From: Desulfoscipio geothermicus DSM 3669
GTDB taxonomy: Bacteria; Bacillota; Desulfotomaculia; Desulfotomaculales; Desulfallaceae
Direction: 5' to 3'
Assembly (NCBI RefSeq): GCF_900115975.1
Contig: NZ_FOYM01000014.1
Coordinates: 1-64,000 of the forward strand
DNA: 64,000 bases
The notes beneath the pieces are model-generated. The model saw only the letters and a list, made by a program, of their open reading frames with translations. It did no database searches and was not told the DNA's origin. Shown here in pieces: positions 1-64,000 of the stretch (position 1 is the first letter of the stretch; every line of letters starts with the position of its first letter). The position numbers were made by a program, and so were the translations under genes.

Positions 1-737
1 GGAGAAGCCTCCGGGCTTGTCCCGGAGGAGGTTGTGCGGGCGGCAGCCCGCACTGGATGTCGGACACCCTGCCGAGAGGCAGGGCAGGCCGGCGCTGCGC
101 AAGTGGCAAGCGCGGCAAAGGGTACATCTAGCGCGCTCCCGTGAGGGACGTGACGGAGGAGAGAGGGGTAACCGAGAGGTCCCTATCCGAAGTGTGCAGG
201 TTGAAAGCGCAACGCTGAATGCCAAAGCGGCGGGGTGAGTTGGGGACGCTGCGACCTCTGCGGAACCCAAAACCTGCGCTACGGTGAGGCTAGTGAGACA
301 CCCTAATGGGGAAACCCGGGGCAAACTGAGTAGGCTGAACCTACGGGCAAGGGTGAGGCAGCCCTGTAAGCCACTGAAACGGGGTATGCGGCTCATCACG
401 TGGAGGGTGAGACATGCACGCTGCAGCCAGTGTGGGTGACCCGTCGAGGTCTCCTGGTTACCACCATTAAGGCTAGCGGATATGCAGAACCTAATGAGGC
501 ACCCAGCCGAAAGGTGGGAAAACGGACAGGGGGAGCTAAGTCCCTGGTTGGTGGACATGGGCATATAAGGGAATCCGAAATTGCCCGTGTGCCAGGAGAA
601 GTCAGAGCGCCTTCATAGTAGCGAAGTAGCTCCGAGACCATAACTCGGTGTGAAGTGAAGGAAGGCGTCGTTACTGAAAAGTTGATTCAGAAGCAGACAT
701 GCTAATTGGTAAGTCTCCGTCGTGAAACACTGCCAAG

Positions 738-2228
738 ATGGTTCTGCTTGCGAGGAGACGCTCGAACTTGAAGTGGCACAATCTTTATGGACGCTTGCTC
801 AGTTATCAACGGTTGTATGAGGCATGGCTAAAAGTTAAGGCGAATCAAGGGGCTGGTGGAGTGGACGGAATCAGTCTGTCCGCATTTGAAAGCAAACTGG
901 AAGAAAATCTCCAAGAGCTTTTTAGCGACCTCAAAGCCAAGGCTTACAAGCCATTGCCAGTACTCAGGCGCTACATTCCGAAACGAAACGGCAAAAAGCG
1001 CCCACTCGGCCTTCCATCTATTCGGGACAAGGTCGTACAACAGGCGGTCGTTGATATACTCCAACCTCTGTACGAGACGGAGTTTCACCCGGCCTCTGTC
1101 GGCTTCCGACCTGGAAAAGGTGCGTTCAATGCTTTCGGGCGCATCATCCACTTGATGGAACAAGGCTATGTTTGGGTATATGATGCTGACATCAAGGGTT
1201 ACTTTGACTGTATAGACCATCGAATACTCCTGGGGATTATGAAGCGAAGGATTGCCGACCGTTCCATTCTGGACCTCATCTGGCAGTGGTTAAAGGCTGG
1301 AGTCGTAGAGAATGGCGTGAGAAGTTTCTCAAAGGCAGGTTCTCCGCAAGGCGGAGTCATTTCTCCATTACTTGCCAATATTTACCTGAATGAACTGGAC
1401 TGGGAACTTAATAGGGCAGGCGTGCAATTTGTACGTTACGCTGATGATTTTCTGGTCTTTGCTAAGGATGAAGAAGGCGTCAAGCATGGAGAAGCTATCG
1501 TACGGGATGTCATGAGAAGATTGAAACTCGAACTCTCAGCCGAGAAAACGAATACTTTGCACCTGATGGAGAAACGCACTTTCAACGGAAGGACAATTCC
1601 CGAGCTAGAATACCTTGGAGTGGCTATTCAAGGATGGTTTCGGAAACGAGACGGAACTTGGAGTTTTGGACTCAGATGCACTTCCGATGCCATGAAGGCT
1701 TTCCGAGAAGCTATCAAAGAGCAAACTCCGAAAACTCACACGTTAAGTTTGGACGCATTAGTAAAGAGAGTGAACCCGGTAATTCTAGGCAAGGCAGCAT
1801 ATTGGGCGCAGGCCGCCAAGGCGGTGCAGGTGTACAAATCAGTCCGAGGCCAGTGCCGCTGTGCCACAGCACTCCTTGCTCAACAGGCGACCAGGCTAGA
1901 TGCATATGTCCGTCAGCGTATTCGGCGCTGCCGCCTACCTCAGCGTGGTGGCGGCAAGACGTACAGGAGAGTTAACACGCTCAGCTCAATCTACACCCAT
2001 GAGTGCTTTGTGGGGGCGGGGCTTCAATACGCCGAGAGAATCATTTGGGATGCAGCCACTGGCCTGTCATTGACAGATGACGAGCACTTAGCTATCATCC
2101 GTCAGCGCAGGACAAAGGTAGCATCAGCCAAGCGGCAGCGCAAAGCTGGTGATACAGTATACTGGGCCAAGCGGGCTGCAGCATACGAGCGAGCACAGAA
2201 ACGCATCCGCAAGTTCGAGAGTAAGTAA
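738..2228 (+). CDS. ltrA: Group II intron reverse transcriptase/maturase
   Basis: Intron-encoded protein that binds its own intron RNA, assists splicing and performs target-primed reverse transcription. The 496-residue protein shows the RT palm: an Asp block near residues 148-157 (DADIKGYFD), GSPQGG at 201-206 and the catalytic YADD box at 234-237. A basic C-terminal half fits a maturase (X) domain. No HNH endonuclease motif is evident, so target cleavage may rely on replication-linked priming. It lies inside the intron RNA and stops just before domain V. The reading frame is intact, so the element may still be mobile. Confidence 0.95.
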   Translation: MVLLARRRSNLKWHNLYGRLLSYQRLYEAWLKVKANQGAGGVDGISLSAFESKLEENLQELFSDLKAKAYKPLPVLRRYIPKRNGKKRPLGLPSIRDKVVQQAVVDILQPLYETEFHPASVGFRPGKGAFNAFGRIIHLMEQGYVWVYDADIKGYFDCIDHRILLGIMKRRIADRSILDLIWQWLKAGVVENGVRSFSKAGSPQGGVISPLLANIYLNELDWELNRAGVQFVRYADDFLVFAKDEEGVKHGEAIVRDVMRRLKLELSAEKTNTLHLMEKRTFNGRTIPELEYLGVAIQGWFRKRDGTWSFGLRCTSDAMKAFREAIKEQTPKTHTLSLDALVKRVNPVILGKAAYWAQAAKAVQVYKSVRGQCRCATALLAQQATRLDAYVRQRIRRCRLPQRGGGKTYRRVNTLSSIYTHECFVGAGLQYAERIIWDAATGLSLTDDEHLAIIRQRRTKVASAKRQRKAGDTVYWAKRAAAYERAQKRIRKFESK

Positions 2229-2232
2229 CGTA

Positions 2233-2265
2233 GAGCGGTTTGCGGGAAAACCGCACGAGCCGTTC
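2233..2265 (+). ncRNA. Group II intron domain V
   Basis: A 33-nt hairpin, GAGCGG...CCGTTC, with a GAAA tetraloop. It matches the expected architecture of the catalytic domain V and lies 5 nt after the RT stop codon. A further hairpin follows at about 2269-2304 and is taken as domain VI. Confidence 0.75.
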
Positions 2266-2303
2266 ATTGAGGGGCTGGCCTTGTAAGAGGTCGGCCTACT
2301 CTA

Positions 2304-2924
2304 TCATGAATCAAATTCAAAAACCCTAATAGACGTTGATTTTAAATAAAAATAATGCTTCTGTATTTTTTGATATAATTCATTAAGTGTATAATCTGCT
2401 TCTCTTAAATACTTTTCATAAAGATTATTTAAAACTTCATCCCAATCATAATCTAAATAACCATTCATATGTTTACCTACTATGCCGGTACTTTTTAATT
2501 TTGAGATTAAAGCTATATGTTCTTGATCAGTCATAGCAACAAATGGTTTTGTGTATAGGTAATTTACAAATCTTATACCCATAGCAAAGCTTATAATATA
2601 ACATGCTAAGTTTAGCAGTGCATATGTAAGTTTTGCGATATTGATCAAAATATGCCCGATAATTAATATTGCAACTTGATTCTGTAAAATAAAATCTGTT
2701 AACACTTTGGGGTTATCGATTTGCATGAATTGTTCACCGCACCGATTTACAGCATATATTAACAAAAACAAAATAGAGATTACCTTAATTATTTTCCAGT
2801 AATCCCAAAAGACTTGTTTGCCGACGTAGTAAAAGTGTTTGATATATTTTGGTGCCAGGTTAGATAATCTAGTTATCCTTTCTTGCGTGAAAAAGGTGCT
2901 AAGTTCAGTTTTTATATTTAGCAT
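2304..2924 (-). CDS. Hypothetical membrane protein abutting the group II intron
   Basis: Unrecognised protein of 206 residues. Two hydrophobic stretches (about residues 42-60 and 84-118) predict an inner-membrane protein with both ends in the cytoplasm. Its TGA stop (2304-2306) coincides with the apparent 3' end of the group II intron on the opposite strand. The last codons therefore either touch the insertion point or were created by it, and the natural protein may have been longer. It belongs to the AT-rich accessory region, not to a recognisable operon. Confidence 0.6.
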   Translation of the reverse strand: MLNIKTELSTFFTQERITRLSNLAPKYIKHFYYVGKQVFWDYWKIIKVISILFLLIYAVNRCGEQFMQIDNPKVLTDFILQNQVAILIIGHILINIAKLTYALLNLACYIISFAMGIRFVNYLYTKPFVAMTDQEHIALISKLKSTGIVGKHMNGYLDYDWDEVLNNLYEKYLREADYTLNELYQKIQKHYFYLKSTSIRVFEFDS

Positions 2925-2952
2925 TGTTAATCATTCCCTTCATTTCCCAAAG

Positions 2953-2968
2953 TCTCCGTAGGTTGCAA
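2953..2968 (-). repeat. Dispersed motif, copy 1
   Basis: On the minus strand this reads TTGCAACCTACGGAGA. The same motif recurs at 4235-4250 and 58301-58315 with one or two changes. Function unknown. Confidence 0.4.
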
Positions 2969-3013
2969 ATTTCGGGCATCTCGCCTCTCTCGTAAGACCA
3001 TCTTAATAAAATA

Positions 3014-3040
3014 AACACCCTACAAATAAAGTAAGGTGTT
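3014..3040 (-). terminator. Weak hairpin downstream of PIN gene
   Basis: AACACC pairs with GGTGTT around a 15-nt loop, and on the minus strand it is followed by a TTTATTTTATT stretch. It lies about 90 bases past the PIN-domain stop codon. The short stem makes this a weak call. Confidence 0.35.
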
Positions 3041-3132
3041 AATGCGAAATCACTTTTTTGCTAAAAGGGTTTCAGTCGTCAATATTTAATATTTTTTCTT
3101 ATTCTTGGCCAGACGCTTAAATATCAACTTCT

Positions 3133-3597
3133 TTATCCTATACCATTTGCCCGTCGATAATCGTAAGGCACAACAATGGTTAATGAAGAATCATTTACGT
3201 ATACGAAGTCTTTTGGGTTTTTTGTATAAAGAGGATAAGTTGATGCTGTGGCTGCTATGTAACAGTCTTCAATATGCTTTTCCCGGTATTCCGCGGATTC
3301 TCTGGAGTAGAGTGCTGCTATCCTACCGATACGCTCGTCCACAGACAGAATGGTACTAAACATCGGTAAAACTTTGTTTATTCTTTCTTCTTCTTCGCAA
3401 GAGATATAAGGGTACTGTAGCAATTCTTTTAATGTTACCACCGAAAAGAATATATCCCGATCATCCTGGATCAATTGCTCAATAAGGGTTACGGCAGATT
3501 GCTGGTCAAACATAGCTCTTTCATTTTTCGGTCGGGACTTTCGTTGGGATCTTAAAAAATCAACGGCTATGTTTGTATCCAATAATACCCCACTCAC
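3133..3597 (-). CDS. PIN-domain ribonuclease toxin (VapC-like), copy 1
   Basis: Probable RNA-cleaving toxin of a type II toxin-antitoxin pair. The 154-residue protein has the PIN acidic set: LLDTNI near residue 7, a Glu in TLKELLQYPY, HIEDCYIAATA and NPKDF near the C-terminus. The start overlaps the end of the upstream antitoxin-like gene by 4 bp, which implies translational coupling. A paralogous pair occurs at 12968-13610. The two toxins share long identical blocks such as KSRPKN and TLKELLQYPYIS. The function is inferred from the fold, and the target RNA is unknown. Confidence 0.85.
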   Translation of the reverse strand: MSGVLLDTNIAVDFLRSQRKSRPKNERAMFDQQSAVTLIEQLIQDDRDIFFSVVTLKELLQYPYISCEEEERINKVLPMFSTILSVDERIGRIAALYSRESAEYREKHIEDCYIAATASTYPLYTKNPKDFVYVNDSSLTIVVPYDYRRANGIG

Positions 3598-3776
3598 CTA
3601 TTATCAAAGAACGATGTGTCCTTACCTTCCCACAGGCCCACAAGTGAACGGAATGCTTTTAATCTTCTCTTAATTCGAGCCTCTTTAGTTTCAAACTTGG
3701 TACTAATGCTATTTCCTTTAATTTTTATTACAATCTTTCTCCCGGATGATTTTCTTGAAACGATTCGCTTTGGCAT
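3594..3776 (-). CDS. Antitoxin-like partner of PIN toxin, copy 1
   Basis: A 60-residue basic protein upstream of, and overlapping, the PIN gene. Its C-terminal tail, GLWEGKDTSFFDNR, is nearly identical to the tail of the partner in the second pair, while the N-terminal parts differ strongly. The tail probably inserts into the toxin groove, and the divergent N-terminus probably binds DNA or sets specificity. A good ribosome site (AGAGGTGAAG) precedes the ATG. No known antitoxin family was recognised. The role rests on position and on the shared tail. Confidence 0.7.
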   Translation of the reverse strand: MPKRIVSRKSSGRKIVIKIKGNSISTKFETKEARIKRRLKAFRSLVGLWEGKDTSFFDNR

Positions 3777-3860
3777 AATACTTCACCTCTTACTACAAGT
3801 ATAACTGATCTCTGACTCTTTAGACAGCCCTCAATTTTAGATACATAATTAAAATATTGA

Positions 3861-4191
3861 TCATATAAGAAGTTGCCGTGAATCATGCTGGCCATCATCT
3901 GTGATTGTACTTATTAGCCGGTGTTTCTCAATAAAATACTCCAAGTCAGATTCCCTGATCCGGATCTGTCCACTGGGGAGTAGATAGAACGTCAAAAGTT
4001 TTTTTTAACCACCGCCAGATCGTTACCCCACTCACGCCCAGCCTCTTTGCCACTTCCGACGGTGTCAAAAGCCTATCATCTTTTTCCGCCAGGGCGGTGG
4101 CTTTTCTCGCCAGGTCTGTGAATGTATCCGACGGAATAAAATCCTTAATATACTTCAATTCTTTAAGAAAACTTTTCAGCCTATTATTCAA
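3861..4191 (-). pseudogene. Excisionase/MerR-type HTH gene with a poly-A frameshift
   Basis: A small DNA-binding protein of the excisionase type, beside a tyrosine recombinase. The open frame (TTG start at 4191, ribosome site AGAGGTGAAA) encodes the helix-turn-helix LLTPSEVAKRLGVSGVTIWR and then runs into a nonsense tail, stopping at 3946. In the next frame the expected wing and C-terminus appear (FYLLPSGQIRIRESDLEYF) and stop at 3861. The switch falls at a run of eight A (minus strand, 3999-4006), where seven would restore the frame. This is either a sequencing or indel error, a real mutation, or a slippage site. Confidence 0.8.
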
Positions 4192-4234
4192 ACGGTTTCA
4201 CCTCTTTACAACGTGTTTCATTTATTGCATCATA

Positions 4235-4250
4235 TCTCCGTAGGCTGCAA
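4235..4250 (-). repeat. Dispersed motif, copy 2
   Basis: Minus strand TTGCAGCCTACGGAGA, just downstream of the stop of the 61-residue gene at 4255-4440. See the copies at 2953 and 58301. Confidence 0.4.
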
Positions 4251-4254
4251 TTTT

Positions 4255-4440
4255 TTAAAACTTTTTATCTGCCCAATCAATGTCCTCGTCAATTGTTTTA
4301 AGAATGAGCATTATGTTTTTTATTTCCTCCCTTGGGACCGCAAATTTATTTATTAAAGCATTAACTTCGTCAATGTGATTTTGGTAATACTGAAGCAGCT
4401 CCGGTACATCCGCAATCGATTCTTTAATAAATTTTTCCAT
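4255..4440 (-). CDS. Small hypothetical protein
   Basis: A 61-residue acidic, largely helical protein of no recognised family. A strong ribosome site (GAAGGAGGAG) stands 3 nt before the ATG, which supports real translation. It lies between the excisionase and the recombinase in the same direction, so it may belong to an integration/excision operon or simply be cargo. Confidence 0.55.
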   Translation of the reverse strand: MEKFIKESIADVPELLQYYQNHIDEVNALINKFAVPREEIKNIMLILKTIDEDIDWADKKF

Positions 4441-4477
4441 TTACTCCTCCTTCGGTATTTGATGGTATTTTTACTAA

Positions 4478-5446
4478 TCAGTTAACAAAATGTTGATTAT
4501 ACGCCTGCTTTTTTCGCTCCAGCGACACCCGCGCATAAACCTGGGTTGTATTCGGTGAACTATGACCCAGTAGCGCCTGTATGTCTTCCAGCCTGGCACC
4601 GTGGTTGACCATAGAAGTGGCCATGGTGTGCCTGAATACGTGTGGGTGGATATTTTTATTTATTACCACCCGTGAGGCAATTTTTTTGAATATCAAATGG
4701 ATTGACCGTTGTGATAATCGTTTGGGCTTACCCCTCTCCGTCACAAAAAGAGCTTTTTCAGTATCTTGACGGCTGTCAAGGTATTTTTTAAGCGCGTGGG
4801 CTGCCCGGGCACCGATAAACACCACTCTTTCCTTGTTTCCTTTTCCGATAACCGAAAAGCATCTCTCTTGCCAGTCAATATCCGACCGGTTAAGGTTATG
4901 TATCTCGGCCAGCCGGCACCCGCTGGCGTAAAAAACTTCGAGCAACGCTTTTTCCCTCAGGGTATGACAACCCTCCCGAAGAATTTCTAACTCATCAACG
5001 CTCAGCGCTTTGGGAATGCGCTGTTCCAGTTTAGGCAACTTGATTTTCCGGGTGGGATCAAAACTAATAAGTTCTTCCGTTATAAGATAATCAAAAAATG
5101 TTCTCAGCACGCTGATGTAGTATCGAATGGTACTTATTTTTAATTCCTGACAACTTGAAAGCCAGTTCCTTATATCCCCCGGAGTAATCTTGTTTACAGG
5201 CTTTTCAGTGTATGCCCCGAAATTTAAAATGGTTTTGCGGTAATTCCGTAAAGTCTTTTCGCTAAGACCTTCCATTTTCTTGGCCAGGAGAAACATATTC
5301 ATTTTTTGTGATATATCCGGGTGTGTTTCTCCAGTGGCTATTTTCTTAATTTCGTATTGGCTCAGTAAATCATGTAGTTTTTCTTTGATTTTTTTTTCAC
5401 CAGACGTACAAATAACGGTTATTTGATCAATTAAGGTGTCAAGCAT
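4478..5446 (-). CDS. Tyrosine recombinase/integrase (XerC/D type), copy A
   Basis: Site-specific recombinase that cuts and rejoins DNA through a 3'-phosphotyrosine. The 322-residue protein has a SAM-like N-terminal core-binding domain (about residues 45-125) and the catalytic set R178, H269, R272, H295, Y304. With the neighbouring broken excisionase it forms an integration module, so it is the leading candidate for having integrated the 5.5-36 kb block. A remnant with nearly the same last residues lies at 59196-59231. A second, different recombinase is at 38266-39120. Confidence 0.93.
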   Translation of the reverse strand: MLDTLIDQITVICTSGEKKIKEKLHDLLSQYEIKKIATGETHPDISQKMNMFLLAKKMEGLSEKTLRNYRKTILNFGAYTEKPVNKITPGDIRNWLSSCQELKISTIRYYISVLRTFFDYLITEELISFDPTRKIKLPKLEQRIPKALSVDELEILREGCHTLREKALLEVFYASGCRLAEIHNLNRSDIDWQERCFSVIGKGNKERVVFIGARAAHALKKYLDSRQDTEKALFVTERGKPKRLSQRSIHLIFKKIASRVVINKNIHPHVFRHTMATSMVNHGARLEDIQALLGHSSPNTTQVYARVSLERKKQAYNQHFVN

Positions 5447-5501
5447 ATCAACTCACCTTTTTAAGTGGATCTTCACCATTTTTTCAGGACTGAAAATAAA
5501 T

Positions 5502-5545
5502 AAAGAACAAAGACCTTGGTGAATACACCAAGTCTTTGTTCTTTA
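5502..5545 (-). terminator. Long terminator hairpin
   Basis: A stem of about 19 bp with a single bulge (AAAGAACAAAGAC... pairing with ...GTCTTTGTTCTTT), followed on the minus strand by ATTTATTTTC. It ends the transcript of the large secreted-protein gene. Confidence 0.75.
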
Positions 5546-5566
5546 GTGGGTAGTACCATGATTCTG

Positions 5567-8500
5567 TTAATCTCGTCTGCGTTTCAACCATTTACCGATA
5601 TTAACATCAGCACTAACTTTCATTTGCTCAGGCGTTCCGGACACAAAATAGTTAAGGTTGGTTTTAATTTGTCCACCTTCAGCGTCCCCGAAAGCCAATA
5701 ATTCATCTACTGTCATTACTTCGCAAAAATCAAAGACATTTTTGTTTAAAGCAGGCTTAAATTCACGATCCCACTTATCTTCATCGTTATAATTTTCCAC
5801 ACCGGCCGGTGCGTTAATGGAAACGTTACCATAAGCCGTTACGGTGTCTAAAGTGGCGATACCATCGTAAATTGAGCCATATGAAATATCAGGCTCAAAG
5901 CCGCTATCCCTTATTGTCCTATAACCACTTCCGTGGGAACGTTTCTCCTTAATTATTGCCGTTTCAAACTCACCAGGTAGGTACTTTGTTTCGCCGGGTT
6001 GCAATATAACGTCCCATTTAACCGGCAACCTTGCATAGTCGCTATCAGCGGTTTCGTGCCTGTAAACTACCTGTAGATCTTTGCAATTCATGATAAATTG
6101 TGAATTATTCAGGAATCCTTGGTTTACTTTATAGGTGTCAATGAAACGGTAAAGGAGTTTTTCAGTGTACTTCTCTTTAGTTTCTTCCACTCGCTCACCG
6201 ATATGCTTGATAGTAAAGCCATCGATTTTGCTATACCCGCTATGAGGGAGCATAAATATATACTTTTCCGTGCCATCTTTTTGGGTTACAGAATCGTAAT
6301 AATATCGCTGCCCGTTAATATTTATTGTTCGACCAGCTTTGTCATAAGGGTTATTAAAATATTGTATTAACTCGCGATTTGTAAATTGATCTTCGTAATA
6401 CTGATCCAAATATCTTCGTATCCGACCTTCATAATTAGCGATAAATATACGATAATTGGAAGTGTTTGACAACATACCTTTAAATTCATCTATTGAATTT
6501 GCAAGCCAAACTTTGCAGAATACCATAGGTCCCACAGCTCTCATGTTGCTTATATCCTGTTCGCTGGCCGGTTTCCCTGGAGATCTATCATCTATGGCAA
6601 TTGGCCGGTATACCTCTACCCGACTCCAGGTATAGCCAGGTACGGTTTCATATACAGGCTTGCCAATAGTCCAATCTTCGGGATCGTCGGGAACCCATTT
6701 CATAACTGTTTTGAACGCTGGCTTCAACACAAATACTTCCTGGTCGTCTTCGTTTTCTTTGTACCACTGCGGGGCACCAAACTGTAAACCTGTAGCATCG
6801 CAAAAATAAAATACCCGGTCATAATCGTCCGCCGGGGGTTGGTACTTGTATTCATCCGGCGCGTAGGGGTCGTAATTTTCTTCAATATGAACAACTACAG
6901 ATAAATAGTTTATCTTATACGGCTTCCATCCTTTCACTTTCGCATCTTGCGGTAATTTAACCATAACCCACTTGGTTTCTTTGGCTCCCAGGTTTACAAA
7001 TACATCCCTTGATTCAGGTATGAAAGTTCTAACCTTGGCTTTTACGGCCCAATCGTTGGGATTGTATATCGGGATAATTATCTGCCGCCATTCCTCGCGG
7101 TTAAGATAATCACCGAAAGGATAATAAACTTGTTTGGGTTCCCTTGTACCCCACTTGTAATGTGAAAGACTTTCGTTCATATACCTTGGCGACGGATAGA
7201 CTTCCGCAGGATACAGGTATCGTTTGGGTTGGGAGGGGTCTTGAACACGCTTGGTTTCATACCCGATGAGAACCTGCCTTTCCTGCTCAACGAATTTACC
7301 CTCGTTTAAGTAGGCCCAGCCGGTTTTGTTGCCTTGCTGGTCGCATTCAACCAGCACTTGGGGAGAATTTTTCGGAAAAACCCAATATCCAAACACCTCT
7401 GTCCCGTCGGTTAGAGTATGCCAGGAGGGGCGTTCTACCGGTAGTGATCTGGATACGTCTTCATTCGGTACTAGCCTGGCCCTTACTTTAACATTTACTT
7501 CGGCTTCTTTATATGGCAGTTTTTTAACTTCCGGCAGCCATACTTTTTCTTTGATTGTTTCGTATATCGGCTCTTGTACTTCCATCGCCGGGTAGTATGA
7601 GGCGTAGTGGCTTTCTTCCCTGGGGGTTGTATTTTCGGTTATGTTATGGCTTTTTTCTAATGTGTTGTTATCATAATTTGACTCGTCTAATAGTTCGCCC
7701 GATTCCAGTTTAAATTGCCTATCTTTCCAGCCATTTTCCCAGATACGGTTAATTGCTATCACGGGGGTTGTACCCTTACTCGCTGTATATACCCAACCGT
7801 CATCTTTGTCTATATAGACTGTTCCTCCAGGCTCCATAAAAACAAATTTGCTGTCCCGCAGCTGGTAGTTGCCTGCTGATTGCTTAACGTAAAAACGAAG
7901 TTCTGCAAACCCAGGCTTGTTGTAATAGCTTCTAAATACGGCGGCTACTTTGTAGGTTTCGCCTTCTATGAGTGCATCGGCCATACGGCTTCCTGCGCTG
8001 TTATACAAGTTCAGGTCCATGGCGGCCAGGTCAACGTCGCCGCTGGGCGGCTCATTGCTGCCGCTGTTGCCGCCGGTCATTTCCGACGTTAGTACGTTGT
8101 CCGAGTAGGTTGTTTCCATTGCCCCGTCTTTGCCGTAAATTTTGTAGTATTCACCTTTAAGTTGGAAGTCGGCTTGTGTTACCAGCGGTTCATTTACCCA
8201 TTTGCCGTCTATATAGTTTCTATTGACCGTGACAATCAGGGTGAAGTCGTTTTCGGGCAGAGCGTAACCGAACTCCCAAAATAACGTGCTGGCTACCTGG
8301 TTTTGCGCCAATTCAGCTTCCTTGCTTGCCACCAGTTGCGGTTCGCCGCCTTTTTCCTGGATGAAGGCCCGCAGGTGGGTCTTGTCTTTAACCGTAGTGA
8401 AGGGGGTTTGGTTGATAAGCTGGACTGTCCATTTTTCTTCTTCGCCCGGGTTCCTGGCCACCTTCTTTTGCTTCAGCCCGATCAGGGCCAGGTTATAGTT

Positions 8501-9202
8501 ATAGTTGATATACACGTCTGTGTTTACCTGGACATTGCCTTTATGGGTGACCAGGGCCTTGGCGGCATCGGCGGTCAGTAAGGAGCTGCCCACCTGGCCG
8601 CCTTTATCGCCTTTCAGGTAGGTGGTGGCGTAATAGAAGCCTTCGTAATCGTTGCCGTCTTTGCCTACCCAGGCGACGCTGTAATTAGGTGGTCTATTAT
8701 ATAGCTTATAAGGATCTTTGGTTGTTGCATCGTCCGGGCCGGGTGTTAGTTTGCCTATAACCGGGGCGTTGGGATTGTTCTGTATTTCCACGTTTGTATC
8801 CATCGTGGTAGCCTTGATATACGGGTTTTCCCTTAAGCCGTTGTGGATTAAGAAATAATCAATATTTTCAGCGGTGGCTATTTGAAATTTGGTGCTTTTT
8901 AAAATGGCGTATGCGAAGGGGTCATTTTCGCGAAGGTCTTTTTCTACTGCCGCTGTATAACCGCTGTTAAGCTTGCCGGGTAAGCAGAATACCGGCATGT
9001 AACTGCCATGGATAGCATAATTGTTATACATAACGCCACCGTCGTTTAGAAATATACGGACATATTGGTTGTGTGTGTTAACACGGCCCGGGTAAGGACT
9101 GGGTAATGGATCTGACCATCGTTTTTCGTATTTAGCTTGTGCCAAACCTGTGGGCAGCAAAAAAAACATAATAAATAGAGAGAAAAGTAATATCTTTTTC
9201 AC
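5567..9202 (-). CDS. Very large secreted protein of the Tad/T4SS block
   Basis: A 1211-residue protein with an N-terminal signal peptide (MKKILLFSLFIMFFLLPTGL, cleavage near AQA). No catalytic family was recognised. It is rich in Tyr, Asp and Pro, has few Cys, and carries repeated beta-type stretches, as expected for an extracellular structural or adhesive protein. It is the last gene of the minus-strand block and has terminators on both sides (9259-9280 upstream, 5502-5545 downstream), so it may be independently expressed. A surface or pilus-tip role is inferred only from the signal peptide, size and neighbours. Confidence 0.75.
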   Translation of the reverse strand: MKKILLFSLFIMFFLLPTGLAQAKYEKRWSDPLPSPYPGRVNTHNQYVRIFLNDGGVMYNNYAIHGSYMPVFCLPGKLNSGYTAAVEKDLRENDPFAYAILKSTKFQIATAENIDYFLIHNGLRENPYIKATTMDTNVEIQNNPNAPVIGKLTPGPDDATTKDPYKLYNRPPNYSVAWVGKDGNDYEGFYYATTYLKGDKGGQVGSSLLTADAAKALVTHKGNVQVNTDVYINYNYNLALIGLKQKKVARNPGEEEKWTVQLINQTPFTTVKDKTHLRAFIQEKGGEPQLVASKEAELAQNQVASTLFWEFGYALPENDFTLIVTVNRNYIDGKWVNEPLVTQADFQLKGEYYKIYGKDGAMETTYSDNVLTSEMTGGNSGSNEPPSGDVDLAAMDLNLYNSAGSRMADALIEGETYKVAAVFRSYYNKPGFAELRFYVKQSAGNYQLRDSKFVFMEPGGTVYIDKDDGWVYTASKGTTPVIAINRIWENGWKDRQFKLESGELLDESNYDNNTLEKSHNITENTTPREESHYASYYPAMEVQEPIYETIKEKVWLPEVKKLPYKEAEVNVKVRARLVPNEDVSRSLPVERPSWHTLTDGTEVFGYWVFPKNSPQVLVECDQQGNKTGWAYLNEGKFVEQERQVLIGYETKRVQDPSQPKRYLYPAEVYPSPRYMNESLSHYKWGTREPKQVYYPFGDYLNREEWRQIIIPIYNPNDWAVKAKVRTFIPESRDVFVNLGAKETKWVMVKLPQDAKVKGWKPYKINYLSVVVHIEENYDPYAPDEYKYQPPADDYDRVFYFCDATGLQFGAPQWYKENEDDQEVFVLKPAFKTVMKWVPDDPEDWTIGKPVYETVPGYTWSRVEVYRPIAIDDRSPGKPASEQDISNMRAVGPMVFCKVWLANSIDEFKGMLSNTSNYRIFIANYEGRIRRYLDQYYEDQFTNRELIQYFNNPYDKAGRTININGQRYYYDSVTQKDGTEKYIFMLPHSGYSKIDGFTIKHIGERVEETKEKYTEKLLYRFIDTYKVNQGFLNNSQFIMNCKDLQVVYRHETADSDYARLPVKWDVILQPGETKYLPGEFETAIIKEKRSHGSGYRTIRDSGFEPDISYGSIYDGIATLDTVTAYGNVSINAPAGVENYNDEDKWDREFKPALNKNVFDFCEVMTVDELLAFGDAEGGQIKTNLNYFVSGTPEQMKVSADVNIGKWLKRRRD

Positions 9203-9258
9203 GCTTACAAACCTCCTCCGTTCTTTTAAATTGAAAACGGCTCTCTAAAAATAAAAAG

Positions 9259-9280
9259 CCGGGGTTTTTAATCACCCCGG
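9259..9280 (-). terminator. Terminator between membrane gene and large secreted gene
   Basis: The CCGGGG/CCCCGG stem is followed on the minus strand by CTTTTTATTTTT. It lies after the 303-residue membrane-protein gene. Confidence 0.75.
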
Positions 9281-9295
9281 TGAGAAGTACATTGT

Positions 9296-10207
9296 TTAAA
9301 TTTTTTTCAAGTCTATCATTGCCCCGGCGCCTTTCTTTACAAATTCAAATACCTTATCCCTAAACTCCTGTGGCAGTCTTCCGGTTATAGCCCCCGGTTT
9401 CCAGATGCCAAGCAAGAAGAAAACTGCCAGCAAAATTTCATAAAAACGCAAAAAGTTATGGTAACCACTGGTCTTGAATATGTTATCGGACTGAGAAAAA
9501 TAAAAGACTGTATCCATGAATCCCTTGCCCTCGGATACGACAGAAATTTTAAACATGCCGAATACCACAGCGACAGTGGCCACCAACTTGAAAATAATGC
9601 GCAGGTCGGGCAGGTTCTCGTTGCTACTGACTTTTAAATAGACAACAGCCCAAATTGTAAGAAATACCAGCAGGCTGGAAAAATTGGATATGCCGGCGAT
9701 TACGCCCAGGCCGGCCAGGCCGATAAGATACCCGGCCAGGGCAGCGTAATTGATGTTCTTGGCCTTCTCGACCAACCACCAGATAACGCCTGCAACAATC
9801 ATCATCCCCTGGCCCAACCGGTAAGTGAAATCACTAAGCAGGGTTAAAGAGTTGCCCAAGAAACTCCCGCCAATGAACATTGAAGCAGCGTTTTGAATTA
9901 GTTCAACGGGTATAATTAAAAGCGGGCTGAAAACAAAAATAATAAGGCCGGTTGTGCCTATAATGGCCGCCATGATAAACGGTATATGGATGATTAGAAT
10001 ATATAGCCAGTTTAGAAAAACTTGCACCAAAACTATACCCAAAATCGCAATCAACATGAGCTCGGCACCGGACAGGATATTACCGGTATTTCTCAAGTAA
10101 AAAGGCAAAAGTAGCAGGAACGAAACCAGGTAAAGGACTCCCAGGAACAGGCCGGCATCCTTGATTTTAAAAGCCATTCGCGGCACAATTAAATCTTCAT
10201 GGTTCAT
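9296..10207 (-). CDS. Polytopic membrane protein
   Basis: Unrecognised 303-residue protein with about seven or eight hydrophobic segments, the first near residues 18-37. A clear ribosome site (AAAGGAGAGG) precedes the ATG. It lies in the minus-strand Tad/T4SS block between the stalk-domain protein and the large secreted protein, each separated by terminators. Its place in the cluster suggests a membrane platform or channel part, but the sequence itself gives no proof. Confidence 0.65.
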   Translation of the reverse strand: MNHEDLIVPRMAFKIKDAGLFLGVLYLVSFLLLLPFYLRNTGNILSGAELMLIAILGIVLVQVFLNWLYILIIHIPFIMAAIIGTTGLIIFVFSPLLIIPVELIQNAASMFIGGSFLGNSLTLLSDFTYRLGQGMMIVAGVIWWLVEKAKNINYAALAGYLIGLAGLGVIAGISNFSSLLVFLTIWAVVYLKVSSNENLPDLRIIFKLVATVAVVFGMFKISVVSEGKGFMDTVFYFSQSDNIFKTSGYHNFLRFYEILLAVFFLLGIWKPGAITGRLPQEFRDKVFEFVKKGAGAMIDLKKI

Positions 10208-10310
10208 GTAAACACCTCTCCTTTGTTAAATTTCTTATGCACCATTATCAGTAATAAATTTTTCCAACTCCCCCCTTTTTTCTCTAAAAAAGTGACTATA
10301 AAAAGAAAAG

Positions 10311-10327
10311 GCGGGATTTAATCCCGC
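10311..10327 (-). terminator. Terminator after stalk-domain gene
   Basis: GCGGGAT/ATCCCGC with a tight 3-nt loop, followed on the minus strand by CTTTTCTTTTT. It begins directly after the stop codon of the 10328-11464 gene. Confidence 0.7.
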
Positions 10328-11464
10328 TTAAATTTTATTAAAGCTCACAAACCATAAGTTTTCGTAAAGAGGAGGTTCTGGAGGCCCTATGCTTGCAGCA
10401 GCGTTAAAATTAAACGCTGACAATAAAACTGCATTTGGATTACCATCTATAAAATATTTGCCGTTTTTAACATAGAATTTACCATTCAAGCTATCTTCAA
10501 CAACATGCCCGTCCTTTTCCCATACCAGTTTTGCGGTATCACCGCCATCTTTTAATTCAACATATCCCGGGCTCCAATATCCTTCTGCCCCGTAAATCCT
10601 TAAAGTTTTGGATTTTGGGTCATACTGAAACGCTTCTTCCGGGGCTCCGAAGGCAGTTAATAGGACTTTTATGTTTATCGGGCCTTCATCAAAACGGTTT
10701 CTGGGTTCCGGTGTAAGGTAATCCGGCAAGGTTTCTTCCCAGCGCCGCGGTTCACCACCATCAACAGTAACGTAATAATCACCGCTAGATCCGTGTACTA
10801 CAAGTGCCGGGTCATAATTCCAAAACACTACCTTCTTGGAAGAAGGCATAAAGCCCATTATCATGGCCCGGGGCTTCTCGGGAAACTCAATGTCAGGCCG
10901 CTTGAAAACCGTGTTTTGAGGGATTTCTTCCACCGGCGGCAGTATCACTTCAGGCGTTTTGGCCCCCTGGGGCACTATGGCCACCGTTCGGGTTTTATCG
11001 TCCCACTTTACCGCGTACCCAAACGCCTCGGCAACCCACCGGGCCGGCAGGTAGGTTCTGCCGTCCCTGATCACCGGCGCGACATCAAGGTCGCTGCCCT
11101 CGGATATGATTTTCTTTGCTATATCCACCGCGTTATCTTCGCCATTTCTGACCAGTATCTTTTTAACCCCCACTACCAGGTAGACACCGGTGTCGTCCCG
11201 GGTTAAAGTGACCAGGCGCAGGAACTTGTTCCATTCAACCTTGATGCCAAACGGTTCGCTCATGTAACGTACCGGAACGTAGGTACGTCCATCTTCGATA
11301 AACGGTTTGGCGTCCATTTCTTTTAGTTGATCGTCCAGTTGATAGGTGCTGCTGTCTATGGTAAAGATTACGGAGTGGTTGTCGGCGGCATCAGCCGGCC
11401 TCAAACCGGGTACGAAAATAACCATCAGAGCGACAATTACAACAAACAAAATAAATTTTTTCAA
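10328..11464 (-). CDS. Secreted protein with copper-amine-oxidase-type stalk domains
   Basis: A 378-residue exported protein with a signal peptide (residues 1-26) and two copies of the copper amine oxidase N-terminal-like stalk domain. The signatures are PFIEDGRTYVPVRYMSEPFG near residue 54 and PVIRDGRTYLPARWVAEAFG near residue 131. In Firmicutes this domain usually occurs in cell-surface proteins and has no oxidase activity. The C-terminal half is unrecognised. It probably sits at the cell surface and may help anchor or shape the appendage encoded by the block. Confidence 0.85.
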   Translation of the reverse strand: MKKFILFVVIVALMVIFVPGLRPADAADNHSVIFTIDSSTYQLDDQLKEMDAKPFIEDGRTYVPVRYMSEPFGIKVEWNKFLRLVTLTRDDTGVYLVVGVKKILVRNGEDNAVDIAKKIISEGSDLDVAPVIRDGRTYLPARWVAEAFGYAVKWDDKTRTVAIVPQGAKTPEVILPPVEEIPQNTVFKRPDIEFPEKPRAMIMGFMPSSKKVVFWNYDPALVVHGSSGDYYVTVDGGEPRRWEETLPDYLTPEPRNRFDEGPINIKVLLTAFGAPEEAFQYDPKSKTLRIYGAEGYWSPGYVELKDGGDTAKLVWEKDGHVVEDSLNGKFYVKNGKYFIDGNPNAVLLSAFNFNAAASIGPPEPPLYENLWFVSFNKI

Positions 11465-11468
11465 GTGA

Positions 11469-11900
11469 TCACACCCCTTCGGTTTCTTGAGCAGTATCCA
11501 GCGGACTTTCCCAGTGTATGGCCAGTGCTTTATCTTCCTCGACCATCAGGTCAACATACATACCTTTCTTTAATTTGCTGGTTAAGTCAAATGCCGTTCC
11601 GGGCTTTGAAAGAATGTCCATCCCCTCCTGGATGGTAGTGTTTGAATCAATCTTAATAGTAATTTCTTTGCCTTCGAACTCCTTGTCCCCGCTATTTTCT
11701 ACTTTTATGGTTAGCTCATTTGGCTTAACCGCAAGCACCTTGCCCGACCGGACCATCTGGTTAAGTTTCTCCTGGTGCTCTGTGGCCGCTTTTTTTAGTT
11801 TAACCTCCGGCATGTAATCCGTGAAGTACCAGTGGCCGCAAACGCCGCTAAATGTGCCGACTATGAAAGTTAAAATTGCTATTAAGATTGTTTTTCTCAC
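11469..11900 (-). CDS. Membrane-anchored extracytoplasmic protein
   Basis: A 143-residue protein with one N-terminal membrane segment (residues 4-23), a short coiled region, and a beta-rich domain with the pattern GKVLAVKPNELTIKV...KEITIKI. This resembles the small OB-like repeat domains found in DUF5666-type proteins. It lies 4 bp upstream of the stalk-domain gene, so the two are probably co-transcribed. Function unknown. Confidence 0.6.
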   Translation of the reverse strand: MRKTILIAILTFIVGTFSGVCGHWYFTDYMPEVKLKKAATEHQEKLNQMVRSGKVLAVKPNELTIKVENSGDKEFEGKEITIKIDSNTTIQEGMDILSKPGTAFDLTSKLKKGMYVDLMVEEDKALAIHWESPLDTAQETEGV

Positions 11901-11940
11901 TTAATGGTCTCTCCCTTCTTATTAGACACAATTTCCAGAA

Positions 11941-12120
11941 CTAATGTTCCAAGTTTTGATCATCATGGTAACATTTTTTAATAGTTATCGTTGGATTTTG
12001 GACCTTGCTTGCAAATCGAAATAATGGAATGCTGAAGATCATCACTACTCCAAAAACCAAAAGCAGTATTAAAATTGGTATGCCTACAGCAGTAAGTATT
12101 AATAATGTGGTCAGTTTCAA
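11941..12120 (-). CDS. Small membrane protein
   Basis: A protein of about 59 residues with one long hydrophobic segment and a basic tail. I take TTG at 12120 as the start because an AGGTGAT ribosome site lies 7 nt upstream. A GTG at 12132 is possible but overlaps that site. It lies next to the first type I toxin locus. Family not recognised. Confidence 0.45.
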   Translation of the reverse strand: MKLTTLLILTAVGIPILILLLVFGVVMIFSIPLFRFASKVQNPTITIKKCYHDDQNLEH

Positions 12121-12173
12121 TGTTAATATCACCTCACATTCTTGTCCTGTTATCGCTCCCTACAAAATAAGAA

Positions 12174-12197
12174 AACCGGAGTTTACCAGCTCCGGTT
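12174..12197 (-). terminator. Terminator, probable 3' end of type I toxin-1 mRNA
   Basis: The AACCGGAG/CTCCGGTT stem is followed on the minus strand by TTCTTATTTTG. It stands immediately beside the -35 box of the antisense RNA, as expected if the toxin message reads through the whole antisense region before stopping. Confidence 0.7.
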
Positions 12198-12198
12198 G

Positions 12199-12227
12199 TT
12201 GACATTATATGTTAAACTTAATAATAT
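12199..12227 (+). promoter_or_regulatory. SigmaA promoter for antisense RNA 1
   Basis: TTGACA at 12199-12204, a 17-nt spacer, and TAATAT at 12222-12227. This near-consensus promoter drives plus-strand RNA from about 12234 toward the toxin gene. Confidence 0.8.
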
Positions 12228-12233
12228 TGTGTT

Positions 12234-12327
12234 AACAAGGAATATTGGTAATACGGCGTGTGCGCCTCGTCTGTCGGGGTTTCGTTTTAGGCCCCTGAAG
12301 TTGCTGGGATCAACTTCAGGGGTTTTT
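12234..12327 (+). ncRNA. Antisense antitoxin RNA 1 (type I TA)
   Basis: Predicted RNA of about 94 nt, running from the promoter to a strong terminator with a perfect 12-bp stem (12292-12303/12311-12322) followed by five T. It overlaps the 3' part of the minus-strand toxin message in the same way as the known txpA/RatA and bsrG/SR4 pairs. A paralogous RNA at 26782-26873 keeps the hairpin through compensatory changes. Confidence 0.75.
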
Positions 12328-12329
12328 AA

Positions 12330-12419
12330 CTACTGCCGCCAGTCCGTTATTCGGGCGACGAGGGTGAGAAAAAGGGTGACGGTTGCGACAATCTGTACTA
12401 CATCTGAAACTGAAAACAT
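12330..12419 (-). CDS. 29-residue hydrophobic peptide, putative type I toxin 1
   Basis: A short peptide (MFSVSDVVQIV...) with one hydrophobic helix and the charged tail RITDWRQ, resembling the holin-like/TxpA type of membrane toxin. The ATG at 12417-12419 follows a strong ribosome site (GGGGGTGAGG), and the stop is TAG. Its paralogue at 26877-26966 is 29 residues as well and differs mostly by conservative or silent changes, which is good evidence for selection on the protein. A convergent antisense RNA begins from a strong promoter just downstream. Toxicity is inferred, not shown. Confidence 0.8.
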   Translation of the reverse strand: MFSVSDVVQIVATVTLFLTLVARITDWRQ

Positions 12420-12473
12420 TTTTACCTCACCCCCTTTCGAGTTGTTAAATCCTCATTTTTCCGCAAAATCAGA

Positions 12474-12875
12474 TTATCTTAGCATATAGTAGAGCAAAAC
12501 CCCGGATGTCATTACTGCCGTGGCACCTGTAGTAAAATTTAAAAAGATTTGCCTAAAATTGTTTGTTGCTCCTATCCATCGTACTACGGCTTTGGTAGTC
12601 TCATAACCTGCTACGGCCAGTATCGAAGCTGCAACTAAACGACCGTATTCTGCTGCAATTGGTGCTCCTGTAGGTGCTTCTGTAGGCAGTTCAGCCAGTT
12701 CCGCATATAAATAGGCGCAGTGGCCAGAAACAAATAATACCCCTAGCAATAACCCGTGGCATGCGATGGATATAAGATTAATATTCGGTCGAGAAAAAGT
12801 TTTGTCCGACAGAGCAGCAAAACCCAACTGTATGACATAAATGATACTGCCAAAAAATACGAAGAAAGATGACAC
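12474..12875 (-). CDS. Membrane protein with four hydrophobic segments
   Basis: Unrecognised protein. GTG at 12875 is the preferred start because GGGGGTG stands 4-5 nt upstream, giving about 133 residues. An upstream start at 12899 is also open. The hydrophobic segments fall near the N-terminus, at about residues 40-55, around residue 85 and at the C-terminus. It lies between the PIN pair and the first type I toxin. The size and topology are loosely like pilin-type or T4SS membrane subunits, but this is only suggestive. Confidence 0.55.
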   Translation of the reverse strand: MSSFFVFFGSIIYVIQLGFAALSDKTFSRPNINLISIACHGLLLGVLFVSGHCAYLYAELAELPTEAPTGAPIAAEYGRLVAASILAVAGYETTKAVVRWIGATNNFRQIFLNFTTGATAVMTSGVLLYYMLR

Positions 12876-12940
12876 ATATTCACCCCCTACCTGTAACAAT
12901 TTGGGTAATTAATCACATCCCGCTCCTTGCAAAATAAGAA

Positions 12941-12963
12941 AACCGGAGTTCATCACTCCGGTT
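12941..12963 (-). terminator. Terminator after PIN gene copy 2
   Basis: The AACCGGAGT/ACTCCGGTT stem is followed on the minus strand by TTCTTATTTTG. The tail and half-stem are almost identical to the terminator at 12174-12197, so one appears to be a duplicate of the other. Confidence 0.75.
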
Positions 12964-12967
12964 ATGT

Positions 12968-13435
12968 TTAACATGCTGTTTCTGGTTGATACTGGTATGG
13001 AACTACAATTTCTAAATTCGGATGCGGGACGTACTTAAAATCGCCAGGATTACGTGTGTATAAAGGCAATTTGAATGTTATCGCTGTTGCAGCTATATAG
13101 CAGTCTTCAATGTGATAGTCACGATATTCGGCTGATTGGCGAGATAGTATACCGGCTATGCGTGATACTTTAGAGGTTGTGGGTAAAATACGATAGAATG
13201 TTGGTAACAAGTTAATTATTCTTTCTTCCTCCTGTTTAGATATATAGGGATATTGAAGTAATTCTTTTAGAGTATGACAAGAAATATACCTAGTAATTCG
13301 TTCATCGATAAGCCAGTTAACTAACTCTATAGCTTTTTTTGAATTGTAAGCATATTCCTTGTTTTTAGGGCGAGATTTTCTATAGCTTCTAAGTAAATCT
13401 ATCAAAATATTTGTATCTAATAATACTCCGTCCAT
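12968..13435 (-). CDS. PIN-domain ribonuclease toxin, copy 2
   Basis: Paralogue of the PIN protein at 3133-3597, about 155 residues from the ATG at 13435 (ribosome site AAAGGTAG). Acidic residues are conserved in LLDTNI, TLKELLQYPYIS, HIEDCYIAATA and NPGDF. It follows its antitoxin-like partner directly and ends at a terminator. Carrying two diverged copies in one element suggests non-cross-neutralising addiction modules. The function is inferred from family and pairing. Confidence 0.85.
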   Translation of the reverse strand: MDGVLLDTNILIDLLRSYRKSRPKNKEYAYNSKKAIELVNWLIDERITRYISCHTLKELLQYPYISKQEEERIINLLPTFYRILPTTSKVSRIAGILSRQSAEYRDYHIEDCYIAATAITFKLPLYTRNPGDFKYVPHPNLEIVVPYQYQPETAC

Positions 13436-13439
13436 ATTA

Positions 13440-13610
13440 CTACCTTTTATCAAAAAAAGATGTGTCTTTTCCTTCCCATAAACCTATTAGTTCTTTTAAT
13501 GCTGCTTTCTCTCTTTTGATTTTCAGCTTATCGAGAGGAGTTAAAAACTTTTTGCGTTTTTTTTTGATTAAATCACCTTTAGCTCCGTACGTTATTTTTA
13601 CTGATTTCAT
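13440..13610 (-). CDS. Antitoxin-like partner of PIN toxin, copy 2
   Basis: A very basic protein of about 56 residues. The ATG at 13610 is chosen because GGAGTG lies 7 nt upstream. The C-terminal tail GLWEGKDTSFFDKR matches the first partner's tail, whereas the rest does not. The tail is the likely toxin-contact segment. The stop codon is only a few bases before the toxin ATG, which fits a bicistronic toxin-antitoxin operon. Confidence 0.7.
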   Translation of the reverse strand: MKSVKITYGAKGDLIKKKRKKFLTPLDKLKIKREKAALKELIGLWEGKDTSFFDKR

Positions 13611-13726
13611 ATTCATCACTCCGTTCACTAAACGTCAAGAATATTGTATCTATCAAAATTTAAGATTATCTTTTTCAAATTATAACCCATCATTTGTATT
13701 ACCACAACCTTCTTTGACTTAATTAA

Positions 13727-14284
13727 TTATTCAGTGGGATTTACAAAAAATGCTCTACTCGTGCTATCAATGTAAATTGGAACATGGTTTGAATCACTGA
13801 AACTACGCAAAACCGGCGCAAAAAAACCGGGTTTCATCCAGACCCGCGCCCGGGTATAATAACTGTCTTCACCTACCGGGTAGCCTTCCCAACCGGCTTT
13901 TTCAGCGTCTGGAGTTTCATCAAGGGTAAAATACCCGCCCTGGTTTGCCCAAAAACTTGGGCTGCCGTTAAGTAGGGCAGTTTTCAAGGCTGCCTCTTTT
14001 GCTTTTTCAGTATCTATTTCGATGTGATACCCCGTTATTTTTTCTTCAATTCCAATCGGGTTACCCGCATCATCAGTTACAGTCTGAACTTCTTTTTCAG
14101 GTATTACTTCTGCCGTCATGGCCCCGGCCAGTGACGAGGCATCGACCAGGGTTTGAAGCTGCGCCCGGGCGATTAAAAATCGACCTGTATCAAGCATGAG
14201 TGCTGCCAAAATTAAAAGCAGTGGAATTGCTATTGCTGCCCACAAAACCAATGAACCGCGTTGATTATTAATTATGTGGTTCAT
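13727..14284 (-). CDS. TadG/TadE-like pseudopilin
   Basis: A minor pilin-like protein of the Tad (tight adherence) pilus, 185 residues. The N-terminus, NQRGSLVLWAAIAIPLLLIL, has the RGS leader and hydrophobic helix typical of TadE/TadG. It is followed by DTGRFLIARAQLQTLVDAS, a hallmark of the Tad/TadG N-terminal region. The C-terminal part is extracytoplasmic. The ribosome site is GGAGTGAG. It ends the Tad gene run and probably helps start or cap the Flp pilus. Confidence 0.85.
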   Translation of the reverse strand: MNHIINNQRGSLVLWAAIAIPLLLILAALMLDTGRFLIARAQLQTLVDASSLAGAMTAEVIPEKEVQTVTDDAGNPIGIEEKITGYHIEIDTEKAKEAALKTALLNGSPSFWANQGGYFTLDETPDAEKAGWEGYPVGEDSYYTRARVWMKPGFFAPVLRSFSDSNHVPIYIDSTSRAFFVNPTE

Positions 14285-14297
14285 AACTCACTCCATC

Positions 14298-14894
14298 CTA
14301 CTGAAAATAATCGTAAATATGGATAATTGATTCACGGTAGTAATCTGCTGTTACATGTATCAATATTGGAAATATAATCAAAGAAATAGCAAGCACAGCC
14401 GCAACCAGTACAAATTGATTTTGAAACAAACTGTCCAGCAAGATCATTTCTTTCAAATCATGTCTGTTAGGTAAGCGTATTGTACTAAGAGAAGATGATA
14501 ACACATTGACCTCGGCATTCCTGTTTTTGTATAGCTCCAAATATTCACTGTTATCAAACCATAGTTTTAGTTTTACCAAATAACAGTGTTCCAAATGCTC
14601 TTTGTATGTGCCATTATATTTATCCGTATATTTGAAATCATCATAGTCAACAAGTCTGAATCCTTTTGTTTTCAACTGCTGTACTAGTGAATCTTTAACT
14701 GATTGACTGACCTGGCATAGTTTTAATGTCGGTGCCAGGTATTTTTCATTTATTGGGCAGGGAGCCCACTTGGAATAATATTCGTATTCAAGATTATATT
14801 TGGCAGCAAGTTTTCTGCAGATCGCCATATTGGGCACATATATATCGCAGGTGTTTGTTTCCTTGTTCTGGTATATATAAAAATTTTTGAGCAT
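14298..14894 (-). CDS. Hypothetical protein with C-terminal membrane anchor
   Basis: Unrecognised protein of about 198 residues. The ATG at 14894 is preferred because it lies 1 base after the stop of the upstream TadE gene. The longer open frame reads back into that gene. It has a soluble, Tyr- and Lys-rich body with several Cys and one membrane helix near residues 163-182. The codon use is more AT-rich than in the Tad neighbours, which hints at a separate origin. Confidence 0.55.
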   Translation of the reverse strand: MLKNFYIYQNKETNTCDIYVPNMAICRKLAAKYNLEYEYYSKWAPCPINEKYLAPTLKLCQVSQSVKDSLVQQLKTKGFRLVDYDDFKYTDKYNGTYKEHLEHCYLVKLKLWFDNSEYLELYKNRNAEVNVLSSSLSTIRLPNRHDLKEMILLDSLFQNQFVLVAAVLAISLIIFPILIHVTADYYRESIIHIYDYFQ

Positions 14895-14895
14895 C

Positions 14896-15327
14896 CTAAT
14901 CTTCCTCACTAATTTCAAACTCTTTTTTGAACACCGCGCTACCGGTGACAGTAATGGTATTCCCCCACCCCTCGGCATCGTGGTTTATGAGTTTGGGCAA
15001 GTTGGGAACGGCTATCGGCACTTTAAAACTCACATTGGCCAGACAGTGGGTACCGCCGCTGTCGGTCGGCACCAGGGCTTTATTAGTAATAACGCCGTCC
15101 GTCAATGTTACGTTGTACAGTTCTTTATTGTTGCTCAGTGTCCGGCCCAATACATGTTCCGTTACTGCAAGAGCCTCTTCTTTTTCATGTGTAATGGCAT
15201 ATGTCCTGGCTGTTTCCCTGGCTGCTGTTTGTGCCGCGTTTTTGGCTATCACTACTTGCCCCCATGTAAGCGCTCCCAGGATAAAAAACAAAATCACGGG
15301 AAATATCAGCGCAAATTCCAGCACCAT
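14896..15327 (-). CDS. tadE: TadE-like pseudopilin with disrupted 5' end
   Basis: Minor pseudopilin of the Tad pilus. From the first ATG (15327) it begins MVLEFALIFPVILFFILGA, already inside the TadE hydrophobic helix and missing the usual RGS leader. The leader is encoded just upstream (KNKRGS) but is cut off by an in-frame TAA. A natural start lies at a TTG at 15358, 7 nt after an AAGGGAGG ribosome site, and would give MVILKNKRGS if the A run at 15341-15347 had six bases instead of seven. The cause may be an error, a mutation or slippage. The helix and downstream domain fit TadE. Confidence 0.8.
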   Translation of the reverse strand: MVLEFALIFPVILFFILGALTWGQVVIAKNAAQTAARETARTYAITHEKEEALAVTEHVLGRTLSNNKELYNVTLTDGVITNKALVPTDSGGTHCLANVSFKVPIAVPNLPKLINHDAEGWGNTITVTGSAVFKKEFEISEED

Positions 15328-15345
15328 CGAACCCCGTTTGTTTTT

Positions 15346-15852
15346 TTAAAATAACCAATTAAATGCCTCCCTTATAATAAGTCCGGGTAAAAAGAATGGA
15401 GCCAAAGGTAAAGCAAAAATCTTACCTTGTGCTTTTAGTTGCTGGATATAAAGTTTAATATTACCTTTAAACAGGTACTTAACGGTTAAAAGGTTCTGCG
15501 TGACCAATTCTTTAAATTGCCCTTTCAAAGCCATATACAGGCTAATAGCAAGGGCACAAAGGGCCACTCCGTAAAAAATCACCTCCGAACCTGTTTGATA
15601 ACCCAATATTGCGCCCAATGCGGCCGATAACTTAATGTCCCCGTTACCCATAAAACCAATGATGCTGAAAAGAACGGTAAGCATAAAACAACCCAACAAG
15701 CCGGCCAGCGCAATTTCAGGTTCCTGACGATGAATCAAGAACCCGGATATAATACCGGCCAGGACAAGATAATTGGGTATGCGCCGGTACCTGATATCTG
15801 TCCATGAAACCCAAGTTAAAAGCAGTAAGCATGATATAAATGATACCGTCAT
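15346..15852 (-). CDS. Prepilin peptidase (TadV/CpaA, A24 family)
   Basis: Integral-membrane aspartyl protease that cleaves the Flp prepilin leader. About 168 residues from the ATG at 15852 (ribosome site GAGGGGGTG). The two catalytic aspartates are visible in SWTDIRYRRIPN and in GNGDIKL, the GxGD-type motif, with hydrophobic segments around them. It is the short TadV form without the N-methylation domain. It lies between the Flp pilin and TadE, the usual Tad order. Confidence 0.9.
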   Translation of the reverse strand: MTVSFISCLLLLTWVSWTDIRYRRIPNYLVLAGIISGFLIHRQEPEIALAGLLGCFMLTVLFSIIGFMGNGDIKLSAALGAILGYQTGSEVIFYGVALCALAISLYMALKGQFKELVTQNLLTVKYLFKGNIKLYIQQLKAQGKIFALPLAPFFLPGLIIREAFNWLF

Positions 15853-15880
15853 AAAACACCCCCTCGAATAAAACAAAAAA

Positions 15881-15905
15881 GGTCACCCGGTAAATACGAG
15901 TGACC
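15881..15905 (-). terminator. Terminator after Flp pilin
   Basis: The GGTCAC/GTGACC stem is followed on the minus strand by TTTTTTG. It stands between the pilin and the peptidase, so it probably raises pilin output relative to the assembly genes by partial termination. Confidence 0.65.
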
Positions 15906-15914
15906 CTTGGTTTT

Positions 15915-16094
15915 TTATTCCATGTTATTATTGCCCTCATCCAGCCAGTTACCAATATTCTTGAAAGACTCGCTCGCTTTGGGTCCGAAAATCTGGTAGC
16001 CGGCTATAAAAAGGCCGATTAAAACAGCCACAATAGCGGCAAACTGGAGCACATCGCCCCTTTCATCTTTGATAAATTCTTTAATGGCTTTCAT
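15915..16094 (-). CDS. flp: Flp/Fap-type pilin
   Basis: Major pilin candidate of the Tad pilus, 59 residues from the ATG at 16094 (ribosome site GGGGGAATTA). A short charged leader, MKAIKEFIKDERGD, is followed by the hydrophobic helix VLQFAAIVAVLIGLFIAGYQ and a brief polar tail, the standard Flp plan. Processing by the adjacent TadV-like peptidase is expected near the Gly-Asp of the leader. A terminator follows immediately. Confidence 0.87.
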   Translation of the reverse strand: MKAIKEFIKDERGDVLQFAAIVAVLIGLFIAGYQIFGPKASESFKNIGNWLDEGNNNME

Positions 16095-16106
16095 CAATAA
16101 TTCCCC

Positions 16107-16958
16107 CTATGAATTGTAAATTTTAATTGTTTCCAGAATAATAGGCATAACTACAAAGCAGACCGTTGTTAATATAGCCGACAGGACAAGATAAACCGTA
16201 ACTTTGGGTTTTAACTTGGATGCCTTTGTGAACAACTCCAATTCTTTTCTGTTTCGGAAGGTACGGTTCAGGTCCCGGAGGTAATTAGCAATGGCAGATC
16301 CTTTTTCGGCGTGTTTAAGTACGAGGGCCAATTCATCCGCCTCGGCTAGATTGTACCTGGCAGCCATATTGGAAAACACAAAGTGTAACGGCTTTCCAAG
16401 GCGTACCTGATCTATGACGTTTTTCAACTCCCGGGCCAGCAGGGTTTCCCCTTCGGCGGACCATTCCAAAACCCTGACCGGCATCAGACCGCCGGTTGCA
16501 GCAATTTCCATTCTCCTGCTTAAATTGATTAAATCCTCTCGAAAAGACTCCCGCCCCCTTTCTGCGTCTGCCTTAATTTTTGCCCATGGAGCCACAACAG
16601 CGGCGAAAGTAAATAGCATAACTATCCACGGGTCGATTACTCCTCCAAGACAAAGACTCAAGGCGCTTACCAAGACCAGACCGACAAAGGCTGCCATAAT
16701 GCCGACAAAATCAATGGCCTGCAGATTGTATGGTCTACCGGCTAATTTTAGTTTGAAGTCGATTTCCTCCATGTTCAGGTTAATACCGACAGCAATTAAC
16801 AACCGGTTTGTGATCCTGTATAATTCCTTGATAATATCCTTTTTGTTCTGTGGTTTGGATGTTAACAGTATTTCAAAAATTGAATGTCTTCGGTAAGAAA
16901 TAATACCCAGGCCAAAGCAGGCCACAGAAGCAAATACGGCAAGCGTAAAATAGAACAT
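16107..16958 (-). CDS. tadC: TadC inner-membrane platform protein
   Basis: GspF-type membrane protein that, with TadB, forms the platform turned by the CpaF ATPase. About 283 residues from the ATG at 16958. A longer open frame to 17162 overlaps another gene and is rejected. It has N-terminal hydrophobic segments, a cytoplasmic helical domain containing LINLSRRMEIAATGGLMPVR, and a C-terminal membrane helix (VYLVLSAILTTVCFVVMPII). The position after TadB fits the family. Confidence 0.85.
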   Translation of the reverse strand: MFYFTLAVFASVACFGLGIISYRRHSIFEILLTSKPQNKKDIIKELYRITNRLLIAVGINLNMEEIDFKLKLAGRPYNLQAIDFVGIMAAFVGLVLVSALSLCLGGVIDPWIVMLFTFAAVVAPWAKIKADAERGRESFREDLINLSRRMEIAATGGLMPVRVLEWSAEGETLLARELKNVIDQVRLGKPLHFVFSNMAARYNLAEADELALVLKHAEKGSAIANYLRDLNRTFRNRKELELFTKASKLKPKVTVYLVLSAILTTVCFVVMPIILETIKIYNS

Positions 16959-16960
16959 TT

Positions 16961-17287
16961 TTACCAACCCCCGCGCAATGTAATAACCAGTTGCCTGAAC
17001 AAAGCCGCCGACCACCCTATAACCACCGCGAGAACCCCCGGGTTTTTGTACGAAAACAGCGCTAACATCATGGAAATCAGAATTTCCGCCAACCCCGCGA
17101 CAAGTGTTCCGGTTTTGTTTCCGAAACAACTCTGAATCAGGGCGCGAATGATTATTCGGCATAAAAAAAGACCTATCAGGGCGATTACAATACCTCCGAT
17201 TATGTCACCAATGGACCATGAGAGATGTTCAAAAAAATATAACGCATCGTTATATGAAGAAATAATCTCCAATAAAATCACCACCAA
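16961..17287 (-). CDS. Small membrane protein between TadB and TadC
   Basis: A 108-residue, very hydrophobic protein with about three membrane segments (around residues 29-47, 62-78 and 82-98). It ends 2 bases before the TadC start and begins just after the TadB stop, so it is translationally embedded in the pilus operon. It is not a standard Tad gene, and no family was recognised. It may be an added platform subunit. Confidence 0.7.
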   Translation of the reverse strand: MVVILLEIISSYNDALYFFEHLSWSIGDIIGGIVIALIGLFLCRIIIRALIQSCFGNKTGTLVAGLAEILISMMLALFSYKNPGVLAVVIGWSAALFRQLVITLRGGW

Positions 17288-17296
17288 CCCGGTGCT

Positions 17297-18169
17297 TTAC
17301 AAGTTCCTGGCCTGTTTAATCATGTACTGCGTTATTGACCAGCAGATTACGACTATAACTGTTCCCACGAGGTATATGGTCGGGTTTTCATGCAATGTTT
17401 GCCAGTGAACGCCCTGGCGGTCCATCAACAACAAAAGAAAAAGCCCCAGCGGGAAAATATGGGCCAGAAGTGCTGTGTATTTAATTTCCGAAACATTGGC
17501 TTTGACCTGCATCATATACCTTTCTCTGAATCTTACATGTTCTGCAGCTGATTCCAGTATTTCGCCGGTATTCTCACCCCCGCCCAGTTCGCTGATCACG
17601 CGTACTGTTTGGGCAAGTTCTTTCAAGTCGGGCAGGTTGAATTCTGCGATAGCTTTTTCAATGGCCTGGTGCGCTGTAAACCCGTGATCCACACCATCCA
17701 CGATGTATTGAAATACCGTACCCGCCGGTGCGGGAAATTCATTTGCAATATGTTTAAAACCATCATATAGTGTGCCGGTTCTCGCGCAAACGGCCAGGGT
17801 CGTTGTAACCCGCGGCAGTTGCTTTTCAAAAGCTTTTTGGGTTTGCTCGTTTTTAAATTGAATGAATAACCGTGGAACGGTTATAACACCCAGTATACCG
17901 AACACAATGCTCAGATAACCGTTTATTGCAAAGCCCAGTACAATGCCAACGGCCGCGCTTAGTATGGCCACCTTCTGCACTTCTTCGCGATTATGACTGT
18001 ATTCCTCAAGCCTCCAGACATTATCCCAAAAATTGCTTTTATTATTTGACCGGCTTGTCTTGCCAAATAACATTTCCTTGAATATTGATGTCCTGCCCCG
18101 ATAGATTATTCCCGCGCCCAAGCATAAGATTGACAGAAAAACAGAAACGCAAAGCAAAAATACTAACAA
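17297..18169 (-). CDS. tadB: TadB inner-membrane platform protein
   Basis: A 290-residue GspF/T2SSF-domain protein, partner of TadC in the Tad assembly platform. N-terminal hydrophobic segments precede a cytoplasmic domain with the typical stretch LPRVTTTLAVCARTGTLYDG. It contains the conserved ELGGGENTGEILESAAEHVR and ends with two membrane helices. It follows CpaB and precedes the small membrane protein, all closely spaced. Confidence 0.87.
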   Translation of the reverse strand: MLVFLLCVSVFLSILCLGAGIIYRGRTSIFKEMLFGKTSRSNNKSNFWDNVWRLEEYSHNREEVQKVAILSAAVGIVLGFAINGYLSIVFGILGVITVPRLFIQFKNEQTQKAFEKQLPRVTTTLAVCARTGTLYDGFKHIANEFPAPAGTVFQYIVDGVDHGFTAHQAIEKAIAEFNLPDLKELAQTVRVISELGGGENTGEILESAAEHVRFRERYMMQVKANVSEIKYTALLAHIFPLGLFLLLLMDRQGVHWQTLHENPTIYLVGTVIVVICWSITQYMIKQARNL

Positions 18170-18202
18170 AAGTATGCCCCCTTTTAAAAGCCCTGCCGGG
18201 AA

Positions 18203-18796
18203 TTAGTTTTCGTTTGCCGGCAGCAATAACAGCGCGATGGATTTTCCGTCACTTTGGGCGCTTAAAATATTATCGGCCTCTTTTGGTGTTACGGCTAATA
18301 CCACTGCCTTTGATTCCTCCCGGGGTACGGCTAAAACAGTCACATCTGTACCTACCTTTACGGTCTGACCTTTAACTGAAGCCATAATATCCACTGCATC
18401 TCCCGGCCGGATGGTTTCGCCCACCGTTGTTTCTATGCCAGAGGGTATAGCCAGCGCCACTCTACCTTTCATGGCGGCGAGCTTGGCGGGAATGCCGGCC
18501 TTTGAGACCGGTTGGAACATTGATTTTCTAAGAATTGTGCCGGCCGGTATATACCCCTTTGCGCACATGTTCGCCAGTTCGGCGGGTTTTAATATAGTAT
18601 CGCTCTGCAGCGCTCCCCTGGGGGTTTTGCCCAGCACTACATTATGGGGAGTGGCGGTTTCATCGGGATGTATGTCTGTGCCGGCCACCGCCACGTATAC
18701 CATCCGGTTGACGTTGTTGTACCCGTACGCAAATATAGCTGCCGCTATTAAGGCAAAAACAACGGTACCTATAAAAAATAATTTATAGTTCTTCAT
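18203..18796 (-). CDS. cpaB: CpaB/RcpC-like SAF-domain pilus protein
   Basis: Periplasm-facing or wall-zone assembly factor of Tad pili. About 197 residues from the ATG at 18796, which lies 1 base past the CpaF stop. The longer open frame runs into cpaF. It has one N-terminal membrane helix and then a SAF-type domain (YIPAGTILRKSMF) followed by the RcpC-like region GRVALAIPSGIETTVGETIR and PGDAVDIMAS. It is shorter than many CpaB proteins but complete in layout. Confidence 0.85.
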   Translation of the reverse strand: MKNYKLFFIGTVVFALIAAAIFAYGYNNVNRMVYVAVAGTDIHPDETATPHNVVLGKTPRGALQSDTILKPAELANMCAKGYIPAGTILRKSMFQPVSKAGIPAKLAAMKGRVALAIPSGIETTVGETIRPGDAVDIMASVKGQTVKVGTDVTVLAVPREESKAVVLAVTPKEADNILSAQSDGKSIALLLLPANEN

Positions 18797-18797
18797 T

Positions 18798-20117
18798 TTA
18801 ATGATCTCCTTTTCTACCTGAGATTGTAAATATTTGCTGCGGCACGGATATTTTCCGCCTGGCCATTTTCTCCAATGCTCGCCTGGGAATGTATCCCGTG
18901 GGCACCATTTCATCGCCCCGGCGCACAAAAATATCTTTTGTCTCCACGGGTTCTCCATTGGAAATTTGCACTTCGGAAATGTGAGTGCAGACACGCTTTT
19001 CCGTTTGGGTTGCAGGGTCGTACTCTTTCCCCATTTGTACTATTAAATCTATTGCGGAGCTGATAATAAGATTTCGTGTAGCTTGATCCATGCCGGCGGC
19101 TTCAGGTGATTGGCCCATTAGCATTGGTATTTGTACCCGGACGGTATCCAGCGGTGTTTCAGAGTGCAATGTGCCCATTCCGCTCTGTCCTGTGGCCATG
19201 GCACGCAGCAAATAAAAAATAGCACCGTCCCTGACCTCGGCGATAAGTATTCTGGTTGCCCTGGTCTGTAGGGCGTGCTTTAGTATGGTACCAATACCGA
19301 TTTCACCTTTACCTTCAATATTGGGCTGTCTCGCCACATAGTTGCGCAAATACGGGTGTTTTAAAGGACATTCCCTGACTTCCTCCACCAGAACGGGCAA
19401 CTCCAGTTGATCGAACTCGTGACCGAGCACAGCGATCAAAGTGGTTTTACCCGCACCCATCGGGCCGGTAATCATTACGTTCAAGCGGCCTTTCGCAGCC
19501 AGCTTGAGAAATAAGGCGCCTGCGGCCGAAAAGGTGGCTGGTACCATGCTGTCGATATTGCCTATATATACGAACTTCCTGATGGCCAGGTACACGCCAT
19601 CCCCCAGCGGAGGTATGGATACAGCCACCCGGTGACCTTCCGGTAGAGTTAAAGACACAGACGGGGTTGACTCGTCTATCTTGCACCGTCCCAGATAACA
19701 CAGCCGTTCAACGAATAGTCTCAAGTGCGCTTTACTCCGAAACGTAATGCCAGTGGCGGGGATTAGTTCACCGTCCTGCTCGTATAGGATTTTATCGTAG
19801 TCAGTAACCACAATATCAGTTACAGTCGCGTTATCCATTAGTTCCTGAAGCGGCCCGTAGCCTGCCAGTTCGTTGCGTATCTGGCGGGCTATATTAACCC
19901 GATCGGTATAGCTCAGGTTGCGGTTTTGTGTCAAATGATTGGATATTTCATCTTCCAACTGGTTACCGTCAAGCTCCTGGCCTTTCTTATAAAGGTTTAA
20001 TATGTGTTGGCGGCACCCTTCCACCACTTCTTCCATATGTCCGTATATTTTATCTTCAGTTTCTTTTTGCCGCCGCTGGCGTAAAATATCCGAAGTTCCG
20101 GGTAATGATCTTTCCAT
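18798..20117 (-). CDS. cpaF: CpaF/TadA secretion ATPase
   Basis: Hexameric secretion ATPase (VirB11/GspE superfamily) that powers Flp pilus assembly. Of 439 residues, the N-terminal part is helical, the Walker A GPMGAGKT is at 218-225, the Walker B-like LIAEVRD is at 291-297, and a His-box histidine is at 318 (GTLHSETP). It is the only VirB11/CpaF ATPase in the block, so it may also serve the conjugation-type channel encoded upstream. It starts just after the preceding MinD-like gene. Confidence 0.93.
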   Translation of the reverse strand: MERSLPGTSDILRQRRQKETEDKIYGHMEEVVEGCRQHILNLYKKGQELDGNQLEDEISNHLTQNRNLSYTDRVNIARQIRNELAGYGPLQELMDNATVTDIVVTDYDKILYEQDGELIPATGITFRSKAHLRLFVERLCYLGRCKIDESTPSVSLTLPEGHRVAVSIPPLGDGVYLAIRKFVYIGNIDSMVPATFSAAGALFLKLAAKGRLNVMITGPMGAGKTTLIAVLGHEFDQLELPVLVEEVRECPLKHPYLRNYVARQPNIEGKGEIGIGTILKHALQTRATRILIAEVRDGAIFYLLRAMATGQSGMGTLHSETPLDTVRVQIPMLMGQSPEAAGMDQATRNLIISSAIDLIVQMGKEYDPATQTEKRVCTHISEVQISNGEPVETKDIFVRRGDEMVPTGYIPRRALEKMARRKISVPQQIFTISGRKGDH

Positions 20118-20120
20118 AGA

Positions 20121-21521
20121 CTAATTCCCACCCTTTTTAAACGTGAATAAGTTTGTAAACAGCTTTTTAAAAAATCCTTTTTGTTCGATTTGCGTTGACT
20201 GAGTAAATAACTCACGGGGGAAGAAGTGACGCAGAAACTTTTCCATCTCCCTTGTAAACGGCGTGTCGTGTGCGCCCAAGTACGGTACCCTTGACCTGCG
20301 GGACAGCATTTCGTATACTTCGTTATCCCGCGGCAACTGGTGTCTCACGGGAAAACCGCCGGTCGCTTCAGGTATGGATTCATTGAGCTTGAAAGGGTCC
20401 TTACCGGGCGGGACTTTATTTGCAACCAGTGATATATTCGGATCACCGTTAATATATCTGATGGTATCCGTGGTGAAATCAACCAGGTTATCCAGTACGG
20501 GCAATTCCGGTGAGAACACTATCAGCAGTTCATCTGAGTTTTCCATGGCTGATAACGTAGGATCGCTTAAAGTGTTCCCACCGTCTATCAGTATCACGGC
20601 AAAATGGCGACGTAATACATCAATGGTTTTTTGCACCAGGTCATATGTTAATTTATTATCCGTCATTCCCCTGATCGGTGGCAGAATATAGAGGTTTTTA
20701 CGTATTTCAATAAGGTAAGCTAACACAACATCCCGGTTGCCGCGCATCTGCCACGGAAAGTCGCTCCAGGCCGACAATGTTTTCTCCCGTGGCCGCGGGC
20801 CGTTATAATGATCGTCTTTTTTAATCGAAGTAATTATTTTTTCTTTAGCATCTGCGAGATAGCCAAAATAGCGAATCACATCGCCATAGGCCCTGTTTAT
20901 GTCAAGGTCTAAAACCACCACCTTGAGATTGGTGACTGTCGCTATACTCTGGGCCATAGATACTGTGAGCACTGTTTTGCCGGGATTGCCGCCTTTTTGA
21001 CCAAAAACGGTGATGACTTTTTTATCGACCGGGACTCCGCGGTTTGATAGTTCTCTCCGGCGCACTTCATCTATCCTGGCGTTGCTGCCGGTTGAATCGT
21101 CTTCGTTTTCATCCAAATCTTCAAATAAGGTTTTATCCTTATTGTTTCTTACTGCACTGTGTTTAATTAGCTCAGGGCGCTCAGCGAAGTATTTATTGAT
21201 GGTCTCCAGTTCAAAGCCTTCCCGGGCCAGTTTTAATTTATATTGCGCCCATTTTCGGTATGCCGTGGCCATGTCGTCAACGGACACAAAAATAACGCTT
21301 TGAACTTCGTGTCTGGTGGCTACATCAATCATTAGCTTAATTTCGTCGTCTGAAAATCCCAAAAGGACGGCATCTGCGCCCTTGGCGCTGTTTTCAAGGG
21401 CCTCCACTGCCTGGGATGGTTCAGTGGCCAAGTTGATAATCCTTATTTGCGAATAATCATTATTTTGCCTTTCGATCCGGTCTGTAAATTCTCTCGGACC
21501 GGCAAGTAAAAGTTTTATCAT
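20121..21521 (-). CDS. MinD/CpaE-like protein with an altered P-loop
   Basis: A 466-residue protein with a receiver-like N-terminal part (about residues 1-120) and a MinD/ParA-type ATPase domain. The nucleotide loop reads KGGNPGKT at 176-183, one residue longer than the usual KGGVGKT, yet it keeps the Lys-Thr pair. The switch-like segments VVLDLDINRAYGD and VILIDGGNT follow. In Tad systems CpaE/TadZ sets the polar site of pilus assembly. This is the fourth such protein in a row and is nearest to CpaF, hence probably the working localiser. Confidence 0.82.
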   Translation of the reverse strand: MIKLLLAGPREFTDRIERQNNDYSQIRIINLATEPSQAVEALENSAKGADAVLLGFSDDEIKLMIDVATRHEVQSVIFVSVDDMATAYRKWAQYKLKLAREGFELETINKYFAERPELIKHSAVRNNKDKTLFEDLDENEDDSTGSNARIDEVRRRELSNRGVPVDKKVITVFGQKGGNPGKTVLTVSMAQSIATVTNLKVVVLDLDINRAYGDVIRYFGYLADAKEKIITSIKKDDHYNGPRPREKTLSAWSDFPWQMRGNRDVVLAYLIEIRKNLYILPPIRGMTDNKLTYDLVQKTIDVLRRHFAVILIDGGNTLSDPTLSAMENSDELLIVFSPELPVLDNLVDFTTDTIRYINGDPNISLVANKVPPGKDPFKLNESIPEATGGFPVRHQLPRDNEVYEMLSRRSRVPYLGAHDTPFTREMEKFLRHFFPRELFTQSTQIEQKGFFKKLFTNLFTFKKGGN

Positions 21522-21533
21522 ATGAACATCTCC

Positions 21534-22559
21534 CTATGTCTGAATTTTTGCAGCCAGTTTACCCATGCCCATGGCTATTGTTTCACTTTTCTTATATGCT
21601 GGTTCCCCGGATGCCAGGGCTGCGTAACAGCCTTCAAAGTCGGTTTTAATTGTAATGACGTTTTGCCCCAGTATGTCTTCTACAATCTCTGTGCCGATGT
21701 CGGGTATGGCTTTGTTGTATACAAAAAGTGCGTTCTTTATTGCAGCAGGTTCAATGGATTGGACCACGTCACTGTCTATAACCACGACGGTTTTATCAGC
21801 TTCAACTGACTGAATATGCTTGTAATCAGGCTGAGGCGAAAAGTCTACAACTACCCATCTATATTCTTTGCGCAGTATATCAATTAGTGGGCCAATTTTA
21901 TCTGAGTTCAGCTTCCATACCGGAGCAGGCGGCACATATAGGTCCCAGTATTCTGTTTGGGCCAGTAAAAAACCGTCTTTTTTATCAAATTGAGGGTTGC
22001 CGCAGTGATGTTTTGCATTTGGCGGAATACCCAGGTCAACGACGGCAATTTTGCCGCCATTTTCGTGCAGTAGCATTGCAAGGCTGGTAGTGATCGTTGT
22101 GGTACCTACCCCACCTCTAAAACCTCTAACGGCTATAACTTTAATTCTGTTTGTTACGGGTGCAGGGCCTGCGGATTCTTCTTCATCTTCAAAAATAAAA
22201 ACATCCTCGTCATTGTCGTTGGCGAGAATGTTTTGTTGAATGCTTAAAATTTTTTCAATTATAGCATTTACAGAAAGACGTTGGCCGGCAGGCAGCAGGA
22301 AGATATTATCTTCCGGTACACCGGCTTTGGTAGCTCTGTTACTGAATGCAATTCCAGTTTTATCAGGCGTGCCGGCTATTACTATACAATTTTGAGGGGT
22401 TACAAGGTATTCCGTTGGGTCGTCTATACCGCCGGTTTTGTTTTTGCGAATGACAATTGATATAATACCTGGCTCCTTATAGTTTTCCGTTAATGTTAAT
22501 CCTGTTTCATTGGCAATTCTGTCGGTAAATTTTTGCGGTAACATGCTAAATAACTTCAT
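21534..22559 (-). CDS. TadZ/CpaE-like protein lacking the P-loop lysine
   Basis: A 341-residue MinD-fold protein. The deviant Walker loop reads RGGVGTTT at 148-155, with Thr where MinD has the catalytic Lys, as in several TadZ proteins that bind but poorly hydrolyse ATP. An N-terminal atypical receiver-like region is followed by the acidic linker NDNDEDVFIFEDEEE. It lies 12 bp upstream of the previous MinD-like gene and is part of the four-gene MinD series. Probable role: localisation scaffold for the pilus machine. Confidence 0.82.
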   Translation of the reverse strand: MKLFSMLPQKFTDRIANETGLTLTENYKEPGIISIVIRKNKTGGIDDPTEYLVTPQNCIVIAGTPDKTGIAFSNRATKAGVPEDNIFLLPAGQRLSVNAIIEKILSIQQNILANDNDEDVFIFEDEEESAGPAPVTNRIKVIAVRGFRGGVGTTTITTSLAMLLHENGGKIAVVDLGIPPNAKHHCGNPQFDKKDGFLLAQTEYWDLYVPPAPVWKLNSDKIGPLIDILRKEYRWVVVDFSPQPDYKHIQSVEADKTVVVIDSDVVQSIEPAAIKNALFVYNKAIPDIGTEIVEDILGQNVITIKTDFEGCYAALASGEPAYKKSETIAMGMGKLAAKIQT

Positions 22560-22560
22560 G

Positions 22561-23811
22561 TCAACCCCTCCTAAACATAGACTTCAAGCCAGAAAACAAT
22601 GATTTCTTTCCCCCACCAACTAATTGTTCTTCATAAGCTAGTTGCTGGAAGGGCAAGCGCTTACTGGCTATTACTTTTACTGCATTCCCTGCTGTACTGC
22701 CGTTAAGCTGGATTGCAAGTTTGCGATTTTTTTTGGCTGCATTTACTCCCTGAGTATCCAACGGAATTTCATCATAGCTATCAAAACCCAGTTTTTTCGC
22801 TACTTCTTTTGGAGTGTAATAACCAGTTGGTACAACCATGTTAATCACAAGTTTCATTTTCTTTGTGTGGGCATTTTCGGTACCTAAAAATTGAGTTAAC
22901 TTACCAATCGTTTTTTCGTCCTGGCCGCCGATTAAGAAGACTGTATCAGCTAGATTTAACGCTGTCCGGGCATGTGGTGAGAAAGCATCTACGCCCAGGT
23001 CAATTACTACCAGGTCAAATTGCTCGGCCAGGGTTAAAATTAAGTCTTCAATTTCAGTGCCCGGTATTTCGTTGCCGGCGTATGGATAACACGGAAGAAC
23101 ATATAGTCCCGAGTTATGACGTAACAGGCTTCCTTTCAGGTCTCTTGCAAATCTGCGCCATTCGGCTACGGTGGCCCAACCGTTTTTAGGTACGACAGCT
23201 TTTTTATCAAGAACTTTATCTCTTTGGCGGGGGTCTACCAGGCCCATTGCTGTATCCATGTCTCCAAAACCAAAGTCCAGGTCAACTGCTACTGTTGATA
23301 TTCCCACCAGTGCTGCACAGCCCCCCATATTTATGCTTGAAAAAGTTTTTCCTACACCACCGGATGCAGAAAATGAAGCTGCTATATAGCCTCGTTTATT
23401 AAATGACTGGTTAAAAATGCTTGTATGTTGGGGCTTATCTTGTACCTTATTTATTGATGTCACGGTATCATGTTGGTGTGTAACAGGGGTATTTTCTTCG
23501 AATGTATCTTCTTCAAATTCAAAAGAAATGTCCGGTTCTTCTTGTTGTTCAAATGTTTGAAGATAGCTTTCTATTTTACCAGGTAGTGATTCTAAGTTTG
23601 CATGTTTAAATTTTTGAATTATCTTCCATTCTTTTAAATTAACCATCCCCGTAATTACAACGATTACGCTTGAATTATCAGTTAATCTGTTAAGCTCGTC
23701 GTAATAACCGGGTATTTCAATTACCGTGCATACCGCTGATTGAGGTTTGCTGGTAATTTCAAAAGCCGCCAGAGCCTCGGTCAATTTTTTTGAACCTTTT
23801 ACGCAGATCAA
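22561..23811 (-). CDS. MinD-type ATPase with canonical P-loop
   Basis: MinD/ParA-family protein, about 416 residues from a TTG at 23811 that follows an AGGAGG ribosome site by 9 nt. The longer frame to 23886 overlaps the upstream gene. The canonical loop SGGVGKT falls near residues 150-156, with LDFGFGDMDTAMG and VVIDLGVDAFSPHA as switch regions. The N-terminal 150 residues are acidic and unrecognised. This is the only member of the four-gene series with an intact MinD Walker motif, so it may supply ATP hydrolysis for the set. Confidence 0.82.
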   Translation of the reverse strand: MICVKGSKKLTEALAAFEITSKPQSAVCTVIEIPGYYDELNRLTDNSSVIVVITGMVNLKEWKIIQKFKHANLESLPGKIESYLQTFEQQEEPDISFEFEEDTFEENTPVTHQHDTVTSINKVQDKPQHTSIFNQSFNKRGYIAASFSASGGVGKTFSSINMGGCAALVGISTVAVDLDFGFGDMDTAMGLVDPRQRDKVLDKKAVVPKNGWATVAEWRRFARDLKGSLLRHNSGLYVLPCYPYAGNEIPGTEIEDLILTLAEQFDLVVIDLGVDAFSPHARTALNLADTVFLIGGQDEKTIGKLTQFLGTENAHTKKMKLVINMVVPTGYYTPKEVAKKLGFDSYDEIPLDTQGVNAAKKNRKLAIQLNGSTAGNAVKVIASKRLPFQQLAYEEQLVGGGKKSLFSGLKSMFRRG

Positions 23812-23824
23812 AACGCCAGACCTC

Positions 23825-25525
23825 CTATACTTGAAGTATCTTAAAGTCCATGTCGGACAGGTGTTGCAATAAATCTTGCCGTGCACCTAAATTGACAATT
23901 ACCTTTATTTTTTGATCCCTTTGGGCGTTAATAATCTCTTTTAAACATCTAACATCTCTTTCTTCCAGAGTTTCTTCTAATTCTTTGTCCATACCGTAAT
24001 AACGAACTTTCTTACTAATTTTAGCCGGAGTTGCCGCTAGGCCAAGGCGCCAGTCGTGCTGCCAAATGCGGTTCGGGTTCACACCCAACATGAAAGCAAG
24101 ACTGGCGTTTTCCAGGTCAGCATCTATAATTGTTAAAGGTTTCTTTACTTTGCTTTTTACTAAACTCATAATGGCGTACGTTCCCCCGTTGCAAACAGCT
24201 ACCAGTGGATCTTCCGGAATAGTGATTTTTTTATGCAGCATGTTTTTAACTATAGAGGCGGATTCAACCCTCCCCCGACCGGAACGCTTTACTCTGTACA
24301 ATGCTTCGTCAGCGGCTTTTATTACTGCTAGAGGTGTGTTGCCATGTATTCCTATTTGTGCAACACCGCCGGAGTATAAGACGTTTTTGTTGTCAATGCA
24401 GGCAAAATTTTTACGGTTCCATTCGTTGCACATTTTTTCAGCTAAGTTGAGGGCGCCGGCTATTTCGGTTTCCGGAAGAACGACCACAAATTCATCGCCG
24501 CCGTAACGAATTACATAGTCAGACCGGCGGGTGGATTTAAGCAGGAAATCCCCGAATGCTCGGAGTATCTCGTCCCCTGCGGCATGCCCGTATGTATCGT
24601 TTATCATCTTAAAATTATCCAGATCGCAGAACAGGACGGAAAAAATTCCGTCCTGTTCTGCTAAGTACTTTTCCAGTGCAGCCCGGTTAAGACAGCCGGT
24701 CAGGTGATCTACGTCTGCTTTTTTATCAATTAGATCCATAGTTGAAAGGCTGCAATCATTCTGTACTTGATCCTCTCGTTGATAAGCGAGGTGGTTTGCA
24801 AAAGATACTCTATTGAATGTAATCTTTTCATTTAAAAGATTGACATCTTGAGCTGCGAGCCGGCGAATTGCGGTGCAGGCCTTGCCCTTTCCATAGAAAA
24901 CTAGTGGTAACCGTTTTTTTTGGGCTTTATTGATATGCTTTGGTTCAAACGGAATGGTTGTAAATTTTTCAAAATCAAGGTAACGGGCCACATCCCGGGG
25001 GCGGTAATATGCCTGCGGTGAGGCTTTATTTATTACAAGTTTAAATTTATTCCACTGGTGCTCTATTGTTTTGAAGTACCTTGAAAGTGTTTCTACGCAT
25101 TCCAGGGTTGGGATGGCAATTAAGTAAATGTAATTACAAGCGTTTATTATTGCCTTAGTATCCTGACGATTAGGATCGTTGCCAAGGTCTATTATTATTA
25201 GTGTGTATTTGGAATTCAGTGCTTCAAGTAGTTTATCAGGTTCAAATTTTTTATCTTGAAGGCCTGACAGGCCAGGTAATACTGTTAAACCATATGATGT
25301 TTTTAGTGCAATTTCTTCTAAATTTAAATCATCTTTGTTAAACGGGGTGAATAAAAAATTGAGGGCTTTTTCCCTCATAAATAAAGCCCCCAATATATCG
25401 CCTTGCCTTGTTTCTGTAAGGATAGTTTTATTGATATGCTGCGCCGCCCATGCAGCCAAATTTGCTGAAAAAAAAGTGGTACCGGCGCCGCCGGTGGTTG
25501 ATACGATACCGATTATTTTTGGCAT
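23825..25525 (-). CDS. MinD-like domain fused to a GGDEF diguanylate cyclase
   Basis: A 566-residue, three-part protein. Residues 1-240 are MinD-like, with a loop TGGAGTTF (12-18) that lacks the Walker lysine. Residues 273-420 are a GGDEF domain with intact YGGDEF (GGDEF at 342-346) and an inhibitory RxxD site (RRSD, 333-336) five residues upstream. Residues 430-566 look like a second, partial MinD-type fold (LTIIDADLENASLAFML). The protein is predicted to make c-di-GMP with product inhibition and to tether that activity to the pilus localisation proteins. It heads the four MinD-family genes. Confidence 0.88.
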   Translation of the reverse strand: MPKIIGIVSTTGGAGTTFFSANLAAWAAQHINKTILTETRQGDILGALFMREKALNFLFTPFNKDDLNLEEIALKTSYGLTVLPGLSGLQDKKFEPDKLLEALNSKYTLIIIDLGNDPNRQDTKAIINACNYIYLIAIPTLECVETLSRYFKTIEHQWNKFKLVINKASPQAYYRPRDVARYLDFEKFTTIPFEPKHINKAQKKRLPLVFYGKGKACTAIRRLAAQDVNLLNEKITFNRVSFANHLAYQREDQVQNDCSLSTMDLIDKKADVDHLTGCLNRAALEKYLAEQDGIFSVLFCDLDNFKMINDTYGHAAGDEILRAFGDFLLKSTRRSDYVIRYGGDEFVVVLPETEIAGALNLAEKMCNEWNRKNFACIDNKNVLYSGGVAQIGIHGNTPLAVIKAADEALYRVKRSGRGRVESASIVKNMLHKKITIPEDPLVAVCNGGTYAIMSLVKSKVKKPLTIIDADLENASLAFMLGVNPNRIWQHDWRLGLAATPAKISKKVRYYGMDKELEETLEERDVRCLKEIINAQRDQKIKVIVNLGARQDLLQHLSDMDFKILQV

Positions 25526-25573
25526 AGTCTAATTCCCCCTCTGATAATAATATCGCAATTACAAGCCATGAAA

Positions 25574-26590
25574 TCAATTGTTTCCCGACGGAACAGCCAG
25601 CCATTCTTCCGGGTTGCATGGCTGGCCGTTGACGTAAACCGAAAAGTGCAGGTGCGGGCCTTCCGAAAGCCCGGTGGAGCCTACGTAACCTATTACCTCT
25701 CCGGCCTTTACCATAACGCCCACCTGCACGGATATTTCAGACAGGTGGGCATAAAGGGTTTTACAGGAGCCGTGGTTTAAGACAACGCATAACCCGTATC
25801 CGCCTTTCGCCCGGTCCCAATCCACCCGACCGTCCTGCACGGCAAACACCGGTGTACCGGTCGGGGCCGGGATGTCTATTCCGTCGTGAAATCGGTATTC
25901 CTTCAGAATGGGGTGTTGGCGCATACCATAAGCCGATGATATCTGTATATATTTCGACGATAACGGCCAGGTACCGTTACCCACCGGTATCATCGTGGCT
26001 GAGTAGGTTGATGCCAGTTCCATAACTTCTCTGACGTACCACCCGGCATGGTTGTAAGCAAATAATGCTTTCTCGGGTTTCTCTGCAAAGCCGTTGGATT
26101 GGAGCATGTTGGCCGCTGAAAAAACCGCATCCCAGGGGTCATAAGGGTCGAATTCTCCGTCACTATTTCCATCTTGTTTGTATTTGTTCCACGTGTCGGG
26201 CATAAACTGCATAAAGCCTATCGCTCCAGCGTCTGACGGCCCCATGTTTTGGCCAAACGCCGATTCAGTTTTCGCTATGGCCGCCAGCACTGCCCAGGAT
26301 ACATCGTATTTGCTCTGGGCCTTTAGAAATATGGGCATGTATTCGACGGGTATATCCGCTACGGCAAAAGCGGTGGGCGCACCGGAACGAAACCCTGCCT
26401 CATTTCCCCCGCCCAGACCGCCGATTATGGTTGAAATTAAAAAAAAGAAAAATAACATCAATACTAATATAACTCCCATTAACAGGAGTACGATTTGTTC
26501 AATTCCGATAAGCAGTTGTGACCTTTCTTCTTCCGAAGTGGCCAGGCGTTTGGCCTTTTGGGCAACTTTTAATACTGTTGCAGGATTCAC
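25574..26590 (-). CDS. Bifunctional wall hydrolase: lytic transglycosylase plus M23 peptidase
   Basis: Cell-wall opening enzyme (TcpG/VirB1-like) for a surface machine. About 338 residues from a GTG at 26590, chosen because GGGGAGGG lies 6 nt upstream and a terminator blocks the longer frame. It has one membrane helix near residues 33-53 and a goose-type/SLT domain with Glu in AIAKTESAFGQNMG and AIGFMQFMPDTW. An M23/LytM endopeptidase domain has metal ligands in FHDGIDI and HLHF. Conjugative Gram-positive systems usually pair SLT with NlpC/P60, so the M23 partner is a variation. Confidence 0.92.
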   Translation of the reverse strand: MNPATVLKVAQKAKRLATSEEERSQLLIGIEQIVLLLMGVILVLMLFFFFLISTIIGGLGGGNEAGFRSGAPTAFAVADIPVEYMPIFLKAQSKYDVSWAVLAAIAKTESAFGQNMGPSDAGAIGFMQFMPDTWNKYKQDGNSDGEFDPYDPWDAVFSAANMLQSNGFAEKPEKALFAYNHAGWYVREVMELASTYSATMIPVGNGTWPLSSKYIQISSAYGMRQHPILKEYRFHDGIDIPAPTGTPVFAVQDGRVDWDRAKGGYGLCVVLNHGSCKTLYAHLSEISVQVGVMVKAGEVIGYVGSTGLSEGPHLHFSVYVNGQPCNPEEWLAVPSGNN

Positions 26591-26610
26591 CCAATCCCTC
26601 CCCCATAAAA

Positions 26611-26642
26611 ACAACCCCGCCATGTAAGACCGGCGGGGTTGT
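26611..26642 (-). terminator. Strong terminator upstream of the wall hydrolase gene
   Basis: A perfect 11-bp stem (ACAACCCCGCC/GGCGGGGTTGT) is followed on the minus strand by TTTTTATG. It probably ends the type I toxin-2 message. Confidence 0.75.
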
Positions 26643-26746
26643 AATAAGGCCCGGATACAAGTTGTTGATGCTTATGTGATATTATCCTTGCAATATTTGG
26701 GCAAACCTCCGTACATTATAAGGCCGGACGGGGTTTGCGTCCGGCC

Positions 26747-26775
26747 TTGACAACTTCTTTGCAGCGGTATATCAT
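26747..26775 (+). promoter_or_regulatory. SigmaA promoter for antisense RNA 2
   Basis: TTGACA at 26747-26752, a 17-nt spacer, and TATCAT at 26770-26775. As in the first locus, the -35 box is joined to a hairpin (AGGCCGGAC/GTCCGGCCT, about 26721-26747). Confidence 0.78.
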
Positions 26776-26781
26776 TAATTT

Positions 26782-26873
26782 AAATAGGGAATATTGGTAA
26801 TACGGCGCGTTTGCCTCGTCTGTCGGGGTTTCATTTAGGCCCTTGAAACTGTTGGCGCAGTTTCAAGGGTTTT
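26782..26873 (+). ncRNA. Antisense antitoxin RNA 2 (type I TA)
   Basis: Predicted RNA of about 90 nt, ending at the hairpin CCCTTGAAACTG/CAGTTTCAAGGG (26840-26851/26858-26869) and TTTT. Relative to locus 1, three positions of the 12-bp stem differ and every change is matched on the other arm, so the RNA structure is conserved. The 5' part shares GGAATATTGGTAATACGGCG with RNA 1. Confidence 0.75.
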
Positions 26874-26876
26874 CAA

Positions 26877-26966
26877 TTACTTCCGCCGGTCCGTTATCCG
26901 GACGACGAGGGTGAGAAAAAGAATGACTGTTATGACGATCTGTGTTACATCCGAGACTGAGAACAT
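26877..26966 (-). CDS. 29-residue hydrophobic peptide, putative type I toxin 2
   Basis: Paralogue of the peptide at 12330-12419: MFSVSDVTQIV at the N-terminus, one hydrophobic helix, and the charged tail RITDRRK. The ATG at 26964-26966 follows the same GGGGGTGAGG ribosome site, and the stop is TAA. Conservation of length, reading frame, ribosome site and flanking RNA elements in two places shows a real unit. A membrane-active toxin kept silent by the antisense RNA is the natural reading. Confidence 0.8.
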   Translation of the reverse strand: MFSVSDVTQIVITVILFLTLVVRITDRRK

Positions 26967-27037
26967 TTCCACCTCACCCCCTTTCGAGTTGTCTTAACCC
27001 CGGCAGGTGAGGCCCGTATTCCCAATATTCCCGTGTC

Positions 27038-27043
27038 ATTATA
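27038..27043 (-). promoter_or_regulatory. -10 box for toxin-2 mRNA
   Basis: Perfect TATAAT on the minus strand, 72 bases upstream of the toxin ATG. No good -35 box is seen at 16-18 nt, since that position falls in the terminator hairpin at 27046-27074. Confidence 0.5.
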
Positions 27044-27045
27044 CC

Positions 27046-27074
27046 ACAAAATGCCGTATTTTTCGGCATTTTGT
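27046..27074. terminator. Bidirectional terminator
   Basis: A perfect 11-bp stem (ACAAAATGCCG/CGGCATTTTGT). It ends the minus-strand gene at 27085-27693. The plus-strand side is followed by TTTT. Confidence 0.7.
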
Positions 27075-27084
27075 TTTTACGTGA

Positions 27085-27693
27085 TTATTTTTCTTTCATG
27101 TTCTTTACGCCCGGCGGAATCGCCCTGGCGGTATCCAAAGAAGTGCCTGTTACCGGTTTATCTTTCTTACTTTCTTTGTTACGGGTAGGCCTTTGTTCGG
27201 ATGAAGTTGGCGGAAGTTGTTTGTTGCGTTGTTCTTCCGGGTGATTATCTTCCAATACAGTACCTGTAGTATCCAGAGTTGCTTTCGACTTGTTGATATG
27301 TGTTGTAGCGTCCGGAATTTCTTTGTAAGGCCAGTTTTCAGGCGGCTGCCCTTCCCAGGCCGGCGATCTTCTTTGCTGTTCCGGCCCGAGCACCTCCGGG
27401 ATTAGAGGCTTGTTACCGGTATTGTTTCCAGGCGGCGGAGGATTTTGATTATTTCGGCTGGTTTGCCCGCGCCGCGAAAACCACCAGTCGGTAAGCGCGT
27501 CTGTTACTCCAAGCCGCCTCGCCATTGTCTTGCTGGTGTTAATAATTTTTTGGGTGTCAAGTTTCCCGTCCAGCGAAGCGTTTCCTTTTTTAATTGTATC
27601 AAAAATCAAATTTAAAAATTTTTTCCTGTAAATGGCGGCACCAAAAAAAATTGCTGCCATTACAATCATAGCCAACCCGAGATTTCCCTGCAT
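27085..27693 (-). CDS. Membrane-anchored, low-complexity T4SS-block protein
   Basis: A 202-residue protein with one N-terminal membrane helix (residues 5-20), a short helical segment, and a long disordered Pro/Asn/Gln/Lys-rich tail. It overlaps the stop of the VirB6-like gene by 1 base. No family was recognised. A single-pass anchor with a flexible cytoplasmic or wall-facing tail is consistent with an accessory channel component. Confidence 0.65.
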   Translation of the reverse strand: MQGNLGLAMIVMAAIFFGAAIYRKKFLNLIFDTIKKGNASLDGKLDTQKIINTSKTMARRLGVTDALTDWWFSRRGQTSRNNQNPPPPGNNTGNKPLIPEVLGPEQQRRSPAWEGQPPENWPYKEIPDATTHINKSKATLDTTGTVLEDNHPEEQRNKQLPPTSSEQRPTRNKESKKDKPVTGTSLDTARAIPPGVKNMKEK

Positions 27694-29144
27694 TATCCCA
27701 TCACCGCCCTTGCAAAACCGGTAGCTATGATCAGTACCAGGGAAAGATATAACCCGTATATCAATTTAACCATAAAAAAGCCGGCTGTCATTTTAAAATA
27801 TGAAGTGGCAAGCGCCCAACCGGTTTCCGGTATCATCATGGCAAACAGCGCCATGGGCAATACCAAAAGCAATGCCGCCAGCGCCACCTGGCATACCAAT
27901 ATGGAAAGCGCTACTGTGCCGGCCAGGATGGCAAAGCCAAGCGACGGTAAAAGGGTGAACCCGGCTGTCATGATGTGTGTGCCCACGCTGTCGGGGGACA
28001 GTCCCACCACAGACCCGGGGTGGGCTCCATGGTCCACTTCTTTTCCTTTCATTACCCAACGGGGCACCCATAATAATTTTGCATTGGGGCGACCAAGCGC
28101 TTCGGCCACGGCATTGCGGCCATCCTTGCTGCCGCAGCCCAAAAAAAGCGTGTCGATACGCATGCCGGGCTTGATTTTTGCCTGGCTAACTCCGGGAAAC
28201 ACAGTTTTATCAAGCACTTCATATTCACTTTGGGTTAATAGCAATCTTGACTCGTCAGCAGTACCGAACATTGCCAGTGCCCACGGTTTGGCCACGATAC
28301 CTTGCCATACCGTTTGACCGGCCAATACCAGGCCGCGATCCACGGGATCATCAATGTTGACATTCTGGCCTTGGGTGGTGTACTCGCCCACTGCCCCGAG
28401 AAATGCCCCTGCCAAAGAATCACTTGCCCTGGATACGCCGGCAATGATTTGCTGCGCGTTGGTCGTGAAGAAAAACACGCAGCCAACAGCCAGCGCGGCC
28501 ACAAGCGTGGCGTTTAAAGCACCCATGGCCTGGCCGCGCAGTAAGCGAAAGGAGATATACATCAGGAGAAGTATTAACCCAATGGTCATGAGCAACTTTG
28601 TGAAATCATCGCCGGGCGCAAATATACTTGCCACGCCTTCGGACACCCAACCCACCATGCCGGAGACGATATCGGTGTGAAACGCCAACACCGTGGCGTT
28701 TATGGACACTCTGGTGATCGTCTTGGAAATATTAAAAATCATATTGGCTATAAATTCTCCGGCCCCGGCCTTGGCGCGTTCCCCCAGTGACAGCTGATCG
28801 ATAAATTTGTCCGGAGGTACGTGATGGAAAACGTACCGCCCCATGGGCCAGTTTTCCCAGATGGCGTTTTCCGGCCTGGCTATTTGTGCCAGGCCCGTGC
28901 TTACAAATCCGGCACCGGCCACCACCATAAAAAACGGCTCGCCGCCTGTAGCAACCGCGCCAAGCACGGCAGCTTTGGTGCCCAACCCGACTATATTAAA
29001 TAGCTGGCCTTCCATTTCTTTTTCGGATTGCACGTCTCCCAACAGGTTCCACTGATCGCATGGTTGCTCGCCTATAGCCAGGGCGATCCCCGGGGTAATA
29101 AATAATAAAACGATTATTAGCAAAAAAGAGAGGTGCTTCTTCAT
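27693..29144 (-). CDS. VirB6/TrbL-like (TcpH-like) channel membrane protein
   Basis: A 483-residue polytopic protein with a signal-like N-terminus (residues 1-23). Membrane helices gather around residues 185-235 and in the last 100 residues (LGFAILAGTVALSILVCQVA and beyond). This long loop followed by a C-terminal hydrophobic cluster is typical of VirB6/TrbL/TcpH proteins that form the inner-membrane channel. The position directly after the VirB4 gene supports it. Assigned by layout and context, since sequence motifs in this family are weak. Confidence 0.75.
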   Translation of the reverse strand: MKKHLSFLLIIVLLFITPGIALAIGEQPCDQWNLLGDVQSEKEMEGQLFNIVGLGTKAAVLGAVATGGEPFFMVVAGAGFVSTGLAQIARPENAIWENWPMGRYVFHHVPPDKFIDQLSLGERAKAGAGEFIANMIFNISKTITRVSINATVLAFHTDIVSGMVGWVSEGVASIFAPGDDFTKLLMTIGLILLLMYISFRLLRGQAMGALNATLVAALAVGCVFFFTTNAQQIIAGVSRASDSLAGAFLGAVGEYTTQGQNVNIDDPVDRGLVLAGQTVWQGIVAKPWALAMFGTADESRLLLTQSEYEVLDKTVFPGVSQAKIKPGMRIDTLFLGCGSKDGRNAVAEALGRPNAKLLWVPRWVMKGKEVDHGAHPGSVVGLSPDSVGTHIMTAGFTLLPSLGFAILAGTVALSILVCQVALAALLLVLPMALFAMMIPETGWALATSYFKMTAGFFMVKLIYGLYLSLVLIIATGFARAVMG

Positions 29145-29215
29145 CGAAGCCCTCCCCTGATTTCCATGTGGGTACTATACATTATACCGTTGCCGGCGAT
29201 CGCAACTTGCGTCAT
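29141..29215 (-). CDS. Tiny coupling ORF between virB4 and virB6 genes
   Basis: A 24-codon frame beginning MTQVAIAGNGIMYSTHMEI, with a GGGGG ribosome site ahead. Its stop overlaps the ATG of the next gene (ATGA). It may serve translational coupling instead of encoding a stable peptide. Confidence 0.35.
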   Translation of the reverse strand: MTQVAIAGNGIMYSTHMEIRGGLR

Positions 29216-29217
29216 GT

Positions 29218-31632
29218 TCAATCCCCCTTTTGGACTGTTTTCACTTTCGGAGACGTATCGAATAAGTCAAGCAGGTACTCCGGGCGGGGGTCGATGTACA
29301 CCTGCCCGATGCGGCCCTGGGCGTCTCTCATGATGCACCAGCCGTCTCTCATAGTTGGGAATATGGTTCCCAACCCTCTTTCGTAATTCTTTTTCTCTTC
29401 GTTATCTGCGCCCAGCAATTCCAAATTGGCCATAATCTCGTCTTTATCTTGAGCCCGGAAGCATAATATATAGCTTACGTTGTTCTTTATCGTTTGCAGG
29501 TCGGCAATGTCTGTGGTATTTTGGGTGATCAAAATCGGTATAACACCATAGCTGCGGGCACCCATGCGGATCAGTTCGTCCACCACCCTTTTGCCTTCCG
29601 AAATTCCCAGCAGCATCCAAGCTTCGTCAAACACCTCACATTTTATGATTTCAACCGGAAGTGTAAAAGCTACCTCCCGGGCCATCACCGCAGCCAGGTA
29701 AAGTACCGCAAGGCCCTGGCGTTCGCTTTCGGTAATCCGCCCCGCCAGCAGGTTCTGCGCCGCACGGGGCAGCGGCAGTCCCTGTAAGTTAACAATTGTC
29801 ACCTGCGATATTTTGTTATCCGTATCAGTGCCGAAAACCAGGTGTCCCAAACTGCCGTCCCGTAACGATTCCAGAAGCAGAGCGCATTGCCCGGCTTCCT
29901 GCGCAACGGCAACATGAGGGCTTTCTTTGGACAGGCGATGTAGTTCATCAAGGCACGAGTGCAGGTTACGCTTTTCAGGCGGCATCGCCGCAACCGCTTC
30001 CACCGCCTGGCTTACAGCCACCCGGCGGGAGTCGTTGTCTTCACGTACGTTAAGGGCCACACTTAGAAAGTCCAGTACGATGCTTTTGGCCCGGCGAGGG
30101 TCTTTGGCAAGCATAAAGGGGTTAAATTTCTCTCTGCCCCCGGGATTTAAGTCAATTTTTCTAACCGGGAACAGTTTTTCCAGTACAGCATATTCGTTGT
30201 TCTTGGGGTCGATTATGAACATGTAACCGCCCGCAAGGCGCACGAAATAAATCATGTCTTTTATTGCCATGCTTTTGCCGCCGCCCAGGGCGCCGCTGAC
30301 AAATATTGCGTTTGAACGATTAAGTTCCCGTCCGGCATAACCGGGCTGCCACCAGACCGGCGAAGCGCCGGACCAGCCCAGAAAAAAACCGCGTGTATCA
30401 CCAACCTCCAGCGATATAGTCGGGCCGGATGAGGAAATAAACCCGGGGTCACATTCTATCATGGGCGCTGCCGGCTTGGCTCCGGGGATAAATGAGTAAA
30501 GACATTTGATTTGATCGCCTGCCGGGCGCACGGCCCTGAAACCGGATGAGGAATATCTTTCCATAAGTCCCACGGCCGTGGCCCGAGCTTCTTTTAACTC
30601 CGAATTTGCCACCGCAAGGCATACAGACATCGACGCTAAAGGTTGGCCGCTCTCCAATTTTCCTTCCAGTGAACGGCCTTCGGTAACACCATATTCTTCG
30701 CTTTCGCTGGGTTCGTCATCTCCTTTCAGCGCTTCCTTAATCTGACCCTTCAAGAAACGCCTTCGGGTGGCTGTTTTCTTTTTGGCCTTATATGGCCGCA
30801 AGATGTTAAAGTGCACTACCGCATCAACGGATGATTCTTCCGTGTCTAAACTGGCCAGCCATTCAGCCCCGATTTCCGGCAAGCCCTTGGGGACATCAGG
30901 AAAGGTCACAAATACCTGGTGGTGCCGTTCGTCGGCGCCGTTGGTGATAACTACGTGACCAGGGCCTTCGTCGATAAGGCAACCGTCGGAAAAACTGCTG
31001 ATTAAAGCCGGCGTAAACTTGCCGCCGTCACGGGAAGGCAAAGGCGGAGGGAGTACCCCTACCCGCCATACATTGCGCCTGATGATGAAATCAAGATCAT
31101 TGAAGTTTATACGCCCGTCTATAAGCAGCCGCAGGCGGCGGAACATCTGGTCTTCGGCTTCCAGTGCTTCTTTTACGCGCCGGCTGGATAAAAGCCACCG
31201 TTCCGAACGAAAAAAAGCGCCTAATGTGGCATCCCGGAATTCCTGCAAGGCAGACTGCCAGTTATCGTCCTGGCCAAGACGCAGTTGAAGGACCAGATAA
31301 CGCCGGCGATGTCGTGCCCCCATGACCATGGCGTTGCGAACTGACCTGGCATGCCGTGCCGCTTCATCGGCCAGCTGCCGGGAAAGATTGCCGGATACCC
31401 CGGCAGCGGCCATGTAGCCGCTTTCATCCAACCGCAGTTCCTCACAGAGCAGAAGGATCTGTCCGTTACCTTCAAAGCCATAGAAAAATTTTTCCAGCCT
31501 GCGCACCACCATTTCCCGGTGGGTTCTGGGCAAGTGGTTGTACGGTTCGCCGCGCAGCCGGTAGATGGCATATGCTTCACCCGTGTCGTTAAATACAATG
31601 TTATTTTTGAACGCGACCAAGGGAAACTTCAT
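29218..31632 (-). CDS. VirB4/TcpF-type conjugation ATPase
   Basis: Large cytoplasmic ATPase of type IV secretion systems, 804 residues. Walker A GALGGGKS falls near residue 448 and the Walker B-like EVFDEAW near 672, in the usual DUF87/VirB4 arrangement. The N-terminal 430 residues fit the VirB4 family region. Its start overlaps the stop of the TcpE-like gene (ATGA). It is the strongest single indicator that this block encodes a conjugation-type channel. No VirD4/TcpA coupling ATPase accompanies it. Confidence 0.93.
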   Translation of the reverse strand: MKFPLVAFKNNIVFNDTGEAYAIYRLRGEPYNHLPRTHREMVVRRLEKFFYGFEGNGQILLLCEELRLDESGYMAAAGVSGNLSRQLADEAARHARSVRNAMVMGARHRRRYLVLQLRLGQDDNWQSALQEFRDATLGAFFRSERWLLSSRRVKEALEAEDQMFRRLRLLIDGRINFNDLDFIIRRNVWRVGVLPPPLPSRDGGKFTPALISSFSDGCLIDEGPGHVVITNGADERHHQVFVTFPDVPKGLPEIGAEWLASLDTEESSVDAVVHFNILRPYKAKKKTATRRRFLKGQIKEALKGDDEPSESEEYGVTEGRSLEGKLESGQPLASMSVCLAVANSELKEARATAVGLMERYSSSGFRAVRPAGDQIKCLYSFIPGAKPAAPMIECDPGFISSSGPTISLEVGDTRGFFLGWSGASPVWWQPGYAGRELNRSNAIFVSGALGGGKSMAIKDMIYFVRLAGGYMFIIDPKNNEYAVLEKLFPVRKIDLNPGGREKFNPFMLAKDPRRAKSIVLDFLSVALNVREDNDSRRVAVSQAVEAVAAMPPEKRNLHSCLDELHRLSKESPHVAVAQEAGQCALLLESLRDGSLGHLVFGTDTDNKISQVTIVNLQGLPLPRAAQNLLAGRITESERQGLAVLYLAAVMAREVAFTLPVEIIKCEVFDEAWMLLGISEGKRVVDELIRMGARSYGVIPILITQNTTDIADLQTIKNNVSYILCFRAQDKDEIMANLELLGADNEEKKNYERGLGTIFPTMRDGWCIMRDAQGRIGQVYIDPRPEYLLDLFDTSPKVKTVQKGD

Positions 31633-32012
31633 CTGTCAATCACCTCCGGTAGATGCCAGTCAAGCCGGTGCTTGCGCAGGCGGCAAATCGATCTTCCCGC
31701 CAGATTGGTGGTTTTGGGCCGGAACAGGTAACTTAATAAGTCAGCGATAAAAACGGGCAGAAATTTACCCTGCGGGTCCATCTGGGTTAGCAACCACGAT
31801 AGCCCTCCAGCAATTAAAATGGTCATTACCCACGGGTGTGCCGGAAAAACAAGGTAGCCCACGGGCAAAAGGGGGAAAAACAGGATTATAGTCATAAATA
31901 GTGCATCCAGGGGGATGGCCCGGGGAAGAACCTTGCCTCCGAAATCATAAATTTTGAAGTTAATTTTGAATAACGACCTGTAGCTGTTAAATACACGCAC
32001 ATTATCTTCCAT
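31629..32012 (-). CDS. TcpE-like conjugation membrane protein
   Basis: A 127-residue protein with two central membrane helices (about residues 37-57 and 60-78) and a C-terminal SYLFRPK motif. This matches the TcpE-type, PrgI/VirB3-like subunits that stand directly before VirB4 ATPases in Gram-positive conjugation loci. The gene overlaps virB4 by 4 bp, so the two products are probably made in step. Confidence 0.78.
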   Translation of the reverse strand: MEDNVRVFNSYRSLFKINFKIYDFGGKVLPRAIPLDALFMTIILFFPLLPVGYLVFPAHPWVMTILIAGGLSWLLTQMDPQGKFLPVFIADLLSYLFRPKTTNLAGRSICRLRKHRLDWHLPEVIDR

Positions 32013-32040
32013 TAGGTATACCTCCTCTCAAAAAAAAACG

Positions 32041-32075
32041 GGGGTTTTCGTAAGGATTGGCCTTTCGAATACCCC
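32041..32075 (-). terminator. Intra-operon terminator after the VirB2-like gene
   Basis: The GGGGTATTCG/CGAAAACCCC stem is followed on the minus strand by nine T. It probably reduces read-through into tcpE/virB4 and boosts the small pilin-like gene upstream. Confidence 0.7.
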
Positions 32076-32093
32076 TGTTTCTCCATTCTACTG

Positions 32094-32402
32094 TTAACTG
32101 CCGCCCCCCACCAGGTTAAGCAATCCCCGGCCTATTGACGCAAGTGTATCCAGAGAGGTTGTAGCTAAAATTATGCTCCCGACAATGACAATAACCACAG
32201 CTGCGACCATTTGGTGTTTAAGAAATGTTGCAGTGGCGGAAACAAGCATTACAATTAAAACAATTTTTTTCATTAAAGCAAGTGCATCATCTGCACCTTT
32301 GTTTAGATCAAATGCGAAAGCCTGGTCGGGGATAACAGTTCCAAAGACGACTAATAACAGTAATACCATCATTGCAATATGAACTTTTTTGCCAATAAAC
32401 AC
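32094..32402 (-). CDS. VirB2/TcpD-like small membrane subunit
   Basis: A 102-residue protein with a signal peptide (cleavage near AFA, residue 30) and two hydrophobic helices of the mature part separated by a short basic turn. This is the classical plan of VirB2/TrbC pilins and of TcpD-like subunits. It is followed at once by a strong terminator, as is common for abundantly needed pilins. Assigned by topology and neighbours. Confidence 0.7.
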   Translation of the reverse strand: MFIGKKVHIAMMVLLLLVVFGTVIPDQAFAFDLNKGADDALALMKKIVLIVMLVSATATFLKHQMVAAVVIVIVGSIILATTSLDTLASIGRGLLNLVGGGS

Positions 32403-32423
32403 TTCAGTTCATCTCCTTTTTAT

Positions 32424-33353
32424 TTACTTCACACTGCTTAAATCCTTCACGAGGAAGCTTCCCCTGTCCGCTTTTATTTTCAAGTAAATATATTGCGTTA
32501 AATGTTCCACCCCCGGCGCCGATACGGATACTTGCACAAAAGCCCTGGTGGGGGTATGCTGTGAATCAACCCGAATGTCGTTTACTGATTCAAGTTTCCA
32601 GCCGGTTACCGGTTGAACATTTGCTCCGGGGACGAGAAAGTTGGTCAGCGGGCCGCCGTTATAATATAGATCCAGGAACTGCTTTATGAATGATAAAAAC
32701 TCCGTAGATGCCGGCTCAGTGTACCCCGAAGACGATAGCTGCCCGGTGCCCTTTGCGGGGGGAACAATTACGGGCAAGCCCGTAACAGTGGCTTTGCCGT
32801 CAAGGATTTTTACGGGCACTTCGATACACATTAAATAATTCTGCCATACAGGAACAGGTTTATCCTGTCCGCCGAATCCGCCGAATGTGTCCCGTCCCAC
32901 AAGGGCCAGGTCATCCCTGGTTACCGGCACATATACCTGGGGCAAAGATTGCGCTTCAGGCGAAGTTACCGGCACTAATCGCCGGGTATGCAACATCACA
33001 CGCACCCGGGAAAAATCTCCCTCTTTTTTAGTTGATTCGAGGGAGGCGCTAATTACTTCCTGAATTCCGGCGGGAACCGGAATATTGACCGAATCCTGTA
33101 AAAATGTGCTCAGGCGGTGTTGATAGTCTTCGGTATTTCCCGACCAGGTGCCCCATTCAACGGAAAAGGCCCTGGCTGTTTCGCGGATTTTTGTTATTTG
33201 CAACTCTTGCGCGGAGGTCATGGCCCTGGCGGCTATGTGCCCGGTTTTATTGACTATGTTTACGCTGCGAATGGCAATTGCCACTACAATAAAAATAAGC
33301 AGCCATAAAAGGCCGCCGGCCAACCAGCGATATATGATTCTCCTGTCGATCAT
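32424..33353 (-). CDS. TcpC-like conjugation protein
   Basis: A 309-residue bitopic membrane protein with a short cytoplasmic N-terminus and a helix at residues 10-29. An extracytoplasmic region follows with two NTF2-like halves (around residues 80-190 and 210-309), as in the TcpC/VirB8 family that bridges membrane and channel. Signature-like stretches are ARAFSVEWGTWSG and FIKQFLDLYYNGG. Its position upstream of the TcpD/TcpE/VirB4 run matches Tcp loci. Confidence 0.85.
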   Translation of the reverse strand: MIDRRIIYRWLAGGLLWLLIFIVVAIAIRSVNIVNKTGHIAARAMTSAQELQITKIRETARAFSVEWGTWSGNTEDYQHRLSTFLQDSVNIPVPAGIQEVISASLESTKKEGDFSRVRVMLHTRRLVPVTSPEAQSLPQVYVPVTRDDLALVGRDTFGGFGGQDKPVPVWQNYLMCIEVPVKILDGKATVTGLPVIVPPAKGTGQLSSSGYTEPASTEFLSFIKQFLDLYYNGGPLTNFLVPGANVQPVTGWKLESVNDIRVDSQHTPTRAFVQVSVSAPGVEHLTQYIYLKIKADRGSFLVKDLSSVK

Positions 33354-34549
33354 CAGACGCCCCCTTCCGTTATGATTTCATTACCCACATCCAGGATATT
33401 ATTAAAGCCGTCCTGTGTCAGGTAATTGTCCAGCTTGAAATACTGGTCCACCAATATACGCTTGCCGGTTATTTTGCTGGTTTTATAAACCAACACCCGG
33501 TGGCCGGAAAGCCAGCACAGTTTGTTTTCCATTAGCTTGACATCCTCATCGGACCATCCTTTTAGTTTCCATGTTTCCAGGTTCAGACCCGATGGGTTTT
33601 TTAATGCTTTGTAAAATCCCTGCAGTGTATCGTACAGTGCGCCCGAGGCGGTTACTTTCACAATTTTTTTCCGGCCTGTCTTATCTGTTTCGCGGATAGC
33701 ATTGATATGGGCGCACATTATTGCGGCTCCTTCTTTTTTGGGTGTTCTACCCCCTGTGGTGACGGCATCCATAAATTCAGTCAAGTTCTTTCTGATAACC
33801 GGCGCTTCGTTCACGTAGCAGTTTCCGTTACCTTGGAGCCCCCGGTATAACTGCCAGCCCCCGACGCCGGCGCGCAGGTCATTGGCCGCCTGCCCGTCCT
33901 TTACAACTAACCATTTGTTATTCCAGTTTGCTTTTAGCTCGTTTTTTACCTGATTTACCAGCTGCCTGTCATTGGGTCCGGGGTTGGATATCTGTTCGGT
34001 AATACTGGTAATCTCGTCCTGATTCAATCTCTGGTTTTGCGGAATATTAATAGCCCGGGCCAGGCCGGCTAATATGTCCACAAAATCGTTGACTTGATTT
34101 AAACTGAACTTGTAAGCCTGTTCGGTTTTAATTGTTTTGCCAAACGCATACCATTCCGGGATATCAATGTTATATTCACTAAACTGTACCGTGGTTACCA
34201 ATAGTATTTCTTCCTTTTGCCCGGGCCAGGCGTTTAATGTCCCTTCAAGTACAACGGTTTTGGCGGGCGCGCCGGCAAGCGCTTCGCGTGTAGGTTGGTT
34301 GGCCGGCTGCACGGAAAGAAATTTTTTTGTTTCCAACGTACGCCAACCGCCGCCCGGCTCCCTGACAAAAACGGACCCGTAAACAATACACAGGTCACGG
34401 TCGGGATCGTAGTGCATGGCTTTGCCGAATACGCGGGCGTGCCGGTAATAAATACCATACTGGTCATCCAACTGAGCACTTGCCCATGCGGGGGAGAGTA
34501 TAATCAGAGTTAATAACCCAAAGATGAATAAAGAAGCTTTTTGTTTCAT
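33353..34549 (-). CDS. Secreted protein of unknown function in the T4SS block
   Basis: A 398-residue protein with a signal peptide (cleavage after ASA, residue 25). No family was recognised. The middle contains helical, Asn/Gln-rich segments, and two Cys are present (NGNCYVN and AIMCAHI). Its end overlaps the TcpC start by 1 base (TGATG type), so it is translated with the channel genes. It may be an extracellular cap or adhesion part of the apparatus, by location only. Confidence 0.65.
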   Translation of the reverse strand: MKQKASLFIFGLLTLIILSPAWASAQLDDQYGIYYRHARVFGKAMHYDPDRDLCIVYGSVFVREPGGGWRTLETKKFLSVQPANQPTREALAGAPAKTVVLEGTLNAWPGQKEEILLVTTVQFSEYNIDIPEWYAFGKTIKTEQAYKFSLNQVNDFVDILAGLARAINIPQNQRLNQDEITSITEQISNPGPNDRQLVNQVKNELKANWNNKWLVVKDGQAANDLRAGVGGWQLYRGLQGNGNCYVNEAPVIRKNLTEFMDAVTTGGRTPKKEGAAIMCAHINAIRETDKTGRKKIVKVTASGALYDTLQGFYKALKNPSGLNLETWKLKGWSDEDVKLMENKLCWLSGHRVLVYKTSKITGKRILVDQYFKLDNYLTQDGFNNILDVGNEIITEGGV

Positions 34550-34558
34550 ACGATTGAT

Positions 34559-34990
34559 CTACTCCTTCGGATTTCCATAAGCGTCAAGGTAGAGCTTCCA
34601 AATACCGTCTTCTTTTGTCATGGGAACCTCCATTTCATGGGATGCTTTCTTTCCTTTAAATTCGGCAGTTAATTCAACCTTTACAATAGCTTTTGTGCCG
34701 TCAACTTTTTCAGAAAGCATTTTAACGCCGGTAATTTTGTCAAGCTCCTGTTTTCCGGCCATCCAGGCCAGGAATGTGGGAAGATCGGTTTGGTTGTCTG
34801 CCGCCGTTTTTAAGGATACAAATTGGGCGGCTTCGGTATAATTACCCTGTCGCATGTTTTCCATGAAGATTGTAAATGCCTGCCCCGGGCTTAGTTTTTT
34901 GGGATTTTCAGATTTCGCGCAACCGGTCATGCCGGCAAAAACAGACAAGGCAACGATTAACACAGTAGTTATTTTTAAGGCGCGTTTCAT
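34559..34990 (-). CDS. Lipoprotein, DUF4878/NTF2-like
   Basis: A 143-residue lipoprotein. The signal peptide ends in the lipobox MTGC (Cys near residue 24). The mature part starts with SPGQAFTIFMENMRQGNYTE and ends in a beta-rich region, a layout typical of DUF4878-type NTF2-fold lipoproteins. It overlaps the next upstream gene by 4 bp. Likely anchored on the outer face of the membrane as an accessory to the channel. Confidence 0.75.
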   Translation of the reverse strand: MKRALKITTVLIVALSVFAGMTGCAKSENPKKLSPGQAFTIFMENMRQGNYTEAAQFVSLKTAADNQTDLPTFLAWMAGKQELDKITGVKMLSEKVDGTKAIVKVELTAEFKGKKASHEMEVPMTKEDGIWKLYLDAYGNPKE

Positions 34991-35487
34991 ATCAAACCTC
35001 CTGAACGTTTATATACTTCCAATAGTACCCATCCCGATATAACCGGGAACACTAACAATTTTTCCAATATCCCTCCTGTATGCATTAAAGGTATGGTAAA
35101 CCGCACAGGCAGTGGCCAGAGCAGCGGAACCCCTGCGGGATTAAAAATGTCAAGGATCAGGTGGGATATATAGCCTGCCAGGAAAGCGATTAGTAAAGTT
35201 TGCGGTTGTTTCCAGCCGGCGATCATGGCAATTACGGCTATTAAAATAGCCCAAAACAATCCGGCTAAAAGAGAGTGTGTCGCTCCCCTGTGCCCCAGGG
35301 TACCGCCGATCGCGGTGGGTAATACTGGTACCCGCGCGCCGACAAAGGATTCCGGGGAATCTATATCTGGCAGCAGCGCAGCTATACCTGATACACAGGC
35401 GAAAACAGCAGCTTTTTCTATACTGACGCCATCAGCCACCATTAAACCGGCAGCGATGCCACCTACAACATGGGTTGGGAAAAGCAT
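34987..35487 (-). CDS. YdjM/DUF457-type membrane-bound hydrolase-like protein
   Basis: A 166-residue membrane protein with the N-terminal MLFPTHVVGGIAAGL and the motifs LLPDIDSPES and LGHRGATHSLLAG. These His/Asp motifs define the YdjM (LexA-regulated, membrane-bound metal-dependent hydrolase-like) family. A third His-containing segment is GYISHLILDIFNPAG. The precise reaction is unknown in the family. It overlaps the lipoprotein gene, so it belongs to the same operon. Confidence 0.88.
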   Translation of the reverse strand: MLFPTHVVGGIAAGLMVADGVSIEKAAVFACVSGIAALLPDIDSPESFVGARVPVLPTAIGGTLGHRGATHSLLAGLFWAILIAVIAMIAGWKQPQTLLIAFLAGYISHLILDIFNPAGVPLLWPLPVRFTIPLMHTGGILEKLLVFPVISGWVLLEVYKRSGGLI

Positions 35488-35510
35488 TGTATCACCTTAA
35501 AACATCTTTT

Positions 35511-36920
35511 TTAAAAAGATAGTCGCCCGTTATTACCGGCAACTACCACGTTTCTTACGTTACATGTTTTTTTCTCTTGCAATTTATAGTAAATGCTGGA
35601 GTGGAGTAAATTAGCGCATTTGCTGCAGGCAAAAAATCTTCTTGCCCCGATAAATAATTTACCGTTGTCATCAAGCTCAATATATTCGCTGCACTCAACT
35701 TTAAAGGCTCCGCAGATGCCGCACATTTTTGCATTACCCTTAAACTTAATTTCCACTCTCGCACCCGGTGGTATATTTGATGATGCCGGGTTGTTTGATT
35801 TCGTTGTTGTTATTTGCGCAGTCTTTTTATAAAAAGTGTCCAGCTTAATCACCTGGATACCCAGGCCGGACAGATAAGCTTTTGCGTATTCCATTTTCCT
35901 TTGTCCCCCGAAGGGTATTGCAAACGAATCCAGGGATATTTGCATTGGTACATTTTTTTCGATTGTCGCCAGCTTTTTCGAAAGGTGTATTTTGTTAATG
36001 TTGCTGCGGATGTTTTCGCCTGCTTTGCCGGGGATCTCTTGTGCCCGAGCTAATAGGTTATCCAAGGATTTATATTTTTTAAGTAAGGATATAGCTGTTT
36101 TGATGCCTATCCTGGGTACACCGGGTATATTATCTGAGTGATCCCCGGCCAGAGACTTTATGTCAACCGTCAATGAATGAAAAAACCCCGTGATTAACGG
36201 AGTTGTATGGGGCGTGCATTCTTCAAATCGGCCCTTGTGCAATAACACTGTTATCTTGTCATTAATTAGCTGAAGGCAGTCTTTATCGCTTGTCAAAATT
36301 TCAACTTTGAAGTTTTCTTTAGCTGCCTTGTTTGCCACGGTGCCAATGACATCGTCAGCTTCATAACCTTCTAATTCAATATATGGGATTCCTATTTTTT
36401 GCATAGTTTCTCGCGCGATTGATAACTGAATAACCAAATCGTTGGGAGTTTCTTTTCTGTTTGCCTTATATTCCGGAAAAATACGGTGACGGAACGTTTT
36501 GCCCGGGTAATCCATGGCCACAAGCATGTGCGTAGGGTTGCGGGCCATAGCCGCTGCTATGAGAGTGCGCAGCGCACCGTACACTGCATTTGTCGGTCGT
36601 CCGTCCGGTGCTCTCAGCATGGGTGTGCCGTAGTATGCTCTGTTAATTATTGAATTACCATCGACGATTAGAATCTTTTTGAGACTTGGTTTACTGTTTT
36701 GATTAGTATTTTCTATAATGCTGGCTGTTTTCTTTTCCCGGGCTCCGGTCTGATTATTTCCATTACAAACAAAATAATTAATACCCTTTTTGTATCTGCG
36801 TGCCGTGGTACAGGCATGTTCCCATTCTGCTGCTGAAATCTCACCGGTATCTGGGTGAATACATTTCATTACTTTGCTGCACTCACTCCACAGAGAGCAG
36901 ACATCAAAATCTTTCATCAA
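35511..36920 (-). CDS. 5'-3' exonuclease (PolA/FEN type) with extra cysteine-rich ends
   Basis: Structure-specific nuclease of 469 residues. The core (about residues 80-345) carries KKILIVDGNSIINRAYYG, EGYEADDVIG, TSDKDCLQLI and the helix-hairpin segment GDHSDNIPGVPRIGIKTA, with His where many relatives have Ser. Unusual additions are a Cys-containing N-terminal region of about 80 residues and a C-terminal four-Cys zinc-ribbon-like unit (CGICGAF...FACSKCANLL). It may process DNA ends or replication intermediates of the element. It starts the minus-strand run leading into the T4SS genes. Confidence 0.88.
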   Translation of the reverse strand: MMKDFDVCSLWSECSKVMKCIHPDTGEISAAEWEHACTTARRYKKGINYFVCNGNNQTGAREKKTASIIENTNQNSKPSLKKILIVDGNSIINRAYYGTPMLRAPDGRPTNAVYGALRTLIAAAMARNPTHMLVAMDYPGKTFRHRIFPEYKANRKETPNDLVIQLSIARETMQKIGIPYIELEGYEADDVIGTVANKAAKENFKVEILTSDKDCLQLINDKITVLLHKGRFEECTPHTTPLITGFFHSLTVDIKSLAGDHSDNIPGVPRIGIKTAISLLKKYKSLDNLLARAQEIPGKAGENIRSNINKIHLSKKLATIEKNVPMQISLDSFAIPFGGQRKMEYAKAYLSGLGIQVIKLDTFYKKTAQITTTKSNNPASSNIPPGARVEIKFKGNAKMCGICGAFKVECSEYIELDDNGKLFIGARRFFACSKCANLLHSSIYYKLQEKKTCNVRNVVVAGNNGRLSF

Positions 36921-36986
36921 AGCACCTCCGAAAAACCGGGCGTTGCCAGATAGTGCACTTTTTCTTTGTTATGTGTCACTAACAAT

Positions 36987-37685
36987 TTAAATACCGGAAC
37001 CCAAAGCCATAGGCTCTTCAGTTTCCCTTTCTGTGATTTTGTCTGAAATGCTAAACTTTTCCCCATCTTCATAGCCTTTTTCATACGCTTCGGAATAGCC
37101 TTGATAGTAAGTGTTGGTTTTAACTGTTCCTTTAAATTTAATCTGACTATACGCATCGACAACCTCTTTGTCTTTTACAAGGACTAAGCCCCACTCTTGA
37201 TTTCTCTTCTTTTGCTCTTCGAATTTTTCATGCAAACCATCAATGAACCCCAATGCATAATCGTTTTCAAGGCCCCTTGTACTACAACCTTCCCTCATAT
37301 ACTGATACCTTAATCTCTTCACAGCGCTATTTATACAATCAACGGCATACTCCAAAACTATGTTGCAAACTGTAATATCTTCTTCTCTGCCAAAAAAAGT
37401 TATAGTATTTGTGCGTCTTGTTTTAAAATAGTGGTAACATCCGAAGTTATCTGCAATTAACTTTGCTAATTTTGCCTTCCATTTAGCTTTAGTAAAAGTC
37501 ACTTTGGTAATATTCTCCTTAATAGCGCTACTAAAAGTTTTGAATTCCTTGACTTCTTTAAGTGATAATTTGTTTTTTGCAAGTAGTTCCTGTGCCTTAA
37601 GCATCGCTAATTCAGCTTCGTGTCTGTTACTGCTTTCACTTAAAGCTAATAACTTTTGTATTTTTTCAATCAGCTTGGTATCCAA
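36987..37685 (-). CDS. DUF2786 protein
   Basis: A 232-residue protein whose N-terminus, LIEKIQKLLALSESSNRHEA, is the DUF2786 signature, common in phages and mobile elements. The middle holds a basic region and FFGREEDITVCNIVLEYA. The function of the family is unknown. Located between the exonuclease and the second recombinase as accessory cargo. Confidence 0.82.
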   Translation of the reverse strand: MDTKLIEKIQKLLALSESSNRHEAELAMLKAQELLAKNKLSLKEVKEFKTFSSAIKENITKVTFTKAKWKAKLAKLIADNFGCYHYFKTRRTNTITFFGREEDITVCNIVLEYAVDCINSAVKRLRYQYMREGCSTRGLENDYALGFIDGLHEKFEEQKKRNQEWGLVLVKDKEVVDAYSQIKFKGTVKTNTYYQGYSEAYEKGYEDGEKFSISDKITERETEEPMALGSGI

Positions 37686-37815
37686 AACTTTCCCTCCTTT
37701 GCGTCACATCTTTAACAAACAATGCGTTTACATTATTTTCTTTTGCTCATTTAACCATTCCTAATATTCAGGTGTTTGCTGCAGGCATTTCGCAAAATCT
37801 TTGTATGTGCAACTA

Positions 37816-38178
37816 TTAGCCTTTAGCTTTGCGAATTATTTCATCAATGTAATCAGTGTCATGGTTTTCCTTGTTTAGAAATCGTCTTGCATACTTCAAC
37901 GCTTCCAGTAACTCTTCATGTATATTAACTCGACGAACAATTTCTTCTGCTTCCTGGGTATGATAGTATTTTCTTTTGGCTATCTCAAAAAGAATAGCAT
38001 CCTCCGTAACCCTTAAAGATAGCAGCTCAGTATTTACTTGCTTTTCAAACTCGCAGTGTGTTTTTCTAACAATACCATTTTGCACCAATATTCCGGTTCT
38101 TCTAAAGTCATCTATTTCTTTGAATGCTTGACGTAATTCGTCTTCAGTTAGTTTTCCAACCAATTTCTCTGTAAACAT
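37816..38178 (-). CDS. Hypothetical soluble protein
   Basis: A 120-residue helical, charged protein of no recognised family, preceded by an AGGAGG-type ribosome site (ATAGGAGGGGTATA). It sits alone between the DUF2786 and recombinase genes. Nothing in the sequence suggests a membrane or catalytic function. Confidence 0.55.
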   Translation of the reverse strand: MFTEKLVGKLTEDELRQAFKEIDDFRRTGILVQNGIVRKTHCEFEKQVNTELLSLRVTEDAILFEIAKRKYYHTQEAEEIVRRVNIHEELLEALKYARRFLNKENHDTDYIDEIIRKAKG

Positions 38179-38265
38179 TATACCCCTCCTATGTGAAATA
38201 TATTTGAATATGCAGCACAGTTACTTTTCTACAATCTCAAACTTTAAACAGACTATACATCATTT

Positions 38266-39120
38266 TCATTCCCACGCCAACCTATCCACTGCCTTTTCCA
38301 GGTCCTGAACCGAAGGCCTGGTGTATCTGGCTGTGGTATTTAGGTTGGCGTGACCCATTAAAGCCGCCACCCGGTCCAGGCTTTCGCCGGCATCCACGAG
38401 CATCTTGCCAAAGGTATGACGAAGTATATGTGGAGTAACATTTAGCCCTGACACCCGTCCGTATTTTGTTAAAACATTCTCGGCGGATCTGGTTGTGATA
38501 TGTCCGCCCCGGCGGCCGGGAAATAACCACTCCCCTTTTGTTTCACTTATGTACCCATCCAGTGCCCGGCGAACCGTTAGATTTAACGGCACCTCCCGAT
38601 ACTTATCCCCTTTACCATGCCGGACTCGGACAATTCCCGAACGCTCCCTGATTATTACATCGTCAATCTTAAGAGATACAGCTTCGGATATCCGCAAACC
38701 GGTGTGTATAAGTAGCAACACTAGCGCAATATCCCTGGTTTTACCGTATTTTTGAATTGTTCTTATAAAGATTCCTAGTTCTCGTCGATCAAGCCACCGG
38801 GGTGCGTTTTTTTGTTCCTGCACCCTTTTAATGCTGGCTGATGGGTTAACCTGTATTACACCCTTAACGTTTGCCCAGACAAAAAAGCTATTCAATACAT
38901 CAAGCGCGTGGTTAATGGTGGCCGGTTTCCTTCCCTTCTCAACCAAATGCCTGCGGTAATTGGCCACATCCAGGGAAGTTATAGCGGCTGCGTCAAACTC
39001 ACCATGAACCTGCTCCACCCACCTGGCAAACCGGCGCAGTGTGGTTATGTAAGAATTTACTGTACGTTTAGACAACCCCCGGCCTTGCAAGTGTGTTTTG
39101 AAGCTATATAAGATTTCCAC
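38266..39120 (-). CDS. Tyrosine recombinase (XerC/D type), copy B
   Basis: A 284-residue site-specific recombinase with the core-binding domain at about 1-95 and catalytic residues R143, H231, R234, H257, Y266. It differs clearly from copy A, so the two were acquired separately. It lies between the T4SS-linked cargo and the ietAS defence pair and could belong to either mobile unit, or could resolve dimers. No attachment site was identified beside it. Confidence 0.93.
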   Translation of the reverse strand: MEILYSFKTHLQGRGLSKRTVNSYITTLRRFARWVEQVHGEFDAAAITSLDVANYRRHLVEKGRKPATINHALDVLNSFFVWANVKGVIQVNPSASIKRVQEQKNAPRWLDRRELGIFIRTIQKYGKTRDIALVLLLIHTGLRISEAVSLKIDDVIIRERSGIVRVRHGKGDKYREVPLNLTVRRALDGYISETKGEWLFPGRRGGHITTRSAENVLTKYGRVSGLNVTPHILRHTFGKMLVDAGESLDRVAALMGHANLNTTARYTRPSVQDLEKAVDRLAWE

Positions 39121-39160
39121 TTTATCTCCCTCCGGTGATTTCCTTATACGAAGAAAAAAA

Positions 39161-39177
39161 CCCCCGTTAACAGGAGG
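39161..39177. terminator. Short bidirectional terminator
   Basis: A CCCCC/GGAGG hairpin around GTTAACA, with T runs on both outer sides. It separates ietS from the recombinase. Confidence 0.5.
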
Positions 39178-39278
39178 TTTTTTAATACTTATACGTAATT
39201 TTTTAGGCTATTTTTTCGCATAAGACCTCTTATGTGTATTGATTATTCTCACAAATATTATAAATTTTTTAGTTAAAC

Positions 39279-41870
39279 TTAAGGTGTAATACCAACAAGT
39301 TGACGAATACGTGTACGTATTTCATTATAAACTGGTAAATTCAAGGCTGGTGCTACTTCCAGTGTAACTACTAAAGCATACGGGATACTTTCCGTTAATT
39401 TACCAGCATCAGCCCGACAGTTAACTTGAACAATTATTTTGTCTTCATCCACAAACGACGAAGCCTTATCTCCGGCAAAAATTTCATGTTGCACTGTTCC
39501 TCTGCGAACTGTTTGCCAATCAGCTTCCTGACGACTCACTTGCAGTAGTTGTTGAAACTCACCTTCTTTCTGATCACCACCATATGGGTCAAACCATAAA
39601 TTAGATTTTCTGTAAGCACGATGAGTTGGATTAATTGGTGTAAACCATGCAAGTGTAACAGTTACACGACGCCAGATTTTTTTACCACTAATGCTCGGTG
39701 GTAAGGGTATGATATAGCGGTGTGCTTCATTATCATAAAGACTACCACATCCAAGCATTGTAGCACGCTGATCAGTGCATTCAAAAACTCTTTCTGACAT
39801 TACCAAACCATACCCTAGTAAACGTGCAATTATGTTTTTATCACTGATAATTCTTTTAATATTTTCGTATGAATCTCCCCAACTAGCACTATGAACTAAA
39901 AGTGCCTTTATTAAAACTGCAGTATAATTATCATGTAAACGATCTCCGCCAGGTTCATTTTTAAGTTGCTGTAGAAGATCATACAATAAAACAGCTGTAC
40001 GTGAAGCTAAAGCAGTTGCATTACTAGTTCCACGCATGTGTCGGGTGGCCCCTAAATTACCAATCTTTGCAGCTGGAGAAGCCACCCTTTGTCCTGGCGG
40101 ATAACTTGATCTGTTGATTTCAATAATAGCTTTAGTATGAGTATTACCAAGGAGTTCTTGATATGTTTGTCGTCCCCCAGGGAAAAAAATGTCAGGTTTT
40201 ATTGAGCGGCGAAAGCCAAGGCCTTGGGCACAAATTGGGCTTGGTAACCCTTTCGACACAAATGGGTCTATCCTGTTCCCAAGGTTTGAATTGGATGAAC
40301 TATCTTCATGAACGGCCCCAATAGTTAAAACATTTATGGCCTCTGCAGGAGATAATAGACGACGGTTTCTGCCTTGCTGTATAATTGTTTTTAAAACTTC
40401 TTCTTCGAAACATGCTGCATTCTGTCTCACCATAGATAATTCTCTTCTGTGAATATTTAGCTCAATTCCAGAAGGATAGTTGCCAGCACTAACAATAAAT
40501 AATACCTGATATTTCCATGACAAGTAGTCCAAAAGCCTTGCCCAAGGACTAATTAGTCTATCGAATGGCCGCCCTGGATCACCAATCGAGAGATTGATAA
40601 TGCGAACAGTAGGAGCAACTGCCGGTTCTGTCCCTTCGCCTTCAAAAAGCCGTCGAACTGAACGGTGTACTAAATCAACGGGTAGTACATCTTCGGGAAT
40701 ACATTCAACCTTAGGGTTACGCCAATCCCTATGGTCTGGTTTTAATATTGGCCGTACATATAATGGGTGATTAATTGGTAGTTCGCTTGCATCAAGCTCT
40801 CCATGTATAAGCAAAGACGCCATTGCTGTGCCATGGTACCTATTTAAAACAGGGTAATCAGCGGCCCAGTTTTCGGGATCATCTACTATTAACCGTCCAT
40901 CTAATAATTTATGATTTTCAATCGGCAAACCATCTAAGAGAGCAACAATGGGGTTGCCTTGTGGTAGTGGGAGATTATCGCGGGTTAATTCACTAAATGA
41001 TTCTCTATCATCAGGCATATCAACAACCGCTTGCCCTACCGGTCGGAAAAACATAACTTGCTCGCAGCGCACTAATTGTATGGATCTGTCTTTAAAAATT
41101 GCCTCAACCTTTTGAATAGGAAGTTCCGCGAGGATAGCATGATATGCAATCTCTTCAATGCAACAAGCCTGTCCAATAACACGACCATGTAAGTCGTGTA
41201 CCAAACGCTGAACTATATCTTCTGATTTATTACGCTTATCAACTGATTGACGAAACCATAACTCAATCTCAATTTTCATATATTCTTCTCCGATAGCAAC
41301 CCTTTCTTGCCAATCTTCCAATAATCCCGTTTCAAACAACCGGTCTTCTGGGCCCCATGGATGAATATCCTTTAGTTGTTTAAATAAATGGCCCCACTTC
41401 TTTCGTCCTCTTTGAAACTGAGGATCTTCTGGATTTTTACAAAAAGTTTTCCATAATGAAAATAATTCTTGAAGACCCCTGTTGTTAGAAAAAATTAGGT
41501 ATAGGCGACCGGGAAGGGCTTTGTCAGGGTGTTCTTCGTCGACGTAAAAATCATTATCAGGAGTAATATCATCTAAGTCTGAATCGGCTAACCATTCAAG
41601 TCCCTCAATGCCCCGTAAAGCTTTACAAAAATCATCTATTTTTCCAACTGTTTCCAGAACCAGGACTTTTTCAGGCTCTATTCCAGTAGGATCATCTCGC
41701 ATTTCAACTCGACACGCCTCAAAAGCCCGTTCTAGTTGTTCGAACTTTGGCTGCAGACGTTCTAATTGGCGAACTGGTGAAGGGAAATGCATTTTACCTG
41801 GCATTATTTTTTTCTTATGTCTACCCACAATTGCAGGTTCAGGAAAAATTAATAAAGGTTTTTCAGCCAT
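39279..41870 (-). CDS. ietS: IetS-like subtilisin-type serine protease
   Basis: An 863-residue protein with a large N-terminal region and an S8 protease domain. All catalytic parts are visible: D313 in VALLDGLP, H346 in RYHGTAMASLL, the oxyanion Asn464 in SAGN, and Ser616 in RGTSNATALAS. It overlaps the upstream AAA-ATPase gene by 8 bp. Such pairs are known as IetAS, first described as a plasmid-stabilising toxin-antitoxin system (protease toxin, ATPase antitoxin) and later listed among antiphage defence systems. No signal peptide is present, so it acts in the cytoplasm. The trigger and substrates are unknown. Confidence 0.88.
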   Translation of the reverse strand: MAEKPLLIFPEPAIVGRHKKKIMPGKMHFPSPVRQLERLQPKFEQLERAFEACRVEMRDDPTGIEPEKVLVLETVGKIDDFCKALRGIEGLEWLADSDLDDITPDNDFYVDEEHPDKALPGRLYLIFSNNRGLQELFSLWKTFCKNPEDPQFQRGRKKWGHLFKQLKDIHPWGPEDRLFETGLLEDWQERVAIGEEYMKIEIELWFRQSVDKRNKSEDIVQRLVHDLHGRVIGQACCIEEIAYHAILAELPIQKVEAIFKDRSIQLVRCEQVMFFRPVGQAVVDMPDDRESFSELTRDNLPLPQGNPIVALLDGLPIENHKLLDGRLIVDDPENWAADYPVLNRYHGTAMASLLIHGELDASELPINHPLYVRPILKPDHRDWRNPKVECIPEDVLPVDLVHRSVRRLFEGEGTEPAVAPTVRIINLSIGDPGRPFDRLISPWARLLDYLSWKYQVLFIVSAGNYPSGIELNIHRRELSMVRQNAACFEEEVLKTIIQQGRNRRLLSPAEAINVLTIGAVHEDSSSNSNLGNRIDPFVSKGLPSPICAQGLGFRRSIKPDIFFPGGRQTYQELLGNTHTKAIIEINRSSYPPGQRVASPAAKIGNLGATRHMRGTSNATALASRTAVLLYDLLQQLKNEPGGDRLHDNYTAVLIKALLVHSASWGDSYENIKRIISDKNIIARLLGYGLVMSERVFECTDQRATMLGCGSLYDNEAHRYIIPLPPSISGKKIWRRVTVTLAWFTPINPTHRAYRKSNLWFDPYGGDQKEGEFQQLLQVSRQEADWQTVRRGTVQHEIFAGDKASSFVDEDKIIVQVNCRADAGKLTESIPYALVVTLEVAPALNLPVYNEIRTRIRQLVGITP

Positions 41871-42849
41871 TTAAATCAATCCTTTTTAATAAGGAAAAGC
41901 GTTCTTTCCATTGCCTAATACGGTCATTTACGATACTTTTTATATCATCTTTTGGTAAGGTTAATACACGCCGGCGTAATATATCATTACCAAATTCTTC
42001 GATTTCAGCAAAACTTAAACCTTCTAATTTTTCTGCTAACGTACTGGGTGCATAGCCAAGTGGCATTCCTAAACGTTTTTCAAAGCGTTTAAACCAAAGT
42101 TCTAATTCTGCTTTTTTAGGTGCAGGTAACAACATTCTTAATTGGAAACGTCGCCACACTGCACGATCCAAAAGTTCAGGGTGATTCGTTGCTGTTACAA
42201 CTATAACATGACTGGGCAAATCATCTATTTGTAGTAATAAAGAACTTACTACCCTCTTTATCTCCCCTGTTTCATGGGCGTCTCCGCGTTCTTTACCTAA
42301 AGTATCAAATTCATCAAAGAATAAAATACAATGGTGTGTTCTTATAAAATCAAAGAGGCGACGTAATTTTATAGCGGTTTCGCCCAAGTAACTTGCGATA
42401 ATTCCCTCATATCTTACTACTATCAAGGGAACCATTAAAGCTTTAGCTAAAGCCTCTGCCAAAGATGTTTTACCATTTCCAGGAGGACCAACAAGTAATA
42501 TACGGTGACGGGGTTCTAGTCCGTAAGAACGTAATAAGTCACGACGTTGATGTTCTTCTACTAATTCTGAACAAGCACTCATAACCGCTTTAGGCAATAT
42601 TAAATCATCCAAATTTTGTTGAGGGGTAATTTCACAAAATAGGTTTTGGATCCGCCCGTCTGGAACGGATAGGATCTTAGTATCAGTTGAGCCATTCGTT
42701 TTTAGGTACTCTTCCAAGCGGCTAGCTAAAATATGATGTTGTTTTTTTCGTTCCTCTGCAATTATTGCCTCAACTGTTTTTCGGAAGAGTAACTGGTCTC
42801 CACGACTGCCCGCCCGTACCAAGTTAATTAATAAATCAGAACGGGCCAT
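41863..42849 (-). CDS. ietA: IetA-like AAA ATPase
   Basis: AAA+ ATPase of about 328 residues, from the ATG at 42849 (ribosome site GGAGTG). A longer frame starts upstream of the probable -10 box and is rejected. Walker A GPPGNGKT is at 121-128, Walker B LFFDEFD near 177-182, and a sensor region TATNHPELLDRAVWRRF follows. It is partner and presumed controller of the downstream subtilase. The N-terminal MARSDLLINLVRAGSRGD segment is shared by relatives that accompany S8 proteases. Confidence 0.88.
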   Translation of the reverse strand: MARSDLLINLVRAGSRGDQLLFRKTVEAIIAEERKKQHHILASRLEEYLKTNGSTDTKILSVPDGRIQNLFCEITPQQNLDDLILPKAVMSACSELVEEHQRRDLLRSYGLEPRHRILLVGPPGNGKTSLAEALAKALMVPLIVVRYEGIIASYLGETAIKLRRLFDFIRTHHCILFFDEFDTLGKERGDAHETGEIKRVVSSLLLQIDDLPSHVIVVTATNHPELLDRAVWRRFQLRMLLPAPKKAELELWFKRFEKRLGMPLGYAPSTLAEKLEGLSFAEIEEFGNDILRRRVLTLPKDDIKSIVNDRIRQWKERFSLLKRIDLNG

Positions 42850-42873
42850 AATTTCACTCCATTCTGTCAATAA

Positions 42874-42879
42874 ATTATA
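42874..42879 (-). promoter_or_regulatory. -10 box for ietAS
   Basis: Perfect TATAAT on the minus strand, 25 bases upstream of the chosen ietA start. The -35 region is weak. The AT-rich interval 42880-43120 holds no gene that I can see. Confidence 0.5.
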
Positions 42880-43120
42880 CACCAACTCTTAGAAGAGACC
42901 ATAGCACATAACGTAATTATACTATTAGTTTATGCTTATTCCTGCTTTAATTCAGCATTAAATATACTCAAACATCCAAATATTATTTAAAAACATTAGT
43001 GTTGCATAAATAGATTTGCTGTTTGTCAAACCTGGAAATAGCCTGAAATTAGCGAAATGCCAGTAAAAATGCAGGATAAAGATACTACAAAATCCACATT
43101 TTATCAACTACTTAAACCTG

Positions 43121-44980
43121 TTATAGATTGTTTTCCTGGTAAAACGGCTCCACCCATATATCCGTCGCTCCCATGGCCCAGGCTCCTTTCCTACTGGGCA
43201 GCAAAGCCCTCAAAATCACAACGCCCCATGCCTCTGCGGAAGCTGGCGGGACAGCGTCTCCTATACGTTGTCTCCACCTGCGGTCGGACTTGCCTGCCAG
43301 CTGAAGCGGCCGGCCATCCGGCATGTGCGTAGGGAAGCCCTGGAGCATGGCCAGTTCGTAGGTGGTTAAAGGCCGGTGCCAGGTGCCATCTAAAGCAATT
43401 ATTACCGGTGGCGGATCCGGCCTGTCGGTATCTGCTGGGATTCGCGGGTCTGCAACGGCGGTCGCACCCGAATGGACATCGCCGGCGCCGAGAACTGTAG
43501 ATGACGGGTTATCCCAGCACATAACTCCGTATGAACCTGACCGCGGCCGGCAGCCCAGGCGCGGATCGGCTATTGATATAGCGCCGGCCTGGATGTCGGG
43601 AATGCCGGTAACGCAGGGCGACGGGTCATCAAACTTTACAAGTTTAAATTTGTTGTTAAACCTTTTGGCGTTCTGCGGACGCGGATCGGAAATTGCCGGC
43701 GCGCCGCTGCCGAAGCGTGAGCCGGTGACACAACATGATTGATCATGCCAGGCTATAACCTGGTACTTATTGCCGTACCCATTAGGTATGGAACAGGGAC
43801 GGGGGTCCGCAATCGCTGCCATGCCAATTGATGAATTCACACGAGCCGATCCGAGTACCGGGCCGGCGGGTTCACCCCAGCTGGCCACCTGTAAGGAACC
43901 GTCTCGCGGTTTGTGCTTTATACGCGGGTCAGCCACTGCAGCTACCCCGTTTGAACCCCTTACACTGGCCGAACCAACCACTGTGCCAGCGGGTTGTTCC
44001 CACTTCGCCACGCCGAATACACCCTTACGCGGATTATGGCCCAAGCGCGGGTCGGCCACCGTTATTCCCCCGCAGGAGGGTGATCCGCCACCGGTTATCG
44101 TCCCTGAGTGGTAATCCCATGGAACAATGCGATACGCGCCGCTGTACCATTCTTTATCAGTAATTCGCTCCAAATCCCGCCAGTCGCCGCCGGCGGGAAT
44201 TAAGGCAAGGCGCACCCAGGTTTTCCACTCCAAGCGGGGTAGCCGGTGCATGGGGCCGCCTGCGGCAATGTCATCGGGGAAAGGTAACGGGCCGATCACT
44301 TCCCCGATGGATTTGACTCTTTTAATGGGCGGTTTATATACAAAACTTGTTACTTTTTCGGGATGGCGGGCTATGAGTAGGTAGCGCCGCCGGTGTTGCG
44401 CCAGCCCGCCCACTTCGCCGCAATCGTGAAATCCTTCGTGGATGGCGTAGCCGTATGACGTCAGGAGTCCTTTGACCGTATGCAGGAGTCCTTTGCCCCT
44501 GCTGGTAATTCTGGGGACATTTTCGATAAGAATAATACCAGGTAGGTAATCGCGCCAGGCCTCCATTACCAGGAACAGTCCCCGCACAACCAGGCGGTTT
44601 AAAGCCTGGTACTTTTCGGTTGCCGCAGTCTTTTTAGGGAGAAGTGAGCTAAAACCTTTGCACGGCGGCGAAAGAAAAATGACATCGGGTGTTTCGCGTA
44701 CAGCCATGTGCAGATCATGCGGTGTAATTTCCCGCCAGTCCGCGGGCGGTTCTTTACCGTGATATGCTATGTAATCCCTGCGTTCGAACAGGTCCATATG
44801 GATTGCCGGTGCGCCGGTGAGATTTTGGAAATCCTCACAGGCTTCGGAATCGCAATCGATACCGGCGATAGTTCGAAAACAGCCGCGAATACCTCTCCAT
44901 TCAGCGCGCGCCCTTTGAAAGCCCAGGGCGGCGCCGCCTAGGCCGCAGAATATATGCAAAATCTTGAATTCTTCGGTCAT
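43121..44980 (-). CDS. C5 cytosine DNA methyltransferase with repeated recognition region
   Basis: A 619-residue methyltransferase that adds a methyl group at C5 of cytosine. Motif I FCGLGG is at 11-16, the catalytic PPC loop at 105-107, ENV at 153-155 and QHRRRY at 195-200. The terminal motif reads GDAVPP at 573-578 instead of the more common GNAVPP. Between them, residues 282-520 are six tandem units, each ending in DPR. No restriction endonuclease is adjacent, so it is probably a solitary methylase protecting the element's DNA. The GC content is higher than in the ietAS neighbours. Confidence 0.92.
   Translation of the reverse strand: MTEEFKILHIFCGLGGAALGFQRARAEWRGIRGCFRTIAGIDCDSEACEDFQNLTGAPAIHMDLFERRDYIAYHGKEPPADWREITPHDLHMAVRETPDVIFLSPPCKGFSSLLPKKTAATEKYQALNRLVVRGLFLVMEAWRDYLPGIILIENVPRITSRGKGLLHTVKGLLTSYGYAIHEGFHDCGEVGGLAQHRRRYLLIARHPEKVTSFVYKPPIKRVKSIGEVIGPLPFPDDIAAGGPMHRLPRLEWKTWVRLALIPAGGDWRDLERITDKEWYSGAYRIVPWDYHSGTITGGGSPSCGGITVADPRLGHNPRKGVFGVAKWEQPAGTVVGSASVRGSNGVAAVADPRIKHKPRDGSLQVASWGEPAGPVLGSARVNSSIGMAAIADPRPCSIPNGYGNKYQVIAWHDQSCCVTGSRFGSGAPAISDPRPQNAKRFNNKFKLVKFDDPSPCVTGIPDIQAGAISIADPRLGCRPRSGSYGVMCWDNPSSTVLGAGDVHSGATAVADPRIPADTDRPDPPPVIIALDGTWHRPLTTYELAMLQGFPTHMPDGRPLQLAGKSDRRWRQRIGDAVPPASAEAWGVVILRALLPSRKGAWAMGATDIWVEPFYQENNL
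43421..44137 (-). repeat. Six tandem protein repeats in the methyltransferase
   Basis: Units of 36-43 residues with the pattern W..PA.TV.G.......G..A(V/I)ADPR. DPR occurs six times (near residues 310, 351, 392, 432, 472 and 511). Each unit resembles the conserved segment that normally occurs once in the target-recognition region. Confidence 0.85.
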
Positions 44981-45012
44981 TTTGCACCTCCCGTTCTATC
45001 TTAAAAAAAATA

Positions 45013-45037
45013 GCCCCGGGTGTTATCATCCCGGGGC
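45013..45037 (-). terminator. Terminator after DUF5348 gene
   Basis: A perfect GCCCCGGG/CCCGGGGC stem followed on the minus strand by TATTTTTTTT. Confidence 0.8.
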
Positions 45038-45120
45038 AGTTTTAGGGAGAGGAGATGGAAATTAGTAATTAGTATTTACTTTTTCAAATGCCTTACCCGG
45101 ATTCCCGTGGGCATAACAAC

Positions 45121-45402
45121 CTATACCCCCTGCCCCAAAGGGGCTGCATAGCCAATGTATAAGTGCGCTTTGGGGTTATCAGAACTTAGGTTGGCTTCAT
45201 ACCTGCCGGCCAGCCAGTTCCTAGCTTCAAAATGCTCCCCTTCGTTATCCGGCACCCATTCACCCAGTTGGACTTCAAGTGAAGAGCCGCAGTGCAAATC
45301 GTAATGACTGCCATCACCAAGCAATATATAATGCCGCCATCCGCCGGCGGTTTTCTTGACCTCTAACGTGCCCTCAATATAAGTAGTTTTCAAACCAATC
45401 AA
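45121..45402 (-). CDS. DUF5348-like small protein
   Basis: A 93-residue protein with the pattern GGWRHYILLGDGSHYDLHCGSSLEV, LGEWVP and WLAGRYEANLS. This resembles the DUF5348 family of small accessory proteins common on conjugative elements. The function is unknown. It lies between the Spo0E-like gene and the methyltransferase and has its own terminator. Confidence 0.65.
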   Translation of the reverse strand: MIGLKTTYIEGTLEVKKTAGGWRHYILLGDGSHYDLHCGSSLEVQLGEWVPDNEGEHFEARNWLAGRYEANLSSDNPKAHLYIGYAAPLGQGV

Positions 45403-45438
45403 CTCCTTTTATAACCTTTCCTCTCGGAACCAGGTTAA

Positions 45439-45603
45439 CTAATTTCTATTTTTCTGGTAAAATGCTTTTTGAAAAGCAACGATGTAAAAATCCAATTCTT
45501 GGCTTAATCTGAGTGCTTTATTACTTGTATGAGGTAGCGATAATTTGTTTAGTTCCTTGCGCAAGTCTTCAATTTTTTGCTTGACGACATTAATATCATT
45601 CAT
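45439..45603 (-). CDS. Spo0E-like aspartyl-phosphate phosphatase
   Basis: A 54-residue protein, IEDLRKELNKL followed by LRLSQELDFYIVAF. The SQELD signature is characteristic of the Spo0E family, which removes phosphate from Spo0A~P and delays sporulation. The ATG at 45601-45603 follows GGAGGG by 6 nt. It is carried on the accessory side of the junction, so it may let the element influence the host decision to sporulate. The biochemical role is taken from the family. Confidence 0.8.
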   Translation of the reverse strand: MNDINVVKQKIEDLRKELNKLSLPHTSNKALRLSQELDFYIVAFQKAFYQKNRN

Positions 45604-45756
45604 ATAATCCCTCCTTGCATTTTGGGTAGGCCAGTTTGGTTATTCATAAAAAAAAACCATGCTTGATTAGCTGGGGGGAAATAATTTTTGTGTAGCTGTC
45701 ATTTAGAAAAAATCCAGTAAATACTTGGTTTATAAGGGCTGAAAAATCATAAGTCC

Positions 45757-46242
45757 GGCGGGCCGGAAGGGGAATTATCCGCCGCCCTCCGGTACTTGAA
45801 TATGCGTTATACCATGCCTACCGGCAAGGCTAAGGGGGTGTTGACGGATATCGGCACCGAAGAGCTGGCCCATATGGAAGTGGTGGCATCGTTGGTTTAC
45901 AAACTGTTGGAAGGGGTATCCATTGAGGCCATTAAAGCTGCGGACTTGGGCAGCCACTATGCGGATCATGACCGGTCCCTGTACTGGGTGAATGCGGCCG
46001 GGGTGCCCTGGGTGGCGGCCTATGTTTCGGCCACCGGCGACCCGGTGGCCGACCTGCATGAAAACCTGGCCGCAGAACAAAAGGCCCGGGCGGTTTATGA
46101 GAATTTAATCCACCTTACCGATGACCCCTGTGTCAAGGATGTATTGCGTTTTCTGCGGGAACGGGAAGTTGTTCATTATCAGCGTTTCGGCGAAACGTTA
46201 ATGCATGTGGAGGAATACATGCGGCAGAAGAAAGTTTTTTAA
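45757..46242 (+). pseudogene. cotJC: cotJC (manganese-catalase-like spore coat protein), 5' truncated
   Basis: The frame reads GGPEGELSAALRYLNMRYTM and then continues as an intact CotJC/Mn-catalase-like ferritin fold, with GTEELAHMEVV, ENLAAEQKARAVYENL and REREVVHYQRF supplying metal ligands. The usual first 25 or so residues are missing, and an in-frame TAA lies at 45733-45735. The cotJA/cotJB genes normally upstream are absent. Either a TTG at 45796 starts a shortened protein, or the gene is dead. The loss marks a rearrangement junction near 45750. Confidence 0.8.
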
Positions 46243-46270
46243 CTCTATTAACTTGTATATAAAACAGATT

Positions 46271-46292
46271 AACCCGGCTTGTTGGCCGGGTT
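46271..46292. terminator. Hairpin after cotJC remnant
   Basis: An AACCCGGC/GCCGGGTT stem with a 6-nt loop. No clear T run follows on the plus strand. Confidence 0.4.
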
Positions 46293-46370
46293 AAAAAATA
46301 TGTGTTGGAGGAATAAATATATGTTTCATTATAAATAATAATTAAGGTGGGAAGTACCTGTACCGTTTTT

Positions 46371-46904
46371 TTATCTTTCCATTTGTTTGGCTAAAAATGA
46401 GGCGGCCGTTTCGGCCAGTTTGTTTTCCAAATTTCCTATCTGGCCTTCTTTGCTGGAGGTGATGATAACGGCGCCAATGGGTTCTCCGTTAGCGATGATG
46501 GGTGAAACAACACTGCTTTTTAACACTACCCGTTCATCGGTCGTGAAGCTGTGATCTTCCTCCAGCATTTTAGTTTGCCGGCTGTTTATAATGTCTTCCA
46601 GCATATTGCCTATGGGCTTTTTCAGCAAGTCTTTCTTGAAACCACCTGAAACGGCAATGATTTCATCCCTGTCGGTAATACATACTACATGACCCAGTGC
46701 TTCATGCAGGGAATCGGCATATCCCTTGGCATGTTCCGTTAAGTCGTTGATGGGAGCGTACTTTTTTAAGATCACTTCTCCTTCCCTGTCTACATATATT
46801 TCCAGTGGTTCCCCGTCACGGATTCGCATCGTACGCCTAATTTCCTTGGGTATGACGACACGGCCTAAATCATCTATCCTTCTGACAATTCCGGTAGCTT
46901 TCAT
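46371..46904 (-). CDS. spoVT: Stage V sporulation transcription factor SpoVT
   Basis: A 177-residue regulator. The N-terminal AbrB-type swapped-hairpin DNA-binding domain (residues 1-52, MKATGIVRRIDDLGRVVIPK) is joined to a C-terminal GAF-like domain (residues 55-177), the standard SpoVT build. It controls late forespore genes in spore formers. The ribosome site AGGAGG precedes the ATG. Its integrity shows the host is a spore-forming Firmicute. Confidence 0.93.
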   Translation of the reverse strand: MKATGIVRRIDDLGRVVIPKEIRRTMRIRDGEPLEIYVDREGEVILKKYAPINDLTEHAKGYADSLHEALGHVVCITDRDEIIAVSGGFKKDLLKKPIGNMLEDIINSRQTKMLEEDHSFTTDERVVLKSSVVSPIIANGEPIGAVIITSSKEGQIGNLENKLAETAASFLAKQMER

Positions 46905-47004
46905 ATTATCCTCCTCTTGGATGAAATTTAACGTAGTATTATATTTTTCTCTTAATTTAAGTTAATCATTACAAAAAAAATTGGAAAAATGGTATACCTG
47001 TAAA

Positions 47005-48423
47005 TTAAGTGATATTTTTGATAACAGGCAACCTTATTGTGAATTTACTTCCCCCTCCGGGCCTATTGGCGGCGTGAATGGTTCCGTTATGCTGCTCCAC
47101 GATCCAGCGGGCAATTGCCAGCCCCAAACCGGAACCCTCCCGGCCTCGGACACCTTCACCACGGTAAAACCGGTCGAAAATACGGTTTTCTTCACCCGGC
47201 GCCAAACCGGGCCCCCGGTCTGTCACCGCTATTTCCACAAACCCGTTGGGTAAGTCTTGGGCTGTCAGGTTGACAGAACTACCGGGCGGTGAGTATTTAA
47301 AGGCGTTATCTAACAAAATAAATAACAGCTGGCTGAAGTAATCGCTGTTTACCATGATGAGTGTTTCCGCTGGACAATGGTTTGCAAAGGAAAATTCTTT
47401 GTCACCGGCCAAAAATTGGGCTTTGCGCTCCACTTCCTTTAAAATGTCCGCCAGGGGGATAGATTTTTTTTCCAGGTTAAAACCGGCATCGGCCCGGGCC
47501 AGCGCCAGCAGGTCCTGCACCAAGCGCGTCAGGCGGCGGGCTTCGCTGACAATATCGTTAAGCGCTTCCCGGACCAGGGACGGGTCGGCCCTTTCTATTT
47601 TAAGCAATAGTTCGGCATTGCCGCGGATAGAAGTGAGCGGCGTGCGCAGTTCGTGCGAGGCGTCGGAAACAAACCGGCGCTGTAGTTCGTAGCTTTCCTC
47701 CAGGCGGTGATACATTATCTCCAGCCGCTCGAACATGGCGTTCAAAGTGTAAACCAGCCGTCCCAGTTCGTCAGCCGGGCCAGCATAGTCTATGCGCCTG
47801 CTAAGGTCACTGCCGTTTTCAATAGATGAGGCGGTTTGCGTGACCCGTTCCAAAGGACTGAGCACGGTCCGGGCCAAAAACCAGCCCAGCAAACCGGCCA
47901 GCAGCACCGCCGCCGTACCCACCAGAGCAATAAAAAAACGCATCCGGCCCAGCAGCGCGTGTATTGTTGATAGTGCCCGCCCTACTTGCAGCAGGCCCAC
48001 CAACCGGCCTTCCACCACCAGAGGTACGTTATAAACCCTTATTTCCTGTCCGCCGGCCAGCACGGTTTCATAAAATTTATCTCCCCGGAGGGCGGATTGC
48101 AGGGTGTATTCGCCAAGAGGGAGGTACTGCCCGCCAAGATTATCGGAGCGGGCTACCACCCGGCCCCGTACATCCACCGCCTGCAAATAGGTGTCAGGGG
48201 AGGCAAAGACGTCCACATCCGGTAGAATTATCTCCCGTAGCGGCAGCGGGGCGCCTTCTATTCTGATGGACTTGATAACCGACGCAGCCCTGGCTGCAAT
48301 GCCTTCGTCCACTTCCTTGTATAGTGTATGGGCTGTGGCCAAGTATAGCACTGTAGTTAATACGACCAAGACCAGGCTCAGTACGCCGGTGTAGAGCAGG
48401 GTGAGCTTCATTCGCAGATGCAT
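47005..48423 (-). CDS. Sensor histidine kinase
   Basis: A 472-residue membrane kinase with a helix near residues 8-28, an extracytoplasmic sensor of about 130 residues and a second helix near 160-180. A HAMP domain, the phosphorylated His in VSDASHELRTPLTSIRGN, and a HATPase domain (DNAFKYSPPGS, GPGLAPGE, GSGLGLAIA) follow. It lies 4 bp after the response regulator, forming a two-component operon. The HtrA gene beyond suggests an envelope-stress role. Confidence 0.95.
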   Translation of the reverse strand: MHLRMKLTLLYTGVLSLVLVVLTTVLYLATAHTLYKEVDEGIAARAASVIKSIRIEGAPLPLREIILPDVDVFASPDTYLQAVDVRGRVVARSDNLGGQYLPLGEYTLQSALRGDKFYETVLAGGQEIRVYNVPLVVEGRLVGLLQVGRALSTIHALLGRMRFFIALVGTAAVLLAGLLGWFLARTVLSPLERVTQTASSIENGSDLSRRIDYAGPADELGRLVYTLNAMFERLEIMYHRLEESYELQRRFVSDASHELRTPLTSIRGNAELLLKIERADPSLVREALNDIVSEARRLTRLVQDLLALARADAGFNLEKKSIPLADILKEVERKAQFLAGDKEFSFANHCPAETLIMVNSDYFSQLLFILLDNAFKYSPPGSSVNLTAQDLPNGFVEIAVTDRGPGLAPGEENRIFDRFYRGEGVRGREGSGLGLAIARWIVEQHNGTIHAANRPGGGSKFTIRLPVIKNIT

Positions 48424-48427
48424 GTGA

Positions 48428-49111
48428 TCACTCCCTCAGGGTGTACCCCACACCCCGCACGGTATGAATCAACCTTTTACGTCCACCGTCTTCAAGTTTC
48501 TGTCTCAAGTTGCCTATATAAACTTCCAGTACATTGGATTCGCCGGAAAAGTCGTAGCCCCAAACCCGTTCCATGATTAAATCCCTGGACAAAACCTGGC
48601 GGGGGTGCTGCATAAACAGCTTTAACAGTTCAAATTCCCTTGTCGTTAGCTGTACCACGCTGTCACCCCGGTACGCTTCCCTTTTTTGCAAGTCCAGGGT
48701 TAAATCAGCAAAGCTTAGTAGTTGATTATTAGCCTCCCGGGTTCGACGGGCGCGCCTTGACAGCGCCCTGACCCGGGCCAGTAATTCTTCCAACGCGAAG
48801 GGTTTGACCAGGTAATCGTCGGCTCCGGCATCCAATCCCCGAACCCGGTCGGCCACTTCATCCCGGGCCGTAAGCATGAGGATCGGCACATCACTTTGCA
48901 ACCTGAGCCGCCGGCAGACTTCCCACCCGTCCATACCCGGCATCATTATGTCCAGAATAACCAGGTCGGGCTGAAAATGTTCCATTTCCCGCAGCCCGTC
49001 TCTTCCATTAAAGGAAAAATGCGTTTCATGGCCTTCAAATTTTAAAACCCTTTGCATCAAAGTGGTGATTTTTTCATCATCGTCAATAACCAAAATGCGC
49101 AAATTTGCCAA
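48428..49111 (-). CDS. OmpR/PhoB-family response regulator
   Basis: A 227-residue regulator. The receiver domain has the acidic pair in VIDDDEK, the phospho-accepting Asp in LVILDIMMPGMDG and Lys in YLVKPF. A winged-helix DNA-binding domain follows (residues 130-227, ending VRGVGYTLRE). The first in-frame TTG at 49111 is used, but a TTG three codons later has better spacing from AGGGG. It pairs with the adjacent kinase. Confidence 0.94.
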   Translation of the reverse strand: MANLRILVIDDDEKITTLMQRVLKFEGHETHFSFNGRDGLREMEHFQPDLVILDIMMPGMDGWEVCRRLRLQSDVPILMLTARDEVADRVRGLDAGADDYLVKPFALEELLARVRALSRRARRTREANNQLLSFADLTLDLQKREAYRGDSVVQLTTREFELLKLFMQHPRQVLSRDLIMERVWGYDFSGESNVLEVYIGNLRQKLEDGGRKRLIHTVRGVGYTLRE

Positions 49112-49190
49112 CCCCTATACTCTTTTTTCCTTACCTAAATAATTTCTATAGCGTTCTTAATAAATCCTATTTGCCAAAAAGTATAAAAAG

Positions 49191-49210
49191 AGCCGCCTGC
49201 AGAGGCGGCT
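49191..49210 (-). terminator. Terminator after HtrA gene
   Basis: AGCCGCCT/AGGCGGCT with a 4-nt loop, followed on the minus strand by CTTTTTATAC. Confidence 0.8.
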
Positions 49211-49218
49211 TACTTAAT

Positions 49219-50361
49219 TTATTTTTCGGCCAGAGTCAGGGAAACATAATTCCTAGAGCCGTTTCTTTCCACCAGTAAAACTACCTTATCTCCCACTTTG
49301 CTTTTCTTTATAAAATCTGTTACATCACCGGCTTCATTAACTGCTTGCCGGTTGATTTGCAGTATTACATCACCCTGCTGCAATCCCACCTTATCGGCAG
49401 GCGAACCGGGTATTACCCCGGCAATAATGGCCCCGTGATCGGCTTGCAGGTTCAGGTTTTGCGCCAGTTCAGGGGTTAGAGTCTGTATATACACGCCCAT
49501 GTGGGGGCGGGAGATTTTGCCTTTCTCGATTAATGTATCCATTACAGCTTTAACGGTATTGGCCGGAATAGCGAAACCAATTCCCTGGGCACTGGCATTT
49601 ACAGCTGTATTGATGCCGATGACCTGGCCGGCAAGGTTAAGCAGTGGTCCCCCGCTGTTGCCGGGATTAATGGAAGCGTCGGTTTGCAACAGGTTTTTGA
49701 AGTGTCGGTTTTCCACCTGTACCGGGCGGCCCTTGGCGCTAATTACGCCCGTGGTTACGGTATGGTCGAGTCCGTAGGGGTTGCCTATGGCAATTACCCA
49801 TTCGCCTACCCTGGCCGCGTCAGAATCCCCCAGCGTCAGGTGGGGTAGTTCACCACCAGCCTTCACTTTAAGAACTGCCAGGTCCAGTTCGGCGTCAGAA
49901 CCGATTATTTTTGCGGTCAGGGCTTTTTCCTTGTTGGACAGGTAAACATTGATTTCTGTAGCTCCGTCCACCACGTGCGCGTTGGTTAATATATAGCCGT
50001 CCTTGCTGATGATAAAACCGGAACCAAGTCCTTTGCGAACATCGGGTTCCACCCGGAAATACGGGGTGCCGAAAAACTGGCGGAAAAACGGGTCATTAAA
50101 AAAGGGATCTATTGGGGCGTTGCTTTCCTGAATGGTTTCAATTTTAACCACCGCCGGGCTGGTTCTGGCCACGGTATCGGCGATAATGTCGGTTCCCAAA
50201 GGCGATGCCGCGGTGCCGACCACTTGTTTTACAGTGGCCTCCGCCGGGTTGAAATGATCCTGGGGTAAAAAAACAAATACTCCGCCGAGCAGGGCTGCTT
50301 CCAATACCAGCGCGGCTACGATGCCGATTACCAGAGTTTTGACATACTTGTCCTTTGCCAT
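49219..50361 (-). CDS. htrA: HtrA/DegP-type serine protease with PDZ domain
   Basis: Membrane-anchored trypsin-like protease for misfolded surface proteins. About 380 residues from the ATG at 50361 (ribosome site AGGAGG). It has one membrane helix near residues 10-30. The catalytic triad is in TNAHVVDG (His), DAELDLAVLKV (Asp) and GNSGGPLLN (Ser), followed by one C-terminal PDZ domain (GVIPGSPADKVGLQQGD). It lies beside the two-component genes that probably regulate it. Confidence 0.95.
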   Translation of the reverse strand: MAKDKYVKTLVIGIVAALVLEAALLGGVFVFLPQDHFNPAEATVKQVVGTAASPLGTDIIADTVARTSPAVVKIETIQESNAPIDPFFNDPFFRQFFGTPYFRVEPDVRKGLGSGFIISKDGYILTNAHVVDGATEINVYLSNKEKALTAKIIGSDAELDLAVLKVKAGGELPHLTLGDSDAARVGEWVIAIGNPYGLDHTVTTGVISAKGRPVQVENRHFKNLLQTDASINPGNSGGPLLNLAGQVIGINTAVNASAQGIGFAIPANTVKAVMDTLIEKGKISRPHMGVYIQTLTPELAQNLNLQADHGAIIAGVIPGSPADKVGLQQGDVILQINRQAVNEAGDVTDFIKKSKVGDKVVLLVERNGSRNYVSLTLAEK

Positions 50362-50471
50362 TATTTTTAGCCTCCTCATTCTAATCTTTCATGGCTTAAA
50401 TAATGGCAGAACAAGCTGAAAAGGCCCTGAATATAATCTAAAAATTTATTAATAATTATGTGAAAAAAATA

Positions 50472-51080
50472 TCAAACTTCCTTGATCAGTAATTGCTCTA
50501 TGGGCAGCCTGGGTCTGGCCGGCGGGTCTTGATCCGGGTAACCCACCGGCACCAGGGCTACCACTACCATGTCTTCCTCCAGTCCGAGGACCTCCTTGAC
50601 GCCTTTTTGTTGGAACATCATGATCCAGCAGGTTCCCAGACCCAGGTCTGTGGCTCGTAAAATTAAATGCTCAATGCCTATAGCAGTATTCAGCGAGGCA
50701 TAGGCCCGGAGCGCATGTTCATCCATTTCCCGGCGCCGTTTCATGTACTCTTCCGTACCCGCGGTTTCAAGGTCCGTGCCGGCAAACGCTCCGGCCTCCG
50801 CCAGCTCTTTGATGCGCTGGGGCGTTTGTTTGTAGGCGGTCAGGTCGGTGCAGCAGGCAATAACCACCGGGGCATTAGTGACGAATTTTAGAGTATAATG
50901 GGCCAGTTCCCGGCGTTTTTCCACGCTCTTGACTACCACGAACCGCCAGGGCTGCAAATTGGTGCCCGACGGGGCCAGCCTGGCCGCCTCCAGAATTTCG
51001 CGGATGTAATCATCGGGCACCGGGTCGGGTTTGAACTTGCGGATACTCCTGCGTTTTCTGATTACTTCATTTAACTCCAT
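50472..51080 (-). CDS. Nitroreductase-family FMN oxidoreductase
   Basis: A 202-residue flavoprotein of the nitroreductase fold. The N-terminus, IRKRRSIRKFKPDPVPD, and APSGTNLQPWRFVVV form FMN contacts, and GLGTCWIMMF near residue 148 contributes to the active site. It probably reduces quinones, nitro compounds or flavins with NAD(P)H. The substrate cannot be told from sequence. Confidence 0.92.
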   Translation of the reverse strand: MELNEVIRKRRSIRKFKPDPVPDDYIREILEAARLAPSGTNLQPWRFVVVKSVEKRRELAHYTLKFVTNAPVVIACCTDLTAYKQTPQRIKELAEAGAFAGTDLETAGTEEYMKRRREMDEHALRAYASLNTAIGIEHLILRATDLGLGTCWIMMFQQKGVKEVLGLEEDMVVVALVPVGYPDQDPPARPRLPIEQLLIKEV

Positions 51081-51175
51081 AAACTATATACCTCCGCTCG
51101 AATTTGGGAATAATTAGAATTTGGCCAAAATATTTCAGGTAAAATATTCCAAACATAAAATATGGTGATTACCAA

Positions 51176-51574
51176 CTAGCTTGGTAACCGGCAATCCTGC
51201 AGCTTGCGTACAATAACCCGGTCCGCCGCAGCGAAATCATACCGGGCCAATTCATCAACTTCCACCCACCGGAAAGCGCGGCAATCCAGGGCCCGGGCCG
51301 CTCCACCGGCTACCTTGCATAAGTAACATAGCAAAATGATTTGCCGGTTGTCATAAATGTGGGAAACCACGTCGAAAATGTCTTCCACTATGACCGATAG
51401 GCCCAGTTCTTCTTTTATCTCTCTGAACAGGCATTGTTCGGGGGATTCGCCGGGCTCCAATTTGCCTCCGGGAAATTCCCATTTTAAAGCCTGGTGGGTG
51501 TTTTCATTACGCTGGGAAATCAATATTTTTCCGTTATGCTTGATGACGGCGGCTGTGACAACTAATATTTGCAT
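51176..51574 (-). CDS. MutT-like NUDIX pyrophosphohydrolase
   Basis: A 132-residue NUDIX hydrolase. The NUDIX box is complete (GKLEPGESPEQCLFREIKEE, continuing LGL). The N-terminus VVTAAVIKHNGKILISQRNE and the overall size resemble MutT/8-oxo-dGTP diphosphatases, which clean the nucleotide pool. It is next to the nitroreductase and the oxidative-stress genes. Confidence 0.92.
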   Translation of the reverse strand: MQILVVTAAVIKHNGKILISQRNENTHQALKWEFPGGKLEPGESPEQCLFREIKEELGLSVIVEDIFDVVSHIYDNRQIILLCYLCKVAGGAARALDCRAFRWVEVDELARYDFAAADRVIVRKLQDCRLPS

Positions 51575-51657
51575 ACTGGTATAGTTTTCCCTTTCCGGTT
51601 ATTTTATTTATTGTAATAGGAATTCGTTTATTCTACACTACAAGTTAAAACAAATAA

Positions 51658-51689
51658 CAAAGCCTTTCGCCAAAAGTGAAAGGCCTTGT
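51658..51689 (-). terminator. Terminator after rubrerythrin gene
   Basis: A GCCTTTC/GAAAGGC stem with an extended flank, on the minus-strand side of the rubrerythrin stop. Confidence 0.65.
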
Positions 51690-51701
51690 ATATACGATTT
51701 A

Positions 51702-52205
51702 TTAATAAGGTTTAAAGGTTTTGGCCGGGGCGTTGCAGATGGGACAGCGTTCCGGCGCCTGGTCCAGGGCCACGTAACCGCATACCGGACACAGGTGGAA
51801 AGATTCGGCCTGCATATCACCACCGGCTTCGAGCGCTGCAAGCGCCTTTTTGTATAAATCAGCATGCACTTTTTCGGCCTCATTGGCCAGCTCGAAACTC
51901 TTGGTGGCTTTGGCCTCTCCTTCTTCCTTGGCTTTTTCAATAAACTCGGGATACATGTTGCTGAATTCATAGGTTTCGCCTTCAATGGCCTCTTTGACAT
52001 TATCCATGGTGGAGCCCACCTTGCTGGCCGTTTCCAAGTGTTTCAAGGCATGAATGGTTTCAGCCTCGGCCACCGCTCTGAACAGGCGGGCTGTTTTTGC
52101 CTTACCTTCCTTGTCAGCCTTTTGAGCAAAGGCCAGGTACTTTCGGTTAGCCTGGGATTCGCCGGCGAAAGCAGCCATTAAATTTTCCTGGGTCTTTTGT
52201 GACAT
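51702..52205 (-). CDS. rbr: Rubrerythrin
   Basis: Non-haem diiron peroxidase of anaerobes that reduces hydrogen peroxide. About 167 residues from the ATG at 52205 (ribosome site AGGAGGAG). It has a ferritin-like domain with Glu-rich metal helices (AFAGESQANRKYLAFAQKAD, AEAETIHALKHL, ANEAEKVHADLYKKA) and a C-terminal rubredoxin domain with CPVCGY...CPICNAP. It lies 27 bp downstream of the PerR-like gene and is probably in its regulon and operon. Confidence 0.95.
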   Translation of the reverse strand: MSQKTQENLMAAFAGESQANRKYLAFAQKADKEGKAKTARLFRAVAEAETIHALKHLETASKVGSTMDNVKEAIEGETYEFSNMYPEFIEKAKEEGEAKATKSFELANEAEKVHADLYKKALAALEAGGDMQAESFHLCPVCGYVALDQAPERCPICNAPAKTFKPY

Positions 52206-52232
52206 GATATTTCTCCTCCTCATTTATTTACT

Positions 52233-52631
52233 TTAATTATTTGCACAATGGGGGCACTCCCCATATAGATACAGGGAAAGATCCTGGATTTTAAAATCTT
52301 CCAGCCGTTCCGGTATAGTTAATGAATCCAGGGCAATATCCAGGTCGTATACCCGCCGGCACTTTTTGCAGAGGAAATGGCAGTGGGGTGCTGGATTCGG
52401 ATCGAAACGGCGTCGCTGTGGGTCAATGGTAATCTCCTGTATTTCGCCTGCTCCGGCAAGGGCCTCCAGAGTGTTATAGACGGTAGCGGGAGACAAAGAA
52501 GGATAATCAGGTTTCAGTTTACGGTAGATTTCCTCGACTGATGGATGGGCGGTATTCCCTGAGAGAAACTCCAAAATGGCCATGCGCTGTGGTGTGGCCC
52601 GCAAGCCGAGCTTCTTGAGTATGTTGATCAT
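52233..52631 (-). CDS. perR: Fur-family peroxide regulator (PerR-like)
   Basis: A 132-residue metal-dependent repressor with a winged helix (residues 1-80, LRATPQRMAILEFLSG) and the dimer domain HCHFLCKKCRRVYDLD, plus CPHC at the C-terminus for the structural zinc. Its own promoter overlaps a near-perfect PerR box and it precedes rubrerythrin, so PerR is favoured over Fur. It senses peroxide through iron-catalysed His oxidation in known members. Confidence 0.9.
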   Translation of the reverse strand: MINILKKLGLRATPQRMAILEFLSGNTAHPSVEEIYRKLKPDYPSLSPATVYNTLEALAGAGEIQEITIDPQRRRFDPNPAPHCHFLCKKCRRVYDLDIALDSLTIPERLEDFKIQDLSLYLYGECPHCANN

Positions 52632-52682
52632 AATTTACCTTCTCCCGATTTTTAACCTTATTAAATCTTAAGTGCTATTTAT

Positions 52683-52719
52683 TTATAACTATTATAAAAT
52701 TGTTGTTGTTATATGTCAA
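52683..52719 (-). promoter_or_regulatory. perR promoter with PerR box over the -10
   Basis: Consensus TTGACA (52714-52719), a 17-nt spacer, and TATAAT (52691-52696) on the minus strand. The operator TTATAACTATTATAA at 52683-52697 has one mismatch to the PerR box and covers the -10, which predicts autorepression. The rest of 52720-52997 shows no gene, apart from an AGGAGGTG string near 52922 with no clear start behind it. Confidence 0.85.
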
Positions 52720-52997
52720 TAATATTTTCAAGAAAACTAAATTGTGTATTGATTTTATGATTCTGGGCATCCGACAAATAAGTTCCCCTATTTTTAAAGT
52801 GATGCGGTAATAATTCTATCATTATGCCTATAATTTTCAATTATTAATTTTTTAATATTGGAGTTTATAAGCAGGAACTATTTTTAGCGGCATATAATTA
52901 TTACTTTTAATGAAGAATTTAGAGGAGGTGGAGCTCCGGCTTGCCGTTAAATGTCTAACTATTTAGATTATTTAGATATGCAGGCTGGTTAAATGTA

Positions 52998-53771
52998 ATG
53001 AATTTGAATTATCTTTTGTATGAACAAAATAATAAGATTGGCATTGTCAGCCTTAACCGACCGGAAAAACGCAATGCTCTTTCCAGGGGATTGCTTGAAG
53101 AATTGGCTGAACTATTAACTGAGATAGGTACGGAGAAAAAAGTAAATGTGATAATTGTAAAGGGGATAGGAAAAGTATTTTCCGCCGGACACGATCTCAA
53201 AGAAGTATACGAATGTGAACCACAGGAGCTATTACAGCTTTTCCAAACTTGTTATTACACCATGCGTGTCATCAGGGAAATGCCCCAACCGGTAATCGCC
53301 CAGGTACACGGAGTGGCCACCGCAGCAGGTTGTCAGCTTGTGGCCGCGTGTGATTTGGCTGTGGCGTCCGAAGATGCCTTGTTTGGCACGCCGGGCGTTA
53401 AAATCGGCCTTTTTTGCAGTACACCGGCTGTTTTCTTAAGTAGAAATATCGGGCGCAAAAAAGCCATGGAAATGCTTTTAACCGGTGATTTTATGTCTGC
53501 CCGGGACGCTTTGCTATATGGGTTGGTCAACAAAGTGGTAGCGTCCGGGGAATTGGAAGAAGTCACTCAAAATATGGCCGCCACAATTGCCGGGTACAGC
53601 GCGTCCGCTATTGCCGTGGGCAAAAGGGCTTTTTACCAACAAATCAATATGGAAGACTTTCAGGCCCTGAACTATGCCAGCGAAGTTATTACTTTAAACA
53701 GCACCACCAAAGATGCCCGTGAGGGTATCAGCGCGTTTTTGAAAAAAAGACAGCCCAAGTGGTCTGATTAA
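52998..53771 (+). CDS. Enoyl-CoA hydratase/isomerase family protein
   Basis: A 257-residue crotonase-fold enzyme. The oxyanion-hole segments are FSAGHDLKEV and HGVATAAGCQLVAACD. The Gly-rich substrate loop FGTPGVKIGLFCSTPAVFL lacks the two Glu residues of true hydratases at the usual positions, so it may instead be an isomerase or dehalogenase-like member. A family-typical C-terminal helix (AFYQQINME) follows. The substrate is unknown. Confidence 0.9.
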   Translation: MNLNYLLYEQNNKIGIVSLNRPEKRNALSRGLLEELAELLTEIGTEKKVNVIIVKGIGKVFSAGHDLKEVYECEPQELLQLFQTCYYTMRVIREMPQPVIAQVHGVATAAGCQLVAACDLAVASEDALFGTPGVKIGLFCSTPAVFLSRNIGRKKAMEMLLTGDFMSARDALLYGLVNKVVASGELEEVTQNMAATIAGYSASAIAVGKRAFYQQINMEDFQALNYASEVITLNSTTKDAREGISAFLKKRQPKWSD

Positions 53772-53924
53772 TCTATTTTCAATGGAGTCAGACTTGGGGG
53801 TTATTATTGCCGGGCGAAACGGGCCATGTCCGTTTTTCAAAGTTGTCGAATATTTGTACTGTTTAACCAAAAATTCTTAAATTACACTATTGACATAGAA
53901 GGTCTGAAGATAAAAAAACGGGAG

Positions 53925-54092
53925 ATGCTGTTGACCAGATACTTCAGGGGGGATGAATCAAGGAGCAAAGCCACGGGCGGCACCGGGCTCGGACTTTCAA
54001 TCGCCAGGCAAATTGTTCAGAGCCACAACGGAACAATTTCTGCTGAAAGCGAACCAGACAAAGGTACTAAAATTACCGTATATATTCCTTGA
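53925..54092 (+). pseudogene. Histidine kinase C-terminal fragment
   Basis: Only the end of a HATPase domain remains: RYFRGDESRSKATGGTGLGL, then SIARQIVQSHNGTISAES. No sensor, His box or upstream kinase sequence is seen, so it is a relic left by deletion. Confidence 0.75.
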
Positions 54093-54225
54093 GGATTATT
54101 TTGTAAAAGTTGGATTAAAAGGCTCGCCCAAACGCGGTGCACTTGGGCCAGGCCTTTCAAAAACTCGGGGTAATCAATCGATGAACTAAAGTTTGCTGTA
54201 AATATAATAGGTTTCAGTGTTGTTT

Positions 54226-55071
54226 TTATATAAAAGCGTCTTCATCCAAAAACTCCAGGAAAGGCCGGTCAAACTGTACCATGGCGTTAACCACAAGTTC
54301 CACAAGGCCGCCGTACTGGATGTTGTATTTTTCAGTAGCCCCGTAATACTCCAGGATATCTCTGATGGCGCCCTTGCAGTTTGAGCAGGGAGCGGTCACG
54401 TATTTAGGAATATCGGGGCTTTCGATGGTATCCTGGAATGCCTCCAGGATCTGCTTGAACTTCATCCTGCTGGCAATCTTGTTCCTGAATTCAGGGAAGT
54501 TATGGGACTTGATGATGGCAAAGCCGCTGCCGCCTCCGCAGCAGTAGTTTTGGGCCCCGTGGGGAGTCATTTCCCTGAACTGGGGGCAAATGGCCTTAAT
54601 GATTTTTCGCTGGGGCTGGATAATGCCCATCATCCTGCCTATATTGCAGGGGTCATGCAGGGTCACCGGAAAGTTGTTCCGCATAGGATCCAGCTTCAAG
54701 GCCTTCTTTTCAATCAAATCCCACAACAAAGGTAGGAAACTCTCCCTGGGAATGTTGTCTTCGCCGGTAATGGCCCGGTCGATGGCCAAGGCGATGGCTT
54801 TATGGGCGTGACCGCACTCGCCCACGATAATCCTTCTTACCCCCAGTTCCTTGGCTGCCTTCATCTGGGCCAGGCCGATTTTCCGCGCTTGGGCGTCGTC
54901 ATAAAAAAGACCGTAGTTGACGTTGTCATAGCCGATAAAATCACTGCTGCATAGGGTCCAGTTCAGGCCGGCTTCCTCAAAAATGACCACGAAGGCGGAG
55001 GGGTTTTCCGGCCAGGCCAGATACTCACCGGCGTTATGGGTTAAAAGGATTAAGCTATCTGACCTCCCCAA
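54226..55071 (-). pseudogene. dsrK: dsrK-like heterodisulfide-reductase-type fragment
   Basis: About 280 residues equal to the C-terminal half of DsrK/HdrD-type Fe-S proteins. It carries CCG-type cysteine clusters (VGECGHAHKA, LHDPCNIGRM, QNYCCGGGSG, TAPCSNCKGA) that bind the noncubane 4Fe-4S centre. The N-terminal ferredoxin-like half is missing, so it is a truncated copy. DsrK belongs to the DsrMKJOP membrane complex of sulfate/sulfite reducers. A functional copy presumably exists elsewhere. The assignment to DsrK versus a related HdrD is likely but not certain. Confidence 0.7.
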
Positions 55072-55161
55072 CTTTTATAATGTTGTTTTTCGGTTGATAT
55101 TCATTGAAGGGGCAGTTTAAACACGGTGTTATTCGCGTTCACTTCAGCATGAGTGGTCCGA

Positions 55162-55350
55162 TCAACTTTTTTTAGGGGCCGGTTTGCCCGGATTGATATG
55201 GGGAGCAGACCAGGATACCTTTGGTTTATAGCTCATGGCCTTCTTGACAATTTCCTCCATTTTGGAGTTTCTGAGGTTGGGTTCGTTTTCCCACGAGAAT
55301 GAAATAGCATCGGCTATTTTCGGATTAAAGTATAAAAAAAGCGCGGGCAA
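55162..55350 (-). pseudogene. Fragment upstream of the dsrK relic
   Basis: A 62-residue frame (IADAISFSWENEPNLRNSKM, ending PGKPAPKKS). It lies directly upstream of the dsrK fragment in the same direction, where dsrM would be in a dsrMK operon, so it may be the tail of that gene. I did not recognise it independently. Confidence 0.35.
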
Positions 55351-55602
55351 AGGGAACTGATTTAAACAGTAAGCTGCGGCTCATGTTAGTTTATTCCTAA
55401 TCCAACCTCTAACTTCTAATGTGGGCCAGGTATACTTTCCTTGTGTAAAAAAACCAAGAGCTACTGGACATTTTTCAACAAATCTCGACTATTTTATTAT
55501 ACAACTTACTATTTATGTGTAAGCTACAAGCGTCTAATGTCTGGGGACTAAGCGATAGGTTTACCAGCGGAGAAGGCGGCATGCTGGCAAGAATGTGAAC
55601 GC

Positions 55603-55812
55603 TCACTTAAAGATTCTGTTAAGCTCCGTGGATAGTCCTTCAAAAATGTAGGATTGCACGACTTCAGGTTTTCTGTAAGTGATATTGCTGCTGATGTTTT
55701 TGTCTTCAGCCAGTTTTTCCTCAAGGTCGCAGATAACCATGATATCAGGCTATACAACATTAATATTCTCCTGGTTTCTCTTGAGTGTAATATCATAGGG
55801 GGCAACCAGGGG
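55603..55812 (-). pseudogene. Uma2-family nuclease remnant
   Basis: The decayed frame reads VAPYDITLKRNQENINVV, stop, PDIMVICDLEEKLAEDK, and then jumps to the family's C-terminal pattern (VVQSYIFEGLSTELNRIF). The central catalytic part is deleted and an internal TAG is present. The rest of 55351-56006 shows no gene. Confidence 0.6.
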
Positions 55813-55912
55813 GATGCATCTTTTGTCCTGACCTCAGTAATAGCTATAATAGCTAAATTAGATACTGTAATTATATGTCAAAAAGGAAGCTGCATCAAGG
55901 AAAAGCAGTAAA

Positions 55913-55938
55913 GGCCGGGGAGATTTTTACCCCCGGCC
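55913..55938 (-). terminator. Terminator after asnS
   Basis: A GGCCGGGG/CCCCGGCC stem with a 10-nt loop, followed on the minus strand by TTTACTGCTTTTCC. Confidence 0.75.
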
Positions 55939-56006
55939 AGTTGATTAATATTTATAGCATCTATTAATATTATTCTATTATCTGGATGTGTTAAAGTTTA
56001 AATAGA

Positions 56007-57398
56007 TTAAAACTCTGCGTTCTTGGGCGTCCGGGGGAAGCAAATTACATCCCGTATGTTGGTCATTCCCGTCAGGTACATGATCAGCCGCTCGAACCCC
56101 AGGCCGAAGCCGGCGTGCCTGGTGCCCCCGTACTTGCGCAGGTCCAGGTACCACCAGTACTCCTCCTTGTTCAGCCCCTGCTCATCCATCCTTTTTCCCA
56201 GGTGCTCCAGCCGCTCCTCCCTCTGGCTGCCGCCGATAATTTCACCCACCCCCGGGGCCAGCAGGTCCATGGCCGCCACGGTCTTGCCATCGTCATTCAT
56301 GCGCATGTAAAAGGCCTTGATTTCCTTGGGGTAATCGGTCACGAATACCGGCTTTTTAAAATGCTTTTCGGTGATGTAACGCTCGTGCTCGGTCTGCAGG
56401 TCATGACCCCATTCAACGGGGTATTCGAACTGCTCTCCGGAATTTTTGAGGATCTCGATGGCCTCGGTATAGGTAATATGGCCGAAATCCGCATTAACCA
56501 CGTTCTCCAGCCGTTCCAGTAGTCCCTTGTCGATGAAGCTATTGAAGAACTGCATCTCCAGGGGAGCGTTTTTCAGCACGTAACTGATAATGTATTTCAG
56601 CATATCCTCTGCCAAGTCCATATCGTCCTGCAGGTCGGCAAAGGCCATTTCAGGCTCAATCATCCAGAACTCGGCGGCATGGCGGGGCGTGTTGGAATTC
56701 TCAGCCCGGAAGGTGGGACCGAAAGTATAAACATTCCCGAAAGCCAGGGCATAGGCTTCGGCCTCCAACTGGCCGCTGACGGTAAGGTTGGTCTCCTTAC
56801 CGAAGAAATCCCTGGTGAAATCCACATTTCCCCTGTCGTCACGCGGCATTTTGTCAAAACCCAGGGTGGTCACCCGGAACATTTCACCGGCACCCTCGGC
56901 GTCGCTGCCGGTGATGATGGGTGTGTGCACATAGACAAAACCCCTTTCCTGAAAGAACTTGTGAATGGCGTAAGCTGCTGTCGACCGTACCCTGAACACT
57001 GCGGAAAAAGTGTTGGTCCGGGGGCGCAGGTGGGCGATGGTGCGCAGGAACTCAAAGGTATGCCTCTTTTTCTGCAGCGGGTAATCCGGCGCCGAATGTC
57101 CCTCTATTTCTAAGCTTTCCGCTTTCAATTCAAAAGGTTGTTTGGCGCCGGGAGATTCTACCAGTTCCCCCGTCACCCGGATGGCCGACCCCGTAACCAG
57201 CTTGGATACCTCTTTGAAGTTGGCCAGGTTTTCATCGTACACAACCTGCAGGTTTGCGAAATACGTGCCGTCGTTTAGTTCAATAAACCCGAAGTTCTTG
57301 GATGCCCTGACCGTCCGCACCCAGCCGTTCACTTTTATTTTCTTATTCAGGTAGTTCTCCTTGCGTATGTATAATTCTTTAATCGTGGTTTTTTCCAC
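56007..57398 (-). CDS. asnS: Asparaginyl-tRNA synthetase
   Basis: Class IIb aminoacyl-tRNA synthetase, 463 residues from a GTG at 57398 with GGGGAGGG upstream. The longer open frame has no better site. It has an N-terminal OB-fold anticodon domain (residues 15-100, [19 protein letters not shown]), motif 2 around [20 protein letters not shown] (the HAAEF signature separates AsnRS from AspRS), and motif 3 [15 protein letters not shown]. No T-box leader was seen upstream. The 340 bases between this gene and 57737 hold only promoters at most. Confidence 0.95.
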
Positions 57399-57736
57399 TG
57401 TATTTCCCTCCCCGTAATAAGGTATATATGCAAATATAACAAAAAAATCCCTTAAGTAATGCCTACAAGATAAAATTTCCCAAACAGGGCGCCCATATTC
57501 CGCTGGCAAACCGATATTCCCCGCCCTGTACTACGGCTTTTAAGTTATTTGACGGTTTATCTTCAATTCCTCTTTGAGATATGCCTTATACCTAGCTAAA
57601 AAGGGAACGGGCATTTTGTTACGTAGTATCTTTGGAGTGTGCAGCAGCTGGATACTTTGAATAAATTTTAGTCAATGGTTAAATACTAATTATAAATGAA
57701 AATTTAATGAACTAATTACAGGAGTGTTGTTATATA

Positions 57737-58234
57737 ATGCAATTTATAAATTCATTTTGTAAGAATACAAAAGAAAAACCTCATTGCGGGGAAGTATTTT
57801 GCTTATGGCAACATCTTGCTCAGAGATATGATACTTTAGAAATAACACAAATTTTTCAGAACTTCGCCCACGATAATGATTTTAAAGCCATATTAACTAT
57901 GGGATTAAAAATCCTCAATAATGAAATAGAGCTTATCGAAAAACAAATGAATTATTTTGATATTTCTGTACCCCCAAGACCACCAAAGTCAGCAAACACT
58001 CCTACTAATACTGAAATATTACGAGATGAAATAATGTTTCGTATTATTTATTGGGGGATACAAAATTTTGTTATTCAGCAAACAAAAAGTATATTAGCGG
58101 TCGAAAAAAATCATTTAAAAAGTATGTTTATAAAAATGCTAGAAACAGAAATCAATTTATATGATAAACTTACCTCCTTCGGCAAATCAAAGGGCTGGTT
58201 ATATGTCCCGCCTATGTGTGACAAAAGAAGTTAA
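57737..58234 (+). CDS. DUF3231-like ferritin-fold protein
   Basis: A 165-residue protein. The helical pattern LWQHLAQRYDTLEITQIFQN and the segment NNEIELIEKQMNYFDISVPP are typical of DUF3231, a ferritin-like/CotF-related family of spore formers. It is half the length of two-domain members. The ribosome site is AGGAGTG. Function unknown, perhaps coat- or stress-associated. Confidence 0.7.
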   Translation: MQFINSFCKNTKEKPHCGEVFCLWQHLAQRYDTLEITQIFQNFAHDNDFKAILTMGLKILNNEIELIEKQMNYFDISVPPRPPKSANTPTNTEILRDEIMFRIIYWGIQNFVIQQTKSILAVEKNHLKSMFIKMLETEINLYDKLTSFGKSKGWLYVPPMCDKRS

Positions 58235-58300
58235 GTTAACTATTATTACGTATTATTAACAGACTGCGCAGAATTGATATTTTTTCAATCCTGCGTTTTA

Positions 58301-58315
58301 TCTCCGTAGACTGCA
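58301..58315 (-). repeat. Dispersed motif, copy 3
   Basis: Minus strand TGCAGTCTACGGAGA, a near match to the motifs at 2953-2968 and 4235-4250. It lies in a gene-free stretch between two ferritin-like genes. Confidence 0.4.
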
Positions 58316-58523
58316 GCATTTCTTTAACCTTCTGATCATGAACTGCAATTTTCTATTACCCTTTTGGTTATGGCCCTTCACAATAACTAATTTAGTACTC
58401 AAATCTTCTTCCAAGTGGATAACCTTAGCCAAAATTAACGTATTTTAATTCGCAATAAAATGTTCACATAGTCTAATGCATGGAATATTATGTTAGTAAT
58501 CTTTATATTTGGGAGGTTTGGTT

Positions 58524-58979
58524 ATGGATGCATATTACAAGGTAGTTAAAGGGCTAAAAACCACCTTGCTGGACGAACGTGCCACTGCCGTTTTTTATGC
58601 AAAAATGCGTGACATATCACGAACTTACGCGGGTGTTGAAGCATTTGCCGAAGCACGAAAAGACGAGTTGGACCATGCCCGAGAACTTACGGAATTACTG
58701 GAAGAACTAACAGGAACAACACCAATGGAAGCAACCCAACAGATTACACCTCCAGTCTTTAGTAATTATTGCGAAGGCATTGCTATAGCAATTGATGGCG
58801 AAAGAAACGCGGGTATTGAATACTCAAACATCATAAAAATCTCACCGTACGATAAAGTAAATAAATACTTGATCAAAATAATTAGTGATGAGGAAGTTCA
58901 CCTGGCGAAATTTAGTAAACTATATGAAATGGAATGCCAGCAAAACTATCAACCATATCAACATAGTACAAAAATTTAA
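58524..58979 (+). CDS. Ferritin-like (rubrerythrin-type) protein
   Basis: A 151-residue four-helix-bundle protein. The ATG at 58524 is used because GGGAGG overlaps the longer frame. Metal-binding patterns are LLDERATAVFYAKM, EARKDELDHARELTE, DGERNAGIEYSNI and SDEEVHLAKFSKL. It lacks a rubredoxin domain. It probably binds iron or manganese and consumes peroxide. Confidence 0.8.
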   Translation: MDAYYKVVKGLKTTLLDERATAVFYAKMRDISRTYAGVEAFAEARKDELDHARELTELLEELTGTTPMEATQQITPPVFSNYCEGIAIAIDGERNAGIEYSNIIKISPYDKVNKYLIKIISDEEVHLAKFSKLYEMECQQNYQPYQHSTKI

Positions 58980-59195
58980 CAAGCATTGAAAAGTAATTAT
59001 ATTTTGGAAAGACCAAAGAAATTCTTAGGCGAGCATGTAAATATAGTCTTTAAAACTATAAAAACGTTGTCATACTTGAATCAGCGGGACTACTATTAAA
59101 ATTATTGATATTTCATGAGAGACTAGAGATCAAACATTTAATCAACCACCATTTAAAAATAACTGGCATGGTTTTGCCAGCTATCATTACATTTG

Positions 59196-59231
59196 TCAGT
59201 TTACGAAATACTGATTATACGCCCGCTTTTT
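59196..59231 (-). pseudogene. Tyrosine recombinase 3' remnant
   Basis: The last 11 codons (KKRAYNQYFVN, stop TGA) correspond to the end of the recombinase at 4478-5446 (KKQAYNQHFVN), and the DNA is nearly the same over about 34 bases. Sequence identity stops upstream, where a MinD/CpaF relic begins. Confidence 0.65.
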
Positions 59232-59247
59232 TTAACCAGTCTGTTGT

Positions 59248-59601
59248 TTAGCATCTCGTGTGCATATTGATATGCCCGGTTGCAGGCGAACCGTCGTGGC
59301 TGGTGTTCATGGCCTGCATCATGTCAAACGCTTCACCTTCCCGGCACTCGCCCAATACGATCCTCTTCGGAACCATGCGCAGGGCGTCCGCCACTAGGTC
59401 GTGCTGCGTCACTTCCCCTTCTCCTCGCACGGTTACGTTGCCCGATTCGTTGAAATAGGCCAGCGCTACACTGACTCCGACATCGGCCTGCGTGGCAGCG
59501 GCGCACGCCATAGCCACCGAAGCAGTTGACTTGCCTACCCCACTTTTAATACCAGATGAAACTACTACCGTTTTGGGCAGCTTCCGTAGTCGCTCAGGCA
59601 T
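59248..59601 (-). pseudogene. MinD-CpaF chimeric relic
   Basis: A 117-residue frame. The first half is a MinD-type start (VVVSSGIKSGVGKSTASVAM). The second half, from about residue 68, is the CpaF C-terminal region (DLVADALRMVPKRIVLGECR, GEAFDMMQAMNTSHDG). The two halves come from different proteins and were joined by deletion. It is a relic of another Tad locus, GC-rich compared with its surroundings. Confidence 0.7.
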
Positions 59602-59860
59602 GTGCTTTGTCGATGCGCACTAAGTAACCAGGCAGGGCTGGCACCCGGCGGAACGAGGGGCATTTTCTCCGCCTGCTGCCGCATATCTCCACGCACCGCG
59701 TCAGCTTCTTGCTCGATCATGCCGGCTATATCATTGCCGGTCATGTTGCCGCCACCGTGCCTCCCTCGGGGGTGAATTCCGCAATATGTCGCGCGCGGAC
59801 GGGGTCACCTGCGGCTATAGCGGTCCTTGTACGCCGGCCAATGCCAATCGGGAAATTATT
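59602..59860 (-). other. Continuation of the decayed Tad-type element
   Basis: GC-rich DNA with short frames (one beginning MTGNDIAGMIEQEADAVR) and no intact gene. An upstream frame ends RTAIAAGDPVRARHIAEF, which resembles an SAF/CpaB-like segment but is too short for certainty. Confidence 0.4.
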
Positions 59861-59872
59861 TAATAAAGAAAC

Positions 59873-60196
59873 CTAATTTTTATGAATTTTAATATATGCT
59901 TTTAAAATTGTTGAAATAAATTGAAGGTGTTTTGCTTCCATGCCTTTTATTATATAAAGCGATTGCATTAATTCAGCAGGCAATTTTTTATTTTGTGAGT
60001 CAATAAATAATAAATGAACCTCTATACCAAGAACATCCGCAATCTTTTCAATAAGCTCTATAGAAGGATTTTTCTTTCCCCTTTCTAGATAACCCCAATA
60101 TGATGAAGTAATGCCGGCAAGCAAAGCCGCTTCTTTTTGGGAGAAACCCCTCAGAATCCTAAAATGTTTTATGTTTTTCCCGACAATAATTTTCAT
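59873..60196 (-). CDS. XRE-family transcriptional regulator
   Basis: A 107-residue protein with an N-terminal helix-turn-helix (residues 6-62, FRILRGFSQKEAALLAGITS, YLERGKKNPS) and a short helical C-terminus. AT-rich, unlike the adjacent GC-rich relic. It is divergent from the riboswitch-controlled genes, whose promoter it might regulate. Confidence 0.9.
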   Translation of the reverse strand: MKIIVGKNIKHFRILRGFSQKEAALLAGITSSYWGYLERGKKNPSIELIEKIADVLGIEVHLLFIDSQNKKLPAELMQSLYIIKGMEAKHLQFISTILKAYIKIHKN

Positions 60197-60337
60197 AGTT
60201 TAAGTTTCGCCATATTTTTGTTAAAGTATTAGTTTTATTACGATATTTTGACATAATGCATCCTAATAGTTTATTTTTATTGAAATTTAACAACTGATAG
60301 TTATATAATATTTAAGGATTTTATGAATCTGTTTCAC

Positions 60338-60432
60338 AAATGGTAAACTATCTCGAAAGAGTAGGGCACAAAGCTACGGGTCTAACGTCCAATCAATGTG
60401 GGCTATGACAGCCAAGCTGCAGGGGAACAGTT
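60338..60432 (+). promoter_or_regulatory. c-di-GMP-I (GEMM) riboswitch
   Basis: The 5' leader contains GEMM-I hallmarks: TGGTAAACTATCTCGAAAGA (GNRA-capped stem), GGGCACAAAGCTACGGGTCT (ligand-contacting joiner), then GGGCTATGACAGCCAAGCTG. The RNA ends about 75 nt before the start of the HD-domain gene. It is expected to bind c-di-GMP and switch the downstream genes. Whether it activates or represses was not determined, as I saw no clear terminator. Confidence 0.85.
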
Positions 60433-60507
60433 TATTATGCTTTGTGTTACATTTCCCCTCCTTTTGCGATTAATATGCCTTTTTCATCTTTTGGAGGGAA
60501 TATTAAA

Positions 60508-61119
60508 TTGAAGTTAAATATAGATGTGATACAAACCATTCTAGCCGGATTTCCTCATGATTTACGTCAACATTCTTTAAATGTATGTTATCTATCTTTA
60601 AAATTAGCAGATTATGCCGGTTACGCTTATGAGCAAAAAAGAACGCTTATTATTGGTGCTTTACTTCATGATATAGGGAAGAGCTGTATAGATGAAAGTA
60701 TACTGAATAAACCTGGCAAATTAACGTATAATGAATTTTTAATAGTTAAACAACACACAATTTTGGGTGTAAAAATGCTTGAATACTTTAAAGAAAGCAA
60801 CGAAATTCTTCCGATTATTCTTTATCACCATGAGCGTTGGGATGGAAAAGGTTATGAAGGTCTTGCAGGGGAAAATATCCCTAAATTAGCAAGCATAGTG
60901 ACTCTTGCCGATGCATTTGATGCTATGACAAGTTACCGTCCCTATCAGAAACCAAAAACTCTAACAAGTGCCCTTAAACAGTTAAATATCAATAAAGGTA
61001 CACAATTTGACCCAAATTTAGTTGTGTTATTTGAATCATGCATTTTAGATTTAACAAAAAGACCATATGAAACGTCTACTGGCAAATTCATTGATCAGCT
61101 AATTACCAATTTATATTAA
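60508..61119 (+). CDS. HD-GYP-like phosphodiesterase domain protein
   Basis: About 203 residues. The TTG at 60508 is preferred because GGAGGG lies 9 nt upstream. Metal-binding motifs ALLHDIGKS, KQHTILGVKML and HHERWDGKGYEGL are present. The GYP signature reads GYE here, which may weaken or change c-di-GMP hydrolysis. The domain matches the RpfG/HD-GYP class without a receiver. Placed under a c-di-GMP riboswitch, it may close a feedback loop. Confidence 0.85.
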   Translation: MKLNIDVIQTILAGFPHDLRQHSLNVCYLSLKLADYAGYAYEQKRTLIIGALLHDIGKSCIDESILNKPGKLTYNEFLIVKQHTILGVKMLEYFKESNEILPIILYHHERWDGKGYEGLAGENIPKLASIVTLADAFDAMTSYRPYQKPKTLTSALKQLNINKGTQFDPNLVVLFESCILDLTKRPYETSTGKFIDQLITNLY

Positions 61120-61144
61120 ATTGCCTTAGAAAGAGGTCTTTTAG

Positions 61145-61501
61145 GTGGATACAAACGATAAAAAAAGTGGCAATAGAAAAGCCAATATACAAATGCGTTT
61201 TTCTGACTTCGATCTTCCTCCTATGCAAGACGTTTTGTTGATCGGTAAACGAGCACCCATAGGACCCGAGGCCGTTCGCAGAATGGTTGACGCCCTCGCT
61301 CCCGGTCAATATGAAGTTATTCCCGTGGAAAACAGCCAGATAGAAGCCATGGCTGTCAAAAGCTCACTCTTTAATTGGATGTCACGAGATACCTTAATTA
61401 ATACTATACTTGAGGAAGGCATTAAACTGGTAAATGATAAATCCATAATTAAAGCCACGTTGGAAATTACAATTTCTATATATAAAGAAGTTGATGTTTA
61501 A
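61145..61501 (+). CDS. Hypothetical protein in the c-di-GMP operon
   Basis: A 118-residue soluble protein of no recognised family, starting at GTG. It contains MQDVLLIGKRAPIGPEAVRR and a mixed alpha/beta pattern. It lies between the HD-GYP-like gene and the CBS-GGDEF gene and ends one base before the latter begins, so the three are likely one transcript. A c-di-GMP-related role is inferred from context only. Confidence 0.65.
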   Translation: MDTNDKKSGNRKANIQMRFSDFDLPPMQDVLLIGKRAPIGPEAVRRMVDALAPGQYEVIPVENSQIEAMAVKSSLFNWMSRDTLINTILEEGIKLVNDKSIIKATLEITISIYKEVDV

Positions 61502-62338
61502 ATGTTTCAAGCAAAAGATATAATGACAAGTCCTGTTATCTCAATTGACCCTGAAAAAAGCGTTTTTTATGCTGCGGAATATATGCGAAAAAATCAATTG
61601 GGCGGTTTACCTGTTATTGAAAACGGTAACCTGGTAGGTATTATTACATCCAGAGATATACGCCTTAGCCACCCCAATCGGCTTGTAGCCGACGCAATGA
61701 CTAAAAGAGTTTTTTCATGCGCGCCAAGCGATACAGTTTGGGATGTGGCTATGGTAATGGATAAACACCGGGTTGAACGATTGCCTGTAGTGAAAAATAG
61801 TACAGTCATAGGGATAATAACCAAGACTCAGATACAAAAAAAGATGGGGCAAATGTATGATCCTTTAACGGATATATACAACTCAGCTTACATATACCAA
61901 GTTGCCACAAGATTACTAACTGAAGGACATGAAATTTGTGTAATTCTATTTGACGTTAATAATTTCGGGAAAATAAATAAAAAATTTGGACACGTTTACG
62001 GTGACAGCTGTCTAAAAGAGATTTCAAAGGTATTACATGAATATACAGATGATGAATGTGATTTTATCTGCAGATACGGTGGTGACGAATTTGTTGTCGT
62101 TACTCTCAACAAAATAAGCGCTGCTAAGCAACTGGCCGCTAAGATTATAGATAAGATCGCCTTCCATACCTCTAAAGTCGGCGTGCCTGTTACTGTCTCA
62201 GCGGGAATCTGCGGTGGACATAGAAAATATGCCAGAGATTATAATAACCAATATAAAGTTATTGAGAATCTAATTAATAAAGCTAGTTTGGCATCAACAC
62301 AAGCTAAAACACTAAACAAAAAGTATATAATTTATTAG
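61502..62338 (+). CDS. CBS-pair diguanylate cyclase
   Basis: A 278-residue protein with two CBS motifs (residues 1-115, binding adenosyl ligands in known members) followed by a GGDEF domain with intact YGGDEF. The inhibitory RxxD site is absent (DECD at that place), in contrast with the MinD-GGDEF protein at 23825-25525. It is predicted to make c-di-GMP under control of an adenine nucleotide signal and thus to feed the riboswitch upstream. Confidence 0.9.
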   Translation: MFQAKDIMTSPVISIDPEKSVFYAAEYMRKNQLGGLPVIENGNLVGIITSRDIRLSHPNRLVADAMTKRVFSCAPSDTVWDVAMVMDKHRVERLPVVKNSTVIGIITKTQIQKKMGQMYDPLTDIYNSAYIYQVATRLLTEGHEICVILFDVNNFGKINKKFGHVYGDSCLKEISKVLHEYTDDECDFICRYGGDEFVVVTLNKISAAKQLAAKIIDKIAFHTSKVGVPVTVSAGICGGHRKYARDYNNQYKVIENLINKASLASTQAKTLNKKYIIY

Positions 62339-62518
62339 GAAAAACTAATTTTATGAGGAACTATATTAAAAGCAGTATTTGGACAAATTCCTGTTCGGGA
62401 CTGGGGTACGGCGTTTTAATTCTTGCATTATTGATGATAAATAGCTTACCGTCGCCCATCCCCTTTTTGTGCGGGGTATTTCGGGGTATTTGGGGTCATT
62501 ATTGCCGGAATAAAATTT

Positions 62519-62561
62519 GAAAACCCTTAAACCTTTGTGTATCAAAGGCTTAAGGGTTTTC
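62519..62561 (-). terminator. Long hairpin downstream of tRNA-Arg
   Basis: GAAAACCCTTAA pairs with TTAAGGGTTTTC, with an inner CCTTTG/CAAAGG stem. On the minus strand it follows the tRNA gene and is trailed by AAATTTTATTCC. Confidence 0.7.
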
Positions 62562-62577
62562 AGGTTAAATCCGGTTT

Positions 62578-62652
<75 letters not shown>

Positions 62653-62726
62653 CCGTTAAATTTGCTACATAAAACATTGTATCATAAAATTGAAATAATG
62701 CAAGGCATAAATATTAGGTGAAAAAT

Positions 62727-63100
62727 TCAAAATATGGCCACCATCTCCAGCACCGCGGACAGGCGGCGCTTTCTTTCTGCGCCGCTTATGCCGTACAGAG
62801 AGGCGTGGAAATCCAGCAATTGTTCACAGGTAAGCCAATCATGATAGCGAAGTTCTTGGGCAAAAAAACAATCTTGCTGCGCACCTTGAGATCGCCCAGC
62901 GGGCGCCCAAGCAGACTTGCTTTCCCTGATATGGGAAACAGAAGCCCCACCAGCATTTTTACCAAAGTGCTTTTACCGGCACCGTTGGGGCCTAAAAAGC
63001 CGAAGATTTGCCCCCGGGATACCCGGAGACAAATCTCTGCACAACCTACCTTTGAGCCGTATTTTTTGGTCAGGTCTACAGTTTCAATGGCTAAATTCAT
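62727..63100 (-). pseudogene. ABC transporter ATPase, frameshifted and truncated
   Basis: Starts as a normal ABC ATPase (MNLAIETVDLTKKYG, Walker A GFLGPNGAGKST). After FLPKNF the frame shifts. The following frame reads RYHDWLTCEQLLDFHASLYG, as expected for the family, and a missing base near 62856 explains it. The sequence ends at VLEMVAIF, so signature and Walker B regions are gone. It lies just after the DUF4367-like gene. Confidence 0.8.
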
Positions 63101-63116
63101 GTAATCATTCCCACCT

Positions 63117-63968
63117 TTATTTCATTTGTGTCGCAATTTCCAGGGCGGAATGCAGGTCCAGTTTTTCGCCCGAGATAGTGTATATCACACCATCCTGCTG
63201 CCAGATCAGGAACTGCATGCCGGCGGAGTTGTGCTGTCGGGAACCGGCGTCTACGAAAACTCCGCGCGTTCCGTTAACGGTAACTTCCCTGGATGAGCCG
63301 TCGATGTTGGGAATTAATATAGTATTTTGCCAGTCATTAATTGCCAATAATTGGTTTTTTAGGTTATCGGGCATTGCCGGAATACTTAAAAGGGCATCCC
63401 GGATGGCCAGCGCATCCACGTTGGCGGGCGTTTTCAGCTCGGGGCTTCGGGCCTGGGTAATCATTATCCGGGCATTACCCGACTTGTAGGTGGCCACTAT
63501 GGCGGTGGGCATGGTCAGCGAAAAATGTTGGCCGTCGAGGTTGTCGGGTAATAATGATGTACTGCCCAGTGTCTGGAGCAGACTGTTAACTTTTTGCACT
63601 TCCAGTTTTAAATTAACAGTATTGCCGGTTATTTTTTGTAATTGCGGATTACCAAAACCGTCGACCTGTGGAAGTTTAACGTCAAAATCCACTGCTGCAG
63701 ATGCTTCAGTCAAGGTTACCGGTACGGATTCCTGTTTGCCTACAACTTCAGCACTACCGAAGTTATCAATATCCACTTTACTGGCGCCTTCTTGCAGGGC
63801 TTTTTCCAGTTCCTTCAGGTCCTCCGTGCTCACTGAAATGGTTTGCACTTTTTCCATCCGAAAAATGGTTAAAAATTCACCGGCCATGCTGCGCACCGCC
63901 GGAAAGCTAAAAGCGGTGAACATTACGGCTGCCGCTGCTGCGGTGGCGATTATTTTTTTGAATTTCAT
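63117..63968 (-). CDS. DUF4367-like exported/membrane protein
   Basis: A 283-residue protein with an N-terminal hydrophobic signal or anchor (residues 5-24, ATAAAAAVMFTAFSFPAV). The C-terminal domain reads REVTVNGTRGVFVDAGSRQ, FLIWQQDGVIYTISG and HSALEIATQMK, as in the DUF4367/RsgI-C-type domain near anti-sigma factors. It is followed by the broken ABC gene. The gene that would normally precede it (often a sigma factor) lies beyond the window. Confidence 0.75.
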   Translation of the reverse strand: MKFKKIIATAAAAAVMFTAFSFPAVRSMAGEFLTIFRMEKVQTISVSTEDLKELEKALQEGASKVDIDNFGSAEVVGKQESVPVTLTEASAAVDFDVKLPQVDGFGNPQLQKITGNTVNLKLEVQKVNSLLQTLGSTSLLPDNLDGQHFSLTMPTAIVATYKSGNARIMITQARSPELKTPANVDALAIRDALLSIPAMPDNLKNQLLAINDWQNTILIPNIDGSSREVTVNGTRGVFVDAGSRQHNSAGMQFLIWQQDGVIYTISGEKLDLHSALEIATQMK

Positions 63969-64000
63969 GACCTGTTTAAACCTCCATGTTTTTTTATTGA

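What the first reader, a model, noticed from the sequence alone, without database searches (positions are those of the whole stretch)
23825..25525. Diguanylate cyclase fused to a MinD-like domain in a pilus locus
One protein joins a lysine-less MinD-type domain, a GGDEF domain with intact active site and RxxD inhibitory site, and a second partial MinD-like fold. This would place c-di-GMP production at the site where the pilus machine is positioned. I know of no standard TadZ with this layout.
Basis: partly seen in the sequence, partly recalled or inferred. Interest (0 to 1): 0.72.

Follow-up and report, generated by a model that had tools for sequence, protein, structure and literature searches.

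The report
Cyclic-di-GMP synthase built into MinD-like protein
The gene encodes an enzyme that probably makes the bacterial signal c-di-GMP, joined to a MinD-like positioning domain, and the same kind of fusion sits at the junction of DNA-transfer and pilus genes in many related bacteria, suggesting that the signal is made at the machine itself.

Summary
Residues 1-232 adopt a MinD fold by prediction and profile comparison and lack both P-loop lysines. Residues 268-424 are a GGDEF domain with intact catalytic and RxxD inhibitory motifs. Residues ~436-566 are a truncated second MinD-like module; this last link rests on homologues only, because structure prediction there failed.

The "pilus locus" is a hybrid: TcpC, TcpE, VirB4 and SLT/M23 conjugation genes upstream, and CpaE/MinD, TadA, CpaB, TadB, TadC, prepilin peptidase and TadE genes downstream, with gaps of at most 48 bp from the SLT/M23 gene to TadB. 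Related elements carry a VirD4-type coupling ATPase 8-40 kb further downstream.

The fusion is not a one-off. GGDEF proteins with MinD- or receiver-like modules, mostly in this slot, were found in 18 further genomes of the phylum, with shuffled domain order. All 19 keep GG(D/E)EF; 17 keep RxxD.

Best reading: an inactive MinD module docks an active diguanylate cyclase at the base of a Tad/conjugation machine. Enzyme activity, localisation and effector are unproven. T4SS-Tad conjugative backbones and mobile-element cyclases are known; I found no report of this fusion. New variant of a known kind.

The parts
23825..25525 (-). MinD-GGDEF-half-MinD fusion protein, 566 aa (P0001)
24830..25525 (-). 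residues 1-232: MinD/CpaE-like domain without P-loop lysines (P-loop region 25475-25501, STTGGAGTT)
24254..24724 (-). residues 268-424: GGDEF diguanylate cyclase domain
24488..24502 (-). GGDEF catalytic motif, residues 342-346
24518..24529 (-). RRSD (RxxD) product-inhibition site, residues 333-336
23828..24220 (-). residues ~436-566: truncated MinD2 module with DWR motif (D491-R493)
   Evidence: structure inconclusive
22561..23811 (-). CpaE/TadZ-like ATPase with GGVGKT; TTG start after AGGAGG
21534..22559 (-). second MinD-like protein, RGGVGTT (no Walker lysine)
20121..21521 (-). third MinD-like protein, KGGNPGKT
18798..20117 (-). TadA/CpaF-type secretion ATPase
18203..18796 (-). CpaB/RcpC
17297..18169 (-). 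TadB-like platform protein (T2SSF)
16107..17162 (-). TadC-like platform protein (T2SSF); true start probably further inside
15915..16097 (-). candidate Flp pilin, 60 aa (inferred from size, position and hydrophobic stretch; no Pfam match)
15346..15876 (-). prepilin peptidase
14896..15327 (-). TadE
13727..14284 (-). TadG/TadE-like
25574..26623 (-). SLT transglycosylase + M23 peptidase, gene directly upstream of the fusion
27693..29144 (-). VirB6-like membrane protein (assigned from position and conservation; no Pfam match)
29218..31632 (-). VirB4-type ATPase
31629..32012 (-). TcpE
32424..33353 (-). TcpC (VirB8-like)

Best explanation
It is a diguanylate cyclase fitted to a Tad/conjugation machine. 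The N-terminal MinD-type domain has lost both P-loop lysines in this protein and its close homologues, so it probably no longer cycles ATP; it acts as a docking and dimerisation module that joins the CpaE-like ring around the TadA motor at the membrane (inferred). Bringing two copies together there would pair the two GGDEF domains, which must dimerise to make c-di-GMP, so synthesis would start where and when the machine assembles (inferred). The RxxD site would cap the output by product inhibition (motif shown, effect inferred). The DWR-bearing half-MinD module probably adds a further docking surface (inferred). The c-di-GMP would favour attachment or pilus extension during mating or surface contact (inferred; effector unknown). 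Shown: fold of the N-terminus by prediction, intact catalytic motifs, co-operon position, recurrence in other genomes.
For: Fold of residues 1-230 and GGDEF. Catalytic motif kept in 19 of 19 fusion proteins and RxxD in 17. Lysine loss shared by the aligned MinD1 domains of this subgroup (also L086). Slot conserved: the gene lies within 71 bp of an SLT/M23 gene in most loci with a complete upstream side, and is followed by CpaE or CpaB, then TadA-B-C. In Caulobacter, CpaE dimers were modelled as a ring round the CpaF motor (PMC13170226). TadZ keeps polar localisation with little or no ATPase activity (PMC13189830). The genome has nine c-di-GMP-I riboswitches. EAL proteins occur in the same elements or beside the slot gene in homologues.
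Against: No activity, localisation or interaction data. No PilZ protein is encoded in the window; the genome's only PilZ hit is on another contig, and Pfam scans of locus proteins showed no known c-di-GMP receptor. Some loci of the same type have slot proteins without GGDEF (L040, L075, L080-L084), so the machine can work without it. The GGDEF tree does not give one clean origin (6 label changes).
Confidence: 0.55

Rival explanations
1. The GGDEF domain is mainly a c-di-GMP receptor or structural part: it binds c-di-GMP at the RxxD site and recruits partner MinD proteins, as BcsE recruits BcsQ, and catalysis hardly matters.
For: Layout resembles BcsE (N-terminal domain, receiver-like, GGDEF-like) acting with the MinD-like BcsQ (PMC7439463). 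RxxD is present in 17 of 19. REC-like domains precede GGDEF in many homologues.
Against: In BcsE the catalytic core is degenerate; here GG(D/E)EF and the metal-site motif are kept in all 19 while RxxD is lost in two, so catalysis looks like the better conserved trait.
Confidence: 0.2
2. It is a regulatory cargo cyclase of a mobile element that raises the whole cell's c-di-GMP to push the host or new recipient towards a sessile, biofilm state; the MinD part has no special role in location.
For: SXT/R391 elements carry DgcK and DgcL, which alter biofilm and motility (PMC10672970). The host has a large GGDEF repertoire and nine c-di-GMP-I riboswitches. Related loci lie on elements with coupling protein, ArdC and integrase genes.
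Against: Known element cyclases are not reported as fused to MinD modules; the repeated fusion and fixed slot inside the machine operon suggest a structural tie.
Confidence: 0.2
3. An ordinary TadZ paralogue into which a GGDEF domain was inserted by chance, with no selected function for the fusion.
For: Slot proteins without GGDEF exist (L040, L075, L080-L084), and domain order differs between lineages.
Against: 19 proteins with intact catalytic motifs across many families of the phylum, mostly in the same gene neighbourhood.
Confidence: 0.05

Closest known systems
TadZ/CpaE (MinD/ParA-family Tad pilus localisation protein)
   Same: MinD-type domain with unusual Walker A motif, encoded with TadA-B-C and CpaB; homologous by hhalign.
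   Different: TadZ is receiver-like plus one MinD domain; here there is a catalytic GGDEF and a second, partial MinD-like module, no receiver-like domain, and a separate CpaE is encoded next door.
BcsE with BcsQ (E. coli cellulose secretion)
   Same: A GGDEF-type domain works together with a MinD-like protein in a secretion machine (PMC7439463).
   Different: BcsE's GGDEF is catalytically degenerate and separate from BcsQ; here the motif is intact and fused to the MinD domain.
SXT/R391 ICE cyclases DgcK and DgcL
   Same: Diguanylate cyclases carried by conjugative elements (PMC10672970, PMC4542580).
   Different: Described as cargo genes; not reported as MinD fusions inside the transfer-machine operon.
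T4SS plus Tad conjugative backbones: Sulfobacillus pL15/pY0017 and Cutibacterium acnes tad plasmids
   Same: VirB4, lytic transglycosylase, coupling protein, MinD-like, TadA, TadB/C and StbA-type genes together (PMC6803676); tad with VirB4 and TcpC (PMC5696575).
   Different: The passages read mention no GGDEF protein; the gene-level comparison with those plasmids was not done.
PleD / WspR (REC-GGDEF cyclases)
   Same: GGDEF fold and motif; PleD is the top structural match. Homologues with receiver-like domains before GGDEF resemble this layout.
   Different: P0001 has no receiver domain; the input module is MinD-like.

Membership tests
GGDEF diguanylate cyclases | GGDEF domain fold | tested here: met
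   Pfam E 1.6e-36; PleD and others Z 23-25
GGDEF diguanylate cyclases | intact GG(D/E)EF and metal-binding DxD motif | tested here: met
   GGDEF 342-346, CDLDNFK
GGDEF diguanylate cyclases | synthesis of c-di-GMP from GTP | not testable with these tools
   needs enzyme assay
MinD/ParA superfamily | MinD fold of residues 1-232 | tested here: met
   phmmer hit to MinD 1ion
MinD/ParA superfamily | deviant Walker A with signature lysine and GK(T/S) | tested here: not met
   STTGGAGTT, no lysine; absent in the aligned homologues too. So a MinD-fold protein, not a canonical MinD ATPase
MinD/ParA superfamily (residues 436-566) | MinD-like fold of the C-terminal module | tested here: inconclusive
   homology only through the MinD2 family; structure low confidence
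TadZ/CpaE | receiver-like N-terminal domain plus MinD domain | tested here: not met
   MinD domain begins at residue 1; no receiver-like domain
TadZ/CpaE | encoded with TadA, TadB, TadC and CpaB | tested here: met
TadZ/CpaE | polar or machine localisation | not testable with these tools
   needs microscopy
Conjugative T4SS locus | VirB4, VirB8-like TcpC, cell-wall hydrolase | tested here: met
Conjugative T4SS locus | coupling protein (VirD4) | tested here: inconclusive
   no match on the window's contig; matches on other contigs of this genome; present 8-40 kb downstream in six relatives
Conjugative T4SS locus | relaxase | tested here: inconclusive
   PF03432 not found near any of the loci; other relaxase families not searched

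The most novel reading that the evidence does not exclude
A DNA-transfer/pilus machine with its own built-in second-messenger generator: assembly or partner contact dimerises the fused cyclase at the machine base, and locally made c-di-GMP gates extension, attachment or transfer, with element-encoded EAL enzymes resetting it.
Probability: 0.3. Interest if true: 0.82.

Novelty: new variant of a known kind. Interest (0 to 1): 0.62.

Why it matters
How a freely diffusing second messenger acts on one machine is an open question. A cyclase covalently joined to the machine's MinD-type positioning module, kept over many families, offers a clean test. It would also link conjugation in anaerobic Gram-positive-lineage bacteria directly to c-di-GMP signalling.

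Tried and rejected
Structure of residues 425-566: full-length and domain-alone models were low confidence and Foldseek gave no match below E 0.001, so the half-MinD claim rests on intermediates. A single origin of the fused GGDEF was not supported by the tree: fusions cluster (6 changes against 17.1 shuffled) but with poorly supported forks. No homologue was found in viral contigs, and the MinD domain has no match among plasmid records. The first hhalign run used an N-terminal alignment that may have held CpaE sequences; I repeated it with seven checked sequences. A PADLOC hit to Cas10 (E 0.001) reflects the known GGDEF/Cas10 palm relationship (own knowledge), not a defence gene. A relaxase search with PF03432 was negative near the loci. 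The genome-contig scan returned only three loci, so organism names for most genomes are unknown. Counts of fusions come partly from searches seeded with GGDEF and are not frequencies.

Full report
OBSERVATION. The stretch 23825-25525 encodes one 566-residue protein on the minus strand; the plus strand is closed by many stops. Pfam gives GGDEF at E 1.6e-36 for residues 270-418; NCBIfam gives weak MinD, BcsQ and CpaE-type matches around E 1e-10 for the N-terminus. AlphaFold from six aligned rows gave residues 1-232 mostly at pLDDT 65-88 (some loops near 50), the GGDEF domain mostly at 80-92, and the C-terminus below 50. Residues 1-230 align with a ParA-family ATPase at Z 24.1, rmsd 2.5 over 221 residues, with E. 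coli MinD at Z 22.7 and with FleN at Z 22.2; the GGDEF part aligns with PleD at about Z 25. A profile of seven N-terminal domains matches a profile of neighbouring CpaE-like ATPases at 99.9% probability, E 2.4e-35. The P-loop region reads STTGGAGTT: both lysines are gone, as they are in all seven aligned homologous domains and in the partial L086 protein. The CpaE-like protein encoded next door keeps GGVGKT.

The catalytic GGDEF (342-346), the DxD metal motif (CDLDNFK) and the RxxD site (RRSD, 333-336) are intact. The C-terminal 130 residues match a second MinD-like module, here called MinD2, at 98.1% (E 1.4e-13); MinD2 in turn matches CpaE at 94.0% (E 1.5e-7); the direct comparison is not significant. 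MinD2 has a conserved DWR motif (491-493 here). Four homologues (window, L039, L079, L090) end at about the same point in this module, so the truncation is a shared trait rather than an accident of this gene.

SETTING. Reading with the minus strand, the upstream genes are TcpC, a small membrane protein, TcpE, VirB4, a VirB6-like protein and an SLT/M23 cell-wall hydrolase. Then come the fusion, a CpaE-like ATPase, two further MinD-like proteins, TadA, CpaB, TadB, TadC, a candidate Flp pilin, a prepilin peptidase, TadE and a TadG-like protein. From the hydrolase to TadB the gaps are at most 48 bp, so the fusion is probably co-transcribed with the Tad genes. The window also has a tyrosine recombinase at 38266-39120. 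No coupling protein or relaxase was found in the window, but in six relatives a VirD4-type coupling ATPase lies 8-40 kb downstream of the equivalent locus, and this genome has such genes on other contigs. The window's contig ends about 12 kb downstream, so its own element may be cut. Related elements also carry ArdC, DUF2786 and actin-like genes and an integrase. This fits a conjugative element, but a relaxase was not identified.

RECURRENCE. Searches of relatives and read-out of the neighbourhoods found GGDEF proteins with MinD-like or receiver-like modules in 18 further genomes. Full hybrid loci with the fusion between hydrolase and Tad genes are seen in L039, L074, L079 and L122; L123 and L127 show hydrolase, fusion, CpaB, MinD-like, TadA, TadB and TadC; several others are cut by contig ends. 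L085 is a broken gene. Domain order varies: MinD-GGDEF-half MinD2 (window, L039), MinD-MinD2-receiver-like-GGDEF (L038), MinD-receiver-like-GGDEF-MinD2 (L122, and L074 with a GKT-bearing second MinD), receiver-like-GGDEF-MinD2 (L090, L123, L124, L126, L128, L129). Receiver-like domains were recognised mostly by eye; Pfam reports one only for L128. The same slot holds proteins without GGDEF in L040, L075 and L080-L084; beside L082 and L084 stands an EAL gene, and two hybrid elements (G048, G077) carry an EAL gene further downstream. All 19 GGDEF motifs are intact; RxxD is lost in L076 and L129. In a tree with 55 other GGDEF domains the fused ones cluster (6 label changes, 17.1 in shuffles), but no single origin is shown.

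MECHANISM. The best reading is a cyclase docked at the machine. Without P-loop lysines the MinD domain should not hydrolyse ATP; TadZ proteins with altered Walker A motifs are reported to have little or no ATPase activity yet still localise (PMC13189830). In Caulobacter, CpaE dimers were fitted as a ring round the CpaF motor (PMC13170226). A MinD-type module joining such a ring would bring GGDEF domains together, which is the general requirement for cyclase activity (established knowledge of GGDEF enzymes). Output, effector and timing are inferred. The main rival is a receptor role like BcsE with BcsQ (PMC7439463), disfavoured by the full conservation of the catalytic motif. A whole-cell signalling role like DgcK/DgcL of SXT elements (PMC10672970) remains open.

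NOVELTY. T4SS-plus-Tad conjugative backbones are described in Sulfobacillus plasmids (PMC6803676) and Cutibacterium acnes plasmids (PMC5696575). Cyclases on mobile elements are known. The searches of open-access papers found no TadZ or MinD fusion to a GGDEF domain; subscription papers and annotation databases were not searchable, so absence of a report is not proof. I class it as a new variant of a known kind.

LIMITS. Nothing here measures c-di-GMP, localisation or transfer. Genome names were not available for most relatives; one related locus is titled Peptococcaceae bacterium BRH_c4a. Because part of the survey was seeded with GGDEF sequences, the proportions are not frequencies.

Noticed in passing
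window 60332-60424 (+) and 60442-62338 (+): A c-di-GMP-I riboswitch lies directly upstream of an HD-domain (HD_5) gene followed by a CBS-GGDEF gene: a c-di-GMP-sensing switch before likely c-di-GMP turnover genes. The genome has nine such riboswitches.
   Followed up: partly
window 20121-23811 (-): Three further MinD-like proteins follow in tandem, with differing P-loops (GGVGKT, GGVGTT, GGNPGKT): four MinD-type proteins in one operon.
   Followed up: no
window 34987-39120 (-): Tyrosine recombinase (38266), DUF2786/DUF7168 (36987), 5'-3' exonuclease (35511) and YdjM (34987) genes upstream of the conjugation genes; a DUF2786/DUF7168 gene also occurs in a related element (L164).
   Followed up: partly
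window 738-2304 (+): Group II intron reverse transcriptase with intron end (RF00029) near the contig edge, a possible cause of the assembly break.
   Followed up: no
L080, L082, L084; L165:15988-16746; L150/L162: EAL-domain genes beside the TadZ-like slot gene or in the same hybrid element in relatives; those in L082, L084, L165 and L150 look catalytically intact by eye.
   Followed up: partly
window 12968-13453 (-): PIN-like ORF of 161 aa downstream of the Tad genes (recognised by eye, not tested).
   Followed up: no
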